From: Hyphomicrobium sp.
Lineage (GTDB): Bacteria > Pseudomonadota > Alphaproteobacteria > Rhizobiales > Hyphomicrobiaceae
Direction: 5' to 3'
DNA: 64,000 bases
Assembly (NCBI GenBank): GCA_003987725.1
Contig: RXJH01000010.1
Coordinates: 62,001 to 126,000, forward strand
The stretch's first letter is position 1, and each line of letters begins with the position of its first letter. Positions 1 through 64,000 of this stretch are shown in pieces. Both the position numbers and the translations under genes were made by a program. Under the pieces are notes generated by a model. The model did no database searches. It had not been told where the DNA came from and saw only the letters and a program-made list of their open reading frames with translations.

Positions 1-2
1 AC

Positions 3-2927
3 ATTACAGCCACCTTCAAACCTGGAAGCGACATCGACCAGGCCTCTGTCGACGTTCAGAACGCGCTACGGCGCGTCGAGCCGCGCCTTCCCCGGGCCGT
101 GACGGCGCAGGGCATAACGGTTGAAGAAGCGAGCACGGGCTTTCTGCTCTTCATCGCACTCACGTCGACGGACGGAAAGACAGACGAAATCGCGCTCGGT
201 GATTACTTGAGCCGCAATGTCCTCGGCGAACTCCGACGCATTGACGGCGTCGGCCGGGCCCAGCTCTTCTCGGCACAGCGCGCCATGCGCGTCTGGATCG
301 ATCCGGACAAGATGGTCGGTTACAACATCACCGCCTCGGATGTGAGCGATGCGATCATGGCGCAAAACGCGCAAGTCGCTGCCGGGCAGATCGGCGCCGC
401 CCCCAATCCGGTGACCCAGGACTTGACCGCCACCGTGCTCGTCAAGGGGCAGCTGAGCGATCCCAAGGAGTTCGGCGACATCATTCTCCGCGCCAACCCG
501 GATGGATCGACAGTGCGCCTGCACGACGTCGCCCGCGTCGAGGTCGGCGCAGAAACCTATAGCTTTGCGAGTCGCCTAAACGGCCAACCGAGCGCCGCTG
601 TTGGCGTTCAGCTCTCAACGACCGGTAACGCCGTCGCGACGGCAAAGGCCGTGAAGGCCAAGATGGAGGAACTCTCCCGCTACTTTCCGGCGGGCGTCAC
701 GTATTCGATACCCTACGACACCAGTCCCTTCGTCTCGGCATCGATAGAGAAAGTTCTGCACACGCTCGTTGAAGCGATCGTTCTCGTCTTTATCGTCATG
801 TTCGTCTTCCTGCAGAGCTTCCGCTACACGCTCATTCCGACGCTCGTCGTGCCCGTGGCGCTGCTCGGCACCCTTGCCGTCATGTATGCCGCCGGCTTTT
901 CCATCAATGTCCTGACTATGTTCGCAATGGTGCTCGCCATCGGCATCCTTGTCGACGACGCAATCGTCGTTGTCGAAAACGTCGAGCGCATCATGGCTGA
1001 AGAAGGGTTATCGCCGAAAGACGCAACCCGGAAGGCCATGGGCCAGATCACCGGCGCCATTCTTGGCATCACGCTGGTCCTTGCGTCCGTCTTCATACCG
1101 ATGGCCTTTTTCCCCGGCTCCACGGGGATTATCTATCGTCAATTCAGTTTGACCATGGTCGTCTCGATCATGTTCTCGGCGTTTTTGGCTCTGTCCCTGA
1201 CGCCTGCGCTCTGCGCAACCCTTCTCAAGCCCATCCCGCAAGGACATCACGAGAAGAAAGGTCTCGGTGGCTGGTTCAACCGAGCCTTCGATCGATTAAC
1301 AGCGGGATACGCGCGGCGCGTCGCCGGTTTGGCCAAGCGGGCAGGACGGATGATGGTCGTCTACCTCGCGCTCGTCATCGGCCTCGGCTATTTGTTCCTC
1401 AAGCTGCCAAGCGCGTTCGTTCCCGACGAGGATCAGGGCTATATCATTGTCGACGTCCAGGGACCGCCCGAAGCAAGCCAGAACAGAACGGTCGCCTCTC
1501 TTGAGAAGATCGAGGCGGTCTTCAAGGGCGAGCCGGCGGTCGAAGACGTCTTCGCCGTGCAGGGCTTCAGCTTCTCGGGCAACGGGCCGAACGCCGCCCT
1601 GGTGTTTCCGACCTTGAAGGATTGGGCGGAACGCGGCGCCGGCAACTCCGCTCAAGAGATTGCTAACCGGGTCAACATGCAGCTCTTCGCGCTCAAGGAT
1701 GCGACCACGTTTGCGCTCTCGCCGCCGCCGATCGAAGGTTTCGGCACCACCAACGGCTTCTCGTTCCGTTTGCAAGATCGCGGCGGTCTGGGTCAGGATG
1801 CCCTCAACCAAGCGGCCAGCGAACTCATCGCGAAGGCTTCGAAAAGTGGAATCATTACCGGCATCCGGCCAGAAGGCATGCCGGACGCCGCCCAGGTCAT
1901 GCTGGTTATCGACCGGAAGAAGGCCAATACCTTCGGCGTGACTTTCGCCGACATCAACAACACCATCACCGCGAACCTCGGCTCCTCCTACATCAACGAC
2001 TATCCGAACGACGGGCGCATGCAGCGCGTCGTGGTGCAAGCGAAGGATCGAAGCCGCCTTCAGGCCGAGGATCTCCTGAAGCTCAATGTGCGCAATGCCA
2101 ACGGCGGCATGGTTCCGTTATCCTCCTTTGCAATTGTCGAATGGCGAAAAGGCGCGGCGCAGATCGTTGGCTACAATGGCTATCCCTCGGTGCGGATATC
2201 CGGCGCGGCTGCTCCGGGATATTCCTCTGGGGCGGCGATCGCGGAGATGGAGCGGCTCGCTTATGAGCTGCCGAAGGGATTTGGCTTCGAGTGGACCGGA
2301 CAGTCGCTTGAGGAGATCAAGTCCGGCGACCAGGCGCCGTTCCTCCTAGCGCTCAGCATCCTTTTCGTTTTCCTGCTGCTCGCGGGCCTATATGAGAGCT
2401 GGTCTATTCCTCTCGCGGTTATCCTTGTCGTTCCGCTTGGCGTGATTGGCTCCGTGATGGCCGTCATGCTGAGAGACATGCCCAATGACCTCTATTTCAA
2501 GGTCGGGCTCATTGCGATCATTGGCCTGTCGGCAAAGAATGCCATCCTGATCGTGGAATTTGCCAAAGATTACTATGCCGACGGTAAGTCGCTTCTCGAC
2601 GCTGCTGTTGAGGCGGCGCGAATTCGGTTGCGTCCCATCATCATGACGTCACTCGCCTTCGCGCTCGGCGTCGTACCGCTTGCCATCGCCACAGGACCGA
2701 GCGCCGCGAGCCAGAATGCTATCGGAACAGGCGTCCTCGGCGGCATGATCTCGGCCACGATTCTTGCCATTATCTTCGTGCCTGCGTTCTTTGTGTTTGT
2801 CCTCGGTGTACTCAAGACGAAACGGCCCGAACATAGGCAAGGGGACGAAATTATCGCAAATCAGGCATCGAGTACGCCAACGTCTAAGAAACCGGAATAT
2901 CTGTCGGGAGCAACAAGCCTACCGTAG
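3..2927 (+). CDS. RND (HAE1/AcrB-type) multidrug efflux permease, 5'-truncated by window edge
   Basis: Inner-membrane, proton-driven drug exporter of the AcrB/MexB family, which normally works with a periplasmic adaptor and an outer-membrane channel. The reading frame is open from base 3, and the first residues (ITATFKPGSDIDQA) are typical RND porter-domain sequence, so the start lies upstream of the window. About 974 residues are present of the usual 1030-1050. The family motif DDAIVVVENV, whose acidic residues carry the proton relay, lies near residue 320 of the fragment. Hydrophobic blocks follow it and recur near the C-terminus, as expected for the duplicated 12-TM fold. The C-terminal tail is hydrophilic and extended. 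An adaptor gene would be expected upstream, outside the window. Substrate cannot be read from sequence. Confidence 0.93.
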   Translation: MTATFKPGSDIDQASVDVQNALRRVEPRLPRAVTAQGITVEEASTGFLLFIALTSTDGKTDEIALGDYLSRNVLGELRRIDGVGRAQLFSAQRAMRVWIDPDKMVGYNITASDVSDAIMAQNAQVAAGQIGAAPNPVTQDLTATVLVKGQLSDPKEFGDIILRANPDGSTVRLHDVARVEVGAETYSFASRLNGQPSAAVGVQLSTTGNAVATAKAVKAKMEELSRYFPAGVTYSIPYDTSPFVSASIEKVLHTLVEAIVLVFIVMFVFLQSFRYTLIPTLVVPVALLGTLAVMYAAGFSINVLTMFAMVLAIGILVDDAIVVVENVERIMAEEGLSPKDATRKAMGQITGAILGITLVLASVFIPMAFFPGSTGIIYRQFSLTMVVSIMFSAFLALSLTPALCATLLKPIPQGHHEKKGLGGWFNRAFDRLTAGYARRVAGLAKRAGRMMVVYLALVIGLGYLFLKLPSAFVPDEDQGYIIVDVQGPPEASQNRTVASLEKIEAVFKGEPAVEDVFAVQGFSFSGNGPNAALVFPTLKDWAERGAGNSAQEIANRVNMQLFALKDATTFALSPPPIEGFGTTNGFSFRLQDRGGLGQDALNQAASELIAKASKSGIITGIRPEGMPDAAQVMLVIDRKKANTFGVTFADINNTITANLGSSYINDYPNDGRMQRVVVQAKDRSRLQAEDLLKLNVRNANGGMVPLSSFAIVEWRKGAAQIVGYNGYPSVRISGAAAPGYSSGAAIAEMERLAYELPKGFGFEWTGQSLEEIKSGDQAPFLLALSILFVFLLLAGLYESWSIPLAVILVVPLGVIGSVMAVMLRDMPNDLYFKVGLIAIIGLSAKNAILIVEFAKDYYADGKSLLDAAVEAARIRLRPIIMTSLAFALGVVPLAIATGPSAASQNAIGTGVLGGMISATILAIIFVPAFFVFVLGVLKTKRPEHRQGDEIIANQASSTPTSKKPEYLSGATSLP

Positions 2928-3029
2928 GAAATACCGGGGAGGCGTCGTGCATGACGGCAACAACACCCGCGTGAAGTCCAACGCACGCCGTGGGAGCTTG
3001 CGTTTCAGATCACTAGCTCCAATTGACGC

Positions 3030-4541
3030 TCACACGCGCCGGCGTGACTGCGATCCGGAGCCGAGTGACCGGGCAAGCTTTCGCATGGCCGCCTCAGCTT
3101 CTTGCGGTGCGAGCCCAACGTAACCCATGACCCATCCTGAGCGTTGCGGGCGCGCGAGGTAGAGACTTCGGAGCGATGGGAGCTCGATTCCAAGCTGCGC
3201 TGCCGCTCGGATCGACTCCGCTTCACCGACGCCGTTTCGCACATCGCATGTGATCTGAAACCCGCCGTTAGCGACGTCGAACGATGCAAACGGACTGAGA
3301 TGTCGGTCGAATGCTTCCAGGAAGGCGTCGCGACGGCCTTTGTAGAGCTCGCGCATACGCCGCACATGTGCCGTGAAATGGCCGCCCGACATGAACTCTG
3401 CGAGCACGGCCTGATTCAGATACGCCGAATGGCCGTCGACGAGCGTGCGCGCGGTCACGAACGTTTTGACGAGATACGAGGGAGCCACCAGATAGGCGAT
3501 CCGTACACCGGGAAACAGCGTCTTCGTGAACGTGCCGACGTAGAGAATGGCTCCCGACGGATCGAGCCCCTGGATGCAAGAAATCGGGGCGCCTTCGTAG
3601 CGATATTCGCTGTCGTAGTCGTCCTCGATGATCCAGGCCTTATTACTACGCGCCCACTCGATCAGAGCAACACGCCGATCGAAACCGAGGGTAACTCCGG
3701 TTGGATATTGATGCGACGGCGTGACGTAGACGCCGCGAATGGGTCCGCGACGTCTCGAAAGAACATCGACTCTCAAACCTTCTCCGTCGACGGGAACGGG
3801 CAGTAGATCCGCCCCTGCCATTTTCAGTGCTGCCTTGACGCCGGGATATCCCGGATCCTCAACGGCAACGACATCGCCCGGATCGAGCAGGAGCGACGAG
3901 ATCATCGCAAGCGCCTGCTGGGAACTCGTCAGCACCACGACATTGTCCGCATTACAGCGCACACCGCGATGGGCGGCAAGATAACGTGCGATCTCCTCGC
4001 GCAGGTCCCGAAGCCCTTGTGGGTCCGAATAGTTTAGGACGCACGCGGCCTGCTCCCGCATAATGCGCGAGGCAATGCGATTCCATGTCGATGAGGGAAA
4101 CGCGCGAAGATCCGGCATAGCGGCCGAGAATGCACGCGTGACTGGATCCCGAACGCCACCGAGATTCAGCGCGATCCTGCCACGATTGCCGGTCTCGATT
4201 TCGACATTTCGCCGCCGCGTCCGTGGACCGTGGTCGCGCAGGAAATCCGATCCCGTTTCCGTGACGAAGGTTCCGCTTCCGTGAAGGCGCGTCAGAAATC
4301 CTTCGCTCTCGAGATGCTGATAGGCCGCCTCGACGGTATCACGAGCAATACCGAGCTCGGCGGCCAGAGTGCGAGACGACGGCAGCCGGTCCTTCCTCTT
4401 CAAGGCCCCGACGATGATCTGTCTCCGGATCGCGTTTTGAATGCGCGTCGCGAGATTGAGACCGGTATCTATTTGCTCCTCGAGCAGGTGGATCAAGGAG
4501 CCAGCAAATTTATCGCGCATCAAAGTGGTCTGCTCAGACAT
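3030..4541 (-). CDS. MocR/PdxR-family transcriptional regulator (GntR wHTH + aminotransferase-like domain)
   Basis: PLP-binding regulator of the MocR subfamily. The first 90 or so residues are a GntR winged helix (LPSSRTLAAELGIARDTV). The rest is a fold-type-I aminotransferase domain, with the PLP-contacting Asp in IIEDDYDSEYR and the Schiff-base Lys in GTFTKTLFPG. I chose the ATG at 4541 (MSEQTT). The longest frame begins with a TTG at 4559, six codons earlier, and is less attractive. It is divergent from the molybdopterin oxidoreductase operon across about 79 bp, which suggests it controls that operon. MocR proteins usually sense an amine, amino acid or PLP; the effector here is unknown. 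The inter-gene region contains a CCTAG/CTAGG inverted pair that could be part of an operator. Confidence 0.9.
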   Translation of the reverse strand: MSEQTTLMRDKFAGSLIHLLEEQIDTGLNLATRIQNAIRRQIIVGALKRKDRLPSSRTLAAELGIARDTVEAAYQHLESEGFLTRLHGSGTFVTETGSDFLRDHGPRTRRRNVEIETGNRGRIALNLGGVRDPVTRAFSAAMPDLRAFPSSTWNRIASRIMREQAACVLNYSDPQGLRDLREEIARYLAAHRGVRCNADNVVVLTSSQQALAMISSLLLDPGDVVAVEDPGYPGVKAALKMAGADLLPVPVDGEGLRVDVLSRRRGPIRGVYVTPSHQYPTGVTLGFDRRVALIEWARSNKAWIIEDDYDSEYRYEGAPISCIQGLDPSGAILYVGTFTKTLFPGVRIAYLVAPSYLVKTFVTARTLVDGHSAYLNQAVLAEFMSGGHFTAHVRRMRELYKGRRDAFLEAFDRHLSPFASFDVANGGFQITCDVRNGVGEAESIRAAAQLGIELPSLRSLYLARPQRSGWVMGYVGLAPQEAEAAMRKLARSLGSGSQSRRRV

Positions 4542-4620
4542 GCCGTAGTGGACGGACAATGCAATCCAATTTCCTAGTATTCAATAGAAACTTTGAAATC
4601 TAGGCCGGGATCATCAGCTG

Positions 4621-6645
4621 ATGGCGAACGAGAAGACTATCGTACGGACCACGTGCCCGCGAGATTGCTACGATGCCTGCGGAATTTCAGTAATCGTGCG
4701 CGACGGCACGGTTCAGAAAGTGCTTGGCGACCGGACGCACCATGTCAGCGCAGGTGGCCTGTGCGGGAAATGCGCTCTCGCCTACAACGGGGTGTATTTG
4801 ACGCCGGAGAAACGCCTCCTCGAGCCGTTGCGCCGCGTTGGCCGGAAGGGTTCCGGAGAGTTCGAACCTGTCGGCTGGGAAACAGCGCTTCGCGATATTG
4901 CAGGACGGCTGAACGAGATACGCGCTACGCGAGACGCGCGCTCGATATACCACACGCACTATACCGGCACCGTTTCAATGGTCGCCGGGTGGTTTCCGCT
5001 CCGTTTCTTCAACAAGCTCGGAGCAACAGAGGTCGATCCCGACACGGTCTGCAACAAGGCGGGACATGTCGTGCTCGCCGACATGTTCGGCACCTCCCTG
5101 ACCGGCTTCGACCCGGAGCAACTGGCAAACGCGAACACCCTTCTCGTATGGGGCGCAAATCCCTCCCACAGTGCGCCTCACATGCACACGCGCTGGATCA
5201 GAAAGTCCGGCGCAAAAGTCATTGTCGTCGATCCGATCGCTCACGACACCGCGAAAATCGCGTCTCTGCATCTGCAGTTGCGGCCCGGATCGGACGCGGC
5301 GCTTGCGTTTGGCATGCTCCATGTTTTGAAGAGCGCAGGGCTGATCGACCGCTCCTTCATCGCAGAGCACGTCAAGGGATTCGACGCAGTAGAGCATGAC
5401 ATCGAGCAGGCCACTCTTGCGCGGACAGCGGCCCTGACGGGAGTTCCCGAATCCCTCATCGAGGAGGCGGCGCTGGCATTTGGCTCAGGTCCCTCGCTGC
5501 TCTGGCTTGGCCAGGGCGTGCAGCGGCAGCCCACGGGCGGCAACGTGTTTCGCGCCTTGGCGTTGCTGTCGGTCGCAACTGGCCAGATCGCAAAGCCAGG
5601 AGCCGGGTTCTGCTACATGAATGGTCCTGAAACGCGCGGCGTCGACATGAATTTCCTCATGGGCGCGGAGCTTCGTCCTGACAACGGTTCATCCATCAGT
5701 CATATCGACCTAGCCGATCATCTCGCGGACCCGGCACGCGTCTCGGCGCTATTCACCTGGAACAACAACATTGCGGCCTCGAGCCCCAACCAATCGAAAT
5801 TGCGCCGGGCGCTTGAACGAGAGGATTTGTTCACAGTCGTCACGGACATTTTCATGACGGATACGGCCGCCTATGCGGACTATGTGCTGCCGGCAGCTAG
5901 CTTCCTCGAATTCGACGACATCATCTTCCCGTACTTCCACAACACCGTCTCCGCACAGGCAAGGGTGACCGAGCCGCTTGGGTCGGCGCTTCCCAACCAG
6001 GAGATTTTCCGCCGGCTCTCGGCTGCGATGGGCTTTCGCGATCCGGAGCTCTATGAGAACGACCGTTCGGTGATTGATCGCCTGCTCTGCCAGACCAGTT
6101 TTCCTGGCTCGTTCGAGGATCTGAAGCACGTCGGTACGGCGCGCCTATTCGAGACCCCGAAGATACAGTTTGAGGATCTCAGATTCTCGACTCCATCCGG
6201 GCGCATCGAGGTGACAAGCGAACGCTTGGCGGCAGCGGGCCATGCTGCTGCTCCATATGCCCACGCCGATTCTCCGCCGAGCGGGAACCGCGTCCGTGTT
6301 CTCTCGCCCGCTTCGGAATGGCTGATGAATTCGAGCTACGGCAACGACGAGCGGATTCGCTCGCGCATCGGCGAGCCGAAGATGTTTCTCAATCGGGCCG
6401 ACGTCGAGGAACGAGGCCTTTCGGATGGCTGCGCCGCAACTCTTGCGACGACATCCGGCAGACTGACTTTGACAGTTGCGATTTCGGACGATGTGCCCAA
6501 GGGGGTGGCTCTGGTTCACAAGGGCCACTGGCCCCGTCATGCCGGCGAGTTCGCCAACGTCAACGTTCTCAATCCCGGCCTTCGGACCGATATTGCCGAC
6601 AGCACGGCCGTGCACGGTGTCGAGGCGGAGCTACAGCGCGCATGA
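4621..6645 (+). CDS. Molybdopterin oxidoreductase (DMSO-reductase superfamily) with N-terminal [4Fe-4S] motif
   Basis: Bis-MGD molybdoenzyme of about 674 residues, the small single-chain branch of the DMSO reductase superfamily (COG0243). The [4Fe-4S] cysteines are C12, C16 and C20 (CPRDCYDAC), with C48 in GGLCGKC as the fourth. C144 (DTVCNKAGH) falls where the Mo ligand Ser/Cys/Sec normally sits. No Tat signal is visible at the N-terminus (MANEKTIVRTT), so the enzyme is probably cytoplasmic. The C-terminus carries the molydopterin-dinucleotide-binding beta-barrel. The stop overlaps the next start (ATGA at 6642-6645), so it is translationally coupled to a ferredoxin reductase and a ferredoxin, its likely electron partners. 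The substrate is not identifiable from sequence. Confidence 0.9.
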   Translation: MANEKTIVRTTCPRDCYDACGISVIVRDGTVQKVLGDRTHHVSAGGLCGKCALAYNGVYLTPEKRLLEPLRRVGRKGSGEFEPVGWETALRDIAGRLNEIRATRDARSIYHTHYTGTVSMVAGWFPLRFFNKLGATEVDPDTVCNKAGHVVLADMFGTSLTGFDPEQLANANTLLVWGANPSHSAPHMHTRWIRKSGAKVIVVDPIAHDTAKIASLHLQLRPGSDAALAFGMLHVLKSAGLIDRSFIAEHVKGFDAVEHDIEQATLARTAALTGVPESLIEEAALAFGSGPSLLWLGQGVQRQPTGGNVFRALALLSVATGQIAKPGAGFCYMNGPETRGVDMNFLMGAELRPDNGSSISHIDLADHLADPARVSALFTWNNNIAASSPNQSKLRRALEREDLFTVVTDIFMTDTAAYADYVLPAASFLEFDDIIFPYFHNTVSAQARVTEPLGSALPNQEIFRRLSAAMGFRDPELYENDRSVIDRLLCQTSFPGSFEDLKHVGTARLFETPKIQFEDLRFSTPSGRIEVTSERLAAAGHAAAPYAHADSPPSGNRVRVLSPASEWLMNSSYGNDERIRSRIGEPKMFLNRADVEERGLSDGCAATLATTSGRLTLTVAISDDVPKGVALVHKGHWPRHAGEFANVNVLNPGLRTDIADSTAVHGVEAELQRA

Positions 6646-7676
6646 GCAGGAAGCAAGAAGCCGACATCGTGATTGTTGGCGCTGGCCCTGTTGGTCTGTT
6701 CGCGGTCTTCGCTTGTGGCCAGCTCGGCATGCGTTGTCACGTCGTCGACGCGTTCTCCGAGATCGGAGGCCAGTGCATCGCGCTCTATCCGGAAAAGCCC
6801 ATCTACGACATTCCGGGATTTCCATCTGTGCGGGGACGCGAATTGATCGCGCGCCTCAGAGAGCAGGCCGAGCCGTATCATGCAAGGTTCAGCCTCGACA
6901 GCCTCGCCGTGGGGCTGCGGCGGGACGCGCAGCGATTGTTCGTTCGCACGTCGAAAGACGAAGAGATTCTGGCGCGGGCAGTCATCATCGTCGCGGGACC
7001 CGGCGCGTTCGGTCCTAACCGGCCACCGTTGGCGGGCATCGAAGCGCTTGAAGGAACCTCTGTCCACTATTGGGTGAGGGATCCGCAAACTCTGCGCGGA
7101 AAACGGATCGTCATCGCCGGCGGAGGCGACAGTGCGGTCGACTGGGCAATTGTCCTTTCGGACATAGCCGCGTCGGTAACGCTGGTCCATCGGCGCTCGA
7201 AATTTCGGGCGCCTCCAGCATCCGTCAATGCGCTCATGCAGCTCAGCGGCAACAAGAAAGTGACTCTTCGCGTGCCATATCAGGTTTCTGCTCTCGAGGC
7301 GCACGAACGGGCTCTCAAGGCCGTCATCATCGAGGATCTGGACGGTGAGCGGATAAGGCTCGAGGCCGACGTGCTATTACCATTTTTCGGTCTTTCGTCA
7401 GATCTAAGCGCATTGTCGGAATTCGGGCTCAATCTCGAGGCCGGTGCTATCCGCTGTGACCCGCTGTCTATGTCGACGAGCGTTCCCGGGATTTTTGCAG
7501 CTGGCGACGTTGCATCCTATCCCGGCAAGGAGAAGCTCCTTGTGACTGGTTTTTCCGAGGCGGCGATCGCCGCCCGATCGGCATTTGCCTTCGCATATCC
7601 CGAGAAGCCCTATCACTTCCAGCATTCGACGGACCGCGGCAGGCCGTCAGCGTCGCAGGTCCGGCAAAATGTCTGA
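6642..7676 (+). CDS. Ferredoxin--NADP(+) reductase, thioredoxin-reductase-like type
   Basis: FAD-dependent NAD(P)H:ferredoxin oxidoreductase, 344 residues, of the TrxR-like (YumC) FNR group. The FAD Rossmann motif is GAGPVG at residues 13-18. The NAD(P)H motif is AGGGDSAVDWA in the middle of the chain. The late FAD motif is GIFAAGDVASYPGKEKL. The redox-active CxxC of true thioredoxin reductases is absent, which supports FNR activity. The start at 6642 is set by the 4-base overlap with the upstream molybdoenzyme; a longer open frame reaching back to 6318 lies inside that gene and is not used. A ferredoxin follows ten bases downstream. Together they form a NADPH-FNR-ferredoxin chain that probably serves the molybdoenzyme. 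Confidence 0.92.
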   Translation: MSRKQEADIVIVGAGPVGLFAVFACGQLGMRCHVVDAFSEIGGQCIALYPEKPIYDIPGFPSVRGRELIARLREQAEPYHARFSLDSLAVGLRRDAQRLFVRTSKDEEILARAVIIVAGPGAFGPNRPPLAGIEALEGTSVHYWVRDPQTLRGKRIVIAGGGDSAVDWAIVLSDIAASVTLVHRRSKFRAPPASVNALMQLSGNKKVTLRVPYQVSALEAHERALKAVIIEDLDGERIRLEADVLLPFFGLSSDLSALSEFGLNLEAGAIRCDPLSMSTSVPGIFAAGDVASYPGKEKLLVTGFSEAAIAARSAFAFAYPEKPYHFQHSTDRGRPSASQVRQNV

Positions 7677-7686
7677 GGAGTGTGGA

Positions 7687-8010
7687 ATGAGCACGAACGA
7701 TATTCACATTGTGGTCGACGACAACGGACAGGTTCACCGGTTGACCTGCCGATCCGGCATCAGCGTCATGGAAGCAATCCGCAACGCGGGCCTGCCACTC
7801 GAAGCCGCTTGCGGGGGCTCGCTTGCTTGCGCGACTTGCCACATCATCCTCTCGGAGGCGGATTATGCGCGCGTGGGTGCGCCGAGTGAAGACGAGGAGG
7901 ATATGCTCGATCAAGCGTTCGGCGTAACACGCACGTCGCGGTTGGGATGTCAGATTTTGCTCGATCCAAGTCTCGATGGACTGGGTTTACGTCTCCCCGC
8001 ACGGTCCTGA
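7687..8010 (+). CDS. [2Fe-2S] ferredoxin, adrenodoxin/putidaredoxin type
   Basis: Small electron carrier of 107 residues. The four cluster ligands are C42, C48, C51 and C88, giving the C-x5-C-x2-C-x36-C spacing of adrenodoxin- and ISC-type ferredoxins. This type usually serves P450s, Fe-S assembly or dedicated oxidoreductases. The start at 7687 is preceded by a GAGGAG Shine-Dalgarno six bases upstream; the alternative ATG at 7669 would place that element inside the gene. It is the last gene of the operon with the FNR and the molybdoenzyme, so its partner is probably the molybdoenzyme. The following 110 bp separates it from a convergent gene and holds only a weak inverted repeat (AGTTCAG/CTGAACT, 8081-8107). 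Confidence 0.93.
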   Translation: MSTNDIHIVVDDNGQVHRLTCRSGISVMEAIRNAGLPLEAACGGSLACATCHIILSEADYARVGAPSEDEEDMLDQAFGVTRTSRLGCQILLDPSLDGLGLRLPARS

Positions 8011-8121
8011 CGCAACTTTGCGCGCTTTGGCGTGTCGCTTCGTTCGCGACCATTCCCATCAGCGTGTCATGGGCAGTAGCAGTTCAGTACAATTCCGCCG
8101 CTGAACTACATCAACAAAAAA

Positions 8122-9729
8122 TCAATTGATCCATACCTCCACACGGCGATTGAGTTGCATGCCTTCCTCAGTGTCATTGCACGAGACGGGGGCAAGTTCG
8201 CTGTATCCCTTGACAGCAAGCTTGGCCTGTCGATGCGAAAGGCCGTTGGCCTTCATAACGGCGAGCACGGCCTGCGCCCGGTGAAGCGACAAGCTCCGAT
8301 TGACTGAAAACGTACCCTTCGTATCGGCAAAGCCGGCCAGAAGGACCGATTTATCCTTGTAGGCATCGGTCTTGAGGAGTTCCACCAGCCGCTTGGCATC
8401 GGCCAAAGCCTTGTTATCGAGTTCATAGGAACCCGATTGGAATCGGAACGTCACTGAAAGACGCTGAGCCGATCTGATATCGGTCGTGAAAGCATTCATC
8501 AGGTTTTCGTCAAAGTTCAGTGGCGCAGCGTTAAGTCCGAATGCGATGCGGCTGGTTTGAGATTCATAGCTCGCAGTCTCCGGCACCTGATCTATGAAAT
8601 CCGATTGCTTGACGATCCGCTGAGCATCATGTGAAAGCGCGAACTCCAGCAGCCCCCGTGCGACTGGGTCGCGCGGCTCGCCGCCTGTATAGAGAAAAAG
8701 GCGCCGCGAAATGGGATATTCTTCGGTCTTGATGCTGAACGTCGAAGGCGGCGCTATGAGCCCGCAGGTTGAGACGATGTTCAGGGCTTTCGCGTTTCTC
8801 TGATAGGCGATGCCCGCGAAACCGATCCCGTTGCGATCATGCGCGACCCAATCCGACTGTTCCGCATGATTGGCTGTGCGCTTGGCGTTCGGCGTCAGCT
8901 CGAACTTGTGAGGCTTCAGGACCAGACTTTCGAACGTATCGAACGTGCCGGATTCCTTTGTTGGCGCATAGACATCGATCTTGCCAGCCGGCTGGCCGAC
9001 TTGCGACCAGTCGGTGATCTCACCCGAGAAGATCTTGGCAATGGTATCCATCGGTAAGGAAACGACCGGATTTTGGGGCGATACGAGCACGAGCAGACCG
9101 TCGAGACCGAGAATATGTTCGCTTCCGGGGCGCCGAACATCCCCGAGACCTATTGCTGCGAGCTTCTGGACTTCGTCATCCTTCACGCGCCGCGAGGCCA
9201 TTCCGATCTGAGAGACTTTCTTCTCCATATCGGCAAACGCCGTAGCTGAGCCGTGCCGATGCAGCGCAATCACGCCTTCGTCTTTGCCGTCTTTGCCTGA
9301 CATTCGAAACTCGACGTCGAGGCCATCGGGGCTCACGACTTTCGTCAGCGTCTTACTCGTTGATCCGGCATAGGCATCGATGAGGCTGGGCATCAGCTGG
9401 TTGCCGATCGTGTTCGAACCGCTGATCGAAATAGATGTGGGACCCGCCGGGACGTCGGGGGGTGCGGCCTCAGTGCGCATCGCAACGGCATCGGTGGGGC
9501 AGTTGCTACCGATGCAGTCGAACCTCGAAGCGTCGAGCGACATGGCGCCGAGGCTCGTGGACAGTATGGTGTACTTATTTTGATCGTAGGCAGTGAGTTC
9601 GCCTTTGATTTCAAAATCACCATTCTTGGCGCGTAACGTCACTTCGCCGGAAAATGCATTGGCCGTGCACGCGCATATACCGACAATTGTGCACGCGAGA
9701 ATTCGTGCTGCGTTGTCTCTGCCCGGCAT
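8122..9729 (-). CDS. Periplasmic phosphate-type substrate-binding domain fused to C-terminal OmpA peptidoglycan-binding domain
   Basis: Exported 535-residue protein. An N-terminal signal peptide (ending near CTANAFS) precedes a short beta-rich segment. A PstS-like binding domain follows (ISGSNTIGNQLMPSL, and later VLVSPQNPVVSL and TDWSQVG, both typical of PBP_like_2). The last 110 or so residues are an OmpA-like peptidoglycan-binding domain (VTFRFQSGSYELDN, RAQAVLAVMKANGLS, NRRVEVWIN). An RBS-like AAGGGGG precedes the ATG at 9729. It is the third of three same-strand genes (11974 to 8122), with a 44-bp gap to the upstream gene. No PstABC permease is nearby, so ligand binding may serve sensing or scavenging at the cell wall rather than transport. 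Ligand identity is unproven. Confidence 0.85.
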   Translation of the reverse strand: MPGRDNAARILACTIVGICACTANAFSGEVTLRAKNGDFEIKGELTAYDQNKYTILSTSLGAMSLDASRFDCIGSNCPTDAVAMRTEAAPPDVPAGPTSISISGSNTIGNQLMPSLIDAYAGSTSKTLTKVVSPDGLDVEFRMSGKDGKDEGVIALHRHGSATAFADMEKKVSQIGMASRRVKDDEVQKLAAIGLGDVRRPGSEHILGLDGLLVLVSPQNPVVSLPMDTIAKIFSGEITDWSQVGQPAGKIDVYAPTKESGTFDTFESLVLKPHKFELTPNAKRTANHAEQSDWVAHDRNGIGFAGIAYQRNAKALNIVSTCGLIAPPSTFSIKTEEYPISRRLFLYTGGEPRDPVARGLLEFALSHDAQRIVKQSDFIDQVPETASYESQTSRIAFGLNAAPLNFDENLMNAFTTDIRSAQRLSVTFRFQSGSYELDNKALADAKRLVELLKTDAYKDKSVLLAGFADTKGTFSVNRSLSLHRAQAVLAVMKANGLSHRQAKLAVKGYSELAPVSCNDTEEGMQLNRRVEVWIN

Positions 9730-9772
9730 TTTTACCCCCTTACAGAATATTGTGACTGGTATCTGCCCGCCG

Positions 9773-11104
9773 TCAGTGTGCGTTGTGAATTCGGATGTCC
9801 GGCACGATTCCGGTTTGATAACGGGCTTCGGAACTCAGTGTCTGGCCGCATGGCACCGAGGCGATGAGGCCGTTCTGACGGGTTACGGCGCCGCTCGTCT
9901 CGCGAACGATCACTTCAATCGGGACCTGCGCGTAGCGTCCGCTCCCGCAGGTATCTCCATTTGGATTCGTGCCTCGTGTTTCGTAGTCGAGCGCCATCGC
10001 GATGACCCCCCGGCTTGGCTGCTTGCCGTGCCAGAAAGTGAAGACCTCAGCTTTCGGGCCTGCCGCTTTGCCGTCGCTTACGCTCGACATAAAGCCATGA
10101 CCGCGACCATCTTTCGTGACGAGTTCAGAGGCGACGGCAGCATCGCGTGGTGCACCGCTCCAAACGTCCCCGGGTTCTCCCTGCATGGCCGCATACTCAA
10201 AGGCGTGGAGGTTGAGATCGACGGGCGCATCCCAAATGACCGCAACCTTCGTGACCTCATCGAGGTCGCCAGTCACGAGTTGGAGGCGCTGCTGCTGCCC
10301 ATCGGCGAGCGAGACTCCGGTTTTGGCATCAGGCCCAAGGAACATATCGGCGATGAATTCAGCGTCGCCTTTGTCGTCGAACGTGCGTCCGATCACCAGC
10401 GGACCATATTGCATGTTGACGCCCTGGCCATGCCGGCATGGCGAATGGACCGCGATCTTTGATCGTCCGCCCGGCAATGGTTCCACCGCCACAGTGGCGT
10501 CAGGACAGGTCAGCGCAATGGCCGGTACCGTCAAGGTCGCGCGAGGCTCCAATTGCGCCGGAGCATCGGCATTTTTCTCGGTACTGTTGCCTATAGCGGG
10601 CGAAACTGCCGGAGAGGATGAGTCGGAGTTGGCCTTCCGCTCCAACTGATTTTTCAAATCCTCCTGAAGTTTGCTGCGCGCTTCATCAGCCAGCCGTTTT
10701 GCCTCTTCGACCTGCTTTTGCGCCTCCGCTTCACGAGCGCGCAATTGCTCTTCGTCCTCCTTGCGTTTCACTTCCTCTTCAGCCGACAGGCGTTTCAGTT
10801 CCTCGAGTTTCTTGCGTGCGGCGGCCTCTCTGGTAGCGAGCTCTTCCTCTTGCGCTTTCAATTTGGCTGCTAACTCGTCGAGCTTTCTTTGCTCTTCCGC
10901 CTTGCGCGCTTCATCTCCATTGCCGGGTGGCGGCGGAGGTTGATTGGCGTTTCCCGCATCTTCGGGCAGCCTGCGCTGATCTATGAACAATTGCCGTGAT
11001 GAGGTTGCGTCGGCGCCATCACCGGCGAACGAAGGTCTCGCGTAGACACATGCCGCGAAAACGACGGCGATAGCCAGCATAACTCCTTCCAACGCACGGG
11101 ACAT
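9773..11104 (-). CDS. Exported coiled-coil protein of unknown function
   Basis: Protein of 443 residues that I do not recognise as a named family. The N-terminus is a signal peptide or anchor (hydrophobic AIAVVFAACVYA, then RPSFAG). Residues of about 60-165 form a highly charged Glu/Lys/Arg/Ala-rich coiled coil with TolA-like repeats (KLEELKRLSAEEEVKRKEDEE). A Ser/Pro-rich linker leads to a C-terminal globular half with several Cys residues, compatible with a periplasmic beta-rich domain. It starts three bases after the stop of the upstream TM protein and precedes the binding-protein/OmpA gene, so the three are probably one operon acting in the envelope. The C-terminal text VIWDAPVDLNLHAFEY suggests a beta-sandwich, but no function can be assigned. 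Confidence 0.7.
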   Translation of the reverse strand: MSRALEGVMLAIAVVFAACVYARPSFAGDGADATSSRQLFIDQRRLPEDAGNANQPPPPPGNGDEARKAEEQRKLDELAAKLKAQEEELATREAAARKKLEELKRLSAEEEVKRKEDEEQLRAREAEAQKQVEEAKRLADEARSKLQEDLKNQLERKANSDSSSPAVSPAIGNSTEKNADAPAQLEPRATLTVPAIALTCPDATVAVEPLPGGRSKIAVHSPCRHGQGVNMQYGPLVIGRTFDDKGDAEFIADMFLGPDAKTGVSLADGQQQRLQLVTGDLDEVTKVAVIWDAPVDLNLHAFEYAAMQGEPGDVWSGAPRDAAVASELVTKDGRGHGFMSSVSDGKAAGPKAEVFTFWHGKQPSRGVIAMALDYETRGTNPNGDTCGSGRYAQVPIEVIVRETSGAVTRQNGLIASVPCGQTLSSEARYQTGIVPDIRIHNAH

Positions 11105-11107
11105 GGT

Positions 11108-11974
11108 TCACCGGCTCAGAGGTTCAATCGTTTGTTCGGTCCCGCCACACCCACCCGTGGCCTTGGCCTGCTCGAGGAATTTCAACGCAATCTCCTTATT
11201 CGGCTGCGTGCTGGGCAAATCCGCATCAAGGCGCGCAAGGAAGCAGAGCGCGACTGGGTCTTTTTGAGCGGCGGCAAGTTCCCATACCGAACGTGCAACC
11301 TCATATTCAGACTGAGATGCTGTCGGTTTGGCGTAGAGTGTTCCGAGCTGGGTCAGAGCCCATCGGAGACGATCTCCTGAGAGCGCCCCGGTAATTCCGA
11401 TTCTGAGCCAATAGCGGGCTTCCTCATGATCAGGCGGCGCCTCAAGACCATGCAGCTTGGCATCGGCCATTTGGAAGGCTTGATCGGGAGTCACTCCAGA
11501 TGAGCTCTGTCCGCTCGGCGATATTGGTCCCGGAGCAAGGAGGTCCGGCCAAACGGGATTTCTTTGTTGCGCGATAAGCGGTGTCTTCGTCGTCCCGGGG
11601 ATCAGGCCAGTCCAATACAGAGCGAAGGCGGAAAGAAATCCCGCAAGAAAAATCGCTACGAATGATGCAATCAAATTCGCCCGCCAACGCGCCGGAGACG
11701 CTGGAGGATGCGTGTTGGATTCACGCGGTCTCTGCGCCTCGAGACGTGCCCTTTCGATGATCGTTGGCAGTGTGATCGAAGCGGCGTCCGTTGGTAGATT
11801 TGGAGGCGCGATCGCGTTCTGGGGTTTATCCCGCTGCGAAGCTGGCGGTGCCATTCGGACGACTAAAGCGTCCTTCAAACTAGGAAAGTTTTGTTGATCT
11901 CCGGTCACCGTTTTTCTCAGCCCCATAGCGGGAAGACGACTGAGCCTACGTGTTGGAAAGGAAACAAGCCGCAC
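11108..11974 (-). CDS. Single-pass membrane protein with periplasmic TPR/Sel1-like region
   Basis: Protein of up to 288 residues. A Pro-rich cytoplasmic segment of about 110 residues is followed by one transmembrane helix (NLIASFVAIFLAGFLSAFAL). A periplasmic part resembling Sel1/TPR repeats comes next (AFQMADAKLHGLEAPPDHEEARYW, ARSVWELAAAQKDPVALCFLA). Such repeats mediate protein-protein contacts. The start is uncertain: GTG at 11974 or the ATG at 11926 (MGLRKTV). It is the first gene of the presumed three-gene envelope operon running down to 8122. A specific role cannot be given. Confidence 0.65.
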   Translation of the reverse strand: MRLVSFPTRRLSRLPAMGLRKTVTGDQQNFPSLKDALVVRMAPPASQRDKPQNAIAPPNLPTDAASITLPTIIERARLEAQRPRESNTHPPASPARWRANLIASFVAIFLAGFLSAFALYWTGLIPGTTKTPLIAQQRNPVWPDLLAPGPISPSGQSSSGVTPDQAFQMADAKLHGLEAPPDHEEARYWLRIGITGALSGDRLRWALTQLGTLYAKPTASQSEYEVARSVWELAAAQKDPVALCFLARLDADLPSTQPNKEIALKFLEQAKATGGCGGTEQTIEPLSR

Positions 11975-12158
11975 CTCTCCCCACGGGCTCGACGTTGCAT
12001 CTCAATGCCCGGAGCTATCCCCCGTCATGAAAGAAGTCAGAATTTTGAGAACCGGCCCCCACCCGCCCTTGCTGTACTATGGGGACAAGGCAATGACGAT
12101 TTTATGATCCTCATCGCGAGCACATCAGGCGGGTCAGTACATCGACGAAGGCAGGCGG

Positions 12159-13469
12159 CTACTGCGGGTTCTCAAGACTGAAGACCCGGGCGGCCTCGTC
12201 GTAGTCAAATAGCTCGCCGTAACGGCTCCAGGTGGTAACAGACCTCAGCGTGCTCTCAGCGGCTCTGTCACTCATATAGTCTTCGAGTTCCTGCGCGAAG
12301 CGATCGGCTGGCGCCTGATGGGTACTTCTCTCGTCAAGAACGCGGCGAATTCTGGCCGCCAATGGCACGTAGGCCAGAAGGTGGTCGCCGAAAAGCTTCT
12401 TGCGAACATCGACGTCTGCGTCCGCGAACTTCCTGCCGGCGGGTGTCAGATGAAGATCGCCTGCTTCCACCTCGGCAAAGCGTAGCAGTTGCAAAGTTTC
12501 CGCCGCCGGAAAAAGTTCATCGATCTCCATCTGGAGCTCACGTGCAATTTCCGGCATGTCCGCTTTCCCATTATAGGGAGGCGCTCCAACCGCCTCGATC
12601 AGACCGGCGAGCGTGTTGGTCGAAACCTGAGGCAGGATCATGCCGAAACCCATGCCAGGAAAATGACCCTCTCGGCCCGGCTGGGTAACGGGCCGTTGCG
12701 TCATGCGCGCGTAAATCGTGTCGACGAGTTGGCGGAATTCGGGATCAAGCCGATGGCGAGGGTGCTTGAGTGTAACCGTGATCTCTGATGCGACCCGGCC
12801 CGGATTTGATGAGAGGATGAGGATACGGTCGCACATCAACACGGCTTCTTCGATGTTGTGTGTCACCATCAGGATGGACTTGATCGGCATCCGGCCTTCG
12901 CACCAGAGGTCCAAGAGGTCGGTGCGAAGTGTCTCAGCAGTGAGAACGTCGAGGGCAGAGAACGGTTCGTCCATCAACAAGATGCTTGGATTGACCACGA
13001 GGGCGCGCGCGAAACCGACGCGCTGACGCATGCCACCCGAAAGTTCTTTCGGGTAGGCCGATTCAAATCCATCGAGTCCGATGAGATCGATGGCGGACAA
13101 AGCCCGCCGGTGCGCTTCCTCTTCCGGAACGGCCATAGCACGAAGACCGAATTCGACATTTTCGAGCACCGAGAGCCAGGGAAAGAGAGCGAAGCTCTGA
13201 AAGACCATGGCGATGCCGTTCACAGGTCCCGTTACTGGTTGGCCCTGGTAGATCACGTCGCCGGCACTTGGACGCGCAAGCCCGGAAACGATCCGCAACA
13301 GAGAAGACTTGCCACAGCCCGACCGGCCGAGCAGCCCGACGATCTCGCCTTCGTATAAGGATAAGTTCGCGTCATCGAGGATGACGATACCTTCGTCACC
13401 TGAGGTACCGCGATAACGCTGCTCGACGTGGCGGATTTCAAGAAGCGGTGTTGCAGATAACGTTGACAT
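12159..13469 (-). CDS. NitT/TauT-type ABC transporter ATP-binding protein with C-terminal AAA-associated domain
   Basis: ATPase of 436 residues that energises import. Residues of about 1-260 are a nitrate/sulfonate-type ABC domain with Walker [10 protein letters not shown], signature [10 protein letters not shown] and Walker [13 protein letters not shown]. The final 160 residues are the extra C-terminal domain (AAA_assoc_C type) found on a subset of NitT/TauT ATPases; it includes [21 protein letters not shown] and probably regulates the pump. The ATG at 13469 has a GAGGAA upstream. It lies 9 bp downstream of the double permease gene, so the two are one operon. No substrate-binding protein gene is in the neighbourhood, so substrate is unknown. 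Confidence 0.93.
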
Positions 13470-13478
13470 CGCAATTCC

Positions 13479-15215
13479 TCAGTTCAGGCGCAGACGGCGT
13501 TCGGCGTAACCGAATAGCGGACGCCAGAGAAGACGATTGAATCCGATGACGAATATCGACATCACCGCAATTCCGAGCACAATTTTTGGATAGTCGCCGG
13601 CTTCCGTCGCTTGCGCGATGTAAGATCCGATGCCGTGTGCAACGACCTTATCGTCGCCCCAACGAACATATTCTGCAACGATGCTGGCGTTCCAGGAACC
13701 GCCGGACGCCGTAAGAGCGCCCGTCACATAATATGGAAAGACACCCGGAAGGATTACGTCCCGCCACCATTGCCAGCCTTTGGCGCCAAAGCTCGCGGCT
13801 GCTTCTTTGAGATCGTTCGGAAAGGCCGATGCGCCCGCAATCACGTTGAAAACAATATACCACTGCGTACCGAGAATGATGAGCGGGCTCAGCCAGATAT
13901 CCGGATTTAGGTGAAAATAAAGAATGCCGACAACAACAATTGGAAAAATGACATTGACGGGGAACGCGGCCAGGAACTGCGCGAGGGGCTGTAGTCGCTC
14001 GGCAACGCGCGGACGAAGTCCGATCCAAACGCTGACAGGAACCCAGAACAGGGTAGCGAGTGCGAGCAGAACGACGACCCGCACCATCGTCACAAACGTG
14101 ACAGAGATAGCCTCAACGGCATCGCCCCACGAGAGCTCCGTCGCAATAAAGGAATATGTCTGCCAAATCGAGTAGAGGGCTACAATTGTGATGACGGCGT
14201 ACCAGGCGACATCCAAAAGTCGCGACAGGTGCTTGTCGCCTTTATTGGGAAGAGTCTTCGAAAATGGAGCGGGAAGCCGCCAATACGCGGCCCACATGAA
14301 TTTCTGTCCGATCCAATCGGAAATGCTGCGAAGCCAGCGCGTGCGCTGAAAGATTCTGAGCGCCCATGATTCCTCTGCCGATTGGCCGGCCGATAGTTCG
14401 ACGCGAAATCTCCCCGCCCAAGCGATGATGGGGCGAAAAAGCAGCTGATCATAAATGAGAATGACGACAAACATCGCGACCACGGCTGCGACGACGGCAT
14501 AAATGTTGCGCTGTTCTATCGCCAGCGCCAAGTATGATCCGATCCCGGGTAGTTTGATTGTGGTATTGCCGACCGATATCGCTTCGGATGCGACGACGAA
14601 GAACCAGCCGCCGGACATCGACATCATGGTGTTCCAAAGCAATCCTGGTACCGCAAACGGAACCTCGAGAAACCAGAAACGCTGCCATCCCGTGAGGTGA
14701 AAACCTCGCGTAACCTCCTCGAGATCTCGCGGCACCGTCCGCAGTGACTGATAAAACGAGAAGGCCATGTTCCAGGCTTGGCTTGTGAAGATCGCGAAAA
14801 TTGCCGCGGCTTCGGCGCCCATCATGCTTCCCGGAAAGAGTCCCATGAAGAACGTCACGGTGAATGACAGAAATCCAAGCACCGGCACGGATTGCAGCAC
14901 GTCGAGAAATGGGATCAAGACCATCTCTGCGCGGCGGCTCTTCGCCGCCAAGGTGGCGTAGGTGAATGTAAAAACGAAAGAGGCCGCGAGCGCCGCGAAC
15001 ATGCGCAGCGTCGTTCGCAGCGCGTAGTAGGGAAGATTCCAGTAGTCGAGCGAAATTGGAGTGGCTTCGACCGGAGACAATGGTGCAACCATGCCTCGCG
15101 CACCTTGCGCGATCGCGATGAAGATCGCGATTATGACGGTGAAGGCCAAGAAGTCCCAGTAGTTGGGAACCTCGCGCCGCTTGATGGATGGGAAGTCAGG
15201 CCACTTCAGCGTCAT
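13479..15215 (-). CDS. ABC transporter permease, two fused NitT/TauT-type membrane domains
   Basis: Inner-membrane permease of 578 residues containing two tandem copies of the BPD_transp_1 domain, so one chain supplies both halves of the channel. Each half carries an EAA-like coupling loop: EEVTRGFHLTGWQRFWFLEVPFA in the first, and KEAAASFGAKGWQWWRDVILPG in the second. Two groups of about six TM helices are separated by a hydrophilic linker. It is the first gene of a two-gene operon with the ATPase. Known relatives are annotated as nitrate/sulfonate/taurine-type, but that label is based on fold only. Start ATG at 15215 (MTLKWPDFP). Confidence 0.92.
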   Translation of the reverse strand: MTLKWPDFPSIKRREVPNYWDFLAFTVIIAIFIAIAQGARGMVAPLSPVEATPISLDYWNLPYYALRTTLRMFAALAASFVFTFTYATLAAKSRRAEMVLIPFLDVLQSVPVLGFLSFTVTFFMGLFPGSMMGAEAAAIFAIFTSQAWNMAFSFYQSLRTVPRDLEEVTRGFHLTGWQRFWFLEVPFAVPGLLWNTMMSMSGGWFFVVASEAISVGNTTIKLPGIGSYLALAIEQRNIYAVVAAVVAMFVVILIYDQLLFRPIIAWAGRFRVELSAGQSAEESWALRIFQRTRWLRSISDWIGQKFMWAAYWRLPAPFSKTLPNKGDKHLSRLLDVAWYAVITIVALYSIWQTYSFIATELSWGDAVEAISVTFVTMVRVVVLLALATLFWVPVSVWIGLRPRVAERLQPLAQFLAAFPVNVIFPIVVVGILYFHLNPDIWLSPLIILGTQWYIVFNVIAGASAFPNDLKEAAASFGAKGWQWWRDVILPGVFPYYVTGALTASGGSWNASIVAEYVRWGDDKVVAHGIGSYIAQATEAGDYPKIVLGIAVMSIFVIGFNRLLWRPLFGYAERRLRLN

Positions 15216-15533
15216 ATCAGTTCCGTCGTGGTGGGTTGCGGCGCGCCTGAACTGTCAGATTTGCGGGCCCACCGCACCTTACATTTTGTAAAACACGCAG
15301 ATGTTTTTTCAGTCTGCAATTGCCCTTCCGGTTGAGCGTGCGCGGCGCCACCCACAACTTGTACTGACTTTTTAGCTCCGCGTTCTCGTCCGCTTCCGGG
15401 TCATGGATCGAGCGATTGGTTTCGGCCTATGCCATTCGGCTTATCGGCAAGTAAACGCGAATACGGATCGCGTTTCCGCCGGATTTGACATCAATGACGT
15501 CGCCGCCCCGTAGGCAATTCAATGGAGGTATCG
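15216..15533. other. Intergenic region upstream of the ABC operon and the small secreted protein
   Basis: About 318 bp between divergent genes with no convincing coding frame. It probably holds both promoters. The clearest element is an inverted repeat, AAACGCGA at 15453-15460 and TCGCGTTT at 15468-15475, with a 7-base spacer. This could be an operator or a short hairpin in the leader of the 15534 gene. No T-tract follows it. Confidence 0.4.
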
Positions 15534-15782
15534 ATGATGTCCGTTCGGTCGAAGGCAAAAGCCATCGCCGCACTCTCCGTGCTCGGCGCTGCGATGCTGA
15601 GTGCAGCCGCGCGCGCCGAAGATTGGCACGCCCGGGAAGTGCAGCTCTTAGGACTGCACGATCTCTGCAATAAGGGCGACCGCAGAGCGTGCGTTCAATT
15701 CGGGATGATGCTCGGAGAAGCCAAGGAACGCCACGCAGATTGGCGCAGAGCGCATCCGGACTGGTGGTGGTGGGAGCACTAG
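15534..15782 (+). CDS. Small secreted protein of unknown function
   Basis: Protein of about 82 residues. A Sec signal peptide (hydrophobic AIAALSVLGAAMLSAAARA, cleavage before EDWHA) leaves a mature chain of about 55 residues. It has two Cys, several Arg/Lys and a striking aromatic end (PDWWWWEH). The start is taken at the ATG ATG pair (15534/15537) because a GGAGG at 15524-15528 is correctly spaced for it; the upstream ATG at 15522 contains the RBS itself. A strong rho-independent terminator follows 16 bp after the stop, so it is a monocistronic unit. The CNKGDRRACVQFG segment resembles a single Sel1-like turn with a possible disulphide. Confidence 0.75.
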   Translation: MMSVRSKAKAIAALSVLGAAMLSAAARAEDWHAREVQLLGLHDLCNKGDRRACVQFGMMLGEAKERHADWRRAHPDWWWWEH

Positions 15783-15797
15783 AGCAGCGACATGTGT

Positions 15798-15832
15798 GGA
15801 CGTGGCCTTCTTAGGCCACGTCCTTTTCTTTA
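15798..15832 (+). terminator. Rho-independent terminator of the small secreted protein gene
   Basis: A perfect 10-bp stem, GGACGTGGCC (15798-15807) and GGCCACGTCC (15814-15823), with loop TTCTTA. It is followed by TTTTCTTTATT. It sits between this gene and the convergent slipin gene. Confidence 0.9.
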
Positions 15833-15909
15833 TTGTCACATGACTGTCATTTCCGCATTTGGCTCCAGGCCAACACCGGGACCTCGTGCTATTCCGCTTC
15901 GGCGCCTAC

Positions 15910-17067
15910 TCATTCGCTCTCTTGGGAGCCCTTGATCCGAACCAGGTTCGTTAGAAGTGCATCGAAGCCTTGGGCACCGGTGCCAGTGTGGAGGTCGATG
16001 CGACCGACCTTCTCGACGAGCTTTTCGAGTGCTTCAAGTTCCTTGAGGCGGAGAAGCAGCGGGTTGTTCTCCATCAATTTCGACGTGTTGAGCAATGAAC
16101 GGGTGGACGCCGTTTCCTCCTGACGACGGATCAAGTTGGCCTTCGCCACACGTTCGGCCTCCACGACCTTGTTCAAGAGTTCACGCACATCGCCCGGCAG
16201 GATCACATCCTTGACGCCGATTTCGCCGACCTCGGCACCGAGTTGTCTGGCCCGCTCGGATACGAACGTTCGCACTTCGTTGTCGATCGTGTCGCGCGCC
16301 GCCAGGATTTCGTCGAGCGTGCGCGCTGCAACGGCTTCGCGTATGGCGAACTGAATCATCCGGTAGAGCGTGCCGTTCACATCACTCGTCGACAGCACCG
16401 ACTTCTCCGCGTCGACGACCTTGACGAAGGCCGTCAACGTCACGCGAATGCCGATCCGATCCTTGGTCAGGATTTCCTGCGCCGTGACTTCGAGCGGCTG
16501 CGGACGCAGATCGGCCTTGACGATTTTGACCGTGCGGCCAACCGTCCAGAACGCATGACGCCCAGGAGCCAGCCGCTCCTCGAGCTTGCCGTCGACCATG
16601 AGCAGGCCTGTCTCGTACGCCTCGACGACCGCCGACGTGATGACCGACGTGCGAGCAAGATCGAGCTTGTCCTGGTGTCTCTTCGACACCCTGATGTCAC
16701 TGCTCGTGTTGATCGTTTCAACATCGACACGCGTCACTGTCTTCCAGAACGCCCGCGTGGTGTTGGGAAGTACGAGGTGTTTCGGCTCGCCGTCGAACGA
16801 GACGATGGCGACCTCCGAAGACGCGGGCTGGATGATGGCGAAATGCTCTTCCGCAAGCTCCGGATGGGTCTTCCGGAGCAGCAGCGCTTTTTCTGCCGGA
16901 ATTTCCGCGCGCACGACCTTCACCACTTCAGCGGAGAGCCGGTGGTTCCAATCGAAAGCCTTATGCCGGCCCGGCTCGAGCAGTCGCTCGAAGCGGCCGT
17001 CGCGGGACAAAAACGCTCGCTCATCGTCCTTGACCGTAAATTCGGAAAATAGTCTTGCGCGCTGCAC
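15910..17067 (-). CDS. SPFH/Band 7 family protein (slipin-like)
   Basis: Protein of 385 residues with the SPFH (stomatin/prohibitin/flotillin/HflK) fold in the middle. LTAFVKVVDAEKSVLSTSDV, AIREAVAARTLDEILAARD and VSERARQLGAEVGEIGVKDVILP are typical slipin text. A C-terminal alpha-helical segment follows (AERVAKANLIRRQEETASTRS). Unlike classical slipins there is no N-terminal TM helix; the N-terminus is a set of beta-rich repeats around FERLLEPGRHKAF. It therefore belongs to the soluble or peripheral bacterial slipin group, which organises membrane domains or proteases. Start GTG at 17067, with AGGAG eight bases upstream. No NfeD-like partner is adjacent. Confidence 0.88.
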   Translation of the reverse strand: MQRARLFSEFTVKDDERAFLSRDGRFERLLEPGRHKAFDWNHRLSAEVVKVVRAEIPAEKALLLRKTHPELAEEHFAIIQPASSEVAIVSFDGEPKHLVLPNTTRAFWKTVTRVDVETINTSSDIRVSKRHQDKLDLARTSVITSAVVEAYETGLLMVDGKLEERLAPGRHAFWTVGRTVKIVKADLRPQPLEVTAQEILTKDRIGIRVTLTAFVKVVDAEKSVLSTSDVNGTLYRMIQFAIREAVAARTLDEILAARDTIDNEVRTFVSERARQLGAEVGEIGVKDVILPGDVRELLNKVVEAERVAKANLIRRQEETASTRSLLNTSKLMENNPLLLRLKELEALEKLVEKVGRIDLHTGTGAQGFDALLTNLVRIKGSQESE

Positions 17068-17405
17068 TGAAAATACTCCTGGGCCTTTCTTGACCTTCTA
17101 TTCTTTTGCTTTGTTTAGCGATCGTTTCGTTCGCAATGATCGGAAAAGGTTACCGGCCGTGTCTTCACAGCAAGAGCGCGGGCTCCGGCTTCAGTCGTCT
17201 CGCTTCACTCTTTCGTTCGGGTTGCGGCCGCGAGCATCCTTACGGATGACCTCGCGCCGGAATCCGGCGGCAGAGCGGTGCGGGCCGACGGTATCTGCCA
17301 GAAGCGCAGAGCGTCTCGCCGCTTGCCCTTGAATCCGGTTGCCCGGATGTGAAGAGCGGAAGTCATGGCCGGCTCCCATCAAGCAGTTTCCGATTGGCAT
17401 TCGGA
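17068..17405. other. Intergenic, upstream of slipin; no gene seen
   Basis: About 338 bp. The part next to the slipin start is AT-rich (TTCTATTCTTTTGCTTTG on the plus strand) and probably contains its promoter. I see no conserved reading frame or RNA in the rest until the tRNA-like pair at 17406. Confidence 0.3.
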
Positions 17406-17476
17406 TTGCGAAGCGGGAATCGAACCCGCGACAGCAGGATTAACAGTCCTGTGCTCTACCCCTGAGCTAGTCGCTG
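17406..17476 (-). tRNA. tRNA-Asn(GUU)-like gene with degenerate acceptor stem
   Basis: Read on the minus strand this is a 71-base cloverleaf. The D arm is GCTC/GAGC. The anticodon arm is CAGGA-CTGTTAA-TCCTG, giving anticodon GTT (Asn). The variable loop is 5 bases and the T arm is GCGGG-TTCGATT-CCCGC. All internal arms pair perfectly. The acceptor stem does not: only positions 3-6 pair (GCGA with TCGC), while 1, 2 and 7 mismatch, and no CCA is encoded. The sequence also differs from the usual alphaproteobacterial tRNA-Asn body. It is therefore either a decayed copy or a member of an atypical tRNA array. It lies two bases from a second tRNA-like sequence. Confidence 0.5.
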
Positions 17477-17478
17477 TG

Positions 17479-17546
17479 TGAGTATGAAGGAATTGAACCC
17501 CCGTCCTCCCGCCTAAGCGGGCGCTCTACCGCTGAGCTAATACCCG
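17479..17546 (-). tRNA. Degenerate tRNA-like sequence with shortened anticodon arm
   Basis: Minus-strand cloverleaf of 68 bases, directly upstream of the tRNA-Asn-like gene. The acceptor CGGGTAT pairs with ATACTCA at six of seven positions (one G-T, position 1 mismatched). The D arm GCTC/GAGC is intact and the variable loop is AGGAC. The T arm GGGGG-TTCAATT-CCTTC pairs with two wobbles. The anticodon arm is only 14 bases (CCCGCTTAGGCGGG) instead of 17, so the 7-base loop cannot form with a 5-bp stem. Three bases appear to be missing and no anticodon can be read safely. Probably a pseudo-tRNA. Confidence 0.4.
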
Positions 17547-17845
17547 GACTTGTCGAACACGGAACACGCACTCCGCAATGCGGCGCGCGCCAGCCAGGCT
17601 TGGAAAACCGGGACATCTGCATTCGGCAAGGCGTGTGCATAAGCCTCGAAATTCGGGCAGAATTGAAGCCACTGGCGGCGGGTAGAGGAAAATGTTTCGA
17701 ACTTGCCAGTGTTCGCACTCGTTCGTCCATAGACTGTTCGACGGCGTTGCCGTCTTCCGGACTGATCCGATAGAACGCGGCCTACGACCGAGGGTACAAA
17801 ATTGCTTATAATGTGCCTGGCGGGAGAAGCGTTACGGGGTTGACC
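17547..17845. other. Intergenic region upstream of patatin gene; no gene seen
   Basis: About 299 bp between the tRNA-like pair and the patatin gene. No further tRNA T-arm motif and no supported reading frame was found. The last 50 bases include an AT-rich stretch (AAAATTGCTTATAATG, near 17798) that contains a good -10-like TATAAT, so the patatin promoter is probably here. Confidence 0.35.
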
Positions 17846-19102
17846 ATGGCGAGCAAGGGGACCGGGGTCCGGCGCACGGCACTTGGGATTGTCGCTATAT
17901 TCCTCATTCTTCTAATCGCCTGCGGGAGCGGCGGTTTTGCCTTTTGGCTGCACGCGACCGGGGAGCCTCCTCCCCTCGCAATCAACCCGATCGAAGGAGA
18001 CATCGCAACCGTAGGGGCATCGAGCGTCACTTACGTTCCCGGTATCGGTCCGCGAACCTACGGTGATTGCACGCGCATACTCTCCCTTGACGGCGGTGGC
18101 GTCAGGGGCCTCGTGCCTGCACTCATTCTGGCCGAGATCGAACGGCGGACGGGGAAGCCTATCTCCAGATCCTTCGACCTGGTCGTCGGCACCTCGACGG
18201 GTTCGATCCTTGCGCTTGGTCTGACGCGCCCGAGCAATGCGGACGCGCATAAGCCCGCGCTCAGTGCTGACGATCTCGTCAAGCTCTACCGCGATAAGGC
18301 GGGGCGGATATTTCCATCCTCTCTTGGCGCGTTCCGGTCTCTGAGGCGCATCTTCCGGCCGAAATTCGACCCGAGCGACGTGGAAGTCCTCTTCCGCTCC
18401 TACTTCGAAGACGTGCGCCTGCAGGAGGCACTGACCAACGTCGCCGTGCCCGCCTACGACATCGAGGCCAACAACCGGGTGTGGTTCGTGAGCTGGGGCG
18501 GCCAGGGTCGCTTCTACATGCGCGACATCGTCCGTGGTGCAACCGCGGCGCCGACGTTCTTCCCTCCGGCGCGTATCGCCTATCGCACACCCAACAAGAC
18601 GATAGCGTATCTGTCGCTGGCAGACGGTGCGCTTTTTGCGAATAACCCGGCGCTGGATGCCCTGGCCTATGGCCAAGTCATACGGTCCGATAAGCCTATG
18701 CTGCTCGTATCGATCGGGACCGGACGTTCGGCGCGGAAATACACATTCAACGAGGCGTGGGGCTGGGGCATGCTCGGCTGGATGGACCCTCTCCTCGACA
18801 TCGCATTCTCCGATCCCGCCATCGACGGCATCGTCGAGAAAAAGCTTGAAGGGCATGGCGATTACTATCGCGTGCAGGTCGATCTCGGCACGCCGCCGAT
18901 CGAGCTCGACGATTCGTCGCCTGACGCCCTTGCACGTCTCGAGGCGCGGACACGCGACTTCATTGCGGAGCATCGCGATGCGATCGATGGCATCGTCACA
19001 CAACTGACATTGCCGCGTGCGAGCGGATGCGGCCCGACCATCGGTGCCGACTATGAGCGGCCCGACGGACCACGCGAGCGCGATCCTGAGCCTCCGCGGT
19101 GA
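17846..19102 (+). CDS. Patatin-like phospholipase, membrane-anchored
   Basis: Lipid acyl hydrolase of the patatin family, about 418 residues. An N-terminal TM segment (ALGIVAIFLILLIACGSGGFAFWL) anchors it, with the catalytic domain probably periplasmic. The three family signatures are present in order: the oxyanion loop DGGGVRG, the nucleophile elbow GTSTG (catalytic Ser) and the dyad Asp in LADGALFANNP. The start is taken at ATG 17846 (MASKGTG); an in-frame start at 17813 is possible but less likely given the TATAAT nearby. It stands alone. Substrate is unknown; membrane phospholipids or toxic lipid signals are typical for the family. Confidence 0.92.
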   Translation: MASKGTGVRRTALGIVAIFLILLIACGSGGFAFWLHATGEPPPLAINPIEGDIATVGASSVTYVPGIGPRTYGDCTRILSLDGGGVRGLVPALILAEIERRTGKPISRSFDLVVGTSTGSILALGLTRPSNADAHKPALSADDLVKLYRDKAGRIFPSSLGAFRSLRRIFRPKFDPSDVEVLFRSYFEDVRLQEALTNVAVPAYDIEANNRVWFVSWGGQGRFYMRDIVRGATAAPTFFPPARIAYRTPNKTIAYLSLADGALFANNPALDALAYGQVIRSDKPMLLVSIGTGRSARKYTFNEAWGWGMLGWMDPLLDIAFSDPAIDGIVEKKLEGHGDYYRVQVDLGTPPIELDDSSPDALARLEARTRDFIAEHRDAIDGIVTQLTLPRASGCGPTIGADYERPDGPRERDPEPPR

Positions 19103-19434
19103 TGGCGATCGATACCTCCGACGGCAGGCCGAAGTTCATCGGACCGACGCTGTGCCGGATTTAAGAGCTCCAGACTAAGAACGAAGCGGTGCCAATCGGC
19201 ATCTAAACCCAAACACTGATGAACACCCGACCGGCAACCTAGAACTCCACCGTTCTATCTTGTCGATTGACCAAAGCCGCTTTGGGTGTTGTGGCTAACT
19301 CTCCAACGGTTCACGTCAAGACTCTGGAGCAAAGGTACGCTGATGTTTGTAATTTCTGCATCCTCCCTCGCGGCATATCCGCAAGATCGTTGTTGCGGGA
19401 AACAACTGACGATCTCCGTTCAGGGTTGACCGTC
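19103..19434. other. Intergenic leader region of the mgtC-like gene
   Basis: About 332 bp. A 28-codon open frame (ATG at 19342, TGA at 19426-19428) ends just before the mgtC start. It could be a leader peptide, as in enterobacterial mgtC, but the peptide is not proline-rich and I see no clear alternative stem-loops. Nothing else is recognised. Confidence 0.3.
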
Positions 19435-20148
19435 ATGGACCCCAACGCGGTTGGCCATCTCGAGCCATTCCTTCGGCTCGGTCTTGCTCTCCTCCTCGGC
19501 TCGGCCATTGGCTTCGAGCGCCAATGGCACCAGAAGATGGCTGGTCTCAGAACGAACGCGCTCGTAGCACTGGGTTCTGCCGGCTTTGTCGTCTTCTCCG
19601 CGATGGTTGGGCAGGGAGATCCGACGCGGGTCGCCGCTCAGGTGGTTTCCGGCATCGGCTTCCTCGGCGCAGGTGTCATCCTGCGTGAGGGCATCAACGT
19701 CCATGGACTGAATACTGCGGCGACCCTCTGGTGCTCCGCCATGGTCGGCACATTTGCCGGCGGCGGTTTCTGGATTCCAAGCGTGGCGGCGGCTTTCCTC
19801 GTCGTCACAACAAACCTCATACTGCGACCGCTGGTTCAGCGTCTCAACACGCGAGCGTTGATGTCAACCGACGTCGAAACGCATTACACGGTCGAGGTCA
19901 CGTGCAAAGGGGCGGAGGAGGCACACATGCGCTCACTCCTCCTGCATGCGCTTTCCCAAGCCGGGCTCGGCCTCCGGCGCATCAACAGTGAGGACATTCC
20001 AGAGACTTTGAAGGTGACCGTCACAGCGCAGGCCGTTGCGGAGAAACGCAATGACGCGTCTCTTGAACAAATCGTCGGGCGGCTAAGCCTCGAGCCGCAC
20101 GTGACGGCGGCGAGTTGGCAAGTCGACCGCACGATTTCGGAAGAATAA
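19435..20148 (+). CDS. MgtC/SapB family membrane protein
   Basis: Inner-membrane protein of 237 residues. The conserved MgtC block is present: FLRLGLALLLGSAIGFERQW, GLRTNALVALGSAGFVVFS and SGIGFLGAGVILREG. At least four TM helices are followed by a soluble ACT-like C-terminal region (ETHYTVEVTCKGAEE). MgtC proteins are linked to growth at low magnesium and to control of F-ATPase or phosphate uptake; their exact action is debated. Start ATG at 19435 gives the usual length. The open frame reaches back to 19267, but the extra 56 residues do not match the family. Confidence 0.9.
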   Translation: MDPNAVGHLEPFLRLGLALLLGSAIGFERQWHQKMAGLRTNALVALGSAGFVVFSAMVGQGDPTRVAAQVVSGIGFLGAGVILREGINVHGLNTAATLWCSAMVGTFAGGGFWIPSVAAAFLVVTTNLILRPLVQRLNTRALMSTDVETHYTVEVTCKGAEEAHMRSLLLHALSQAGLGLRRINSEDIPETLKVTVTAQAVAEKRNDASLEQIVGRLSLEPHVTAASWQVDRTISEE

Positions 20149-20349
20149 AGCGACGCGGTCAGGGCACGCCGATAAAAATTTTCAAGAATGAGAGCAAACC
20201 CAGTGACGCATAAGGATCTAACTTCGTAACGATCCTCCAGGGCCGGTCGCTGACCTCCGATCCAAATGCCGACATCGAACGTTAGAACTACTCCTGCTTT
20301 GTCGCTTTTTGCACTATTCGACAGATGAGCAATGTGGGCTTGAGGTCAA

Positions 20350-22254
20350 ATGGCGACGACGCGCGGAAAAAGCAGCTTGGAAGCGATCAATCAGGCACCG
20401 GTGAGACAATCCGGTATGGCCGCTCTTGGTCTAGCCTCCCTTGGCGTCGTTTTCGGGGATATTGGAACGAGCCCTTTATACACCCTGAAAACCGTTGTCG
20501 CGCTTGCCGGCGGCAAAGCCGATCCGGACGTCGTTCTCGGCTCGCTGTCGCTCATCATCTGGACGCTCACAATCATTACGACCATCAAGTACGTGATGGT
20601 TGCGATGCAAATCAATAACGAAGGCGAAGGCGGGATCTTGGCGCTGATGTCGCTGATCGGCATCAAACGTCATAGACGGCCAATGATCATTGCGGCAGGC
20701 CTTTTCGGCGCGGCACTCATCTATGGCGACGGCGCCATCACTCCCGCTATTTCTGTGTTATCGGCTGTTGAAGGTCTGGAGCGCGCGGCGCCGGCCGTGG
20801 TGCCTTATATCCTGCCGCTCACGATCGGCATACTTGTCGCATTATTTCTTATCCAGCCACTAGGAACGGCGCGTATTGGCCGTGCCTTTGGTCCAATCAT
20901 GCTTTGTTGGTTCGTCGTGATCGGAGTGCTCGGCCTTATATCGATGCTCCGCCATCCTTCCGTTATCGCCGCCATCAACCCAATGTATGCGATCCATTTC
21001 CTGGCGATGAGCGGCGCCACCGGCTTTTTGGTGCTTGGCGGTGTATTCCTATGCGTTACCGGCGCTGAGGCACTTTACGCTGACATGGGCCATTTCGGTG
21101 CGTTCCCAATTCGTCTCGCGTGGCTTGGGATCGTTTTTCCGAGCCTCTTCTTTTCCTATGCTGGACAGTGCGCCTATGTTCTTGAGAACGGCGCGAGCGC
21201 CGACAACATCTTTTTTCGTCTCTGTCCAGATTCGCTCCTTCTTCCTCTCGTCATTTTGGCGACGCTCGCAACAATCATCGCCAGCCAATCAATCATTTCC
21301 GGTGCGTTCTCGATGACACGGCAAGCAATACGGCTCGGCTGGATGCCGCGCATGTTCGTCACGCAAACGTCTGAAGAAGGTTACGGCCAGATCTATGTCG
21401 GTGTCGTCAACTGGCTGCTCATGCTGGTGACGATCGGTCTCGTGCTCGCATTTCGAAAATCGGACAACCTGGCGTCGGCGTATGGCATTGCTGTCTCTGC
21501 GACCATGCTGATGACGAGTGTCCTCCTCTTCATCGCCATGCGCGAAGTTCTGCAGTGGAGCCTGATCAAAGCTGCAATTGTGGCCGGCGTCTTTTTGACT
21601 GTCGACACCATGTTTTTCGCCGCCAATCTCGTCAAGATTGCCGATGGCGGATACGTTCCGCTCATTCTTGCGGCGTCTGTTTATGCCGTTATGTACATCT
21701 GGCACCTCGGGCAGACGGCCATACGCGATCGCCTGCGGGGGCGAGAAATTCCTCTGGCGACATTTCTTGCGGGCCTGCCCGCAGCGGGCGTGTCCCGCGT
21801 TCGAGGGTCAGCGGTGTTCCTAACGCGCGTGAAGACGGAAACTCCGCCGGTCATCTCTTGGTACGTCGACCATTCTCATGCGTTGCAGGAGCGGGTCGTC
21901 GCCCTTACGATCGAAACTCAACTCACGCCTTGGGTTGATGATGCAAACCGCGCCACACTCACCCTCGAGGGGCCGAACTTCTGGCGCGTGAACGCACGTT
22001 ATGGATTTCTCGAGCGACCAGACGTGGTGCAACTGCTCGACGATCTCAAGAAGCGCGGCTGCGGCGTGGATCTTGCGGATGTGACATATTATGTGGCGGT
22101 CGAAACCGTTGTTTCACGAGAGGACGGAGGCGGCCTGCCGAAATGGCTCGTGGCCGTCTTCGCGTACTTGCATCGCAATGCCATGCATCTCTCGGATGCG
22201 TTCAATTTCCCGCGTGACCGCCTCATCGAGATCGGTCGCCAGGTCGCCATCTAG
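20350..22254 (+). CDS. kup: Potassium uptake protein Kup
   Basis: Low-affinity K+/H+ symporter of the Kup/HAK/KT family, 634 residues, about 12 TM helices. The hallmark N-terminal motif VVFGDIGTSPLYTLK is present at about residues 34-48, followed by IYGDGAITPAISVLSAVEG and GGYVPLILA. The hydrophilic C-terminal domain of about 150 residues is intact. GAGG-type RBS signals precede the ATG at 20350. It lies 200 bp downstream of the mgtC-like gene and is probably transcribed separately. Alphaproteobacteria commonly carry one or more kup copies. Confidence 0.96.
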   Translation: MATTRGKSSLEAINQAPVRQSGMAALGLASLGVVFGDIGTSPLYTLKTVVALAGGKADPDVVLGSLSLIIWTLTIITTIKYVMVAMQINNEGEGGILALMSLIGIKRHRRPMIIAAGLFGAALIYGDGAITPAISVLSAVEGLERAAPAVVPYILPLTIGILVALFLIQPLGTARIGRAFGPIMLCWFVVIGVLGLISMLRHPSVIAAINPMYAIHFLAMSGATGFLVLGGVFLCVTGAEALYADMGHFGAFPIRLAWLGIVFPSLFFSYAGQCAYVLENGASADNIFFRLCPDSLLLPLVILATLATIIASQSIISGAFSMTRQAIRLGWMPRMFVTQTSEEGYGQIYVGVVNWLLMLVTIGLVLAFRKSDNLASAYGIAVSATMLMTSVLLFIAMREVLQWSLIKAAIVAGVFLTVDTMFFAANLVKIADGGYVPLILAASVYAVMYIWHLGQTAIRDRLRGREIPLATFLAGLPAAGVSRVRGSAVFLTRVKTETPPVISWYVDHSHALQERVVALTIETQLTPWVDDANRATLTLEGPNFWRVNARYGFLERPDVVQLLDDLKKRGCGVDLADVTYYVAVETVVSREDGGGLPKWLVAVFAYLHRNAMHLSDAFNFPRDRLIEIGRQVAI

Positions 22255-22411
22255 GGCGATCTTGTGTTCGCCGTTAGTGCGGTAATGGCCGCTTCTGCAG
22301 GGAAGGCAACATCCCGTTTCGCATATATCTTCTCCTCGGGGGGATATTGCAACATCTCGGCCACAATCCATCGATAACGCAGCTCCTGCAAACTCGAACT
22401 AAGGATAGCAA

Positions 22412-22780
22412 ATGCGAATTATGACTTTGGTAGTCTGTGCGGCTACGATTGCAGGAATTGCTGGCGGTGCCGAAGCTCAGACGATGCGTTTCGACGACCG
22501 CGGCTTCACTTTTCGATTTGGCCCGAATGATCGACGCGGAGACGTCGAAGGCAAACGTGCAAGCTGCGAGCTCTATGCCCGAATCGCGTCGGTCCAGTCG
22601 GATGCAAACATTCGATATCGGTGCGGCTTCCGCGGGCCTCAGTGGGCCACGGATATGGCGCCTCACTTCCGCTGGTGCCGCTGGGCGCCGCGTTCCGATC
22701 TAGCTCGCGACCAGCTGTTCCGCTCCCAGCAGCTGCAGGATTGCTTTAATCGGCTCGGCGACTTCGACGACCGCCGCTAA
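22412..22780 (+). CDS. Small secreted Cys-containing protein of unknown function
   Basis: Protein of 122 residues. Signal peptide MRIMTLVVCAATIAGIAGGAEAQ, probably cleaved after AEA. The mature part has four Cys (C56-type SCELYARIA, YRCGF, RWCRW, DCFNRL), compatible with two disulphides, and is rich in Arg, Asp and Trp. I do not recognise the family. It is followed at 22825 by a strong terminator, so it forms a single-gene unit. Confidence 0.75.
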   Translation: MRIMTLVVCAATIAGIAGGAEAQTMRFDDRGFTFRFGPNDRRGDVEGKRASCELYARIASVQSDANIRYRCGFRGPQWATDMAPHFRWCRWAPRSDLARDQLFRSQQLQDCFNRLGDFDDRR

Positions 22781-22824
22781 CAGCCGGCCCAAGAATTCGA
22801 TACGGGGCGACGTTTTACTCCTTG

Positions 22825-22859
22825 CTCGGCGCGATGTTGTTTCGCGCCGAGTTTTCGTT
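22825..22859 (+). terminator. Rho-independent terminator
   Basis: A perfect 10-bp stem, CTCGGCGCGA (22825-22834) and TCGCGCCGAG (22842-22851), with loop TGTTGTT, then TTTTCGTTT. It ends the 22412 gene; the next gene is convergent. Confidence 0.9.
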
Positions 22860-22933
22860 TGTGGAGAGTTCTCTTCGCACCCGACGCGAAGCGAACGTCA
22901 GTCATCCAATGCCGGCGTTGCTAGCCCCACAAC

Positions 22934-24373
22934 TCACTCAAATCGGAAGCCGGAAATGACCTTGGATTCGAGGTACTCCTCGATGCCCCATATCCCGCCC
23001 TCACGAGCGCGACCCGATTGCTTCACACCGCCAAAGAACGCTCCGGCACCGCGCGACTTTCTGTTCATCTCGATCATTCCCGACTTGAGAGCGAGACCCA
23101 GTCGATTGGCACGCGGCGCATCGTTTGTGTGAACGTAATTTGTGAGGCCATACGGCGTATCGTTTGCAATGCGGATTGCTTCATCCTCACCGTCGAACGG
23201 TATCATAGCCATCACCGGGCCGAAGATCTCTTCGCGCTCGATGGTCATGCCTTGCCGAACATCGGCAAATACAGTCGGCTTGACGAAATACCCCCGATTG
23301 AACTCTTCGGGACGGCCAAGCCCTCCGCAAAGCAGGCGAGCTCCTTCGTCGATCCCCTTTTTGATGTAGTTCTGGACTTGCTCCCACTGTCGCATGTTGA
23401 CAAGCGGTCCGATGTGAGAGCCAGCCTCCAAAGCTGGTCCGACTTTAATGGCTTCCGTGAGCGCAGTAACTTCCTTCACCGTTCGATCATAGATGGCGCG
23501 TTCGACGAGCATTCTCGAAGGAGCATTGCAGGACTGGCCCGAATTCTCCATCATGCGATTGATGCTCCATTTGATTGCTCGGGGATCGGCGTCGGCGAAG
23601 ATCAGATTCGCGCCTTTGCCGCCAAGTTCGAGCGCGACCCGCTTAAGAGTTTCAGCGGCGGCGCGCGATATGGCTTTTCCCGCGCGCGTGGAACCGGTGA
23701 ATGAAATCATCTCCACGTCGGGATGCTGGGACAGCTGGGCGCCAACACCGGCGCCGTCACCATTCACGAGATTGAACACGCCCGGCGGCACGCCCGCGTC
23801 GTGACAAAACTCCGCAAACATCATTGCATTCAAAGGCGCCTCTTCGGAGGGCTTGAGCACACACGTGCAGCCTGCAAGCATTGCCGGAATCGCCTTTAGC
23901 ACGATCTGGTTCACGGGCCAGTTCCATGGCGTTATAAGGCCGACGACACCTATAGGCTCCAAGACGACAGCGGTATTTGGCGCCTGCGCACCGAGCGGGC
24001 GTATCCATTCGATGCTTTCGAAGGCGTTCAAGAAATTCTTTGTATGCCAGGGCAAACAGGCCGCCTGCTCCGCCAAGGAAAAATCGATCGGCGCGCCCAT
24101 TTCCAAGGAGATGGCTTCGGCATACTCCTCGCGGCGCTTCCCGTATTGATCGATAATCTTTTTTATGATGGCGGCGCGCGTCGACGGCGCGGTTGCGGCC
24201 CATTTCGGAAGGGCCGCTTTGGCGGCACGTACCGCCGCGTCGGTGTCGGCCTGATCGCCAAGCGAGATGGTGGTGCATGGCTCTTCCGTCGAAGGATTGA
24301 GGACCTGCCAGTCCCTTGCGCCCTGAGGAGGAACCCAGGCTCCATTGATATAAAACTCGCGTCTGAACTTCAT
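22934..24373 (-). CDS. NAD(P)-dependent aldehyde dehydrogenase
   Basis: Aldehyde dehydrogenase superfamily enzyme of 479 residues that oxidises an aldehyde to its acid. It shows TPWNWPVNQIV (cofactor binding), FTGSTRAGKAI, the catalytic Glu in LELGGKGANLI and the catalytic Cys in NSGQSCNAPSRML. The start at 24373 (MKFRREFYING) has an AGAGA RBS; the open frame extends 17 codons further back but overlaps the upstream gene end. It is the last gene of a minus-strand operon with an iron alcohol dehydrogenase and an esterase. In that setting it probably oxidises the aldehyde made by the alcohol dehydrogenase. A puuC-like role on a gamma-glutamylated aldehyde is also possible. Confidence 0.93.
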   Translation of the reverse strand: MKFRREFYINGAWVPPQGARDWQVLNPSTEEPCTTISLGDQADTDAAVRAAKAALPKWAATAPSTRAAIIKKIIDQYGKRREEYAEAISLEMGAPIDFSLAEQAACLPWHTKNFLNAFESIEWIRPLGAQAPNTAVVLEPIGVVGLITPWNWPVNQIVLKAIPAMLAGCTCVLKPSEEAPLNAMMFAEFCHDAGVPPGVFNLVNGDGAGVGAQLSQHPDVEMISFTGSTRAGKAISRAAAETLKRVALELGGKGANLIFADADPRAIKWSINRMMENSGQSCNAPSRMLVERAIYDRTVKEVTALTEAIKVGPALEAGSHIGPLVNMRQWEQVQNYIKKGIDEGARLLCGGLGRPEEFNRGYFVKPTVFADVRQGMTIEREEIFGPVMAMIPFDGEDEAIRIANDTPYGLTNYVHTNDAPRANRLGLALKSGMIEMNRKSRGAGAFFGGVKQSGRAREGGIWGIEEYLESKVISGFRFE

Positions 24374-24416
24374 GATATCTCTGATCTTGTTCGGTTGCGA
24401 AACGAAGCACGGGCAC

Positions 24417-25610
24417 TCAGGCAATCTTTCGAATTATTCCTGAGTGCATCTCACCCAAAAGCTCTCGGACGTTTTCTTCAGTCAGCGGGACTGGATTTGT
24501 GCCTGCGGTCGGGTCAACAACCGCGAGCCGCGCGATATCTGCAAATTTCTCCTTCTCGACTCCAATATCAGCGATCGTTGCGGGGATACCTATCTCCGAT
24601 CTCAATTCGAGGATCCAGTCGTTGATAGCCCGAACAGCGGCCGCTCCGGATGACTTGCCATCTATCAACCCCAGATAAGCGGCCAGCCGTTGCATTTTTT
24701 CACCGATGTTCGGAGCGTTGAATGCAAGGACATAGGGCATGACGACTCCGTTCGTCAGTCCGTGATGGACTCCATAGATCGCGCCAATGGGGTGGCTTAC
24801 CGAGTGAACTGCGCCGAGGCCTTTCTGAAAAGCCGTTGCCGCCATTGCTGCAGCCGACAGCATCTGCCCACGGGCTTCGATATCGTCTCCTGCGCGAACG
24901 GCGCGGGGCAAATAATCTTTGACCAAGCGTGCGGCTTCCATCGCGATTGCATCGGCCATCGGATGGTAGCTCGGCGCGCAGAATGCCTCGATGGCGTGAG
25001 AGAGAGCGTCCATTCCCGTGCCGGCGGTCAAGGACGGCGGCAGGCCAACGGTCAGTTCGGGATCCAGGATCGCGATGCGCGGCATCATTGCAGGATGGAA
25101 AATGATCTTTTTTACATGATTATCCGCATCGGTGATCACGGTGGCACGCCCGACTTCCGAACCGGTTCCCGCCGTCGTCGGGATCGCGATGATGGGCGCA
25201 ATGGCCTCTGCCGAGGCACGACGCCAATTGTCGCCGATGTCTTCGAAGTCCCATACGGGTCTCGATTGACCGATCATGAGGGCAACCGTTTTGCCAACGT
25301 CGAGGGCGCTTCCGCCGCCGAATGCAATGACGCCATCATGTTTGCCATCCCGATAGGCGACCACACCGTCCATCAGGTTAACCGACGTGGGATTCCCCTG
25401 AAGCGCGTCGAAGACGGAGGCCTGAATGCCAGCGTCTCGCAGCAACGCCAGTGTCGATTGGACCATCGGCAAATTGGTGAGTCCCGGATCGGTGACAAAC
25501 AAGGGACGCGACATTCCGATCTCTTTGCAAGCTGTCGCCAACTCCGAGATTCGACCTGGGCCAAACCAAACCTTAGTGGGATAGCTCCAATTCGCGTTCG
25601 CGATCTTCAT
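24417..25610 (-). CDS. Iron-containing (group III) alcohol dehydrogenase
   Basis: Fe-ADH family enzyme of 397 residues. It contains the NAD-binding GGGSALDVGKTVALM, the proline-glycine segment PTTAGTGSEVGRATVIT and the metal ligands in DALSHAIEAFCAP (Asp/His) and AVHSVSHPIGAIYGVHHG (His, His). It interconverts alcohols and aldehydes with NAD(P). Start ATG at 25610 overlaps the stop of the esterase by four bases. It sits between esterase and aldehyde dehydrogenase genes, the order expected if an ester is hydrolysed and the released alcohol is oxidised in two steps. Confidence 0.93.
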   Translation of the reverse strand: MKIANANWSYPTKVWFGPGRISELATACKEIGMSRPLFVTDPGLTNLPMVQSTLALLRDAGIQASVFDALQGNPTSVNLMDGVVAYRDGKHDGVIAFGGGSALDVGKTVALMIGQSRPVWDFEDIGDNWRRASAEAIAPIIAIPTTAGTGSEVGRATVITDADNHVKKIIFHPAMMPRIAILDPELTVGLPPSLTAGTGMDALSHAIEAFCAPSYHPMADAIAMEAARLVKDYLPRAVRAGDDIEARGQMLSAAAMAATAFQKGLGAVHSVSHPIGAIYGVHHGLTNGVVMPYVLAFNAPNIGEKMQRLAAYLGLIDGKSSGAAAVRAINDWILELRSEIGIPATIADIGVEKEKFADIARLAVVDPTAGTNPVPLTEENVRELLGEMHSGIIRKIA

Positions 25611-26746
25611 CTCTCTATCCTTCCTTGTGCGGATGCTTTGATGTGTGCAGATAAGGTGTTTGCGATTTCGACGAGCGCTTCGCGTGCGCGCGGTACGCCT
25701 CCGGACATGGCGGTGAAGGCGTGCGGCAATGAAGGATAATTAAGCGTCGTCACTGAATTGCCTTCGCGCGCAAGACGTTCGCCAAGCGCTTGGCCCTCTG
25801 GAAGGAGCACGTCATTGCCCGCATGGACCATGATCGTGGGAGGTAAGCCGGAAAGGCTTTTTGCGCGCCCGACCGAGCATCTTGGATCATACGCATCGAC
25901 GGGCGCGCGCATATATTGCTCAGCAAACCAGATCATGTCTGCACGGGACAACGGGTAGTTCCGATCGTACGGAGTGATCGGCATCGCACGCCGATCCATA
26001 TCGACCACCGGGTAAATGAGCAGTTGCAGGCGGGGCATATCCTGCTGCTGATCGCGAAGGCATAGCGACGCCGCGAGCGCGAGATATCCGCCTGCAGAAT
26101 CACCTCCAATCGCGACGCAGGTCGGATCCGCGCCGATGCTGTGCGCGTTTGTGCGAACCCAGCGGAACGCTGCCAACGTGTCTTCTAAAGCTGCGGGAAA
26201 TTGGTGTTCGGGAGCCAGTCGATATGCGACAGACAGCACGAGGCACCCGCTCTGTTCCGATATTAGGCTGCACGCCGTATGGCAGGTATCGAGATCGCCA
26301 AGAACGCAACCGCCAAAGTGGAGGTAGATCAACAAGGGCACGTTTGCAGAAGTTGTGCCCTTCGGCCGGTAGAGACGCGCCGGTACCGTGGTCACCGGTC
26401 CTTCGATCTCAAGATTCGAGACGGAGACACGCGATGAGGCTCGCGCTTCGAGCAAAGATAGCGACAGGAAGGCCGGTTTCCTCCTGTCCTCCACTGTATC
26501 TCCACTTGCCGTGCTGAAACGTTTCACGATCCAAGCATGGATTCCGGCCCGCGGATCAATCCCCGGCATCTGACGCGCGAGTGATGTGAAGCGAAAAAAA
26601 CGAGAAATCAAAGGAAGAGAAATTTGGAACCCGGATCGCAGAAGCTTCCAGCTCTTCCGGTTCCAGCCATCAAGATTTGCAGCAGGAATGCCATCCGCTT
26701 CGCTTGATACGACCACCATCAATCTCCAACAGACTGACGTGGCCAA
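25607..26746 (-). CDS. Alpha/beta hydrolase, hormone-sensitive lipase (family IV) esterase
   Basis: Esterase/lactonase-type hydrolase of up to 379 residues. The nucleophile is in GDSAGGYLAL; the acid is in HAGNDVLLPEG and the His in SLPHAFT. YRLAPEHQFPAAL is a family IV signature. The oxyanion motif is HFGGCVLGD rather than the usual HGGG. The N-terminal 70 residues are not conserved in the family and the start is uncertain; later starts such as the Met in RQMPGIDPRAG are possible. It is the first gene of the minus-strand operon, divergent from the GntR regulator. Next to a BVMO it is the obvious candidate to hydrolyse the resulting ester or lactone. Confidence 0.88.
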   Translation of the reverse strand: MATSVCWRLMVVVSSEADGIPAANLDGWNRKSWKLLRSGFQISLPLISRFFRFTSLARQMPGIDPRAGIHAWIVKRFSTASGDTVEDRRKPAFLSLSLLEARASSRVSVSNLEIEGPVTTVPARLYRPKGTTSANVPLLIYLHFGGCVLGDLDTCHTACSLISEQSGCLVLSVAYRLAPEHQFPAALEDTLAAFRWVRTNAHSIGADPTCVAIGGDSAGGYLALAASLCLRDQQQDMPRLQLLIYPVVDMDRRAMPITPYDRNYPLSRADMIWFAEQYMRAPVDAYDPRCSVGRAKSLSGLPPTIMVHAGNDVLLPEGQALGERLAREGNSVTTLNYPSLPHAFTAMSGGVPRAREALVEIANTLSAHIKASAQGRIER

Positions 26747-26861
26747 GCGATGTTCCGGAGCATTTGAGGACTCATTGTCCTCGACGATGTGACGGTCATT
26801 TCATTGGCCCCGGCGTGATCGACGATGCCAGCAGGGCGTGCTGATCATCTTTCGATCTCAG

Positions 26862-26982
26862 GTATATTAGCAGTATATTCAGTTCGTCAATTCTCGAGTT
26901 TTTGGCGCAAAACGGCATATTTTTGTTGCATCGCAACGCCAAAAATTAAGCCAGTTTAGCGGACAAAAAATATTGACAATAT
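26862..26982. promoter_or_regulatory. Divergent control region: phased direct repeats, nested inverted repeats and promoter
   Basis: AT-rich intergenic DNA between the divergent esterase and GntR genes. GTATATT occurs twice 11 bp apart (26862 and 26873), about one helical turn. An outer inverted repeat, TTTTTGGCG (26899-26907) with CGCCAAAAA (26937-26945), encloses GTTGCATCGCAAC (26925-26937). A 13-bp palindrome, ATATTGACAATAT (26970-26982), overlaps a consensus -35 TTGACA (26973-26978). FadR-type GntR proteins bind palindromes of this size, so autoregulation is likely. Functions are inferred. Confidence 0.55.
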
Positions 26983-27033
26983 ATTTTCGAGCGGCCTTAC
27001 TGCGCGAGTTCGTTGGTGTCATCGGGGCTGCTT

Positions 27034-27795
27034 GTGCCGAAGAAGAGAGAGCCATTTCGACTGCCTCAGGCGGAAGGCGAGCGGGAAACGCAAGCGACGA
27101 AGGCGTATCACGCGGTTCGTGCGATGATCCTCCGCTGCGAGCTTCAGCCCGGCTCGGTGATCAACGACCGCCTTCTGACTAAGAAAATTGGCTACGGCCG
27201 TACACCGCTACGCGAAGCGTTGCTTCGCCTCGCGGGCGAAAGGCTCGTTCTCTTCCCGCGCAACCAAGTGATTGAGGTCGCGCCTGTCGAAGTTTCGGAA
27301 GTCAACAACCTCTACACGTTGAGGCTTCATTTGGAACGGCTCGCGTGGCGGCTTTGGCTGGAATCTGCCACCAACAAGCAGATCAGCGATCTGTCCCACA
27401 CCTTCGATACCGTGCCAGCGCTTACGCGGGAAGGCGATGTGGAAGGCCTTCTTCATCTCGATTTTGCATTTCATGTCCGGGTCTATCAGGAGTGCGGCAA
27501 TCCCTTTTTGACCCAGGCCCTCTATAACCTTTCCGGCGTCACGTACCGGCTTTGGTTCATGACCAATACCAACGACGTCAAGGCGCAAGCCGCAACAGCT
27601 CGTTCTCATGCGCCGATTATCGAAGCCGTTCGACGGCGCGATGCGCGCGCTTTGGATACAGAAATCGCGCGTCATATCTCCGAAGCCTACGACGCCATCA
27701 TGGACAAGTTCCGTGTCAACACGGTGAGTCGGATTGGCGAAATTCCAATTCAACTGCTGACGAAGGAGGAGAGTAATGGACTGCGTGACGCGTAG
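27034..27795 (+). CDS. GntR-family transcriptional regulator (FadR/FCD subfamily)
   Basis: DNA-binding repressor/activator of about 250 residues. An N-terminal GntR winged helix (LLTKKIGYGRTPLREALLRL) is followed by an all-helical FCD ligand-binding domain. The metal-binding pattern is present: the D/H in LLHLDFAFHVRVYQ, then the His in ARSHAPIIEA and IARHISEAYD. The start is uncertain: TTG 27013, GTG 27016 or GTG 27034. The last has a GGGG at good spacing and keeps the leader outside the coding region. Its 3' end overlaps the binding-protein gene by 20 bases. It probably controls both divergent operons in response to a carboxylate-like pathway intermediate. Confidence 0.9.
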   Translation: MPKKREPFRLPQAEGERETQATKAYHAVRAMILRCELQPGSVINDRLLTKKIGYGRTPLREALLRLAGERLVLFPRNQVIEVAPVEVSEVNNLYTLRLHLERLAWRLWLESATNKQISDLSHTFDTVPALTREGDVEGLLHLDFAFHVRVYQECGNPFLTQALYNLSGVTYRLWFMTNTNDVKAQAATARSHAPIIEAVRRRDARALDTEIARHISEAYDAIMDKFRVNTVSRIGEIPIQLLTKEESNGLRDA

Positions 27796-28843
27796 ATTAC
27801 ACCGTCTGGTTACGGCCGCGGTTGTTGGAAGCTTTGCATTCTCCAGCACCGTGATGGCCGGGGGACAGCTAACGGTTCTCTGTTGGGAAGGCTATGCGGA
27901 CAAGAGCTTTGTCGAGCCCTTCGAAGCGGAGTCCGGCTGTAAGGTGAACGCGGTCTATGTCGGTACGAACGATGAGATCGTGTCGAAGATCATGAGCGGC
28001 AGCGGAACCGCCGATCTCATCTCTCCTTCGAATGACACGACCATGAGGCTTGTGAGCGCCGATGCCGTGTCTCCGATCGACGAAAGTAAAGTTCCCAACA
28101 TGGCGAACTTTCTCCCGCAGTTTGAGCGCCCGGCGTGGGACGTGAAGGACGGCAAGCTTTGGGGAGTTCCTTACGGCTGGGGCGTTATTCGTGTCATCGC
28201 GGATCCTGCCGTCGTCGATCCCAAGACAGATACCCTCGGCTTCCTCTGGGACGCGAAGTACGCAGGCAAGCTTTCTGTTTGGGACGATATCGAGACCGTT
28301 TACACGGCTTCGCGGTATCTCGGATTCAAGAACACGTACGATTTGAGCGACGAGCAGCTCGAGCAAGTCAAGGCCAAGCTCATCGCAATGAAACCGAACA
28401 TTCGCAAATACTGGTTCACGACCGGTGAGATGGGCACCTTGATGGCCAGCGGCGAAGCGGTCGGCGGAAACTCGTGGGAGTCCACGATCGTTCAACTGCG
28501 GGCCGACGGCAAAAAGGTCGCTGACCTTATGCCGAAAGAGGGCCGAGGGGGCTGGAGCGATAGCTGGATGATCGTCAAGGGGGCTGAAAGCAATCCCTGC
28601 GTCTATCCGTTCCTCGATTATGTGTCTTCCGCGAAAGCGCAAGCATTAGCGCACAAGGTCACGGGCTTCGGCTATCCCAACGTCAAAATGGTCGACGAGC
28701 TCGATGAGAAAACGAGAGCGGCCTATACCGAACTCGGTATGACCGACCCCGCAACGCTTACCAACGTCGATTGGTGGCAGCCGGTGAAACGCCGGGCCAA
28801 GTATCTCGAAATTTGGAACCAGGTGAAGGCAGCGTCAAAGTAA
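27776..28843 (+). CDS. Polyamine-type ABC transporter substrate-binding protein (PotD/PotF-like)
   Basis: Periplasmic ligand-binding protein of 355 residues that delivers its ligand to the adjacent permeases. Signal peptide with cleavage near VMAGG. The opening QLTVLCWEGYADKSFVEPFE is the standard start of mature PotD/PotF-like proteins, and YGWGVIRVIAD and GGNSWESTIVQL line the cleft in relatives. The ATG at 27776 has an excellent AAGGAGGAG RBS within the end of the regulator gene, so the two are coupled. The ligand is probably a cationic amine or an amine-containing compound by family, but this family also binds other solutes. Confidence 0.92.
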   Translation: MDCVTRRLHRLVTAAVVGSFAFSSTVMAGGQLTVLCWEGYADKSFVEPFEAESGCKVNAVYVGTNDEIVSKIMSGSGTADLISPSNDTTMRLVSADAVSPIDESKVPNMANFLPQFERPAWDVKDGKLWGVPYGWGVIRVIADPAVVDPKTDTLGFLWDAKYAGKLSVWDDIETVYTASRYLGFKNTYDLSDEQLEQVKAKLIAMKPNIRKYWFTTGEMGTLMASGEAVGGNSWESTIVQLRADGKKVADLMPKEGRGGWSDSWMIVKGAESNPCVYPFLDYVSSAKAQALAHKVTGFGYPNVKMVDELDEKTRAAYTELGMTDPATLTNVDWWQPVKRRAKYLEIWNQVKAASK

Positions 28844-28923
28844 TTCACGCTGTCGGCTGAAGGTTCGCGCTGCGAGAGGCGTGCCCGTCTACTAGTTTGC
28901 CAACGATAGGACCATGGGGTGCG

Positions 28924-30012
28924 ATGACTACTGGAATTGAACTTCGCAATCTTCGCAAACTCTTTGAGGGCCACGGGCACGCCTCTTGGGCAGTTGATGG
29001 CGTCGACATGACGATCGGCGCCGGAAAATTCGTCACTCTTCTCGGACCCTCCGGGTGCGGGAAGACGACGACTTTGCGAATGATTGCCGGTCTCGAGATG
29101 CCGACGTCAGGTCAGATTTTCCGAGACGGCCAGGACATCACGGATCAACCTGTCACCGACCGCGATATGCGGATGGTGTTTCAGGATTTTGCGTTGTTTC
29201 CGAACATGACGATTGAGGACAACGTTGCGTTCGGCCTACGTGTAAAGAGCAAGAAGGGAAAGTATACGGAACCGCAGATTCAGCAGCGGGTCGCTGAATT
29301 CCTTGATCTCGTGCATCTCAAAGACCATGCGCACAAGAAGCCTCATCAGCTCTCCGGAGGCCAGAAGCAGCGGGTTTCGCTGGCACGCGCGCTCGTCACC
29401 GATCCGAAAGTTGTGCTGTTTGACGAGCCGCTCGGATCGCTCGATGCCAACCTGCGCAAGATCATGCAGCTCGAGCTCATTCGCCTACATCGGGAACTCG
29501 GCAAAACATTCATCTATGTCACGCACGACCAGGACGAAGCGATGGCGATGAGCGATGCGATCGCGGTGATGTCGCAAGGCAAGGTCATGCAATTTGGTAC
29601 TCCTCGGGAGATCTATGATCGCCCGGCCAATCGCTATGTCGCATCCTTCATCGGGCACGCGCACATTGTGGACGCGACCGTTGACAGTAAACAGGCGGAC
29701 TCGCTGTCGGTCCGTCTTCGAAATGGCGATCGCGTCGGTCTGCGTGGCAAAGCCGACGCGGCACCGGGAAGCGCCGTGGGCCTCATGCTGCGTGCGGAAG
29801 ATCTCGCATTTGCGGATGCCGCCACCGATACAATCGGCGGAAGGGTGGTCGATAGCCTCTATCGTGGCGAATATGTTGAGTATGTCGTCGCCTTGAACGG
29901 AAACTCGGGCGTCGTTCACGTCCACGCTCGCACCGATCTGCCGCCGGTCGCGCACGGCTCGGCCGTAGCGCTAAAGGTGAACCCGGCCAAAGCGCACGTG
30001 GTGGTGCATTGA
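28924..30012 (+). CDS. Polyamine-type ABC transporter ATP-binding protein (PotA-like)
   Basis: Import ATPase of 362 residues. Walker A is GPSGCGKTT, signature LSGGQKQRVSLARAL, Walker B VVLFDEPLGSLDAN, switch His in YVTHDQDEAM. The C-terminal 100 residues are a TOBE_2 domain (GLMLRAEDLAFADA). The start is chosen at 28924 (MTTGIELRNL); an in-frame start at 28897 adds nine residues. It ends one base before the first permease. Membership of this four-gene importer is certain from gene order. Confidence 0.95.
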   Translation: MTTGIELRNLRKLFEGHGHASWAVDGVDMTIGAGKFVTLLGPSGCGKTTTLRMIAGLEMPTSGQIFRDGQDITDQPVTDRDMRMVFQDFALFPNMTIEDNVAFGLRVKSKKGKYTEPQIQQRVAEFLDLVHLKDHAHKKPHQLSGGQKQRVSLARALVTDPKVVLFDEPLGSLDANLRKIMQLELIRLHRELGKTFIYVTHDQDEAMAMSDAIAVMSQGKVMQFGTPREIYDRPANRYVASFIGHAHIVDATVDSKQADSLSVRLRNGDRVGLRGKADAAPGSAVGLMLRAEDLAFADAATDTIGGRVVDSLYRGEYVEYVVALNGNSGVVHVHARTDLPPVAHGSAVALKVNPAKAHVVVH

Positions 30013-30013
30013 G

Positions 30014-30934
30014 ATGACGGCGATGACGACGATTGAACGGCCAGTCGAGCTCAAGGGAACCAGCATCCGCAGCGCCCGGGCGATTGAACGACGGAGGCTC
30101 CTTCTTTGGCTGGTGCCGCCGTTGGCCTGGTTCACGGTCTTCATGCTGATCCCATACGCCACGCTGCTCTACACGAGCCTTGGTCATGTGGACGACATGC
30201 GGTTCATTCCCGGATTGTCACTCGACAATTTCGTCCGCGTTTTCACAGTGGATCCGTACCTCAGCGTCATCCTAAAATCGGCTCGGATTGGTTTGATGAC
30301 GGCCGTCTTTTCGTCGATCGTCGCCTATCCACTGGCCTTCTATCTGGCTTTCCACGTTCGAACGCAGCGGCTGAAGTTCCTCATCTATCTACTCGTGATC
30401 GTTCCGTGGTGGGCCAGTTATCTCGTCAAGGCGTACGCTTGGAAAACGATCCTTGGATCGGGCGGCATACTCAATGTCGGGATGCAAAATCTCGGCCTAG
30501 TGCATGAACCCGTGCGTTTGTTTCTGTACAACGAATTCAGCGTGGACATGACGCTGACGTACATCTTCACGCCATTTGCAGTTCTATCGATCTATGCGCA
30601 GCTTGAGAGGGTGCCGACATCTTTGATCGAGGCCGCGCGCAATCTCGGCGCAGATGGCTGGATGATCTTCAGGCGCATCATCTTGCCGATCAGCGTTCCT
30701 GGTGTGGTGGCGGGAGCGATCATCACCTTCTCGCTCGCGTTCGGAGATTTCGTCGCTCCGGTTCTCGTCGGAGGACCGGATTCGGTGATGATCTCAAACG
30801 TCGTCATCAATCTCCTTGGCGTGGCATTCGACTGGCCGATGGCTGCCGCAATCGGCCTGGTGATTATCACGCTCGGTCTTCTGCTCATCTCGGCGTCGGG
30901 ATGGTTGGAAGAAAAAACGCAAACCCGGTTTTGA
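30014..30934 (+). CDS. Polyamine-type ABC transporter permease (PotB-like)
   Basis: Inner-membrane permease of 306 residues with about six TM helices (for example PPLAWFTVFMLIPYATLLYTS). The EAA coupling loop reads LIEAARNLGADGWMIFRRIILP. It starts one base after the ATPase stop. It forms a heterodimeric channel with the following permease. Confidence 0.94.
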   Translation: MTAMTTIERPVELKGTSIRSARAIERRRLLLWLVPPLAWFTVFMLIPYATLLYTSLGHVDDMRFIPGLSLDNFVRVFTVDPYLSVILKSARIGLMTAVFSSIVAYPLAFYLAFHVRTQRLKFLIYLLVIVPWWASYLVKAYAWKTILGSGGILNVGMQNLGLVHEPVRLFLYNEFSVDMTLTYIFTPFAVLSIYAQLERVPTSLIEAARNLGADGWMIFRRIILPISVPGVVAGAIITFSLAFGDFVAPVLVGGPDSVMISNVVINLLGVAFDWPMAAAIGLVIITLGLLLISASGWLEEKTQTRF

Positions 30935-30942
30935 GAGATCTC

Positions 30943-31737
30943 ATGCGCGCTTTCGGCAACCGAACTCTTGTGACCGGAATGGCCATGTCCGTGCTCGCGT
31001 TCCTTTACGCGCCGATCTTGGTGATGATGGTCTTTTCGTTCAACGACAGCCAATATACCGGGTTGCCGTTCAATGGATTCACGCTCCGTTGGTACGAAGC
31101 ACTTTTCAGCGACGAACAAATGCTGATGTCCATCTGGAACAGCGTTTTTGTCGGACTTGGGGTCGTTGTTATCAGCGTTCTCTTCGGCGTCCCGGCGGCA
31201 ATCGCGCTCGATCGATACGAGTTCCCGGGAAAGGGCCTTTTTCGACGCATCGTGATGTTGCCCCTCGTCCTCCCCGGCATCATCACGGGTATCGCCCTTC
31301 TTGGGTTTTATCTCACCATCCACCTACGGCTCTCGTTGTACACGATCATGCTCGGCCAGGGCACGGCCCTAATGTGTGTCACGATCACCGAGGTATTCGC
31401 CAGACTTCAGCAGCTTGGCAAGAGCCAAGCGGAAGCCGCTGCAAATCTCGGTGCCAACGATTGGGAGATCTTCAAGAACGTAACTTTCCCGGGCATCCGC
31501 TCGGCGCTGTTTGGTGCGATGTTGATTGCGTTTTCGATCTCGTTCGACGAGATCGCCGTCACCTTCCTGCTCACGGGTCGAGAAAACACTCTGCCTATGA
31601 CGTTGTGGTCGCTCCTGCGTCGCGAGGTGACGCCGGAAGTAAATGCCGTCGCCACTCTCATTGTCTTCCTCTCGATCATCTTAATCGTCGCCGGAATGTA
31701 TGCATCGCGTGGGCACGCGAACGAAAGTGAGGCCTGA
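30943..31737 (+). CDS. Polyamine-type ABC transporter permease (PotC-like)
   Basis: Second permease of the importer, 264 residues, six predicted TM helices. EAA loop: SQAEAAANLGANDWEIFKNVTFPG. The start at 30943 (MRAFGNRT) is set by a GAGAG RBS at 30933-30937, right after the stop of the first permease; the longer frame from 30901 would overlap that gene. The stop at 31737 is one base before the ligase gene. Confidence 0.93.
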   Translation: MRAFGNRTLVTGMAMSVLAFLYAPILVMMVFSFNDSQYTGLPFNGFTLRWYEALFSDEQMLMSIWNSVFVGLGVVVISVLFGVPAAIALDRYEFPGKGLFRRIVMLPLVLPGIITGIALLGFYLTIHLRLSLYTIMLGQGTALMCVTITEVFARLQQLGKSQAEAAANLGANDWEIFKNVTFPGIRSALFGAMLIAFSISFDEIAVTFLLTGRENTLPMTLWSLLRREVTPEVNAVATLIVFLSIILIVAGMYASRGHANESEA

Positions 31738-31738
31738 A

Positions 31739-33070
31739 ATGACAGTCGAAGAAGTCCGTGAGATCATAACGCGAGAAAAGATCAAAACCGTCATCATCGC
31801 GGCGACCGATTCAGCGGGCGTTCTGCGCGGCAAACGGTTGACGGTTCCCTATTTCTATCATGCCATCGAGGATGGCCTGCACTTCGCGTCGTTTCTTTTG
31901 GGAACGACCACAATGGACGAAGTTTTGCCGGGGCTGTTTGACACTGGTATTCCGGACGTAAAGGGCGTGATTGATCTATCGACCTTCCGCGTCGCGCCAT
32001 GGGAATCGAATACTGCTATTGTCTTCATGGACTGGGCAACACCTGAAGGTTCTCCCCACCCGCTCTGTCCGCGCTCAATGCTGAAGCGCAAGGTGGCCGA
32101 AGCCAAATCCATGGGTTTCGATTCTAGCGCCAGCCTCGAGCTCGAATTCTACTTACTGCCGGTGTCAACGGCCGAAGTGCGTAAAGGCCGGTGGTCAGAT
32201 ATCGAGCCCGGTTCCCGGGATATTCACTGCTATTCAATTCTCGAGGGTCACTACTGGGAACCCATCATCGGAAAGCTCCGAGACTGCTTTCCGAACGAGA
32301 TCGAAGGGTGCTTGCCCGAGTGGGGCCAAGGCCAGTTCGAGGTGAACCTTCATCACTCCGATCCTGTAAAGATGGCCGACACTTCCATACTGCTTAAGCT
32401 CGCAACGAAGCAGCTCGCGTCCCAAGCAGGTGCGATGGCGACGTTCATGGCGAAGTTTCGCGAAGATTTGTCGGGATGTTCGGGTCACATCCACATCAGC
32501 CTGCAGAAGACGATTACAAAAGAGCCGGCATTCTACGACGCCGACAAGCCGCTGCGCCTCAGCGATACGTTCAAGAACTTTGTGGCGGGCAACATCGACG
32601 TGTTTTCGCCATCGATGATCTTTTACGCCCCCAACGTAAATTCCTATAAGCGTCTGCAATCGATGACGTTTGCCGGAACGACAAGAAATTGGGCCATCGA
32701 CAATCGCACGACCGGCTTTCGCGCGATAAACGCAACGCCGCGTAGCACGAGGCTCGAAGTGCGCATGGCCGGCGCGGATGTGAACCCCTACTATGGTCTG
32801 TCGATCGCGCTCGGCTCGGGATTGCGGGGCATTCGCCTCGGCCTCGTCCCTCCGCAGCCCGCAAGCGGCAACGCGTATGACGACAACGTGGACAAGGTTC
32901 CGACTACTCTCTCGGCGGCCGTCTCATGCGCTGCAAAGGATAAAGCGATCCGAGAGGTACTTTCACCTGAGGTCGTCGACAACGCTCTCCGCATCGCTGA
33001 TTTCGAGCTCGGCGTATTCGAGCGGACCGTGACCGACCTCGAGCGCCGCCGGTACATGGAAACCGTCTGA
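31739..33070 (+). CDS. Glutamine-synthetase-like gamma-glutamyl-amine ligase (PuuA/GlnA3-type)
   Basis: ATP-dependent ligase of 443 residues in the GS-III/PuuA-like group that joins glutamate to an amine through its gamma-carboxyl. Signatures: SLELEFYLLP, the nucleotide/metal-site WGQGQFEVNLHH, the ATP-binding GCSGHIHISLQ, the glutamate-site PNVNSYKRLQ and DNRTTGFRAI. The start ATG at 31739 follows the permease stop by one base, with a GAGG-like RBS. Relatives act on putrescine, ethanolamine, isopropylamine or anilines. Genes for the classical Puu oxidase (PuuB) and hydrolase (PuuD) are not in the window. The neighbouring transporter suggests the imported amine is its substrate. Confidence 0.9.
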   Translation: MTVEEVREIITREKIKTVIIAATDSAGVLRGKRLTVPYFYHAIEDGLHFASFLLGTTTMDEVLPGLFDTGIPDVKGVIDLSTFRVAPWESNTAIVFMDWATPEGSPHPLCPRSMLKRKVAEAKSMGFDSSASLELEFYLLPVSTAEVRKGRWSDIEPGSRDIHCYSILEGHYWEPIIGKLRDCFPNEIEGCLPEWGQGQFEVNLHHSDPVKMADTSILLKLATKQLASQAGAMATFMAKFREDLSGCSGHIHISLQKTITKEPAFYDADKPLRLSDTFKNFVAGNIDVFSPSMIFYAPNVNSYKRLQSMTFAGTTRNWAIDNRTTGFRAINATPRSTRLEVRMAGADVNPYYGLSIALGSGLRGIRLGLVPPQPASGNAYDDNVDKVPTTLSAAVSCAAKDKAIREVLSPEVVDNALRIADFELGVFERTVTDLERRRYMETV

Positions 33071-33099
33071 GCGCGCCAGTCCACAAGAAAGCGATCGAC

Positions 33100-34602
33100 A
33101 TGCAAATGGAAGCGGTGACCCAAAAGGGGCAGACGGATGACGTTCGATACTTCGACGTCATCATCGTTGGTGCCGGCATTTCCGGCGTCGGCAGCGCTCA
33201 CTTTCTCAAGAAAAATTGCCCCGATTTGTCGTACGTCCTTCTCGAAACGCAGGAGGCGTACGGCGGAACATGGCATACGCACCGCTATCCTGGTGTCAGG
33301 TCGGACAGTGATCTCTATACTTTCGGATTCAGCTTCAAGCCATGGGTGGAATCTCCGATTGCCACCGGCGAGCGAATTCTCACGTACCTAAATGCCGTCA
33401 TTCAAGAGGATGACCTCGAGCGGCACATTCGATATCGCCATCGCGTTGTCTCGGCGAATTGGGACAGCAAGCGCAAACGTTGGGACCTCGTTGTCCGAAA
33501 CGAGCAGCTCGGCCAGGATCTGCGATTTTCGACCAATTTCCTTTGGATGTGTCAGGGCTACTATCAGCACGACCAGGGCTATACGCCGGAATGGCCGGGG
33601 ATGGAGAGTTTTGAGGGCCAAATCGTTCACCCGCAGACGTGGCCCTCCGACCTCGATTACGCCGACAAAAATATTCTGCTGATCGGATCTGGAGCAACCG
33701 CTGCAACGCTTGTGCCGGCCCTTGCAGAGAAGGCGGCTCACGTGACCATGCTGCAGCGGTCGCCCACCTATTTCAATCCAGGAACAAACGCAGATGCGCT
33801 AGCGGATCAGCTACGCGCGCTGGAAATCGACGAGAATTGGATTCACGCGATTATTCGAAAAAAGCTGCTGAAGGAGCAGGAGGGGAGACTTCTGCGCGCC
33901 CAGAACGAACCCGATGCCGTCGCAAAGGAAATGATATCTGCCGTCGCAGCCAACCTGGGGCCATCGGTCGATGTGGCGGAACATTTCACACCCGCTTATC
34001 GACCGTGGCAGCAGCGCGTTGCCTTCATACCGGAGGGCGACTTCTTCGAACCATTCCGCGACGGAAAAGCGTCGATTGTCACCGATACCATCGAGACTTT
34101 CACGCCGCAGGGTGTGCGTTTGAAATCGGGCCGAACGCTCGAAGCCGACATCATTGTCACCGCAACAGGCTTCAGACTCAGTGTCTTGGGCGGCATAGCA
34201 TTCTCGAAAGACGGTGCACCGCTAAATCTGGCTGACACCGTCACGTATCACGGCATGATGTTCACGGGCGTACCCAACCTCGTATGGGTTTTCGGATATT
34301 TCCGCTCGAGCTGGACGCTCAGAGTGGAATTGATTGCGGACTTCGTGACCCGTCTTCTGAAGCATATGCGGACTATCGGCAAAGAGATGGTGACGGTCGA
34401 ACTCCGAAAGGAAGATCAAGGCGAGCCGCTGCTGCCATGGATCGATGAAGAAAACTTCAATCCTGGCTACCTCACGCGCGACATGCACCTGATGCCGAAG
34501 CGCCTCAACAAACCTGAGTGGCAACACACGCAGGATTATTTCGCCGAGTGTATCCGGTTGCCTCAGATCAGCTTCTCAGACGCCGCGTTCCATTTTTCTT
34601 GA
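33100..34602 (+). CDS. Flavin-containing monooxygenase, Baeyer-Villiger type
   Basis: FAD- and NADPH-dependent class B monooxygenase of 500 residues. FAD motif GAGISG at residues 24-29. The type I Baeyer-Villiger fingerprint FxGxxxHxxxWP occurs exactly at 171-182 (FEGQIVHPQTWP); ordinary FMOs have no WP there. NADPH motif GSGATA at 196-201, and ATGF near the C-terminal third. The group converts ketones to esters or lactones, though some members oxidise N or S. It begins 29 bp after the ligase gene and is the last gene of the plus-strand operon. The esterase, alcohol dehydrogenase and aldehyde dehydrogenase of the divergent operon would complete a ketone degradation route. Confidence 0.92.
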   Translation: MQMEAVTQKGQTDDVRYFDVIIVGAGISGVGSAHFLKKNCPDLSYVLLETQEAYGGTWHTHRYPGVRSDSDLYTFGFSFKPWVESPIATGERILTYLNAVIQEDDLERHIRYRHRVVSANWDSKRKRWDLVVRNEQLGQDLRFSTNFLWMCQGYYQHDQGYTPEWPGMESFEGQIVHPQTWPSDLDYADKNILLIGSGATAATLVPALAEKAAHVTMLQRSPTYFNPGTNADALADQLRALEIDENWIHAIIRKKLLKEQEGRLLRAQNEPDAVAKEMISAVAANLGPSVDVAEHFTPAYRPWQQRVAFIPEGDFFEPFRDGKASIVTDTIETFTPQGVRLKSGRTLEADIIVTATGFRLSVLGGIAFSKDGAPLNLADTVTYHGMMFTGVPNLVWVFGYFRSSWTLRVELIADFVTRLLKHMRTIGKEMVTVELRKEDQGEPLLPWIDEENFNPGYLTRDMHLMPKRLNKPEWQHTQDYFAECIRLPQISFSDAAFHFS

Positions 34603-36351
<1,749 letters not shown>

Positions 36352-36357
36352 GGATAA

Positions 36358-36388
36358 CGCGGGGTGGCAAGAGATTCGCCACCCCGCG
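36358..36388 (+). terminator. Stem-loop after gdhA
   Basis: A perfect 11-bp stem, CGCGGGGTGGC (36358-36368) and GCCACCCCGCG (36378-36388), with a 9-base loop. There is no T-tract after it, so it may act as a 3'-end stabiliser rather than an intrinsic terminator. A diverged version follows the second repeat copy at 38373-38402. Confidence 0.55.
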
Positions 36389-36451
36389 CAGCTGATCGCG
36401 TGAGATCAAATTGCGCGATTGCGTTTGATCGACAGATCTCGCGCACAACAG

Positions 36452-36610
36452 TCACCGCGCCCAGGCGCCGCAATAATCATTGACGGAGCCGTCTTGCACC
36501 CATAGCTTCGACGACGCGGTGCAAGCCGCATCCGGACCCGCGGAAAGGGCAGAGCCCACTTGCAGCGATAAGCTGTCATTCTTCCAACCTTTGTGCAGCC
36601 GTATTGCGGG
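36452..36610 (-). pseudogene. Possible 5'-truncated remnant of a small secreted-protein gene
   Basis: Minus-strand open frame of 52 codons plus stop whose translation looks protein-like: HKGWKNDSLSLQVGSALSAG, followed by CTASSKLWVQDGSVNDYCGA. There are two Cys, balanced composition and GC-rich third positions. No usable start codon precedes it: an in-frame stop at 36611-36613 cuts it off, just ahead of the ankyrin gene. The simplest reading is that the 5' part was lost when the ankyrin gene arrived or was rearranged. Family not recognised; a chance frame cannot be excluded. Confidence 0.35.
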
Positions 36611-36640
36611 TCACCGGCGCTTCACGCACGGAGGTTATTC

Positions 36641-38269
36641 ATGAAGCCGCTGCCAAGCCGGCCCGATCTCGATCAATTGAAGAAGCAAGCGAAGGAACTG
36701 CTGGCCGATTATCGGCGCGGCGCTCCCGAAGCCATCGATCGTTTCCGCGCATCCTTGCCCGCAGCCGCCGGTCTCGACCACGCGGCGATCATTCAACTAC
36801 GCTTACGATTACATGATGCTCAGTCGTGCTTGGCGCGCGAGCACGGATTTGACACCTGGGCCGATCTCAAGGGCTTCGTGGAAGCGATCCGGCTCAAGGC
36901 AGCAGATCCGCTCACTCTGGCGCGAGCGTTCTTCAATCTCGTCTATGCAGGCGACATTACGGGCAGCATGAACGGCGCACGCCCAACGGCTGCAGCTCGA
37001 TTGCTGTCGGATCATCCGCACCTCGCCGCGCAAAATCCCTGGATTGCCTGCGCTTCCGGAGATGTCGCCGTCGTCCGCAGCCAGATCCAAGCGTCTCCAT
37101 CGTGGATCAACCAATCCGGCGGACCGCTGAATCTTCCGCCTCTCGTCGCGGCGACCCATTCGAGCCTGCTGCGCATTGCGGACTTCAAGGTGCGGCTTTA
37201 CGAGACGGTCGATCTGCTGCTCGAAGCCGGTGCTGATCCTAATCAGTCGGTTGGCAGCCGTTGGTCACCAGCGTCCCTCAACGCTCCGTCCGAGGAGTAT
37301 AGGCTGTCGGCGCTCTACGGCGCGGCGGGACAAAACCACGATCCGGAATTGACCCGTCGTTTGCTCACTGCGGGGGCCGATCCCAACGACAATGAATCTC
37401 TCTATCACTCATTGGAAGCGCCCGCATGCACACGGCTTCTGCTCGAGGCGGGCGCGGTCGTCACAGGCACAAACGCCCTCTATCGCTGTCTTGATCTCGA
37501 TGATCTCGATACCTTCCGGCTGCTGCTAGCGCATGCGTCAGGCGCAAAGGAACTGAGCGACGCGCAACTGCTATTTTGGGCTATCAGGCGGCGACGATCG
37601 CCTGCGCACATAGAGGCCTTGCTGGCGGCCGGTGTCGACCCAATGGCGAAAACGCGGGACGGTGTCAGCGCTTACACGCAAGCTCTTCGCTATGGCCTGC
37701 CCGATGTTGCCGACGTCTTGCGGAGCGTCGGTGCGGGTGAGGATCCCAAGGAAGAGGACCGGTTCGTTGCGGCGTGCGCGCGAGGCGACTTAGTGGCTGC
37801 GCGCCAGATCAAGGCGCTTCGGCCGGACTTGCCCCAGGGCTTGAGCGAAATTCAATTAAGGCTCTTGCCAGAGCTGGCTGCCGCCGGTTGCGCCGAGGCG
37901 GTTCGCGCGATGGTCGAACTCGGCTGGCCGATTGGCATTCGCGGCGGTGACTGGAACGCCAGCGCCTTGAACCATGCCGTGTTTCGCGGCGACGGTGCAC
38001 TCGCACGCTTCCTGCTTGAGCGGGGTGCGTCGTGGACCGAAGAGCATGGCTTCGGGGATAATGTGTGCGGTACGCTGAGTTGGGCTTCTCTCAATCAGCC
38101 GGTTGATAACGGCGACTGGGTTGCTTGCGCTGAAGTTCTCGTCGCCAGCGGAATGCCGCCGGCATTGCGGGATCCAGCTGATCCTCAGAACGTCCTCGTC
38201 GCTGGGAAGCGCAGGCAGTTCTCCGACGAGGTCACCGAGTTTCTGCTCGGCCGGAGCGGAGATATTTGA
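36641..38269 (+). CDS. Ankyrin-repeat protein
   Basis: Protein of 542 residues. The N-terminal 80 residues (PDLDQLKKQAKELLADYRRG, ARE-HGFDTWADLKG) form a conserved helical region found at the head of many bacterial ankyrin proteins. Ankyrin-type repeats follow: LLEAGADPNQSVGS, LLTAGADPNDNESLYHS, LLLEAGAVVTGTNALY, LLAAGVDPMAKTRDG, LLERGASWTEEHG. No signal peptide or TM helix is seen, so it is probably cytoplasmic and binds proteins. The start at 36641 has a GGAGG RBS. It is framed by a 33-bp direct repeat of the gdhA 3' end, which suggests insertion or duplication. Confidence 0.88.
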   Translation: MKPLPSRPDLDQLKKQAKELLADYRRGAPEAIDRFRASLPAAAGLDHAAIIQLRLRLHDAQSCLAREHGFDTWADLKGFVEAIRLKAADPLTLARAFFNLVYAGDITGSMNGARPTAAARLLSDHPHLAAQNPWIACASGDVAVVRSQIQASPSWINQSGGPLNLPPLVAATHSSLLRIADFKVRLYETVDLLLEAGADPNQSVGSRWSPASLNAPSEEYRLSALYGAAGQNHDPELTRRLLTAGADPNDNESLYHSLEAPACTRLLLEAGAVVTGTNALYRCLDLDDLDTFRLLLAHASGAKELSDAQLLFWAIRRRRSPAHIEALLAAGVDPMAKTRDGVSAYTQALRYGLPDVADVLRSVGAGEDPKEEDRFVAACARGDLVAARQIKALRPDLPQGLSEIQLRLLPELAAAGCAEAVRAMVELGWPIGIRGGDWNASALNHAVFRGDGALARFLLERGASWTEEHGFGDNVCGTLSWASLNQPVDNGDWVACAEVLVASGMPPALRDPADPQNVLVAGKRRQFSDEVTEFLLGRSGDI

Positions 38270-38302
38270 GCTTGGCAAGCAGCGACGCTTGAAGGAAGCG
38301 CC

Positions 38303-38335
38303 GCGCTTGGTGTGATCTGAACTCAGGAGTGAAGA
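38303..38335 (+). repeat. Direct repeat copy 2 (downstream of ankyrin gene)
   Basis: Second copy of the gdhA 3'-end segment (32 of 33 bases identical to 36319-36351). It includes the gdhA stop context GTGTGATCTGAACTCAGGAG but has no gdhA gene before it. A stem-loop, GCGGAGTG (38373-38380) with CACTCCGC (38395-38402), follows 37 bases later. Confidence 0.85.
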
Positions 38336-38432
38336 TCGTTCGCGTTGGCCGCGAGCGTATCAATTCCAAAATGCGGAGTGGCGAGGAGACTCGACACTCC
38401 GCGCCGCGTTCCTTCGTTCACTGAACATATCA

Positions 38433-39140
38433 TCATGTCGCGTGTGCGGATGACTTGCTGCGCCCCGCTAGTTTGTCGAGCAGAACCTTGGCCGCTGGGC
38501 CCGAGGAATGCGGATTCTGTCCCGTCGTGAGCAAGCCATCGGTCACGACATGAGGCTCCCAGTTGGCCTTCTTCGAAAAGACGGCACCCAGCTTCAACAT
38601 TTCATCTTCGACCAAGAAGGGCACGATTTTCGTGAGGCCGACGTTTTCCTCTTCGCCGTCGGTGAAACCCGTAACTTCCTTTCCCTCTACGAGAACTTTG
38701 CCGTCGGGCATTTTGACATGACGCAGAGCTCCAGTTGAATGACAGACGACAGCGAATGGTTTGCCCGCGGCAAGGAAAGATTCTATCAGCTTGATGGAGT
38801 TCTTATCTTCGGCAAGATCCCACATTGGGCCATGGCCGCCCGGATAGAAAACGGTGTCGAAGTCTTCCTGCCTGACGCTGTCGAGACGAAGGGTTTTGTC
38901 GAGCTGCGCCTCGGCCGCCGCGTCCTTCTCGAACCGGCGCGTCAACTCGGTTCGGAATTCAGGTTCGTTGCTCTTGGGGTCAAGCGGTGGCCGGCCGCCC
39001 TTCGGGGACGCGAGGGTGATCTCAGCTCCGGAGTCCTTGAACACGTAATAGGGAGCAGCAAGCTCTTCGAGCCAAAAGCCGGTCTTGCGACCAGTATTAC
39101 CGAGAGCGTCATGCGAGGTTATCACCATCAGGACTTTCAT
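38433..39140 (-). CDS. DJ-1/PfpI superfamily protein (class I glutamine amidotransferase-like, HchA-type)
   Basis: Protein of 235 residues. MKVLMVITSHDALGNTGRKTGFW is the typical start of the Hsp31/HchA-like branch. A Glu follows in the GAEITLASPKGG region, and the nucleophilic Cys elbow is FAVVCHSTGAL. The family includes glyoxalase III, chaperones and deglycases that handle reactive carbonyls. The start at 39140 has GGAGG six bases upstream; the longer frame to 39275 has no family support. The gene is monocistronic. Confidence 0.92.
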   Translation of the reverse strand: MKVLMVITSHDALGNTGRKTGFWLEELAAPYYVFKDSGAEITLASPKGGRPPLDPKSNEPEFRTELTRRFEKDAAAEAQLDKTLRLDSVRQEDFDTVFYPGGHGPMWDLAEDKNSIKLIESFLAAGKPFAVVCHSTGALRHVKMPDGKVLVEGKEVTGFTDGEEENVGLTKIVPFLVEDEMLKLGAVFSKKANWEPHVVTDGLLTTGQNPHSSGPAAKVLLDKLAGRSKSSAHAT

Positions 39141-39287
39141 CTGTCGCCTCCTTCTTGCTCGGTTTGCAAAACATTTCAGGGCAACAGAATTGCGGCCATG
39201 CATAAGGATACGGTTACAGCTTTGATGCGCATTTAATGCGATCAGCGCGCAAATGTCTGAGCGTTTCGCGATCACATGTCGGATTCA

Positions 39288-39950
39288 TCAAAGCAGCCGG
39301 CGCACATTTGCGCGTAGCACCGGGAGCAGATCCGTGTCGAACCACGTATTGCGTTGAAGCCATTTGTTGTTGTGCCACGAGGGATGCGGTAGCGGAATTC
39401 GGCGCACTGATGGATCTTCCGCGTAGACATCGCGCCAGCGTTCCACCGTACGAGTGACACCCTGCCGCGCTGCTCGTTGGCCGAGATGCCATCGTTGAGC
39501 GTAGCCGCCAATAAGCAAGAGCAGCTTCACATTCGGCAAATGAGCGAACAATGGCGCTCGCCAAGTTTCGGCGCACTCGCGGCGAGGCGGCAAGTCGCTG
39601 CCGTCGGGCCTCAATCCTGGAAAGCAAAAACCCATCCCGATGATCGCGATCTTGGAGGAATCGTAGAACGTCGTCTCATCAATCCCCAGCCACTGCCTCA
39701 ACCTCGCTCCTGATCGATCATCAAACGGCCGGCCGGATTTATGGACGCGCGTTCCGGGCGCCTGGCCAACGATGCAGATGCGCGCTGTCTTCGAAATTTG
39801 GAGGATGGGTCGCGGCTCATGGGCGAGCGGCTTCCCATAGCGGGGATGGTCATGGCAGATCCTGCACGCACGGATCAACTTCACCAAACCGTCGAGTGCG
39901 TCGGCATTAGAGGGCGGGGCCTCAACTGGAACGATCGTTGTCTCAGCCAC
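39288..39950 (-). CDS. Uracil-DNA glycosylase family protein
   Basis: Protein of 220 residues in the UDG superfamily (COG1573-like). Motif 1 is GQAPGTRVHKSGRPFDDRSG, and motif 2 is the His-containing PLPHPSWHNNKW. It would excise uracil or related damaged bases from DNA. An N-terminal pair of Cys (RACRICHDH) may be half of a cluster-binding site, but the four Cys of Fe-S family 4/5 UDGs are not obvious. Start GTG at 39950 (MAETTIVPV). A DUF488 gene lies upstream on the same strand. Confidence 0.85.
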   Translation of the reverse strand: MAETTIVPVEAPPSNADALDGLVKLIRACRICHDHPRYGKPLAHEPRPILQISKTARICIVGQAPGTRVHKSGRPFDDRSGARLRQWLGIDETTFYDSSKIAIIGMGFCFPGLRPDGSDLPPRRECAETWRAPLFAHLPNVKLLLLIGGYAQRWHLGQRAARQGVTRTVERWRDVYAEDPSVRRIPLPHPSWHNNKWLQRNTWFDTDLLPVLRANVRRLL

Positions 39951-40022
39951 GTGTTGGGATTCCTTTCAAACCCGTGTGCTAAGCTAGATTCTGTCAATCT
40001 CGGAGGCAACTGCACTCCGAAC

Positions 40023-40400
40023 TTAGGTATGCCGTCCTTCGAGCAGGACATCTTTCAGGACAACCGCATCGTTGTGCTCCTCGTCGTGCGCGCTGTAAAC
40101 GAGGGTGACGGTATGCGTCTTGGCCAGCGCGCGAATGTGCTTCAGGATATCGGCGTGCTGTTGAAGCTCGGCTCGATAGCGGCGCTGAAATTCCGCCCAG
40201 CGTGCCGGATCGTGGCCGAACCATTTGCGGAGCTCGGTGCTCGGCGCAATGTCTTTTTCCCACTCGTCGAGCGAAGCCTTTTCCTTACTGACCCCGCGAG
40301 GCCAAAGCCGATCGACGAGTATCCGAACGCCGTCAGAAGGCGCGGGCGGTTCGTAGGCGCGTTTCAATCGCAGATGGGAGGCGGGAAAAGGTGCCGTCAT
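40023..40400 (-). CDS. DUF488 family protein
   Basis: Conserved cytoplasmic protein of 125 residues. The family signature VRILVDRLWPRGVSKEKASLD is at about residues 25-45, followed by WFGHDPARWAEFQRRY and VTLVYSAHDEEHNDAVVLKD. The biochemical function is unknown. An RBS (GGGAGCG) precedes the ATG at 40400. It may be co-transcribed with the glycosylase gene 70 bp downstream. Confidence 0.9.
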   Translation of the reverse strand: MTAPFPASHLRLKRAYEPPAPSDGVRILVDRLWPRGVSKEKASLDEWEKDIAPSTELRKWFGHDPARWAEFQRRYRAELQQHADILKHIRALAKTHTVTLVYSAHDEEHNDAVVLKDVLLEGRHT

Positions 40401-40639
40401 GAGACGCTCCCTTGAAGCGGATTGGGCGGCAATAAAGTGCGCCGCACTTTGGGACTATAAAAATCAGCGAAAAAAATCAGACCAATGGCTGCGCTTCGCA
40501 CCCGATCCGTATGAGCCACAGGTTATTGAGCGCCCACTTAGAGTCAATGATCGAAAGGGGTACCGCCTAAAGGCTCCGATGCTGGCGAGCTACTCGTGGA
40601 CGAGGCGCGAGTCCTGCCCGCGGCCAATCACTTCTGGTG

Positions 40640-41000
40640 CTACCAACGATACCGCAGGCTTCCGATAACCATGCGACCTTGATCAAGATAGCAATAGTTG
40701 GACGACGTCATTCTGAATATCGAACACGTTGTTGACGTTGACTTGCAACTTCGCCCCGGCGAAGCTTGGATCGAATTTCGCGACGAGTCCTCGTCATCGC
40801 CGAAGCTCCACCCGATGTAATGGACATCAGATCCGAAGCCCAGTCCGACCGAAGACAATGCCGCCGTCTTCAATTGTCAGCGCCGGGGCCAGATTGAGTC
40901 TGTCGCCGGGAACCCCCGTGGCCTCCAAGGGGTAAGCAGCAGGATACGGGCTTTCGGGAGTAGACCCTGGCCGGCCGTCACCCGGCCTAGTTCTCGCGAT
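40640..41000 (-). pseudogene. Frameshifted C-terminal remnant of a TonB-dependent siderophore receptor
   Basis: Outer-membrane iron-siderophore receptor fragment, decayed. On the minus strand, pieces in different frames align in order to the end of a FhuE/FpvA-type receptor: VPGDRLNLAPALTIEDGG, then GLGFGSDVHYIGWSFGDDED, then FAGAKLQVNVNNVFDIQND, then SNYCYLDQGRMVIGSLRYRW and a stop at 40640-40642. The terminal aromatic residue is the normal outer-membrane sorting signal. At least three frameshifts break it and the N-terminal 600 or so residues are absent. The upstream boundary is approximate. It is a relic of a lost iron-uptake gene. Confidence 0.75.
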
Positions 41001-41094
41001 GCAGCAACCTCCCGGAATGCCGTTTTGGGCCTGTGGTAGGCGCTTGAAGATCACAGCGAAGTAATTGGGGAATGGCACGAACTTGGCCTAAAGT

Positions 41095-41874
41095 ATGGCG
41101 CAAGAAAATTCACGTCCGTTCTGGGAGACTACAATTGTGGCTGAGAAAGCCAAGGCTCGCGCAGGCCGGCCTATATCTCAAACCTCAACGCCAGATCTTG
41201 CCCTCAAGCCTTTCGCGCAAGAAGAAACCTTCAAGGCGAAAGCCTATAAGGCCCTCAAGAGCGCGATCATCGAGATGGATATTTACAGCTCGCCAGAGCA
41301 AGCCTGGATCGACGAACGTCATTTGTCTGAAAAACTCGGCGTGAGCCGAACGCCGGTGCGTGAAGCCATACTCATGCTCGAGCAGCAAGGCTTCGTTAAA
41401 TCGGTACCACGTCGCGGGATTATGGTCGTCAAAAAGACCAAGCACGAAGTCATCGAGATGATTCAAGTCTGGGCCGCACTCGAGAGCATGGCAGCACGCC
41501 TCATCACTCAGCGCGCAAGCGACGAGGAAATCGGAAGGCTTCGGCTACTTTTCAAAGAGTTCGACGCAAGCCACAAGCCCGAGGATTATCTGAGTGAATA
41601 TTCGACAGCGAATATTCGCTTTCACCAAACGATCATTGAACTGACTGGCTCTCCCCTTCTCGCCGAGATGACGGAGAACCTAGTATTGCACGTGCGCGGG
41701 ATCAGGCAGATTACGATTGGCCGGGACCATCGCGCGGCACGGTCGATCGTAGATCATCTCGGAATCATCGAAGCTCTGGAGAGGCGCGAGACGGAACTCG
41801 CCGAAAAGTTGGCGCGCGATCACACGCTAGGTCTTGCAGCTTACGTCGCGGAACACAGCGAAGGCATTTTTTGA
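41095..41874 (+). CDS. GntR-family transcriptional regulator (FCD subfamily)
   Basis: Regulator of 259 residues. A basic, disordered N-terminal 45 residues precede a GntR winged helix (HLSEKLGVSRTPVREAILML). An FCD domain with the usual His/Asp metal ligands follows (TANIRFHQTIIELTG, IVDHLGIIEAL, LARDHTLGLAAYV). Start ATG at 41095. Its target is not obvious: the neighbours are a receptor relic and the convergent tex gene. FCD regulators commonly respond to organic acids, and the oxalate decarboxylase gene 3.5 kb away is one possible target. Confidence 0.9.
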   Translation: MAQENSRPFWETTIVAEKAKARAGRPISQTSTPDLALKPFAQEETFKAKAYKALKSAIIEMDIYSSPEQAWIDERHLSEKLGVSRTPVREAILMLEQQGFVKSVPRRGIMVVKKTKHEVIEMIQVWAALESMAARLITQRASDEEIGRLRLLFKEFDASHKPEDYLSEYSTANIRFHQTIIELTGSPLLAEMTENLVLHVRGIRQITIGRDHRAARSIVDHLGIIEALERRETELAEKLARDHTLGLAAYVAEHSEGIF

Positions 41875-41907
41875 TTTGGTGTGAGCAGAGTGGTCTTTCT
41901 TCGGCCC

Positions 41908-44208
41908 TCAATTCTTCCCGGCTTCGCGCGCGCGGCGGAGCGCGGCTGCAAGAGCCGACTCCCCCTCCTGGCTCTTAGGGCTCGATGCCTGAACGTTTGA
42001 ACGCCGCATATCGCCTCCCCTTTCGCGCGCAGGCGTGTGGCTTTCGACCGTTCCGGATTTCATTGTGAGCGCGATGCGCTTGCGTTCGACGTCAACGTCC
42101 TTCACGCGGACCTTCACCACGTCTCCCGCCTTCACGATCTCGCGCGGATCCTTCACGAATTTATCTGCAAGCTCGGATACGTGCACCAATCCATCTTGAT
42201 GCACACCGACATCGACGAAGGCGCCGAATGCCGTCACGTTCGTCACGACACCTTCGAGCATCATGCCGGGGCGCAAATCCGCGATCTTCTCGACGCCCTC
42301 TTTGAATTCGGCCGTCTTGAACTCGGGACGCGGATCGCGGCCCGGCTTTTCAAGCTCGGCCAGAATGTCGATCACAGTTGGCGTGCCGAAGCGTTCATCG
42401 GCGAATTGCCTTGGATTGAGGGATTTCAGGAATGCGCTGTCGCCAATCATTGCCTTAACGGGCCGCTTCATCTCCTTCGCAATGCGTTCGACGACATCGT
42501 AAGCTTCAGGATGGACAGCCGATGCATCGAGCGGGTTCGGCCCATTCGCGATCCGCAGGAAGCCAGCAGCCTGCTCGTAGGCCTTCGGACCCAGGCGGGC
42601 GACCTTCTTAATTTCCGTGCGCTTCTTGAACGCGCCGTTCTCATTCCGGTGCAAAACGATATTGGCCGCTATCGTGGCATTCAGTCCAGCAACGCGGGCA
42701 AGCAGCGGCGCCGAGGCCATGTTTACATCGACGCCGACGGAGTTGACGCAGTCCTCGACGACGGCATCGAGCGAACGCGCAAGCTCGGTTTGATTGACGT
42801 CGTGCTGGTATTGGCCGACGCCGATGGCTTTCGGTTCAATCTTCACGAGCTCTGCAAGCGGATCCTGCAGACGCCGCGCGATCGACACCGCGCCACGCAA
42901 GGACACGTCCAGATTCGGAAACTCCCGCGCGCCGATCTCGGACGCGGAATAGACCGATGCACCCGCCTCGGAGACGATCACCTTCGTCAGCTTCAGATCG
43001 GGCATTTTCTTCATCAGATCGGCTGCGAGCTTATCGGTTTCGCGACTGGCCGTGCCGTTGCCAATGGCAATAATGTCGACCTTATGCTTCATGCATAGCG
43101 CGGCCAATGCCGCGAGCGCGCCATTCCAATCGTTACGCGGTTCGTGCGGATAGACGGTGGTCGTATCGAGAACCTTGCCGGTCTGATCGACAACGGCAAC
43201 CTTCACCCCGGTACGTATCCCGGGATCGAGCCCCATCGTTACGCGCGAACCCGCAGGCGCCGCGAGAAGCAGATCCTTGAGGTTAGACTTGAAGACACCG
43301 ATGGCTGCGGTGTCGGACTCCTCCTTCACCCGCGTCAGCAAATCGGCGGCAAGAGATGTGTGGAGCTTCGTCTTCCACGCAAGCTTGACGGTATCGATCA
43401 GCCATTTGTCCGCGGCGCGGCCGCGCTCGGCAATGTTGAAGGCGACCATGATCTTCGCCTCGGCCGGGTGGCGCTGGTTCGGCTCCAGTTCGACATCGAG
43501 ATCAAGGTCGAGAAAGCCCTCGTTCCGACCGCGCAAAAGCGCCAAGGCACGATGCGACGGGATCTGGCGGATTGCCTGAGAAAAATCGAAATAATCGGAA
43601 AACTTTGCGCCTTCGGCATCTTTGCCCTTCAGCACTTTCGAAATGAGGAGGCCCGTCGCCCACAGCCATTGGCGCAAATCCCCGACGAGTTTCGCATCTT
43701 CGCCGATCCGCTCGATCAGGATGGACCGCGCGCCTTCGAGAGCCGCCTTGGCGTCGCTCACGCCCTTATCGGTAGAGACATATTTTTCTGCCTCTTTCGG
43801 CGGATCAAGCGATGGGTTGCCGATAAGCGCATCGGCCAGCGGCTCGAGGCCGGCCTCACGCGCGATCTGGGCTTTCGTTCGCCGCTTCGGCTTGAAGGGC
43901 GCGTAGAGATCCTCAAGCTCGACCTTGGTATCCGCGCCAGAAATTGCGCGTTGCAATTCCGGCGTCAGCTTGCCTTGCTCGTTGATGCTCTTCAGCACCG
44001 CTGCGCGCCGGTCTTCGAGTTCGGTCAAGTACCCTAGACGCTCTTCGAGCTTGCGGAGCTGCGTATCGTCGAGTCCGCCGGTTTTCTCTTTGCGGTAGCG
44101 CGCGATGAAGGGGACGGTCGCACCGTCTTTGAGCAGGTCTACGGCTGCGGTGACTTGAGCGAGCTGAACGCTAAGTTCCTTGGCAATGCGGGTGTTGATC
44201 GAGTCCAA
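41908..44208 (-). CDS. tex: Tex-family transcription accessory protein
   Basis: Nucleic-acid-binding protein of 766 residues, the normal length. The Tex N-terminal helical domain is followed by a YqgF/RuvC-like core ([20 protein letters not shown]). Helix-hairpin-helix motifs come next ([20 protein letters not shown]). A C-terminal S1 domain closes it ([32 protein letters not shown]). The tail is short and charged. It starts with TTG at 44208, with AGGGG upstream. Tex affects transcription and RNA turnover. It is a single gene, convergent with the GntR gene. Confidence 0.96.
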
Positions 44209-44410
44209 ATGCTATCCCCTGCGAGGCCGTTCCGTTCGCCTCATTTCAAATGAACCCTGACGGATTTTTTTGCTGATGGTCAAGTCGGCCGTGCGGTCCT
44301 AAGGAGTGCACTCGGCGCTTCAGCAAAGACCATGCGAGAATGGCGCTTCCGGCTGCGTCGGGCAGCCCAATACTACTCGCGTATTGTCGCCAATTTCCGG
44401 CGAAGCGCGT

Positions 44411-44575
44411 TCAAACCAGGCCGGGCAGTCTCGTCGCCGCCCAAATTATGACGACGACCGCAAGGATGCCGAGCCAGATGTTCTCCCGGCGCACAAATGC
44501 AGCAATAGCAAGTGCGACGCAGGCGATGACCGCTATGACATCGATCGCCTTTACGTAGTCCATCAGGAAGTTCAT
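44411..44575 (-). CDS. Small two-helix membrane protein
   Basis: A 54-residue protein. It begins MNFLMDYVKA and has two hydrophobic helices, IDVIAVIACVALAIAAFV and WLGILAVVVIIWAA, joined by RREN, with a TRLPGLV tail. Positive residues in the loop suggest both ends are outside. The frame is fully consistent, though the RBS is weak. No family is recognised. It lies between tex and the oxalate decarboxylase gene on the same strand. Confidence 0.6.
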   Translation of the reverse strand: MNFLMDYVKAIDVIAVIACVALAIAAFVRRENIWLGILAVVVIIWAATRLPGLV

Positions 44576-44673
44576 TTGGGTTTCTGACGCATGTTAGATG
44601 TGAAGTTCCACTTGCACTGCCTAACGGAGCTCACCTCGCGATCAGGGGTTAGCCCCACCGCGAATGAGTGCCG

Positions 44674-45717
44674 CTATCGTCCTCGAATGAAAAAGTGCTC
44701 CTGCCTTGGCAGCCGCTCGGCATCCGCAAAAGGTATGTTGAGGTTTGTCGCAAGGACGTCGACCGGATTTGTGCTGATCCATGCGGAGAGATCATTGGCC
44801 TGGTAGTGACCGTTGTTGAATCCGACGAGCACTTTCAGCAGGTCACGTCCGGTATTCTTGATGTAATGGCCCGTTCCCATCGGGACGTAACCCACATCGC
44901 CTTTTTGATATTCGTTCATCACAACGTCGCCCTCGGCAAGAAAAACCGCCATCTCTGCCGATCCCTCAAGATAATACTGCCATTCGTCGGCGGAGGGATG
45001 CCAGTGGAGCTCGCGCATGCTTCCCGGTTCGATTTCGAGGACCGATCCTGCCATTGTTGTACAGATTGGAAACTCATCGACGCCGACGGTACGCTGCGTG
45101 CCGCCGCCGGGCGTCCGCCTCGGCTGTTGAGCCATGAGCGGATAGCGATGGGTGGTCAGCAGGGCCGGATCGTGACGCGGGGCGGAGTATGGCGAGAGAT
45201 CGTTCGGGATCGGTCCGGGTCCCGCGAAATAGACCTCACCCTTCGGCATCTTGGCGATGAACTCCGGACTCACTCCAAGGCTTTGCGCGGCAACATCCAC
45301 CGGTGTGCGGGAAAGCCAATCGGATATGCTGAACGTGTGATCCTCGGAAAAGTAGCCGTTGTCGAAGATGAGAATGAAATGGCTTTCTCCGGGGCCGAGG
45401 CACTGTATCGAGTGACCGAAACCTCTTGGAAAAAACCAGACGTCCCCCGGGCTGAAGGTATCGATGTACGAAGAGCCATCGGGATGCAGGCAGGTGGTGC
45501 GGACGCTGCCGGTGACGACGTATCCCCACTCTCCCGCGTTGGCGTGCCAGTGCAATTCACGCATGCCTCCCGGCGCGAGACGCATCGAGACGCCGGCGAT
45601 GCCCTGACTAATCGGAAATTGTTTTGCGGAAGCTTCGCGGGTCGATCCGCCGGGTTTGACGTGACTAGGCTCCTCCTTTTCCAACTGAAAGCGGTACGTG
45701 TTTTTCACATTTTTCAT
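44674..45717 (-). CDS. oxdC: Oxalate decarboxylase (bicupin)
   Basis: Mn-dependent conversion of oxalate to formate and CO2. At 347 residues it is a two-cupin protein. Each cupin has the HxHx4E metal site: ELHWHANAGEWGYVVTG in the first and ELHWHPSADEWQYYLEG in the second, with the later His in GHSIQ and GHYIKN. The active-site lid that carries the proton-donor Glu reads SEDHTF here, against SENSTF in the Bacillus enzyme. The Glu is kept, so decarboxylase rather than oxidase activity is expected. The start at 45717 (MKNVKNTYRF) has GGAGGA six bases upstream. No signal peptide is present. No frc/oxc genes are near. Confidence 0.92.
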   Translation of the reverse strand: MKNVKNTYRFQLEKEEPSHVKPGGSTREASAKQFPISQGIAGVSMRLAPGGMRELHWHANAGEWGYVVTGSVRTTCLHPDGSSYIDTFSPGDVWFFPRGFGHSIQCLGPGESHFILIFDNGYFSEDHTFSISDWLSRTPVDVAAQSLGVSPEFIAKMPKGEVYFAGPGPIPNDLSPYSAPRHDPALLTTHRYPLMAQQPRRTPGGGTQRTVGVDEFPICTTMAGSVLEIEPGSMRELHWHPSADEWQYYLEGSAEMAVFLAEGDVVMNEYQKGDVGYVPMGTGHYIKNTGRDLLKVLVGFNNGHYQANDLSAWISTNPVDVLATNLNIPFADAERLPRQEHFFIRGR

Positions 45718-45828
45718 AATTCGTCCTCCGCGCTGAAACGTACAGCTCATGCATCGGATCAAATGCCCGGCGCCCTGACCCTTCCGGCTTGATGTGTGCT
45801 TCAGCGTCGATAGAAAGTGGATGACTAT

Positions 45829-45881
45829 GAAGATGGTAACGATATCTACGCGGCGCCGCGTGGCGATATCTGAAGATGGTA
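45829..45881. promoter_or_regulatory. Symmetric repeat cluster upstream of oxalate decarboxylase
   Basis: GAAGATGGTA occurs at 45829 and 45872, GATATC at 45841 and 45865, and between them lies the perfect palindrome ACGCGGCGCCGCGT (45848-45861). It sits about 110 bp upstream of the oxdC start. This looks like a multi-site operator; the binding protein is unknown. Confidence 0.45.
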
Positions 45882-45989
45882 TGGCTTAATGAATCCCGCG
45901 TTCGGTCAATACATTTGCCATCATCGGCACAATGAACACGGGCGAGGCGGCGCTACAATAAACCGGCTTCGGAAGACCGATTGTGCGCC

Positions 45990-46409
45990 CTAGCTCGACT
46001 CTTCGATGTTTTGAACCGCGAGGAGCCGGCGGATATAATCTTCGACTGCTTGAGGCTCATAGGGTTTGGCCAAATAGGGACCTTCTTCGCACAGCTTGCC
46101 AGCGGCTACTGCAGCGCCCTTCGGAGATGCAGCCATGACGATCTTGGTCTTTGGCCGATTTTTTCGCGACCACTGACAAAGCGAAAATGCGTCGAGCGCG
46201 CCCGCGACGTCCGCATCACTGAACAGGATGTCGATCATCGTCGCACTTTGCTGCAGCACTATCAGTCCCTCATCGCTGCTTGCAGCTTCGATGACGCGGT
46301 AACCGCAATCACGAAGGTAGGCAGCGATCGCCAGCCGGACGAGCACGGAATCTTCGACGATGAGTACCGTCGCTGGGCTTGGATTTTTTGTATCAGATCC
46401 AGTCACCAA
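45990..46409 (-). CDS. Single-domain response regulator
   Basis: CheY-like receiver of up to 139 residues with no output domain. Acidic pocket in TVLIVEDSVLVRL, phospho-acceptor Asp in ILFSDADVAG, conserved Lys in PYLAKPYEP. The start is TTG 46409 or GTG 46406. It begins four bases after the stop of a second receiver gene, so the two are a pair. The loop after the Asp lacks the usual Met-Pro. It probably acts in a phosphorelay with the kinases encoded nearby. Confidence 0.88.
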   Translation of the reverse strand: MVTGSDTKNPSPATVLIVEDSVLVRLAIAAYLRDCGYRVIEAASSDEGLIVLQQSATMIDILFSDADVAGALDAFSLCQWSRKNRPKTKIVMAASPKGAAVAAGKLCEEGPYLAKPYEPQAVEDYIRRLLAVQNIEESS

Positions 46410-46412
46410 GCC

Positions 46413-46796
46413 TTAACGACTTGGCGAACTCCCCTGTTCCGCCTGAGGCAGCAACTGTCGCACGCGCCGCAAAAGGTCGCCAATCCGGATGGGCTTTGTG
46501 AATCCACCATCGAATTCGGCGAATGTTTCGGAATAATATTCGGCAGAGACGAGAACAATTTTGATTTCGGGGAATTTTCCGCGCACCCAACGCGCGAGAT
46601 CGATGCCATCGATACTGCCGGGCATTCGAATGTCCGTTAATACGAGGCCGATGCTGTCGACGCTCGTCAGCAACGTCATTGCTTCGTGGCCATCCGCTGC
46701 CTCGATCACCGTATATCCGGCGTCGCGCAGCTCTTCCGCGAGGTGCAGCCGAATGAGAACCTCATCCTCCACAACGAGTATGGAGCGCGGAGCCAG
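46413..46796 (-). CDS. Single-domain response regulator with no canonical start codon
   Basis: CheY-like receiver of about 127 residues. The first strand reads RSILVVEDEVLIRLHLAEEL, the phospho-Asp is in LVLTDIRMPG, and the conserved Lys is in GGFTKPIRIGD. The only ATG/GTG/TTG in frame before the domain body is GTG 46772, inside VVEDE, which would remove the first beta strand. Between the in-frame stop (46869-46871) and that point there is no ATG, GTG or TTG. A CTG at 46796 with an AGGAAAGGG just upstream would give LAPRSILVVEDE and is my best guess. A lost start or sequencing error is also possible. Confidence 0.75.
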   Translation of the reverse strand: MAPRSILVVEDEVLIRLHLAEELRDAGYTVIEAADGHEAMTLLTSVDSIGLVLTDIRMPGSIDGIDLARWVRGKFPEIKIVLVSAEYYSETFAEFDGGFTKPIRIGDLLRRVRQLLPQAEQGSSPSR

Positions 46797-46901
46797 GACT
46801 TCGCCCTTTCCTGCAGGCGCCGGTTCGATTGGACGTCTCCTTTTTTGCCTGCGGACACGTAAATGGCGTCAGCCTGATTCGGTTCCCGTTGTGGGTGCCT
46901 C

Positions 46902-47057
46902 TTAAGACGATATAGCGATCCGGAATTCGACGGCCGCGTCATGGTACGCAGCAAATCCGATGCTGCATTCCGGCTCTGCAGAGACTATGGTATGCATTAC
47001 CGCCTGCGCAAGCCCTGGCGATGCCCCGATTGCTTGCAGAATTGAGTAATCGTCCAT
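46902..47057 (-). CDS. Putative small ORF antisense-adjacent to the hybrid kinase start
   Basis: A 51-codon frame beginning [20 protein letters not shown], with a GAGG RBS five to six bases upstream. Its ATG overlaps the ATG of the divergent kinase gene on the other strand (shared CATG). It ends about 105 bases before the receiver gene on the same strand. The composition is protein-like with a single Cys. No family is recognised. Confidence 0.35.
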   Translation of the reverse strand: MDDYSILQAIGASPGLAQAVMHTIVSAEPECSIGFAAYHDAAVEFRIAISS

Positions 47058-49449
47058 GTCATCCTCAGATAATGCGAAAGTCCGTCAGTTAGATCGTGGC
47101 CGACAGTTCGAACTGCTGGTTCAGACGATTAGTGATTATGCCATTTACATGATCGATCCGGATGGCTTTGTCGCCACCTGGAATGCCGGTGCGCTGCGGA
47201 TCCAAGGCTATGAAGCGCACGAAGTCATCGGGCAGCACTTTTCGCGCTTCTTTTCCGAGGATGATCAGCAGCAGGGTCTCCCTCAGAAGATGCTTTCGAT
47301 CGCGCGCGACGCCGGACGATACGAGGCCGAGGGTTTGCTCGTTCGCAAAGATGGAAGGCGGATCTGGGCTTTCTCCGTCATCGAGGCGATCCGGGATGAC
47401 CAGGGTACGCTTCTCGGGTTCGGCAAGGTCACACGCGACATCACGGATCAGCACGAAGGGCACCAAGCGCTCGTCGAGAGCGAGCGGCGCTTCCGTCTGC
47501 TCGTCGATAGCGTCGTCGACTATGCCATCTACATGCTCGATCCAAGTGGTGTGATCACCAATTGGAATGCTGGCGCAGCGCGTATCAAAGGTTTCAGCGC
47601 AGATGAGGTGGTCGGCAGCCACTTCAGCAGGTTCTACACAAAGGAAGACCGCTCGCGCGGTCTTCCGGCGATAGCGCTCGAAACGGCGCGTCGTGAAGGC
47701 AAGTTCGAAACCGAAGGCTGGCGCCTGCGCAAGGATGGAGGCCGCTTCTGGGCGTCGGTCGTCATCGAACCCATTCGCAACGAAACCGGCGATCTCATCG
47801 GATTTGCCAAGGTTACACGCGACATCACGGAACGGCGAAGCGCACAAGAAGCGTTGCGCGAAAGCGAGCGGCAGTTTCGCATGCTCGTCTCCGCCGTCAT
47901 CGATTACGCCCTTTTCATGCTTGATCCGAATGGGATCGTCGTCAGCTGGAATGCGGGCGCCGAAAAGATCAAGGGCTATCGGGCCGAAGAGATCATCGGA
48001 AGCCACTTCTCACGATTTTACAGCGAAGAAGACCGCCTCGCGGGGATACCAGCGCGAGCACTCTTCACGGCGGGCAACGACGGCCGCTTCGAAGGCGAGG
48101 GCTGGCGCATTCGCAAAGACGGCACGCGGTTCTGGGCGAACGTGGTTCTCGATGCGATCCGTGACGAAGGCGGACATCTCGTCGGCTTTGCCAAGATCAC
48201 GCGTGACATCAGCGAGCGGCGCGAGGCGCAGATTGCGCTTCAGCGCGCGCAACAGCAGCTTGCGCACGCACAAAAAATGGAGGCCTTGGGTCAACTGACC
48301 GGCGGCATCGCGCACGACTTCAACAATCTGCTGACCATCGTCGGCGGCCAAGCGCGCATTCTCAAGTCCCAGGTAACAGGCCCACGTGGAAGCAAGGCCA
48401 TTGAAAGCATCGAGACAACCGTTCAGCGCGGCGCGTCATTGACGCGGCAGCTCCTCGGGTTTTCCCGCATGCAGAGACTGGAGCCGCAACCGATCTCTCT
48501 TGAGGAGCGCCTGCCGGGTCTGCAATCCATGCTTGCAACATCGCTGCCGAGCAATACGCATCTCATCAACGCCGTGCTGCCGGGCACGTGGATGATCATG
48601 TCCGACGCGAACGAACTCGAGCTCGCGCTCATGAACCTCATTCTGAATGCGCGAGACGCACTGCAAACTGGCGGCACCATCACCATAACGGCCGACAACG
48701 TCACGCTCTGTCGTGGCGAGGGTGAAGAAGGACTGGAAGGAGAATTCGTGGCGCTCAGCGTTTCCGATACGGGTGCCGGAATTCCCAAGGACATCATCGA
48801 TAGGGTCTTCGATCCGTTCTTTACGACCAAGGCTACCGGCAAGGGGACGGGGCTTGGTCTTTCACAGGTTTATGGCTTCGCTCATCAATCCGGCGGTACG
48901 GTTTTGATCGACAGCGAAATTGGCAACGGGACGCGCATCACCATGGTTCTGCCGCGGGCCCTTCCACAGGACGAGAGGGCAACGGACGCAAACGATCAAC
49001 CCGCCGAACGCAAGCATGCACGGATCCTGATCATCGAGGACAACCCGGACGTGACCGAGGTCACGGCCGCACTCGTCATGCAGCTCGGCTATACCATCAG
49101 GCTGGCGAGTAATACGGATATGGCGTTGCGCATTCTCGAACAGGAAGCATTCGATCTCGTCTTCAGCGACATCATGATGCCGGGTGAAATGGATGGATTG
49201 GAGTTCGCAAACTACATCCGCCGTACGTGGCCGACGCTTCCCGTGCTGCTCGCAAGCGGCTCCAACAAGCGGGTTGAAGAGGCGCAAAAATACTTCGCCA
49301 CGCTGCAAAAACCGTATCAGATCGCCGAGCTCGATCGCGCCATGCAAAAATTATTGCACGCACGCAGCGAAAGCTTAATCAATCAAAATCTGGTCGATCT
49401 GCAGGATGCCAAGAGGCTCCGCGCGGTGAAGACGGACAAAGAGAAATGA
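47056..49449 (+). CDS. Hybrid sensor histidine kinase: three tandem PAS domains, HisKA, HATPase, receiver
   Basis: Signal transducer of 797 residues without TM helices, so cytoplasmic. Three near-identical PAS/PAC modules span residues of about 18-135, 140-260 and 265-385, each with a [12 protein letters not shown]-like start and a [10 protein letters not shown]-like end. The kinase H-box is [13 protein letters not shown] with His near residue 420. The ATP lid is [21 protein letters not shown] and [12 protein letters not shown]-terminal receiver has Asp near residue 705 ([13 protein letters not shown]). Close similarity of the PAS copies points to recent internal duplication. It is followed 31 bp later by a single-domain receiver. 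The PAS ligand is unknown. Confidence 0.94.
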
Positions 49450-49480
49450 CCCCGGGTCGAGCAAAGCGAGAGCTGAACCG

Positions 49481-49825
49481 TTGGCACGCATTCTGATCGT
49501 CGAAGACGAGGCTCTGATCGCAGAGCTGCTCGCGATGTACATCGAAGAGATGGGCTATCAGTCAATTGGGCCCGCGGCGACAGTCGCGCAGGCACTCTTG
49601 CTGCTGGAAGCCGAACGGCCAGCGTGTGCCATTCTCGATTGCTCGCTCGGACAGGAAGAAAGCGCACCGGTTGCAGAAGCCCTGGAGAGCGCGGGAATTC
49701 CATTCGCATTCGCCACGGGGCGAGGCCGGGGGTCCTTGCCGGCCCGCTTCGGCCAACGTCCGATGATCAGCAAGCCCTACGTATTCGAAGACGTGCAGCG
49801 CGTGTTGGCGTCCATCATTTCATAG
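49481..49825 (+). CDS. Single-domain response regulator
   Basis: CheY-like receiver of 114 residues. MARILIVEDEALIAELLAMY carries the acidic pocket, CAILDCSLGQEE the phospho-Asp and MISKPYVFED the Lys. Start TTG at 49481 with GAGAG upstream. It follows the hybrid kinase by 31 bp and is probably its partner. Its stop overlaps the stop of the convergent kinase gene by six bases. Confidence 0.88.
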   Translation: MARILIVEDEALIAELLAMYIEEMGYQSIGPAATVAQALLLLEAERPACAILDCSLGQEESAPVAEALESAGIPFAFATGRGRGSLPARFGQRPMISKPYVFEDVQRVLASIIS

Positions 49826-50854
49826 CGGGAACGAGAGCGTGGCGCGTGTTCCTCGCGCGACCTTCGCAAACTTCAGTTCGCCACCGAGGTTCAGCGCCAT
49901 CGAGGCGATAACCTTCGAGCCGAGGCCCGTCCCGCCTGTCGATGCTTGCGCCTCCAGGCCGACCCCATCGTCTTCGACCGCGAGCAAGCCTCGCCCGCCT
50001 TCCGCCGTAAGTATAATACGGATCTCGCCTTCCCGACCTTCGGGATACGCATATTTATAGGCGTTCGTAACGAGCTCGGTCGTAATGATCCCGAGCGAAA
50101 CGGCTTTGTCTGTCGGAAGAAGCACTTTCACGCAATCGAGCCGGATGGGATGGCTTCGCCCCTCGTCCGTCATCGCGGCTTTCAGATCTTCGACCAGCCC
50201 AACCAGGTAATCGCAGACATCGACACTGCGTACATCGGGGGACGTATATAGCCGGCGATGGACGCTTGCTATGGCGATGATCCTCCCCTGCACGCGGGCG
50301 AGAAGATCGCGCGCCGAAGGATCTCGGATTGAATTGCGCTGGAGTCCGACGAGGCCAGCGACGATTGCAAGCGAATTGGCGACGCGATGGTTCACTTCCT
50401 TCAGCAACAGCTCCGCCCGGTCGCGCGCCAGGCGAACCTCATTATCCGCCGCTTCTTTCTCGCGGCGAAGCTTTTCCTGATCCAGCGCCGTTAAGATTGC
50501 TTTCGCAAGCAGCTCGCGGAAATGGCCCTGCACGTCCTTCCAGACGTAGTCCACTGCGCCGGACTTCAGGGCAGTGACAGCGATGTGGCTGTCTTCCGAT
50601 CCCGTTACGTAAACCACCGGCGGAGCGTTGGAGAGCGCGCGAATGCTTCTCAGTATTTCGAGGCCCGTGTGCCCGGGCATGTGGTGATCCAGCGCGACAA
50701 TGTCGAAGCGCGTGCTCGTCAGAAGCTCTAAGCCTTCCGTACCCGTCGGCGCGGTGACGACTTCGAAGCCACGCGCCTCGAGAGTCTTTTGAATGAGCCG
50801 TGAGATGCCGGCATCATCGTCAATGTACAGAACCTTGGAACGTGACATCGTCAC
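49820..50854 (-). CDS. Receiver-HisKA_2 histidine kinase (response-regulator/kinase fusion)
   Basis: Protein of 344 residues. An N-terminal receiver (KVLYIDDDAGISRLIQKTLE, phospho-Asp in IVALDHHMPGHTG) is followed by a short coiled coil. A HisKA_2 phospho-acceptor comes next (LLLKEVNHRVANSLAIVAGLV). The ATPase domain contains ELVTNAYKYAYP and GGTGLGSKVIASMA. This family is common in Alphaproteobacteria, often in general-stress or light signalling. The start overlaps the stop of the upstream receiver gene (50851-50854). Confidence 0.92.
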   Translation of the reverse strand: MTMSRSKVLYIDDDAGISRLIQKTLEARGFEVVTAPTGTEGLELLTSTRFDIVALDHHMPGHTGLEILRSIRALSNAPPVVYVTGSEDSHIAVTALKSGAVDYVWKDVQGHFRELLAKAILTALDQEKLRREKEAADNEVRLARDRAELLLKEVNHRVANSLAIVAGLVGLQRNSIRDPSARDLLARVQGRIIAIASVHRRLYTSPDVRSVDVCDYLVGLVEDLKAAMTDEGRSHPIRLDCVKVLLPTDKAVSLGIITTELVTNAYKYAYPEGREGEIRIILTAEGGRGLLAVEDDGVGLEAQASTGGTGLGSKVIASMALNLGGELKFAKVARGTRATLSFPL

Positions 50855-51291
50855 TGGGTTTCCGGAACCTGTATCACCGAGAAGAACATCCCGAGCTGGC
50901 GAATGGCGTTGGAGAAGTTTTCGTAGTCAACGGGCTTTGTGATGTAGACGTTCGCTCCCAGGTCATAGCAGCGCTTGATTTCGCGCTCGTCGTCAGTGGT
51001 GGTCAGAACGACCACGGGAATCCGGCGGGTATGCTCGTTCGCCTTGATCTTCTCAAGGATGCTGACGCCTGTCATGTCCGGCAGATTGAGATCCAACAAT
51101 ACCAAGAGATGCCGCTTGGCGCTGACCTCGCCGCTACCGTCGGCTCCGAAGAGATAGGCCAAAGCATCCGTCCCGGTGGCGAAGGGGAGAATTTCGTTGT
51201 TGACCCCGGCGCGGCGGATATTCCGCTCGATGAGCCGAGCATGTCCGGCATCATCTTCGATCATCACGATCCGTACTGCAGTTCCACTCAC
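50851..51291 (-). CDS. Response regulator (Rcp1-like single receiver)
   Basis: Receiver of 146 residues of the Rcp1/CheY-like type that pairs with phytochrome-style or CHASE3 kinases. IVMIEDDAGHARLIERNI carries the acidic pair. LLVLLDLNLPDMTG carries the phospho-Asp and VYITKPVDYENF the Lys. It lies four bases after the CHASE3 kinase stop and overlaps the next gene by four bases, so the three genes are one operon. Confidence 0.92.
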   Translation of the reverse strand: MSGTAVRIVMIEDDAGHARLIERNIRRAGVNNEILPFATGTDALAYLFGADGSGEVSAKRHLLVLLDLNLPDMTGVSILEKIKANEHTRRIPVVVLTTTDDEREIKRCYDLGANVYITKPVDYENFSNAIRQLGMFFSVIQVPETQ

Positions 51292-51295
51292 GCGA

Positions 51296-52777
51296 TCAGT
51301 CCCCTCGGATAATCAACTTGGTTGGCAGGGTCACACGAAATGTGGTGCCACGGCCCAATTCCGATGTCATCGTTATTTCACCGCCGAGTCTTCTGACGAG
51401 AGTTCGGACATGTGCCAGACCGATGCCCTCCCCCTGCTGATCCTGCGGTCCGGCCCGGCGGAAAAGATCGAAAACCCTTTCCTTGTCCTCGGCGGATATT
51501 CCACGTCCATTATCTTCGACGACAATGTCGATCATCCCCCAGCGGCTCGATAGTTGGCGGACCGTCACCACGGGCGGGCGGTCCTTTGCTCGGTACTTGA
51601 TCGCATTATCTACGAGGTTTCCGAAGATTTGCTCAAGAGCAAGCCTGTCGCCCTCAATAATGGCCAGCGGCTTCATGATGCGAATTTCTCCGCCGGCAGA
51701 GGAAACCCGGTGCTGGACGAGACCGGCAATGGAATCGAAAAAGTTACCGAGGTCGATGCGTTCCGGCGAAAGAACCCTTTGCCCTTCACGGGATAGCTTC
51801 AATATAGCTTTTATGAGGCCATCCATTTTCTGGGTGGAGGTGCGGATGAAGCCGATGGACTCCGGCAGATCGCTCGAAATGGCGGCCTTCGTTGCTTCAG
51901 CATTCGCGAGCGCGTTGAACCCGGGATCGTCGGTCAGCGCCTGCAGCGTTTCGAGACTTGCCTCCAACTCGCTCGTGTAGCCCATTACGTTAACGAGGGG
52001 TGCCCGCAGGTCGTGACTGACGATGTAGGCGAACCGCTGGATCTCTTCGTTTGCCCGTTGCAGCTCTATTGTTCGCTCCTTCACGCGACTTTCAAGGCCG
52101 GCGTTAAGTTCCCCAAGTTCATTGCGCGCTGCAACCAGCTGTCGTGTGTACTTGACGATCGTTGCGATGGCACCCAGAGCGGTCAGCAGTATAAAGGCGC
52201 CCGCCATAAGCGAGAACTGACGGGCAGCTGCGGCATCAACGCGCTGCTCTTCGACGCCTTCACTCAGATTCTTATCGACCTCTTCAAAGACTACTCCCAT
52301 TGAAGCGCGGATCTGGTCCATCAGATCCTTGCCGCGGTCCGTCTTGACGATATCGAGGGCTTCGGACCCCTTTGCCGCCTTGAACGCCTGGATAGTTTCC
52401 GCCAACTCCGAAAGTTTCTGAGCGATCTCGTTTTCGATATTCTCAATTTCTGAGTTGTCCTGCGGACTGCCTGCGAACGCCGCACGAACCTCAGCGAGCC
52501 GCTTCCCTATTTCTACAACGGCAGTCTCGTAAGGTTGGAGATAGCGCGGCTCGCCTGTCAATAAATAGCCTCTTTGGCCCGTTTCCGCGTCCTGCACGGT
52601 CGACAGAAGCCGTACGAGCGACGTCCGCTGGGCGCGGGCTTTCAACACGCTTTCGGTGGTGGATTGGGTTCTCTGGACGAGCCAGAACGAAGTGATCATT
52701 AAAAGCACGAGCGCCGCGAGAGCCGCGACGCCAAACGTATACGTCGTACGAAGAAGTCTTTGCTGATCGGGGGGCAT
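51296..52777 (-). CDS. CHASE3-domain sensor histidine kinase
   Basis: Membrane kinase of 493 residues. TM1 is AALAALVLLMITSFWLV. A CHASE3 sensor follows (VQDAETGQRGYLLTGEPRYL, residues about 40-175). TM2 is SLMAGAFILLTALGAIATIV, then a coiled coil. The H-box is IVSHDLRAPLVNVMG. The ATPase N box is FGNLVDNAIKYR and the G boxes are EDNGRGI and GEGIGLAHVRTL. It is the first gene of an operon with the Rcp1-like receiver and the receiver-kinase, forming a likely multi-step relay. The signal is unknown. Confidence 0.94.
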   Translation of the reverse strand: MPPDQQRLLRTTYTFGVAALAALVLLMITSFWLVQRTQSTTESVLKARAQRTSLVRLLSTVQDAETGQRGYLLTGEPRYLQPYETAVVEIGKRLAEVRAAFAGSPQDNSEIENIENEIAQKLSELAETIQAFKAAKGSEALDIVKTDRGKDLMDQIRASMGVVFEEVDKNLSEGVEEQRVDAAAARQFSLMAGAFILLTALGAIATIVKYTRQLVAARNELGELNAGLESRVKERTIELQRANEEIQRFAYIVSHDLRAPLVNVMGYTSELEASLETLQALTDDPGFNALANAEATKAAISSDLPESIGFIRTSTQKMDGLIKAILKLSREGQRVLSPERIDLGNFFDSIAGLVQHRVSSAGGEIRIMKPLAIIEGDRLALEQIFGNLVDNAIKYRAKDRPPVVTVRQLSSRWGMIDIVVEDNGRGISAEDKERVFDLFRRAGPQDQQGEGIGLAHVRTLVRRLGGEITMTSELGRGTTFRVTLPTKLIIRGD

Positions 52778-52863
52778 TTCGCTCTTAGGCGATCATTCAA
52801 CGGGCGGCCTTATTACCAAGTGGCTCACCCGATGACTAGCCATCACGACGTTCCGCTAGGAAT

Positions 52864-52883
52864 AATATTATGCGGATAATATT
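52864..52883. promoter_or_regulatory. AT-rich perfect inverted repeat between divergent genes
   Basis: AATATTAT (52864-52871) and ATAATATT (52876-52883) around GCGG. Such an AT-rich element is conspicuous in this GC-rich DNA. It lies 12 bp upstream of a small ORF that lacks an RBS, and in front of the divergent CHASE3 kinase gene. It may be an operator or overlap a -10 element. Confidence 0.5.
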
Positions 52884-52894
52884 AAATACACGTC

Positions 52895-53026
52895 ATGCAG
52901 CAAGATACGCCGACTGCTCATCTTGAGCTTGCAGCCGTTCCCGAACGCGGCCTGCACCCGAGCGTCCATTTCGCGCTGATCCCGGCTCGGGAACCGGCGC
53001 TTCAGGTAACGATTACACTGTCATGA
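52895..53026 (+). CDS. Small ORF (43 aa), translationally coupled to the next gene
   Basis: The frame begins MQQDTPTAHLELAAVPERGL and ends VTITLS. The TGA overlaps the next ATG (ATGA at 53023-53026). No Shine-Dalgarno is visible, and the AT-rich inverted repeat is 12-30 bases upstream, so the mRNA may be leaderless or nearly so. Family not recognised. Confidence 0.45.
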   Translation: MQQDTPTAHLELAAVPERGLHPSVHFALIPAREPALQVTITLS

Positions 53027-53292
53027 ACGATAATGTCCTGGATGACGCTCGAAAGGCGTTCTTATTCGTTAATTCTGCCCACACGCTGAGCGCCGTTACG
53101 TTCGACCGCAAGGGCAGGAATCTGCCGCACCCCCGAGTTTGCCAATGGCACTTCGCTCGGGAATTCCAGCTCGGCGTGCAAGAAGTCACGCCGTTCGGAA
53201 TGGACCCTGAACCCATTCTCCGCGGCATGGCCGCGAACGGCTATTTTGTCTGGCCCGTCGAGAACATGCAGCCTTTTGGAACATCGCAGTGA
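53023..53292 (+). CDS. Conserved-looking small protein of unknown function (89 aa)
   Basis: Soluble protein of 89 residues beginning MNDNVLDDARKAFLFVNSAH, with no signal peptide. The single Cys is in RVCQWHFAREFQLGVQEV. It overlaps the preceding small ORF (ATGA) and the following gene (GTGA at 53289-53292), so the three are one translationally coupled operon. No function can be assigned; position beside a signalling operon is the only hint. Confidence 0.65.
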   Translation: MNDNVLDDARKAFLFVNSAHTLSAVTFDRKGRNLPHPRVCQWHFAREFQLGVQEVTPFGMDPEPILRGMAANGYFVWPVENMQPFGTSQ

Positions 53293-53564
53293 GTTTGAGT
53301 AAGTTGAGTAACCGGCACATTGAAGGCGAACCAGCGGAGCCAGTCACTTCCCGCGGGCCGCAGCGGCACTGGGTTGAGATCTTCTCCGATCGGGTAACGG
53401 AGCGCCTGAAGGAGATCCTGCAAGAAGAGATGGATTGGATGACCTCGCGGCCGATCCTCGAACGTCTCAACCGATTGTATGACCTCGAACAGGCGCGCGA
53501 GACCGACGCGAAGACGCCGGATATCATTCGTCCTTCTGTCCAAAGACCAGAATCCAGCAAATAA
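53289..53564 (+). CDS. Small protein of unknown function (91 aa)
   Basis: Protein of 91 residues starting at GTG 53289, which overlaps the previous stop. The middle is a predicted amphipathic helix (VEIFSDRVTERLKEILQEEM, then DWMTSRPILERLNRLYDLEQ), followed by a disordered tail. No TM or signal peptide. The composition suggests a helical, dimerising partner of another small protein. Confidence 0.6.
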   Translation: MSLSKLSNRHIEGEPAEPVTSRGPQRHWVEIFSDRVTERLKEILQEEMDWMTSRPILERLNRLYDLEQARETDAKTPDIIRPSVQRPESSK

Positions 53565-53625
53565 TTGCTGCGGTAATCGTCTGCAGTGCGAGGATTATTT
53601 CTAGCGGCAATAGGTTTGCGTTCAT
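53524..53625 (-). CDS. Putative 33-residue membrane peptide, antisense to the end of the 53289 gene
   Basis: MNANLLPLEIILALQTITAA begins it, then IICWILVFGQKDE: one TM helix with a charged tail. An AGAGGA Shine-Dalgarno lies about eight bases upstream of the ATG at 53625. It overlaps the last 41 bases of the opposite-strand gene. The evidence is the RBS and the hydrophobic profile only. Confidence 0.4.
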   Translation of the reverse strand: MNANLLPLEIILALQTITAAIICWILVFGQKDE

Positions 53626-53742
53626 CTCGTCTGTCCTCTCCCATTCGTGAGAAAAACAGCATCGCGCAGGCGCTAGTTCCGGCTTTGGCCAAAGGCTGCT
53701 GTGGATAAGCGTTCGCCGCACCGTTCGAGCGACCGCCACGAT

Positions 53743-53775
53743 AAAAAAGACGTGCGAAGACGATTTCTCCGCACG
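53743..53775 (-). terminator. Rho-independent terminator of the egtB-egtD operon
   Basis: On the minus strand CGTGCGGAGA-aatcg-TCTTCGCACG forms a 10-bp stem with one G-T pair, followed by TC and six Ts (plus-strand A-run 53743-53748). It lies 14 bp after the egtD stop. Confidence 0.85.
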
Positions 53776-53788
53776 CCTTGTATCGGCT

Positions 53789-54754
53789 TTAGATCAGCTC
53801 GTGAACGCTGAATTGCTCGCTGGCGTCGGTTAGCACGCGGCTGGATTTCCAGCCAGCCCTTTCGGCAAGCGCGCGGAACTCCGGTATTGTGTACTTGTAC
53901 GAGTTTTCGGTGTGGATGCTTTCACCATCAACGAAATGAAAGTGCCTTCCGCATACCATGACATCCTGCGCGCGATCGCTGACGAGATGCATTTCGATAC
54001 GGCCGGACCGGGGATTGTAGATTGCCTTATGATGAAAGGTGGTCAGATCGAACGTGCCTTCGAGTTCCCGATTGATTCGAACCAGAAGGTTCAAATTGAA
54101 GGCGGCCGTGACGCCTGCGGCATCATTATAAGCTCGAACGAGAACGCGCGGGTCTTTCTTCAGATCGACGCCGATGATCAACCGACCGCGCTCTCCCAGG
54201 ACTTTTCTGAACTTCGCAAGCAGAGCGGCAGCATCATTCGGCGCAAGGTTGCCGATTGTCGAACCCGGAAAAAAGCCGGTTCGGCGCGATCCTGAAAATT
54301 CATGCGGAAGCTTCGTCAGAGTTGAAAAGTCCGCGACCAGCGGCCTGATCTCGAGTGCGGGGTAGATCTCTTCCAGACGCAAAACCGCCTCAGCCAACGC
54401 CGCCTCGGAAACGTCTATTGGAACGTACACAATGCGATCGGCGATTCGGTCGAGCAGGATCTCGGTCTTCCGGCTCGAGCCGGATCCGAATTCCACGAGA
54501 ACATCGCCGCTTGAAAAGCCGTTCGCAATCTCCGCAGCGCTTGCATTGAGGATTCCGATCTCGGTTCGTGTCGGGTAATACTCCGGAAGCTGCGTGATTT
54601 CCTCAAACAAGCAGCTGCCGCGCGCGTCATAGAAAAAGCGGCATGGCAGTGCTTTCTGTGCGCGCGACAATCCCTCAATGACGCTCAGCGAAAAATCTCC
54701 GGCCACTGCCGCTACGCTTGCCGGTAATCTTCCGAGCGTTGGATCGTGACGCAT
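53789..54754 (-). CDS. egtD: L-histidine N-alpha-methyltransferase EgtD
   Basis: SAM-dependent trimethylation of histidine to hercynine, the first step of ergothioneine synthesis. At 321 residues it has the exact usual length. SAM-binding motif VLVEFGSGSSRKTEILLD. The family text GLSRAQKALPCRFFYDARGS and LPEYYPTRTE is present at the N-terminus, and GSTIGNLAPNDAAALLAK in the middle. The start at 54754 overlaps the stop of egtB by one base (TAATG). The longer frame reaching 54859 runs inside egtB. A terminator follows. Confidence 0.97.
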   Translation of the reverse strand: MRHDPTLGRLPASVAAVAGDFSLSVIEGLSRAQKALPCRFFYDARGSCLFEEITQLPEYYPTRTEIGILNASAAEIANGFSSGDVLVEFGSGSSRKTEILLDRIADRIVYVPIDVSEAALAEAVLRLEEIYPALEIRPLVADFSTLTKLPHEFSGSRRTGFFPGSTIGNLAPNDAAALLAKFRKVLGERGRLIIGVDLKKDPRVLVRAYNDAAGVTAAFNLNLLVRINRELEGTFDLTTFHHKAIYNPRSGRIEMHLVSDRAQDVMVCGRHFHFVDGESIHTENSYKYTIPEFRALAERAGWKSSRVLTDASEQFSVHELI

Positions 54755-56094
54755 TACTCGGCCTCCGCCGCGAGGCGCAAGCCGAGGAACTGCCAGCGCT
54801 GGTGGGGATAAAAGAAATTCCGGTAGGTCGCGCGAGAATGTCCGGGCGGCGTGACACACGAGGAGCCGCGCAGCACATGTTGCCCGACCATGAACTTCCC
54901 GTTGTATTCACCGATTGCGCCCGCGGGCGGCTGATAACCCGGATAGGAAAGATATGCGCTCGCGGTCCACTGCCAGACCTGACCGAAGAGCTGTTTCGGG
55001 CCTTTAAGCGTCGACGTTTCGCTTCGTTGCGGCCGCAGCACGCCCGACGATTTCGCCGCTTCGCCACTATGAGAGAGCGCTGACGCCTCCCACTCGAATT
55101 CAGTTGGTAAGCGCTTGCCGGCCCATCGCGCGAATGCATCGGCTTCATAATAGGAGATATGCGCCACCGGTTCGGCCGGGGCGACAGGCAGCAGACCTTG
55201 AAGGGACATCTGCGACCAGCCGCTGTCCGACTTCTCCCAATACAGCGGAGATTCCCAGCCCTCGCGATTGACCGTCGACCAGCCGTCCGCAAGCCAGAGC
55301 GCCGGCGTGCTGTAGCCACCATCTTCCATGAAGGCGAGCCATTCGGCGTTCGTGGCGAGCCTATTCGCGAGCTTGAACGGCTGGACGAGAGCATCATGCG
55401 CCGGCTGCTCATTGTCCCAACAATAGCCATTGCCCGGATGGCCTATTCCAACAATGCCGCCCGGATATTCCGTCCATGTCAGCGGCTCAGGCTCGGCGAG
55501 ATCGATGGCGAACGGCTTTGCATGATAGGCGGGGCGCAAAGGATTTGCCGCAAAGAGCGCGAGGATATCCGTCAGCAACAGCTCTTGATGCTGTTGCTCG
55601 TGATTAATCCCGATTTCAATCAGCCGTTCAATTTCGTCGCTTTTACTCTCGTCGCTCGACAGGAGCCGCTGGAGAGCATCATCGACGTAGGTCCGGTAGG
55701 CAAAAACGCGCTCGGACGCAGGCCGCGTCAACAGACCTCGCTTGGGGCGTGGATGCCGGGGCCCCAGGCTTTCGTAATAGGAGTTGAAGCAATAATTGAA
55801 TGCCTCGTCGAAAACCCGATAGCCGGCAAGATGCGGCTTGAGAACGAAGTTTTCGAAGAACCAGGTTACGTGCGCGAGGTGCCACTTGGTAGGACTGGCA
55901 TCATCGGAGGCTTGCACGACCATATCTTCGGCAGAGAGCGGGTCTGCCAAAACGAGAGAATGCCGCCGCGTCTCGAATAGGCGGGCGGCAAGCGCGTCAC
56001 GGCTGTTTGAAAGCGCCTCGTCTCCAGACTGCGAGGGAGAGGCGACGTTTTCGCTTGGGGGCGCCGTGTCGGCCGCAGGATGTTCCAAACGCAC
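54754..56094 (-). CDS. egtB: Ergothioneine biosynthesis iron-dependent sulfoxide synthase EgtB
   Basis: Non-haem iron enzyme that joins hercynine to a thiol with O2. At 446 residues it has a DinB_2 domain with iron ligands: the His in TKWHLAHVTWFF and the HxxxHxE of INHEQQHQELLLTD. A formylglycine-generating-enzyme-like domain follows (GKRLPTEFEWEASAL, RGSSCVTPPGHSR, GLRLAAE end). The start is GTG at 56094. It is followed by egtD with a one-base overlap. No egtA, egtC or egtE is in the window, so the thiol substrate (cysteine or gamma-glutamylcysteine) is unresolved. Confidence 0.96.
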   Translation of the reverse strand: MRLEHPAADTAPPSENVASPSQSGDEALSNSRDALAARLFETRRHSLVLADPLSAEDMVVQASDDASPTKWHLAHVTWFFENFVLKPHLAGYRVFDEAFNYCFNSYYESLGPRHPRPKRGLLTRPASERVFAYRTYVDDALQRLLSSDESKSDEIERLIEIGINHEQQHQELLLTDILALFAANPLRPAYHAKPFAIDLAEPEPLTWTEYPGGIVGIGHPGNGYCWDNEQPAHDALVQPFKLANRLATNAEWLAFMEDGGYSTPALWLADGWSTVNREGWESPLYWEKSDSGWSQMSLQGLLPVAPAEPVAHISYYEADAFARWAGKRLPTEFEWEASALSHSGEAAKSSGVLRPQRSETSTLKGPKQLFGQVWQWTASAYLSYPGYQPPAGAIGEYNGKFMVGQHVLRGSSCVTPPGHSRATYRNFFYPHQRWQFLGLRLAAEAE

Positions 56095-56205
56095 TCTCTG
56101 GATCTTTAGCCCGCGCAGCCGCGCAGATCACCGGGACCAAACTATCAAACACCATACCATCCGAGATAGTTCCCTGACCAGCTGCCATAGCGAATGGAAA
56201 TAGCG

Positions 56206-56652
56206 TCACGCCTTTGCGTGGCCCTTACTCTGATGTTTCGCTTCGGCTTTTTCGTGCTTTTCGCCGTATTTCATACCCTCGAGCTTAATGCCGTCGGGAT
56301 CCAGAAAAAAAACTGCATAGTAATCGTCATAATATTCGCCGGCGGGGTCCACGATCTCGATGCCGTGCTTTTTCAAATAACCCTCCAGATCGTCGACGTC
56401 CTTTCGGTTGCGAAGCTGGAATGCGTAATGGTGGAGACCGACATCGCCGGTGCGGTGCTTGTGCTTCCGCCCGTCCGCATCTGCCTGACTAATCCAATAC
56501 CGGGTCTTGCCGTTGGTCCATCCGATCGAGTCCTCGTACTCGTCCAACACCTCGAATCCCAGAAAATCGAAAAGACCTCCGTAGAAGGCCTTCGATTTCG
56601 GAAAATCGCTCACGCGCACCGCTAAATGGTCGATCCCGACGACACGCGACAT
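56206..56652 (-). CDS. VOC-family (glyoxalase/bleomycin resistance) protein
   Basis: Protein of 148 residues with two beta-alpha-beta-beta-beta repeats. GIDHLAVRVSDFPKSKAFYG opens the first, and GLHHYAFQLRNRKDVDD the second. The metal-site residues are His in the first motif, His-His in the second and Glu in DPDGIKLEGMKYG. The C-terminal tail is Lys/His-rich (AEAKHQSKGHAKA). The family includes lyases, dioxygenases and resistance proteins; the substrate is unknown. Its start lies inside the 3' end of the upstream glycosyltransferase gene, a 31-base overlap. Confidence 0.9.
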   Translation of the reverse strand: MSRVVGIDHLAVRVSDFPKSKAFYGGLFDFLGFEVLDEYEDSIGWTNGKTRYWISQADADGRKHKHRTGDVGLHHYAFQLRNRKDVDDLEGYLKKHGIEIVDPAGEYYDDYYAVFFLDPDGIKLEGMKYGEKHEKAEAKHQSKGHAKA

Positions 56653-58088
56653 CGCTCGGCCTCCGATTGAATTCCAGACACGGCGTGAAAACCCGCAGTT
56701 GCTCGTGACGTTCCTTCCGTCACGGTGTGCGTGGACTCGTTCAGATAAATCGCGTCAAGCTCGCGCGCCATATGATCAAATGTGCGCTGCGGGCGGATAT
56801 TGCGCCGGAGCCTCTGAAGTTCGTGGGGAGCGGCGAGCAGGCGTTCGATCAGGACCGCCAAGGCCTTCGCGTCGCCCGGCGAGAACAGCAACCCGTCGAC
56901 ATTATCCCGAACGCGTTCTGCAATCCCGCCAAGCCGGCTGCCGATGACCGGAAGTCCAGCGGCCATGGCCTCGTACACTGCGAGGGGTCCCGTCTCGAGC
57001 CATACCGACGGCACCAAGCACGCATCGTAGGCAACGAGTTCGTGGAGCATTGCTCCGGTATCAACGACCCGTGGCGGGAGCAGCCGCTTGTCGCCAGCGA
57101 ACGACCGCAGGAGCTGCGCTCCGTAATTGGAATTCCAGCCAGAGCCCAGCAGCGAAATCGTCAGCGGAGCGCGCCGGTCAATTCTCTTCAGAGCGCCGAG
57201 GATCGTCTCAATGCCCTTGACGTCGCTACAGCGGCCCGCAAACACCAGCCGTAGCGGCCGGCGCGCGTTGAATTCCTCGAGCGAGCAGGCATCGAAGGCT
57301 ACGGGATCTTGCGAAACACCCATCTCGACGAACGCGATCTTCTCCGCAGGCACGCCGTTACCCTGAAGGACATCGGCGATCCAGCGCGATTGGATGTGAA
57401 ATACGTCGATCAGTTCGATCGCCGCATGAAAGGCTCTGATGAAGGTGCCCGTCATCGAACGCGATGAAAAGATGCGTCCGAAAATGCCCTCGTTGCATTG
57501 GCTGATACCCGGCAAGTCAATGCGCGCGAGAAGCTCCGCCAATCCCACCGGCATGTTGCGGTTGGCAAGCCGGCAGCGGGTGCAACGGGTGACTTCGAGA
57601 CGGCCGTCGCATGGCGAAAGACCATTTTCGAGAAGTCCGGTTTGCGGACATGAAATTCCACCCGTGTGATAGGTGACGATTGTCCGTGCGCCAGCAGTCT
57701 TCGCGGCTTCAAGGTGCAGCAGTCCCGCGTTCAGACCAAGGGTATGAAAATGCGCGACGGCCGGCTTCAGCTCCTCGAAGAGTTCGCGAACGCCGGGAGC
57801 CGCATCCGAACGGCGCGCGTAATAGGCCTGTCTGTTCGTCCCGAGAACCGGTGGCAACACGCGTATCTCGAAATCGCCATGTGCCGAAGCCGCTATGGTG
57901 CGATCAACGCGTTCCTGATTGTCATTGAGGATGACGACCGGCCGCCAACCGAGACCGGTCTGGCGCCTTGCCAAGGCGCGCACGAATGTATTGGAGCCGC
58001 CGCCGCCTGTAATGCTCGAGGCGCCGGCCAAGTGGAGGCAGACCGGACGTTCCCCTCGCAGAAGCCGTTCCACGTCGGGCAGCTTCAT
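56622..58088 (-). CDS. Glycosyltransferase family 4-type
   Basis: GT-B fold glycosyltransferase of 488 residues. The N-terminal domain has a Gly-rich loop (GGGGSNTFVRALARRQ). The C-terminal domain contains LRLVFAGRCSDVKGIETILGA, DACLVPSVWLETGPLAVYEA and AAGLPVIGSRLGGIAERV, the nucleotide-sugar site with the conserved Glu. A Cys-rich insert lies between (CPQTGLLENGLSPCDGRLEV, CTRCRLANRNMPVG), a possible zinc-binding knot seen in some relatives. It is in a polysaccharide cluster with a family 2 enzyme upstream. Confidence 0.92.
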   Translation of the reverse strand: MKLPDVERLLRGERPVCLHLAGASSITGGGGSNTFVRALARRQTGLGWRPVVILNDNQERVDRTIAASAHGDFEIRVLPPVLGTNRQAYYARRSDAAPGVRELFEELKPAVAHFHTLGLNAGLLHLEAAKTAGARTIVTYHTGGISCPQTGLLENGLSPCDGRLEVTRCTRCRLANRNMPVGLAELLARIDLPGISQCNEGIFGRIFSSRSMTGTFIRAFHAAIELIDVFHIQSRWIADVLQGNGVPAEKIAFVEMGVSQDPVAFDACSLEEFNARRPLRLVFAGRCSDVKGIETILGALKRIDRRAPLTISLLGSGWNSNYGAQLLRSFAGDKRLLPPRVVDTGAMLHELVAYDACLVPSVWLETGPLAVYEAMAAGLPVIGSRLGGIAERVRDNVDGLLFSPGDAKALAVLIERLLAAPHELQRLRRNIRPQRTFDHMARELDAIYLNESTHTVTEGTSRATAGFHAVSGIQSEAERCRVSSGSTI

Positions 58089-58094
58089 GGAGCG

Positions 58095-59126
58095 CTAGGC
58101 GGGACTTTCCGATCCGACGTCTTGCAACGCCTGCGTGGAGACTTGCCTAGAGTGGGACATCCTCGAACGAAGGCTCTGCACTGTTCCGTATATTCGCCGC
58201 TGATCGCTTGTCAGCAAATGCGGCAGGCGCAACGCTGCGAGCAACGAAAGCAGAGACTCGCGGTTCAGCCGGCCGAGAAGAATGTGCTTGACTATGCGGG
58301 CGCAGCCAATGATCGCGGCCCGAGACGGATTTTCGAAAGCCTCGATCACTTTCGTATAGTGTCCGTGAACCACAAAGCCTCGTTCGAAATTCGCGAAGAG
58401 GCGTTTCGCATAAGCCGTCGTCAGGCGCTTCGGCGCGATATCGTGCTTGAACCGCAGGCTTTCGCAAAAAAGCAATTTGTATCCAGCGCCCAATAGACAG
58501 GCTGATAACTCGAGATCTTCGCCTGAGAGAAGTTCTGCCCCCTTTCGACCACTGAGCGCGGGAAAGCCCGGTAATGCGTATAAATATTTGACGACGTCTC
58601 GCCGGGTCACGAGGCCCGCACCCCAAAGTGCATCGACCGTCGTTGCCGCTTCAGGGTCGTCCGGTAGTTGCGCAATGCGCGATAGAGGGACACCGACCGC
58701 GAAGCCCCACGAGAATGTGTAAAACCAGGGTGGCAAGAGTTCGGGATGCGCCGGAGTCGAGCAGCCGCCAGCGGCGCCCACGCTGGGGTCGCGCATGATC
58801 CGCATAGCGTGCATCAAATAATCTTCGGCAAGCCAGTTATCGTCGTCGCAAAAGAGGACGATGCCGAACGATGCGGCCCGCACTCCAGCACGGCGCGCAT
58901 AGGCGAGGCCCGCTTGCGGTTCTTCGACGATTAAGAACCCAAAGCGATCATTGCCGCATGCGTTCCATGCTTCTCTGGCGCGCCCGGCGGTTTCGTCGCT
59001 TGAATTGTTATCGACGACAATGATTTCGACGGGGAAATTCGCCCGGCAGCAGGCGAGCGCTTCGATCGTCGGCCGGATGCGCTCAGCACTATCGTGCGCG
59101 CAGATGATGACTGAGATTCCGTCCAT
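58095..59126 (-). CDS. Glycosyltransferase family 2
   Basis: GT-A fold enzyme of 343 residues. It opens MDGISVIICAHDSAERIRPT; the nucleotide-binding DNNSSDET and the DxD-type metal motif FCDDDNWL are clear. No TM helices are evident, so it is cytoplasmic or peripheral. The start at 59126 follows the methyltransferase stop directly. The longer frame to 59153 adds nine residues and is less likely. It probably adds one sugar to a lipid-linked glycan exported by the neighbouring ABC system. Confidence 0.93.
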   Translation of the reverse strand: MDGISVIICAHDSAERIRPTIEALACCRANFPVEIIVVDNNSSDETAGRAREAWNACGNDRFGFLIVEEPQAGLAYARRAGVRAASFGIVLFCDDDNWLAEDYLMHAMRIMRDPSVGAAGGCSTPAHPELLPPWFYTFSWGFAVGVPLSRIAQLPDDPEAATTVDALWGAGLVTRRDVVKYLYALPGFPALSGRKGAELLSGEDLELSACLLGAGYKLLFCESLRFKHDIAPKRLTTAYAKRLFANFERGFVVHGHYTKVIEAFENPSRAAIIGCARIVKHILLGRLNRESLLSLLAALRLPHLLTSDQRRIYGTVQSLRSRMSHSRQVSTQALQDVGSESPA

Positions 59127-59127
59127 A

Positions 59128-59961
59128 TCAGCGAACCGGCAGGCGCACGCCATATCGTTGACCTACAGAGCGATTGAGAAGACGCAGGTAATGGGCCGGA
59201 TGATATTTTCCTTGAGAGAGGTCGGAATGCCGCCGCGCGATGGGCGAGTCCGGGAAATCCATATGAGGCGTCATCTCGGGATGAATGAGGTGCTGGATAC
59301 GAGGCTCCTTTCCCGCCCTTTCCGGGTCACGACGGGCCGAGAAAATGTTCTGCCGGTACCAAGGTTCGATCATACTGTCGTTCCAGATTATCGACCGCAT
59401 ATCGTCGTGGCACGTGTACCCGCGCGCGTTGAACAGGGCTTGCCAGTATGTCGGCCATTGGCAATTTACATGATGCTCGCCGTGTTGACCGGGCGCCGCG
59501 GCCGAAAAGAATATGCAATCGCCATGCGCGCATAGCGTCTCCACGATGATGGCCGCCGATTCCTCATGAAGGTGTTCGGCAACCTCGAGACAGAGCACGA
59601 CATCGAAGCGTCGTCCGAGAGATAAGGGCTGGCGCAGATCGAACGTTTTGATGCGGGTGGCTTCAACATGAAGGTCGGCCGAATCGGCGGCGGCGCCGTC
59701 GACGCCAAGCACATCGTTTATTCCCATCTCGCGAGCGGCCCTGAGCCAGTTTCCGAGACCAGCGCCGACGTCGAGAAGACTCGCATATGTGCCGCCCGCT
59801 AGAAGGTAGGCTAGCGTGTGCCTCGCACCCGCAAGCGAGTGAACGTTGCGGTGAAAATGGTAGGGAATTTCGCTCATGTGTGTTTCCAACCGGCGTTGGC
59901 CTCTGAAGCATCGGAAGTCTTCTGCGCTTCCGTTGCGAAAACTGCTGGTCGCGTCGCTCAT
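59128..59961 (-). CDS. Class I SAM-dependent methyltransferase
   Basis: Methyltransferase of about 277 residues with motif I SLLDVGAGLGNWLRAARE and motif post-II RFDVVLCLEVAEHLHEES. The start at 59961 (MSDATSSF) overlaps the stop of the exporter ATPase by four bases. Another possible start is 59877 (MSEIPYHF). In ABC-dependent polysaccharide loci such enzymes modify the chain terminus before export. The sugar target is unknown. Confidence 0.88.
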   Translation of the reverse strand: MSDATSSFRNGSAEDFRCFRGQRRLETHMSEIPYHFHRNVHSLAGARHTLAYLLAGGTYASLLDVGAGLGNWLRAAREMGINDVLGVDGAAADSADLHVEATRIKTFDLRQPLSLGRRFDVVLCLEVAEHLHEESAAIIVETLCAHGDCIFFSAAAPGQHGEHHVNCQWPTYWQALFNARGYTCHDDMRSIIWNDSMIEPWYRQNIFSARRDPERAGKEPRIQHLIHPEMTPHMDFPDSPIARRHSDLSQGKYHPAHYLRLLNRSVGQRYGVRLPVR

Positions 59962-61223
59962 GCGATGGACGCTTCTCTGGTCTCGAAGGCTGCGCCCCAT
60001 TCCGCTGGCCAATCGAGATGGCCCACGGCCGACGCCGGCGGAAGCAAGCTGTGCGCGTCATCCGCACCGACGGTGAAGTTCAGCACATCGATCCTGGCGT
60101 CGTAATCTTCATGCCAATCGCCTAGCCACGCAGATAGCGAATATCGGCCGGGGCGGATCGGCAATCGACGGGCTTCGCATCGCAGAACGCCGTACGCAAC
60201 GCCCTTGACCGGATTCCGGCTCGGATGGAACCGGCTATTCGATCCCCAGACGGCTTCGCCTGTGTCCGCACGCAGGACAATGCCACCGACGGCCGTATGC
60301 AGAGGCTTCGGCGAGGCAAAGTGGATATCGACGATGAGGTGGCGTTCGGCGAGTGCTTCGCTGTCGACGTCGATCGCAGATATCGCGGGCCGTGCCGAGT
60401 TCGCGGCGAAGGAAATCGAATAGGCGGCATCACTCGTATTGACGTATTGCCTGACCACTGCGTCAACCGAGTCATCACGCACAACGCGGCCGCCCGCAAG
60501 AAGAAGGCCTCGGTTGCAGAGGGCTTTGACAGCCGCCAGATTGTGGCTCACGAAAATGACGGTGCGCCCCTGCCCGGCCACATCCTTCATTTTTCCGAGG
60601 CATTTTTTCTGAAATTCGGCATCGCCGACGGCTAGGACTTCATCGACGACGAGAATTTCCGGTTCCAAGTGCGCGGCGACCGCGAAGGCCAAGCGGACAT
60701 ACATTCCGCTCGAGTAGCGCTTGACTGGCGTGTCGAGGAATTTCTCGACCTCGGCGAAGGCTACGATTTCGTCGAATTTCCGGTCGATTTCAGCGCGCCG
60801 CATGCCGAGAATTGCGCCGTTGAGGTAGATGTTTTCCCGTCCCGAAAGCTCGGGATGAAAGCCGGTGCCCACTTCGAGCAAGCTCGCAAGACGACCCCTG
60901 ATTTCAACACGTCCACGTGTTGGCTCGGTGATGCGCGACAGAACTTTCAGAAGAGTCGATTTGCCGGCGCCGTTGCGGCCTACGACGCCTACGACATCGC
61001 CACGCTTCAATTCGAACGAGACCTCGCTCAGCGCCCAGAACTCTTCCCTTTCGTCGCCGTCGATCAGTTGCCGGCCACGCGCGACGTCCAAGGCTGTGCG
61101 CAACAATCGCGTCGTCGAACGCGTCAGCACATCGCGCAGGGCGGTGTAGCGCTCGCGTTCTGTCCGGTGTCCGATGACGTAGCGCTTGCCGAGCCGGTCG
61201 GCACGAATGACAATATCAGTCAC
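59958..61223 (-). CDS. Polysaccharide ABC exporter ATP-binding protein (Wzt-like) with C-terminal carbohydrate-binding domain
   Basis: Export ATPase of about 421 residues. Walker A GRNGAGKSTLL, signature VKRYSSGMYVRLAFAVA, Walker B EILVVDEVLAVGDAEF and the switch VIFVSHNLAAVK. The last 150 residues are a Wzt_C-like beta-sandwich (GIVLRADTGEAVWGSNSRFH) that usually recognises a finished glycan end. The start is taken at GTG 61223 (VTDIVIRADRLGKRYVIG), since the longer frame reaches back into the permease. Next to the permease and glycosyltransferases it forms an O-antigen/capsule export system. Confidence 0.92.
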   Translation of the reverse strand: MTDIVIRADRLGKRYVIGHRTERERYTALRDVLTRSTTRLLRTALDVARGRQLIDGDEREEFWALSEVSFELKRGDVVGVVGRNGAGKSTLLKVLSRITEPTRGRVEIRGRLASLLEVGTGFHPELSGRENIYLNGAILGMRRAEIDRKFDEIVAFAEVEKFLDTPVKRYSSGMYVRLAFAVAAHLEPEILVVDEVLAVGDAEFQKKCLGKMKDVAGQGRTVIFVSHNLAAVKALCNRGLLLAGGRVVRDDSVDAVVRQYVNTSDAAYSISFAANSARPAISAIDVDSEALAERHLIVDIHFASPKPLHTAVGGIVLRADTGEAVWGSNSRFHPSRNPVKGVAYGVLRCEARRLPIRPGRYSLSAWLGDWHEDYDARIDVLNFTVGADDAHSLLPPASAVGHLDWPAEWGAAFETREASIA

Positions 61224-61242
61224 TTTTCGGGCTCGCAGCGCA

Positions 61243-62133
61243 TTACACGAGATCCGCGAAAGCGCGCTCGGCGCCGCGGAAATATCTGAGGCCGTACCAC
61301 ATCGTGAAGACTGCGATTCCGATGCTTGCGAGAAAGCCCGGCATATAAAGATGGCTTCCATCGCCGAGGAGGCTCCAGCGAAATCCATCGATGACGCCGA
61401 CGACCGGATTCAAACTGTACCAGAACCGAAATTCCGAAGGGATGATCTCGCTCGAAAACCCGACGGGCGAAACATAAAGCCCAAACTGGATTACGAAGGG
61501 AATGGCATACCGGACGTCGCGATATTTGACATTGAGCGCGGTGATATAGAGCGCCGGCCCGAGGCTCGCGACAACCGCGAATGCAATGAAAATCGGAAGG
61601 AACACAATGTGCCAGCTCGGCTGATATCCATACCAGGCCATCAAGCCGAAGAGAATTGCGAGGTTGATCGTGAAATCGACGAGAGCGACGACCCCAGCTG
61701 AAGCTGGTACGATCAAGCGCGGAAAATAGACCTTGCCGATCAAGCTCGCGTTATTGATGAGACTGCTCGATGCCTCGCTGAGGATGCTCGAGAAGAGAAA
61801 CCACGGCAGCATGCCGGCGAACACCAAGATAGGATACGGCGCATCTCCATTGCTGGGAAGCTTCGCGAGCTTCCCGAACACGATCGTGAAAATGACCATA
61901 GTCAGCAGCGGCCGGACGACGGCCCATGCGATGCCGATGATCGTCTGCTTGTAGCGAACGGCGACGTCTCGCCAAGCAAGGATGGCGAACAGCTCGCGGT
62001 AATGCCAAAGATCGGACCAGTAATTCCGTTCGCTGTGCGAGGCTTCGAGGACGCGCAGATGCGTTTGCTCAGATCGAGAAATCGGATGATTCCTCCACTC
62101 TTCTATTGGAGGGGATTTGTTCTCTGACGGCAT
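61243..62133 (-). CDS. Polysaccharide ABC exporter permease (Wzm-like)
   Basis: ABC-2 type membrane protein of 296 residues with six predicted TM helices, starting MPSENKSPPIEEW. Family text: LAWRDVAVRYKQTIIGIAWA and SLNPVVGVIDGFRWSLLG. It pairs with the Wzt-like ATPase 20 bp downstream. It is the first gene of the polysaccharide cluster; promoter DNA lies in the upstream 490 bp. Confidence 0.94.
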   Translation of the reverse strand: MPSENKSPPIEEWRNHPISRSEQTHLRVLEASHSERNYWSDLWHYRELFAILAWRDVAVRYKQTIIGIAWAVVRPLLTMVIFTIVFGKLAKLPSNGDAPYPILVFAGMLPWFLFSSILSEASSSLINNASLIGKVYFPRLIVPASAGVVALVDFTINLAILFGLMAWYGYQPSWHIVFLPIFIAFAVVASLGPALYITALNVKYRDVRYAIPFVIQFGLYVSPVGFSSEIIPSEFRFWYSLNPVVGVIDGFRWSLLGDGSHLYMPGFLASIGIAVFTMWYGLRYFRGAERAFADLV

Positions 62134-62626
62134 GAGACGGCCATATCGCCCGTGAATAGGCGAAGCCGCTGCACCGTTATTTTCTTGAAGGAAATCTACC
62201 GAACGACGGGTGAAACCTGTTCACCCGATCTTAGGTTATGGGCTTGGTTAAATTGCCCGGCGCGAATCCGTTCCTCGTTCGCGCATATTCGCTTTTCGCA
62301 GAAAACGGCCTTCACCGTCAACTTATTTGACCGGATTATCCTGCATCTGTGGACATTTGGTCATCCACGGTGCGGATACGCATCTCTTTGGACGAAACGC
62401 ATCGCGCATTAGCAAACGTCGTTCATTTCGCCAACAAATATGGCGGAAATTCAGGCGCCCAATTTAATTATACGCCGTCCACTGACAATTATAAATAATC
62501 CGTCAACCCTTTTGAGCAATTCCCCTGCAGCGCTCCACGGCGAAGGGTATTGCTTTCCGAAGCACTTTAAATTTTTCGCTAATTTACGGCCGAATAGAGC
62601 ATTTTCTGTAATCAAGGACTCGCAAC
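62134..62626. other. AT-rich intergenic region between divergent units
   Basis: About 493 bp between the exporter permease and the next gene. Near 62450-62600 it is markedly AT-rich (for example CAATTTAATTATACG, TTTAAATTTTTCGC), against the GC-rich background. It probably contains divergent promoters. No supported gene or RNA is seen. Confidence 0.4.
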
Positions 62627-63655
62627 GTGGCGGCCGATGCTCACAACGACGATGGCACCGGTGCTGTTCGGCGTCTTCGCAGTCAGCGGTTCACGCGCTC
62701 ATCGCAGCCGGGCGAAATCGCGCCCGTACAGGGCGACGACCTTCCTATTTGTTTTTCCTCCTTCCCGCCCGAGGAAGAAGGCACTCGCGCGCGTTTCATT
62801 TCCGGTGCGGCTGAGCTTGCGGAGTCCATCGCTGAAAGGTTGCAAGCGTGGATAGATCGCATCAGTCAAAGTATCTCGAGCATTTCAATTCGCCGTCCCA
62901 CGCCGAAGGAAACTGAGATTATCGCGCGGGTGGGACTGGTTCTGCTCTTCCTCCCGCTTGTGATCCTATTCTCCCCCGTTGGCCTACCGCGAACGGAACA
63001 GCCAAAAACTGCGCCACCGCCCTTGCGTTCGGTAGATCGCCTGAGTTTTGGCGATGGCCTGCGATTACAACTCGCGTCGCAACCTGCCTCCTTCCGTTTG
63101 GAAAACGTCGACGACATTGCGGAGTTGAAGATCGCGGTATCAACTCCGCCAGCCGATGATCCGGCAAAGCCGGCCTCTTCAACGGAGGCGCCGCAAGCGG
63201 CTCTCAGCCAATTGCCAGTGCTCGTGATGGACGAACGGCGTTGGAACTTGCCATTCAACAGCCAGGATTACGCGATCGCCGATTTGCCGACGGACCCACA
63301 CGAGTCGTTCAAAACAGAGGTCAGTGCGGCGAGCTTTCCGGAAGGGATAGAAAGCCTAGCTGCTCAAAGCGATATGCCGGTGACCGCGCCTCTCGCGCAG
63401 GCGAAGCGTCCAGCCGAAAGGGGCAAACGCGTTCTTGCTTATTCGCGCCGCGCCCCCCGGGTCAATCGCATGCCGCCGACGGTTGTCGAAACGGTCGTCG
63501 TCGAACAACAGGAGCCGGCTTTTCCGCCGCTTCTCTTTTTTCTAGGTGGTCCGCCGCAGCAGGAGGCGCCGCCCCTTCCTGCAAAGACTCCGGCGCCGAA
63601 GAGTCAATCTTGGATTCCGAATTCGCTGCAGGATATCTTCAGGGACGAGCCTTGA
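62627..63655 (+). CDS. Proline-rich single-pass membrane protein of unknown function
   Basis: Protein of 342 residues starting at GTG 62627 with AAGGA upstream. A cytoplasmic N-terminal region of about 100 residues precedes one TM helix (VGLVLLFLPLVILFSPVG). A periplasmic part follows that is Pro/Ala-rich and probably disordered (PPPLRSVDRLSF, and PPQQEAPPLPAKTPAPK near the end). No known domain is recognised. It follows the polysaccharide cluster divergently. Its 3' end overlaps the convergent oxidoreductase gene by 17 bases. Confidence 0.7.
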   Translation: MAADAHNDDGTGAVRRLRSQRFTRSSQPGEIAPVQGDDLPICFSSFPPEEEGTRARFISGAAELAESIAERLQAWIDRISQSISSISIRRPTPKETEIIARVGLVLLFLPLVILFSPVGLPRTEQPKTAPPPLRSVDRLSFGDGLRLQLASQPASFRLENVDDIAELKIAVSTPPADDPAKPASSTEAPQAALSQLPVLVMDERRWNLPFNSQDYAIADLPTDPHESFKTEVSAASFPEGIESLAAQSDMPVTAPLAQAKRPAERGKRVLAYSRRAPRVNRMPPTVVETVVVEQQEPAFPPLLFFLGGPPQQEAPPLPAKTPAPKSQSWIPNSLQDIFRDEP

Positions 63656-64000
63656 TGCTTTCGCGCACGAGCGGCGCGACCGCCGTTCCAAGGAGCTCTA
63701 TCGATTTCAACATCGCCTGATGTTCTGTTGCTGCGGAACTCATCTGAAACGTGAACCGCGAAACACCGCCGAGATCGTCGCTCGCTTCACGCAATTTCCG
63801 AGCTACCGTATCCGGATCGCCGATCAGAAACGCGCCGCCCGGGCCGCACTGGGCATCGAACTGGGCACGCGTAACAGGAGGCCATCCCCGTTCACGTCCG
63901 ATCTCGGTGAACATGTGAGACCATCCCGGGAAAAAGGTATCCCTGGCCTCGGCTGAGGTCTCCGCGACGAAGCCGAGTGCGTGCACGCCCACTCGTTGGT
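63639..64000 (-). CDS. LLM-class flavin-dependent oxidoreductase, C-terminal part (5' end beyond window)
   Basis: C-terminal 120 residues of a luciferase-like monooxygenase family protein that binds FMN or F420. GVHALGFVAETSAEARDTFF and FLIGDPDTVARKLREASDD are characteristic of the C-terminal region. The frame stays open to the window edge, so the start lies past base 64000. The substrate cannot be inferred. Confidence 0.85.
   Translation of the reverse strand, partial: QRVGVHALGFVAETSAEARDTFFPGWSHMFTEIGRERGWPPVTRAQFDAQCGPGGAFLIGDPDTVARKLREASDDLGGVSRFTFQMSSAATEHQAMLKSIELLGTAVAPLVRESIKARP

Follow-up and report, generated by a model that had tools for sequence, protein, structure and literature searches.

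The window is a 64,000-nucleotide stretch of DNA from Hyphomicrobium sp., in which positions 22934-34602 hold ten open reading frames arranged as two divergent operons. Domain searches placed these frames at the coordinates and in the families that an earlier note had given from the sequence. On the minus strand lie genes for an aldehyde dehydrogenase (ALDH; 22934-24424, Pfam Aldedh 502 bits), an iron-containing alcohol dehydrogenase with both Fe-ADH N and C domains (24417-25610), and an HSL-family alpha/beta-hydrolase, or esterase (25607-26746, Abhydrolase_3 206.8 bits, start uncertain). The plus strand begins with an FCD-type GntR regulator (27034-27795; FCD 80.5 bits, GntR 38.4 bits), whose frame opens at 27013 and whose start, judged by eye, is probably the GTG at 27034. 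It continues with a PotDABC-like importer made up of a PotD/PotF-type solute-binding protein (27776-28843, SBP_bac_8), a PotA-like ABC ATPase (28897-30012, ABC_tran and TOBE_2; PotA models scored best, below cut-off), and PotB-like (30014-30934) and PotC-like (30901-31737) permeases, both identified by family matches with NCBIfam scores below cut-off. The last two genes encode a probable gamma-glutamyl amine ligase of the GoaS type (31739-33070, Gln-synt_C 250.5 bits) and a type I Baeyer-Villiger monooxygenase (BVMO)-like protein (33100-34602). The ligase frame opens at 31700, and translation probably starts at 31739 because distant orthologs align from residue 13-14; in G322, moreover, a TGA falls within the aligned stretch and the ATG frame is 443 aa long. 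Among the matches listed, no NCBIfam row reached its curated cut-off for any of the ten frames, so no specific function was assigned from NCBIfam.

We compared the locus with relatives found by scanning genome contigs for exact peptide patterns, a method that reaches close relatives only. Nine genes are present in the same order and orientation in nine genomes (the window, L032-L038 and L100): the Fe-alcohol dehydrogenase and esterase, divergent from the FCD regulator, the importer, the glutamate-amine ligase and the BVMO. Hosts beyond Hyphomicrobium include Xanthobacter, one Mesorhizobium MAG and two Rhodobacteraceae. The two operons stand together in all nine, so the earlier note's own test of its idea, their co-occurrence in related genomes, did not refute it. 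The tenth gene did not hold up as a core member. An orthologous ALDH adjoins the cassette in only three of the nine (the window, L032 and L033, at 85-86% in the latter two); L100 retains a 45-residue remnant, L036 has another ALDH (30%) directly downstream of the BVMO, and L035 has another (37%) about 3 kb downstream. We therefore treat the ALDH as accessory to a conserved nine-gene core.

The flanks of the cassette are mostly unlike one another between loci, and we found no extra pathway step common to the flanking frames, whose calls are rough in these GC-rich loci. The flanks of L037 and L038 have in common a gene resembling acyl-CoA dehydrogenases together with a flavin reductase, unmatched in the other loci compared. 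The distances of eight core genes correlate with those of the ligase (r 0.88-0.98), a correlation to which shared species history could contribute. The esterase and alcohol dehydrogenase genes stay with the BVMO in all nine cassettes. Among BVMOs of 43-61% identity elsewhere in the order, none of 29 loci carried another cassette gene within flanks of about 1.5 kb; of ten frames scanned beside these BVMOs, some of them maybe in the wrong frame, three matched families (MlaD, TPP enzyme and sulfotransferase) and the other seven matched none.

Two operator-like palindromes lie between the operons. The regulator-side copy (26969-26983) contains an exact ATATTGACAATAT at 26970-26982, the only exact copy in its own genome, and the esterase-side copy (26863-26877) is degenerate in the window, with 3 mismatches to TATATTGWCAATATA. 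In the window alone this signal is modest: two palindromes occur at no more than 3 mismatches, and 2 of 100 shuffles also gave two. Across the cassettes, paired palindromes near ATATTG(A/T)CAATAT, about 100 bp apart, occur between the operons in eight of nine, and one copy was found in the intergenic region of L100. The esterase-side copy is exact in L034-L038, and exact copies in eight genomes fell inside the cassette at 13 of 14 places. A promoter-like TTGACA-N17-CTTACT (26973-27001, plus strand) places its -35-like box within the regulator-side palindrome, and the pattern is found in all nine intergenic regions. Since TTGACA belongs to the palindrome sequence, the second hexamer alone counts as independent promoter evidence. 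We propose these palindromes as the candidate operator of the FCD regulator, which is probably a repressor.

The binding protein of the importer keeps W34, Y37, D168, W229 and D257 of Escherichia coli PotD across 10 aligned rows and differs from E. coli PotD at E171 (T), Y85 (D) and Q327 (W). We take these positions to be the aromatic box and the acidic amine-binding residues.

The ligase had been called PuuA-like. It does belong to the same ligase family, but the label is loose. The highest-scoring of five references were an IpuC-like protein and IpuC (281 bits, 35% identity for IpuC), and E. coli PuuA gave 149 bits and 28% identity. In the alignment, the metal, ATP and glutamate residues of glutamine synthetase (GS) are kept and the ammonium-site residues are lost, with a gap in the D50 column and F at E327, presumably the Glu flap position of glutamine synthetase. 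The window ligase thus combines kept ATP, metal and glutamate sites with a lost ammonium site, and it resembles the residue description given for GoaS in the accessible part of its report (PMC11335346). There the lost flap residue is printed as Glu357; E357 is kept in the window ligase as well as in PuuA and IpuC, and the residue lost here is E327. The same part of the report describes a 15th motif of GoaS in an N-terminal loop (PMC11335346).

Type I BVMOs are defined by an FxGxxxHxxxW(P/D) fingerprint between two Rossmann motifs. The exact fingerprint reported earlier for the window protein was found as FEGQIVHPQTWP from residue 171, between GAGISG at 24 and GSGATA at 196. The F form is also present in L032-L035, and L036-L038 have Y for F with the remainder kept. 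The best solved matches were cyclohexanone monooxygenase and phenylacetone monooxygenase. By motif we assign the protein to the type I BVMOs and predict that it oxygenates ketones. The esterase motifs HFGG and GDSAG are present in all eight proteins examined. For the Fe-alcohol dehydrogenase, the two best solved relatives are methanol dehydrogenases, a kinship that would also suit methanol released from methyl acetate, and the best NCBIfam row among the matches listed was 4-hydroxybutyrate dehydrogenase, below cut-off. In Bacteroidetes, 12 of 16 loci have an Fe-alcohol dehydrogenase in the vicinity of a GS-like ligase. We searched eight of those 12 genomes, chosen for having the two genes side by side, and in each the neighboring enzyme was the genome's best match to the window Fe-alcohol dehydrogenase. 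Locus L043 has consecutive genes for a permease, ligase, Fe-alcohol dehydrogenase, C26 hydrolase and ALDH.

The pairing of ligase and monooxygenase extends beyond the cassette. Each of the 10 loci whose ligase is at least 51% identical has a class-B flavin monooxygenase close by, including three with more distant ligase relatives, where this enzyme belongs to other lineages. The monooxygenases near the ligase clade represent at least three sequence lineages. Two of them carry the BVMO fingerprint (the cassette type, and that of L040 and L041), and the one in L039 is FMO-like, with the fingerprint FDGEVLHSHHYR in place of the BVMO type. The L039 partner means that ketone chemistry may fail for the ligase clade as a whole. 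We give a little short of an even chance to the view that amine catabolism by glutamate capping and subsequent Baeyer-Villiger cleavage is a kind of its own, put together on more than one occasion within this clade in Proteobacteria.

Starting from the families, active-site residues, co-conservation and palindromes read from the sequence, we infer a regulatory link, a substrate, an order of steps and a hydrolase. The FCD regulator would sit on the palindromes between the operons, one of which covers the importer operon's -35-like box, and an inducer would open both operons. A cationic substrate would enter through the PotDABC-type importer, and the GS-like ligase would couple the substrate's amine to glutamate at the gamma-carboxyl. 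The BVMO would insert oxygen beside a ketone to give an ester. Cleavage by the esterase would yield a short acid together with a gamma-glutamyl amino alcohol, which the Fe-alcohol dehydrogenase and a local or general ALDH would convert to a gamma-glutamyl amino acid, and a hydrolase encoded elsewhere would free the glutamate. Methyl ketones that bear a primary amine, such as 4-aminobutan-2-one or diacetonamine, would fit and would yield acetate and an amino alcohol. The amino-ketone idea had been raised before; it fits the enzymes and is the best of the readings we considered, but its substrate is deduced from them. For the pathway as a whole, from import and glutamylation through acyl removal by BVMO and esterase to alcohol oxidation, we judge the chances to be about even. 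With similar confidence we regard the cassette as a self-contained catabolic unit for a ketone-bearing amine, and as one that has moved between genera.

The hydrolase step is predicted to occur in trans. The nine-gene core contains no hydrolase for it, and neither a PuuB-type nor a PuuD-type gene is among the ten, as the earlier note had said. Its suggestion that the BVMO and esterase replace PuuB and PuuD is less well supported, since the hydrolysis carried out by PuuD-type enzymes is not the reaction of these two and a hydrolase may act from elsewhere. On another contig of the Hyphomicrobium sp. genome, a C26 hydrolase gene lies together with genes for a further GS, an aminotransferase and two ALDHs, which would allow action in trans. 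Having a C26 member tells little on this point, because all 14 of 14 control genomes have one, and no full-length C26 match was found in Xanthobacter G301.

We compared the cassette to known routes. Ketone routes such as those of acetone monooxygenase and cyclohexanone likewise run through BVMO, esterase, alcohol dehydrogenase and ALDH, but their substrates are amine-free and call for neither an importer of amines nor a glutamate ligase. In the E. coli Puu pathway, a ligase of the same family caps an amine with glutamate. We ruled out a polyamine pathway of this kind because the cassette lacks the PuuB-type oxidase and PuuD-type hydrolase and its ligase has weak (28%) identity to PuuA. The Ipu pathway, from a plasmid cluster of Paenarthrobacter aurescens TC1, also begins with a GS-like ligase, and the part of its description available to us has an oxygenase acting on the glutamyl amide after capping (PMC6776027). 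The enzyme in question is a P450 that works with a ferredoxin and a reductase, encoded beside glutamine amidotransferases, whereas none of the ten genes here encodes a P450; conversely, the annotated genes of the Ipu plasmid stretch, in PLSDB tables that are incomplete, include no BVMO, esterase or Fe-alcohol dehydrogenase. In glutamylation-based ethanolamine use (Streptomyces GlnA4; predicted in Chromohalobacter salexigens), a ligase, a dehydrogenase and an ALDH handle a gamma-glutamyl amino alcohol much as proposed here. Its later steps are predictions, its substrate is already an alcohol, and the gene list in the accessible part of the report has no BVMO or esterase (PMC6529630). The 1-naphthylamine and aniline pathways (NpaA1, AtdA1) also start with a GoaS-type ligase and use a dioxygenase system; a BVMO was not found in the portion of the report at hand (PMC11335346). 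Among the matches listed, we recognized no open-access description of a BVMO joined with a gamma-glutamyl ligase pathway, and the diacetonamine and triacetonamine literature among them offered no pathway, judging by title.

Several other readings were weighed against the amino-ketone pathway. A simple branched or cyclic amine, such as isopropylamine or cyclohexylamine, could be imported, glutamylated and turned into a ketone that then follows the classical route. Acetone would in this way yield acetate and methanol, which are useful to methylotrophs; some cassette host genera are known for methylotrophy. The proximity of the ligase to IpuC and of the Fe-alcohol dehydrogenase to methanol dehydrogenases agrees with such a substrate. 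We also counted in its favor Mameliella alba, for which the accessible part of a report describes cyclohexanone-to-adipate genes with an amine-oxidizing gene not identified (PMC7206491). However, the ten genes include no P450, amine oxidase or transaminase, leaving no obvious enzyme to make a ketone from the amine or amide, and two IpuC-type plasmid stretches carry P450 genes instead. The 4-hydroxybutyrate dehydrogenase row also speaks against it, and we regard this route as possible but rather unlikely.

A cyclic amino ketone, for example of the 4-piperidone type, would use the identical enzyme set: its secondary amine would be glutamylated, the BVMO would form a lactone, the esterase would act as lactonase and the alcohol would be oxidized. 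BVMO, lactonase, alcohol dehydrogenase and ALDH follow the logic of the cyclohexanone route. On the other side, the cyclic version would depend on a GoaS-type ligase accepting a secondary amine, as such ligases may do, and nothing distinguishes it from the open-chain one; we consider it unlikely. The class-B monooxygenase could instead oxygenate nitrogen or sulfur of the free or glutamylated substrate, with the esterase and alcohol dehydrogenase working on other parts of the molecule. The FMO-type partner in L039 is consistent with this, and many BVMOs oxidize sulfur too. Set against it are the BVMO fingerprint in nine of the 10 ligase loci (with Y for F in three) and an esterase in the core, which a Baeyer-Villiger product requires; we hold this option to be quite improbable. 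Finally, although a known system resembles each half, it is very hard to believe that polyamine scavenging and ketone breakdown are unrelated modules that merely adjoin, given their co-occurrence across genera in mostly different flanks, the tracking of core-gene distances with those of the ligase (to which shared history could contribute) and the palindromes between the operons, and we ruled out chance adjacency on co-conservation and palindromes.

If the amino-ketone pathway is correct, the family of amine routes built on glutamylation would gain a new oxidative strategy; its members compared here rely on alcohol dehydrogenases, P450s, an amine oxidase or a dioxygenase. The BVMO may accept charged, capped substrates, and the FCD regulator with its candidate operator is a likely genetic sensor. 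The spread of the cassette over several genera, some of them known for methylotrophy, suggests that a real amino ketone or a related nitrogen compound, so far unlinked to the cassette, exists in the environment.

The window, and with it the cassette, is part of contig C2 in a 4.25 Mb genome, and it contains all ten ORFs reported earlier. Family assignment bore out the gene families that the earlier note had claimed: an aldehyde dehydrogenase (ALDH; 22934..24424, minus strand), an Fe-alcohol dehydrogenase (Fe-ADH), an alpha/beta-hydrolase (the esterase), an FCD/GntR regulator, a solute-binding protein, an ABC ATPase, two permeases, a GS-like ligase (31739..33070, plus strand) and a class-B flavin monooxygenase (BVMO; 33100..34602, plus strand). 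Searching NCBIfam with the ten ORFs gave none above cut-off among the matches listed. A Kup-type K+ transporter gene lies upstream of the cassette and a Glu/Leu/Phe/Val-type dehydrogenase gene downstream, followed by a gene for a 558-residue ankyrin-repeat protein (36593-38269). Elsewhere in the window, a minus-strand gene run (8122-15215) encodes a PBP-OmpA fusion, an ABC ATPase with an AAA-associated domain and a double permease, along with two ORFs that have no Pfam match.

We scanned a genome collection with the ligase and obtained 26 loci. The scan relied on exact peptide patterns and recovers close relatives, so more distant ligases may be missed. Seven loci (L032-L038) carried Fe-ADH, esterase, regulator, PotD, PotA, PotB, PotC, ligase and BVMO genes in the same divergent order as the window (24417-34602), with protein identities to the window of 48-97%. 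The same nine genes occur in G322 (locus L100), another genome of the genus. The earlier note envisaged joint conservation of a ten-gene set. This held for nine core genes, found together in nine genomes including the window's, but an orthologous ALDH sits beside the cassette in only three of the nine. Other ALDHs lie close to the cassette in L035 and L036. The sole ALDH trace beside the otherwise complete G322 cassette is a 45-residue match (L100 4584-4718). The nine genomes comprise Hyphomicrobium, a 'Proteobacteria' MAG, a Mesorhizobium MAG, Xanthobacter aminoxidans and two Rhodobacteraceae/Paracoccaceae. The closest ligase matches are from Hyphomicrobium: a MAG at 96% and H. facile at 91%. 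At E<=1e-100 the ligase matched 5 of 22 genomes of the genus, its own counted, and 1 of 297 in an order-wide draw, again its own. Some genomes probably carry both G (genome) and L (locus) names, so counts based on the two are not additive.

Across the nine cassettes, distances of the other eight core genes tracked ligase distances (r 0.88-0.98), and the lowest correlation for any core gene pair was 0.83; species history could also produce such correlations. In a tree of 38 BVMOs, one branch (100/99) split the nine cassette enzymes from those of 29 order loci.

The genes flanking the cassette mostly differ from genome to genome; the Xanthobacter copy has a resolvase gene close by. Flanking one Rhodobacteraceae copy (L101 3225-15050) are a second Pot-type ABC set next to a gene for a DAO and GCV_T-domain protein, a MesX-family gene, and genes for a flavin reductase and an acyl-CoA-dehydrogenase-like protein. 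G316 (locus L104) matches window positions 22303-22912, then an Fe-ADH fragment (24404-24922), then 34764-36390. Because this fragment is all that remains between window-like flanks, a probable deletion scar, G316 most simply once carried the cassette and later lost it. In G318 (locus L109) the dehydrogenase gene and a stretch resembling the Kup-side spacer (69% over 314 bp) are separated by about 0.5 kb that holds no cassette; the ligase match of this genome sits on the same contig, at a distance of about 57 kb. The Kup-side spacer had no match in the other eight genus loci.

Paired sites with <=3 mismatches to TATATTGWCAATATA, their starts 98-107 bp apart, occur in eight of the nine intergenic regions between the divergent operons; L100 has one such site within the stretch searched. 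On the esterase side the copy matches exactly in L034-L038 and differs at one position in L033 and at three in the window and L032. All nine regulator-side copies contain TTGACA, followed by 17 bases and (A/C)T(T/A)ACT. TTGACA belongs to the palindrome, and therefore the second hexamer alone counts as independent evidence. Across eight genomes (the window's own and G297-G303) the exact 13-mer was counted at 14 places, 13 of them in the cassette. The sole exception, L061 (G299:C10:648079), has a RelA/SpoT-type gene nearby. The backwards 13-mer occurred nowhere, although by chance alone a 13-mer this rich in AT would seldom turn up in genomes of this kind. Allowing <=3 mismatches, the window has two places where 0.20 would be expected; two such places also turned up in 2 of 100 shuffles. 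We infer that the FCD protein binds these candidate palindromes.

Aligned to E. coli GlnA, the ligase keeps E129, E131, E212, E220, H269, R321, R339, R344, E357 and R359, residues assigned to metal, ATP and glutamate binding. It has a gap opposite D50 and F in place of E327, where IpuC has W and PuuA has Y. According to section 15 of PMC11335346, Asp50' was lost from GoaS enzymes, and the flap residue is printed there as Glu357. Unlike that printed residue, the one lost in our alignment is E327; E357 is present in the window ligase, PuuA and IpuC. Scores were highest against an Aminobacter SR38 IpuC-like protein (299 bits), IpuC (281) and a Pedobacter ligase (258), and lower against PuuA (149) and GlnA (78). 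Given this residue pattern and the IpuC-ward scores, the protein is most likely a glutamate-amine ligase and not an ammonia enzyme.

The importer was compared at positions that we take to form the PotD pocket. In ten aligned rows the binding protein keeps W34, Y37, D168, W229 and D257 of E. coli PotD; W255 is kept except in L037 and L038 (Y), and E171, Y85 and Q327 are changed. Such a pocket fits a cationic amine, not necessarily spermidine. In the window and L032-L035, two Rossmann motifs bracket the BVMO fingerprint; its first F is Y in L036-L038. The best solved-structure matches of the window enzyme are cyclohexanone and phenylacetone monooxygenases.

The three next ligase relatives, L039-L041 (51-55%; the L039 contig is 5 kb), are not cassette copies, and the operator was absent from all three at <=3 mismatches. 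In each locus a class-B flavin monooxygenase is encoded no more than a few kb from the ligase. In L041 it carries FKGPVYHTGTWP and sits between the ligase and a Pot operon, in L040 it carries FAGASFHSARWD and adjoins an FCD regulator, and in L039 it has the FMO-type motif FDGEVLHSHHYR. These enzymes share 20-26% identity with the window BVMO (L040 versus L041, 33%). Thus all ten ligase loci at >=51% identity have such a monooxygenase; in nine it shows the BVMO fingerprint, three of these with Y in place of F. Because the L039 partner is FMO-type, ketone chemistry may not hold across the whole ligase clade. L039 (2-1998) and L040 (18438-20800) also encode a second GS-like ligase adjoining a PhyH-type dioxygenase gene, perhaps another ligase-oxygenase pair. 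A guanylate/adenylate cyclase-domain protein is encoded between ligase and BVMO-like gene in L041 (10947-12224).

Four such monooxygenases used as queries at 1e-10 had no match in 16 Bacteroidetes ligase loci (32-34%), some of them short. An Fe-ADH lies close to the ligase in 12 of the 16. We searched eight of these 12 genomes, matching the ligase-side gene by its range. It was the best match to the window Fe-ADH in all eight (270-288 bits); three had a second match, at <=105 bits. The Pedobacter locus L043 has the order permease, ligase, Fe-ADH, C26 hydrolase, ALDH. This pairing and gene order support a predicted action of the Fe-ADH on a glutamylated amino alcohol.

The enzyme families for a pathway are present and genetically linked, and we infer its step order, substrate and final hydrolase. 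An amino ketone would be glutamylated and the BVMO would turn the ketone into an ester. The esterase would split this to a gamma-glutamyl amino alcohol, which the Fe-ADH would convert to an aldehyde, and the aldehyde would in turn become an acid. C26 matches at E<1e-45 occur in seven of eight cassette genomes (Xanthobacter G301, best 4.2e-11, is the exception), and the family was also matched in 14/14 control genomes; gamma-glutamyltransferase was found in 8/8 versus 8/14. One C26 gene in the window's genome has as neighbours a further GS gene, two ALDH genes and one for a class III aminotransferase. Alternatively, an acetone route may release methanol on which the Fe-ADH acts, as its two best solved-structure matches, both methanol dehydrogenases, would suggest, but the core would then lack an evident ketone-forming enzyme.

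The glutamate-capping step of the amino-ketone pathway is common to Puu, Ipu-type clusters, 1-naphthylamine glutamylation and ethanolamine glutamylation, the last also sharing predicted dehydrogenase steps. No description of the combination was recognized among the matches listed from the open-access literature, and we extend this to no papers outside it. We conclude that the cassette is real and forms one functional unit and that, judged from its sequences, it would add a new variety of glutamylation-initiated amine catabolism.
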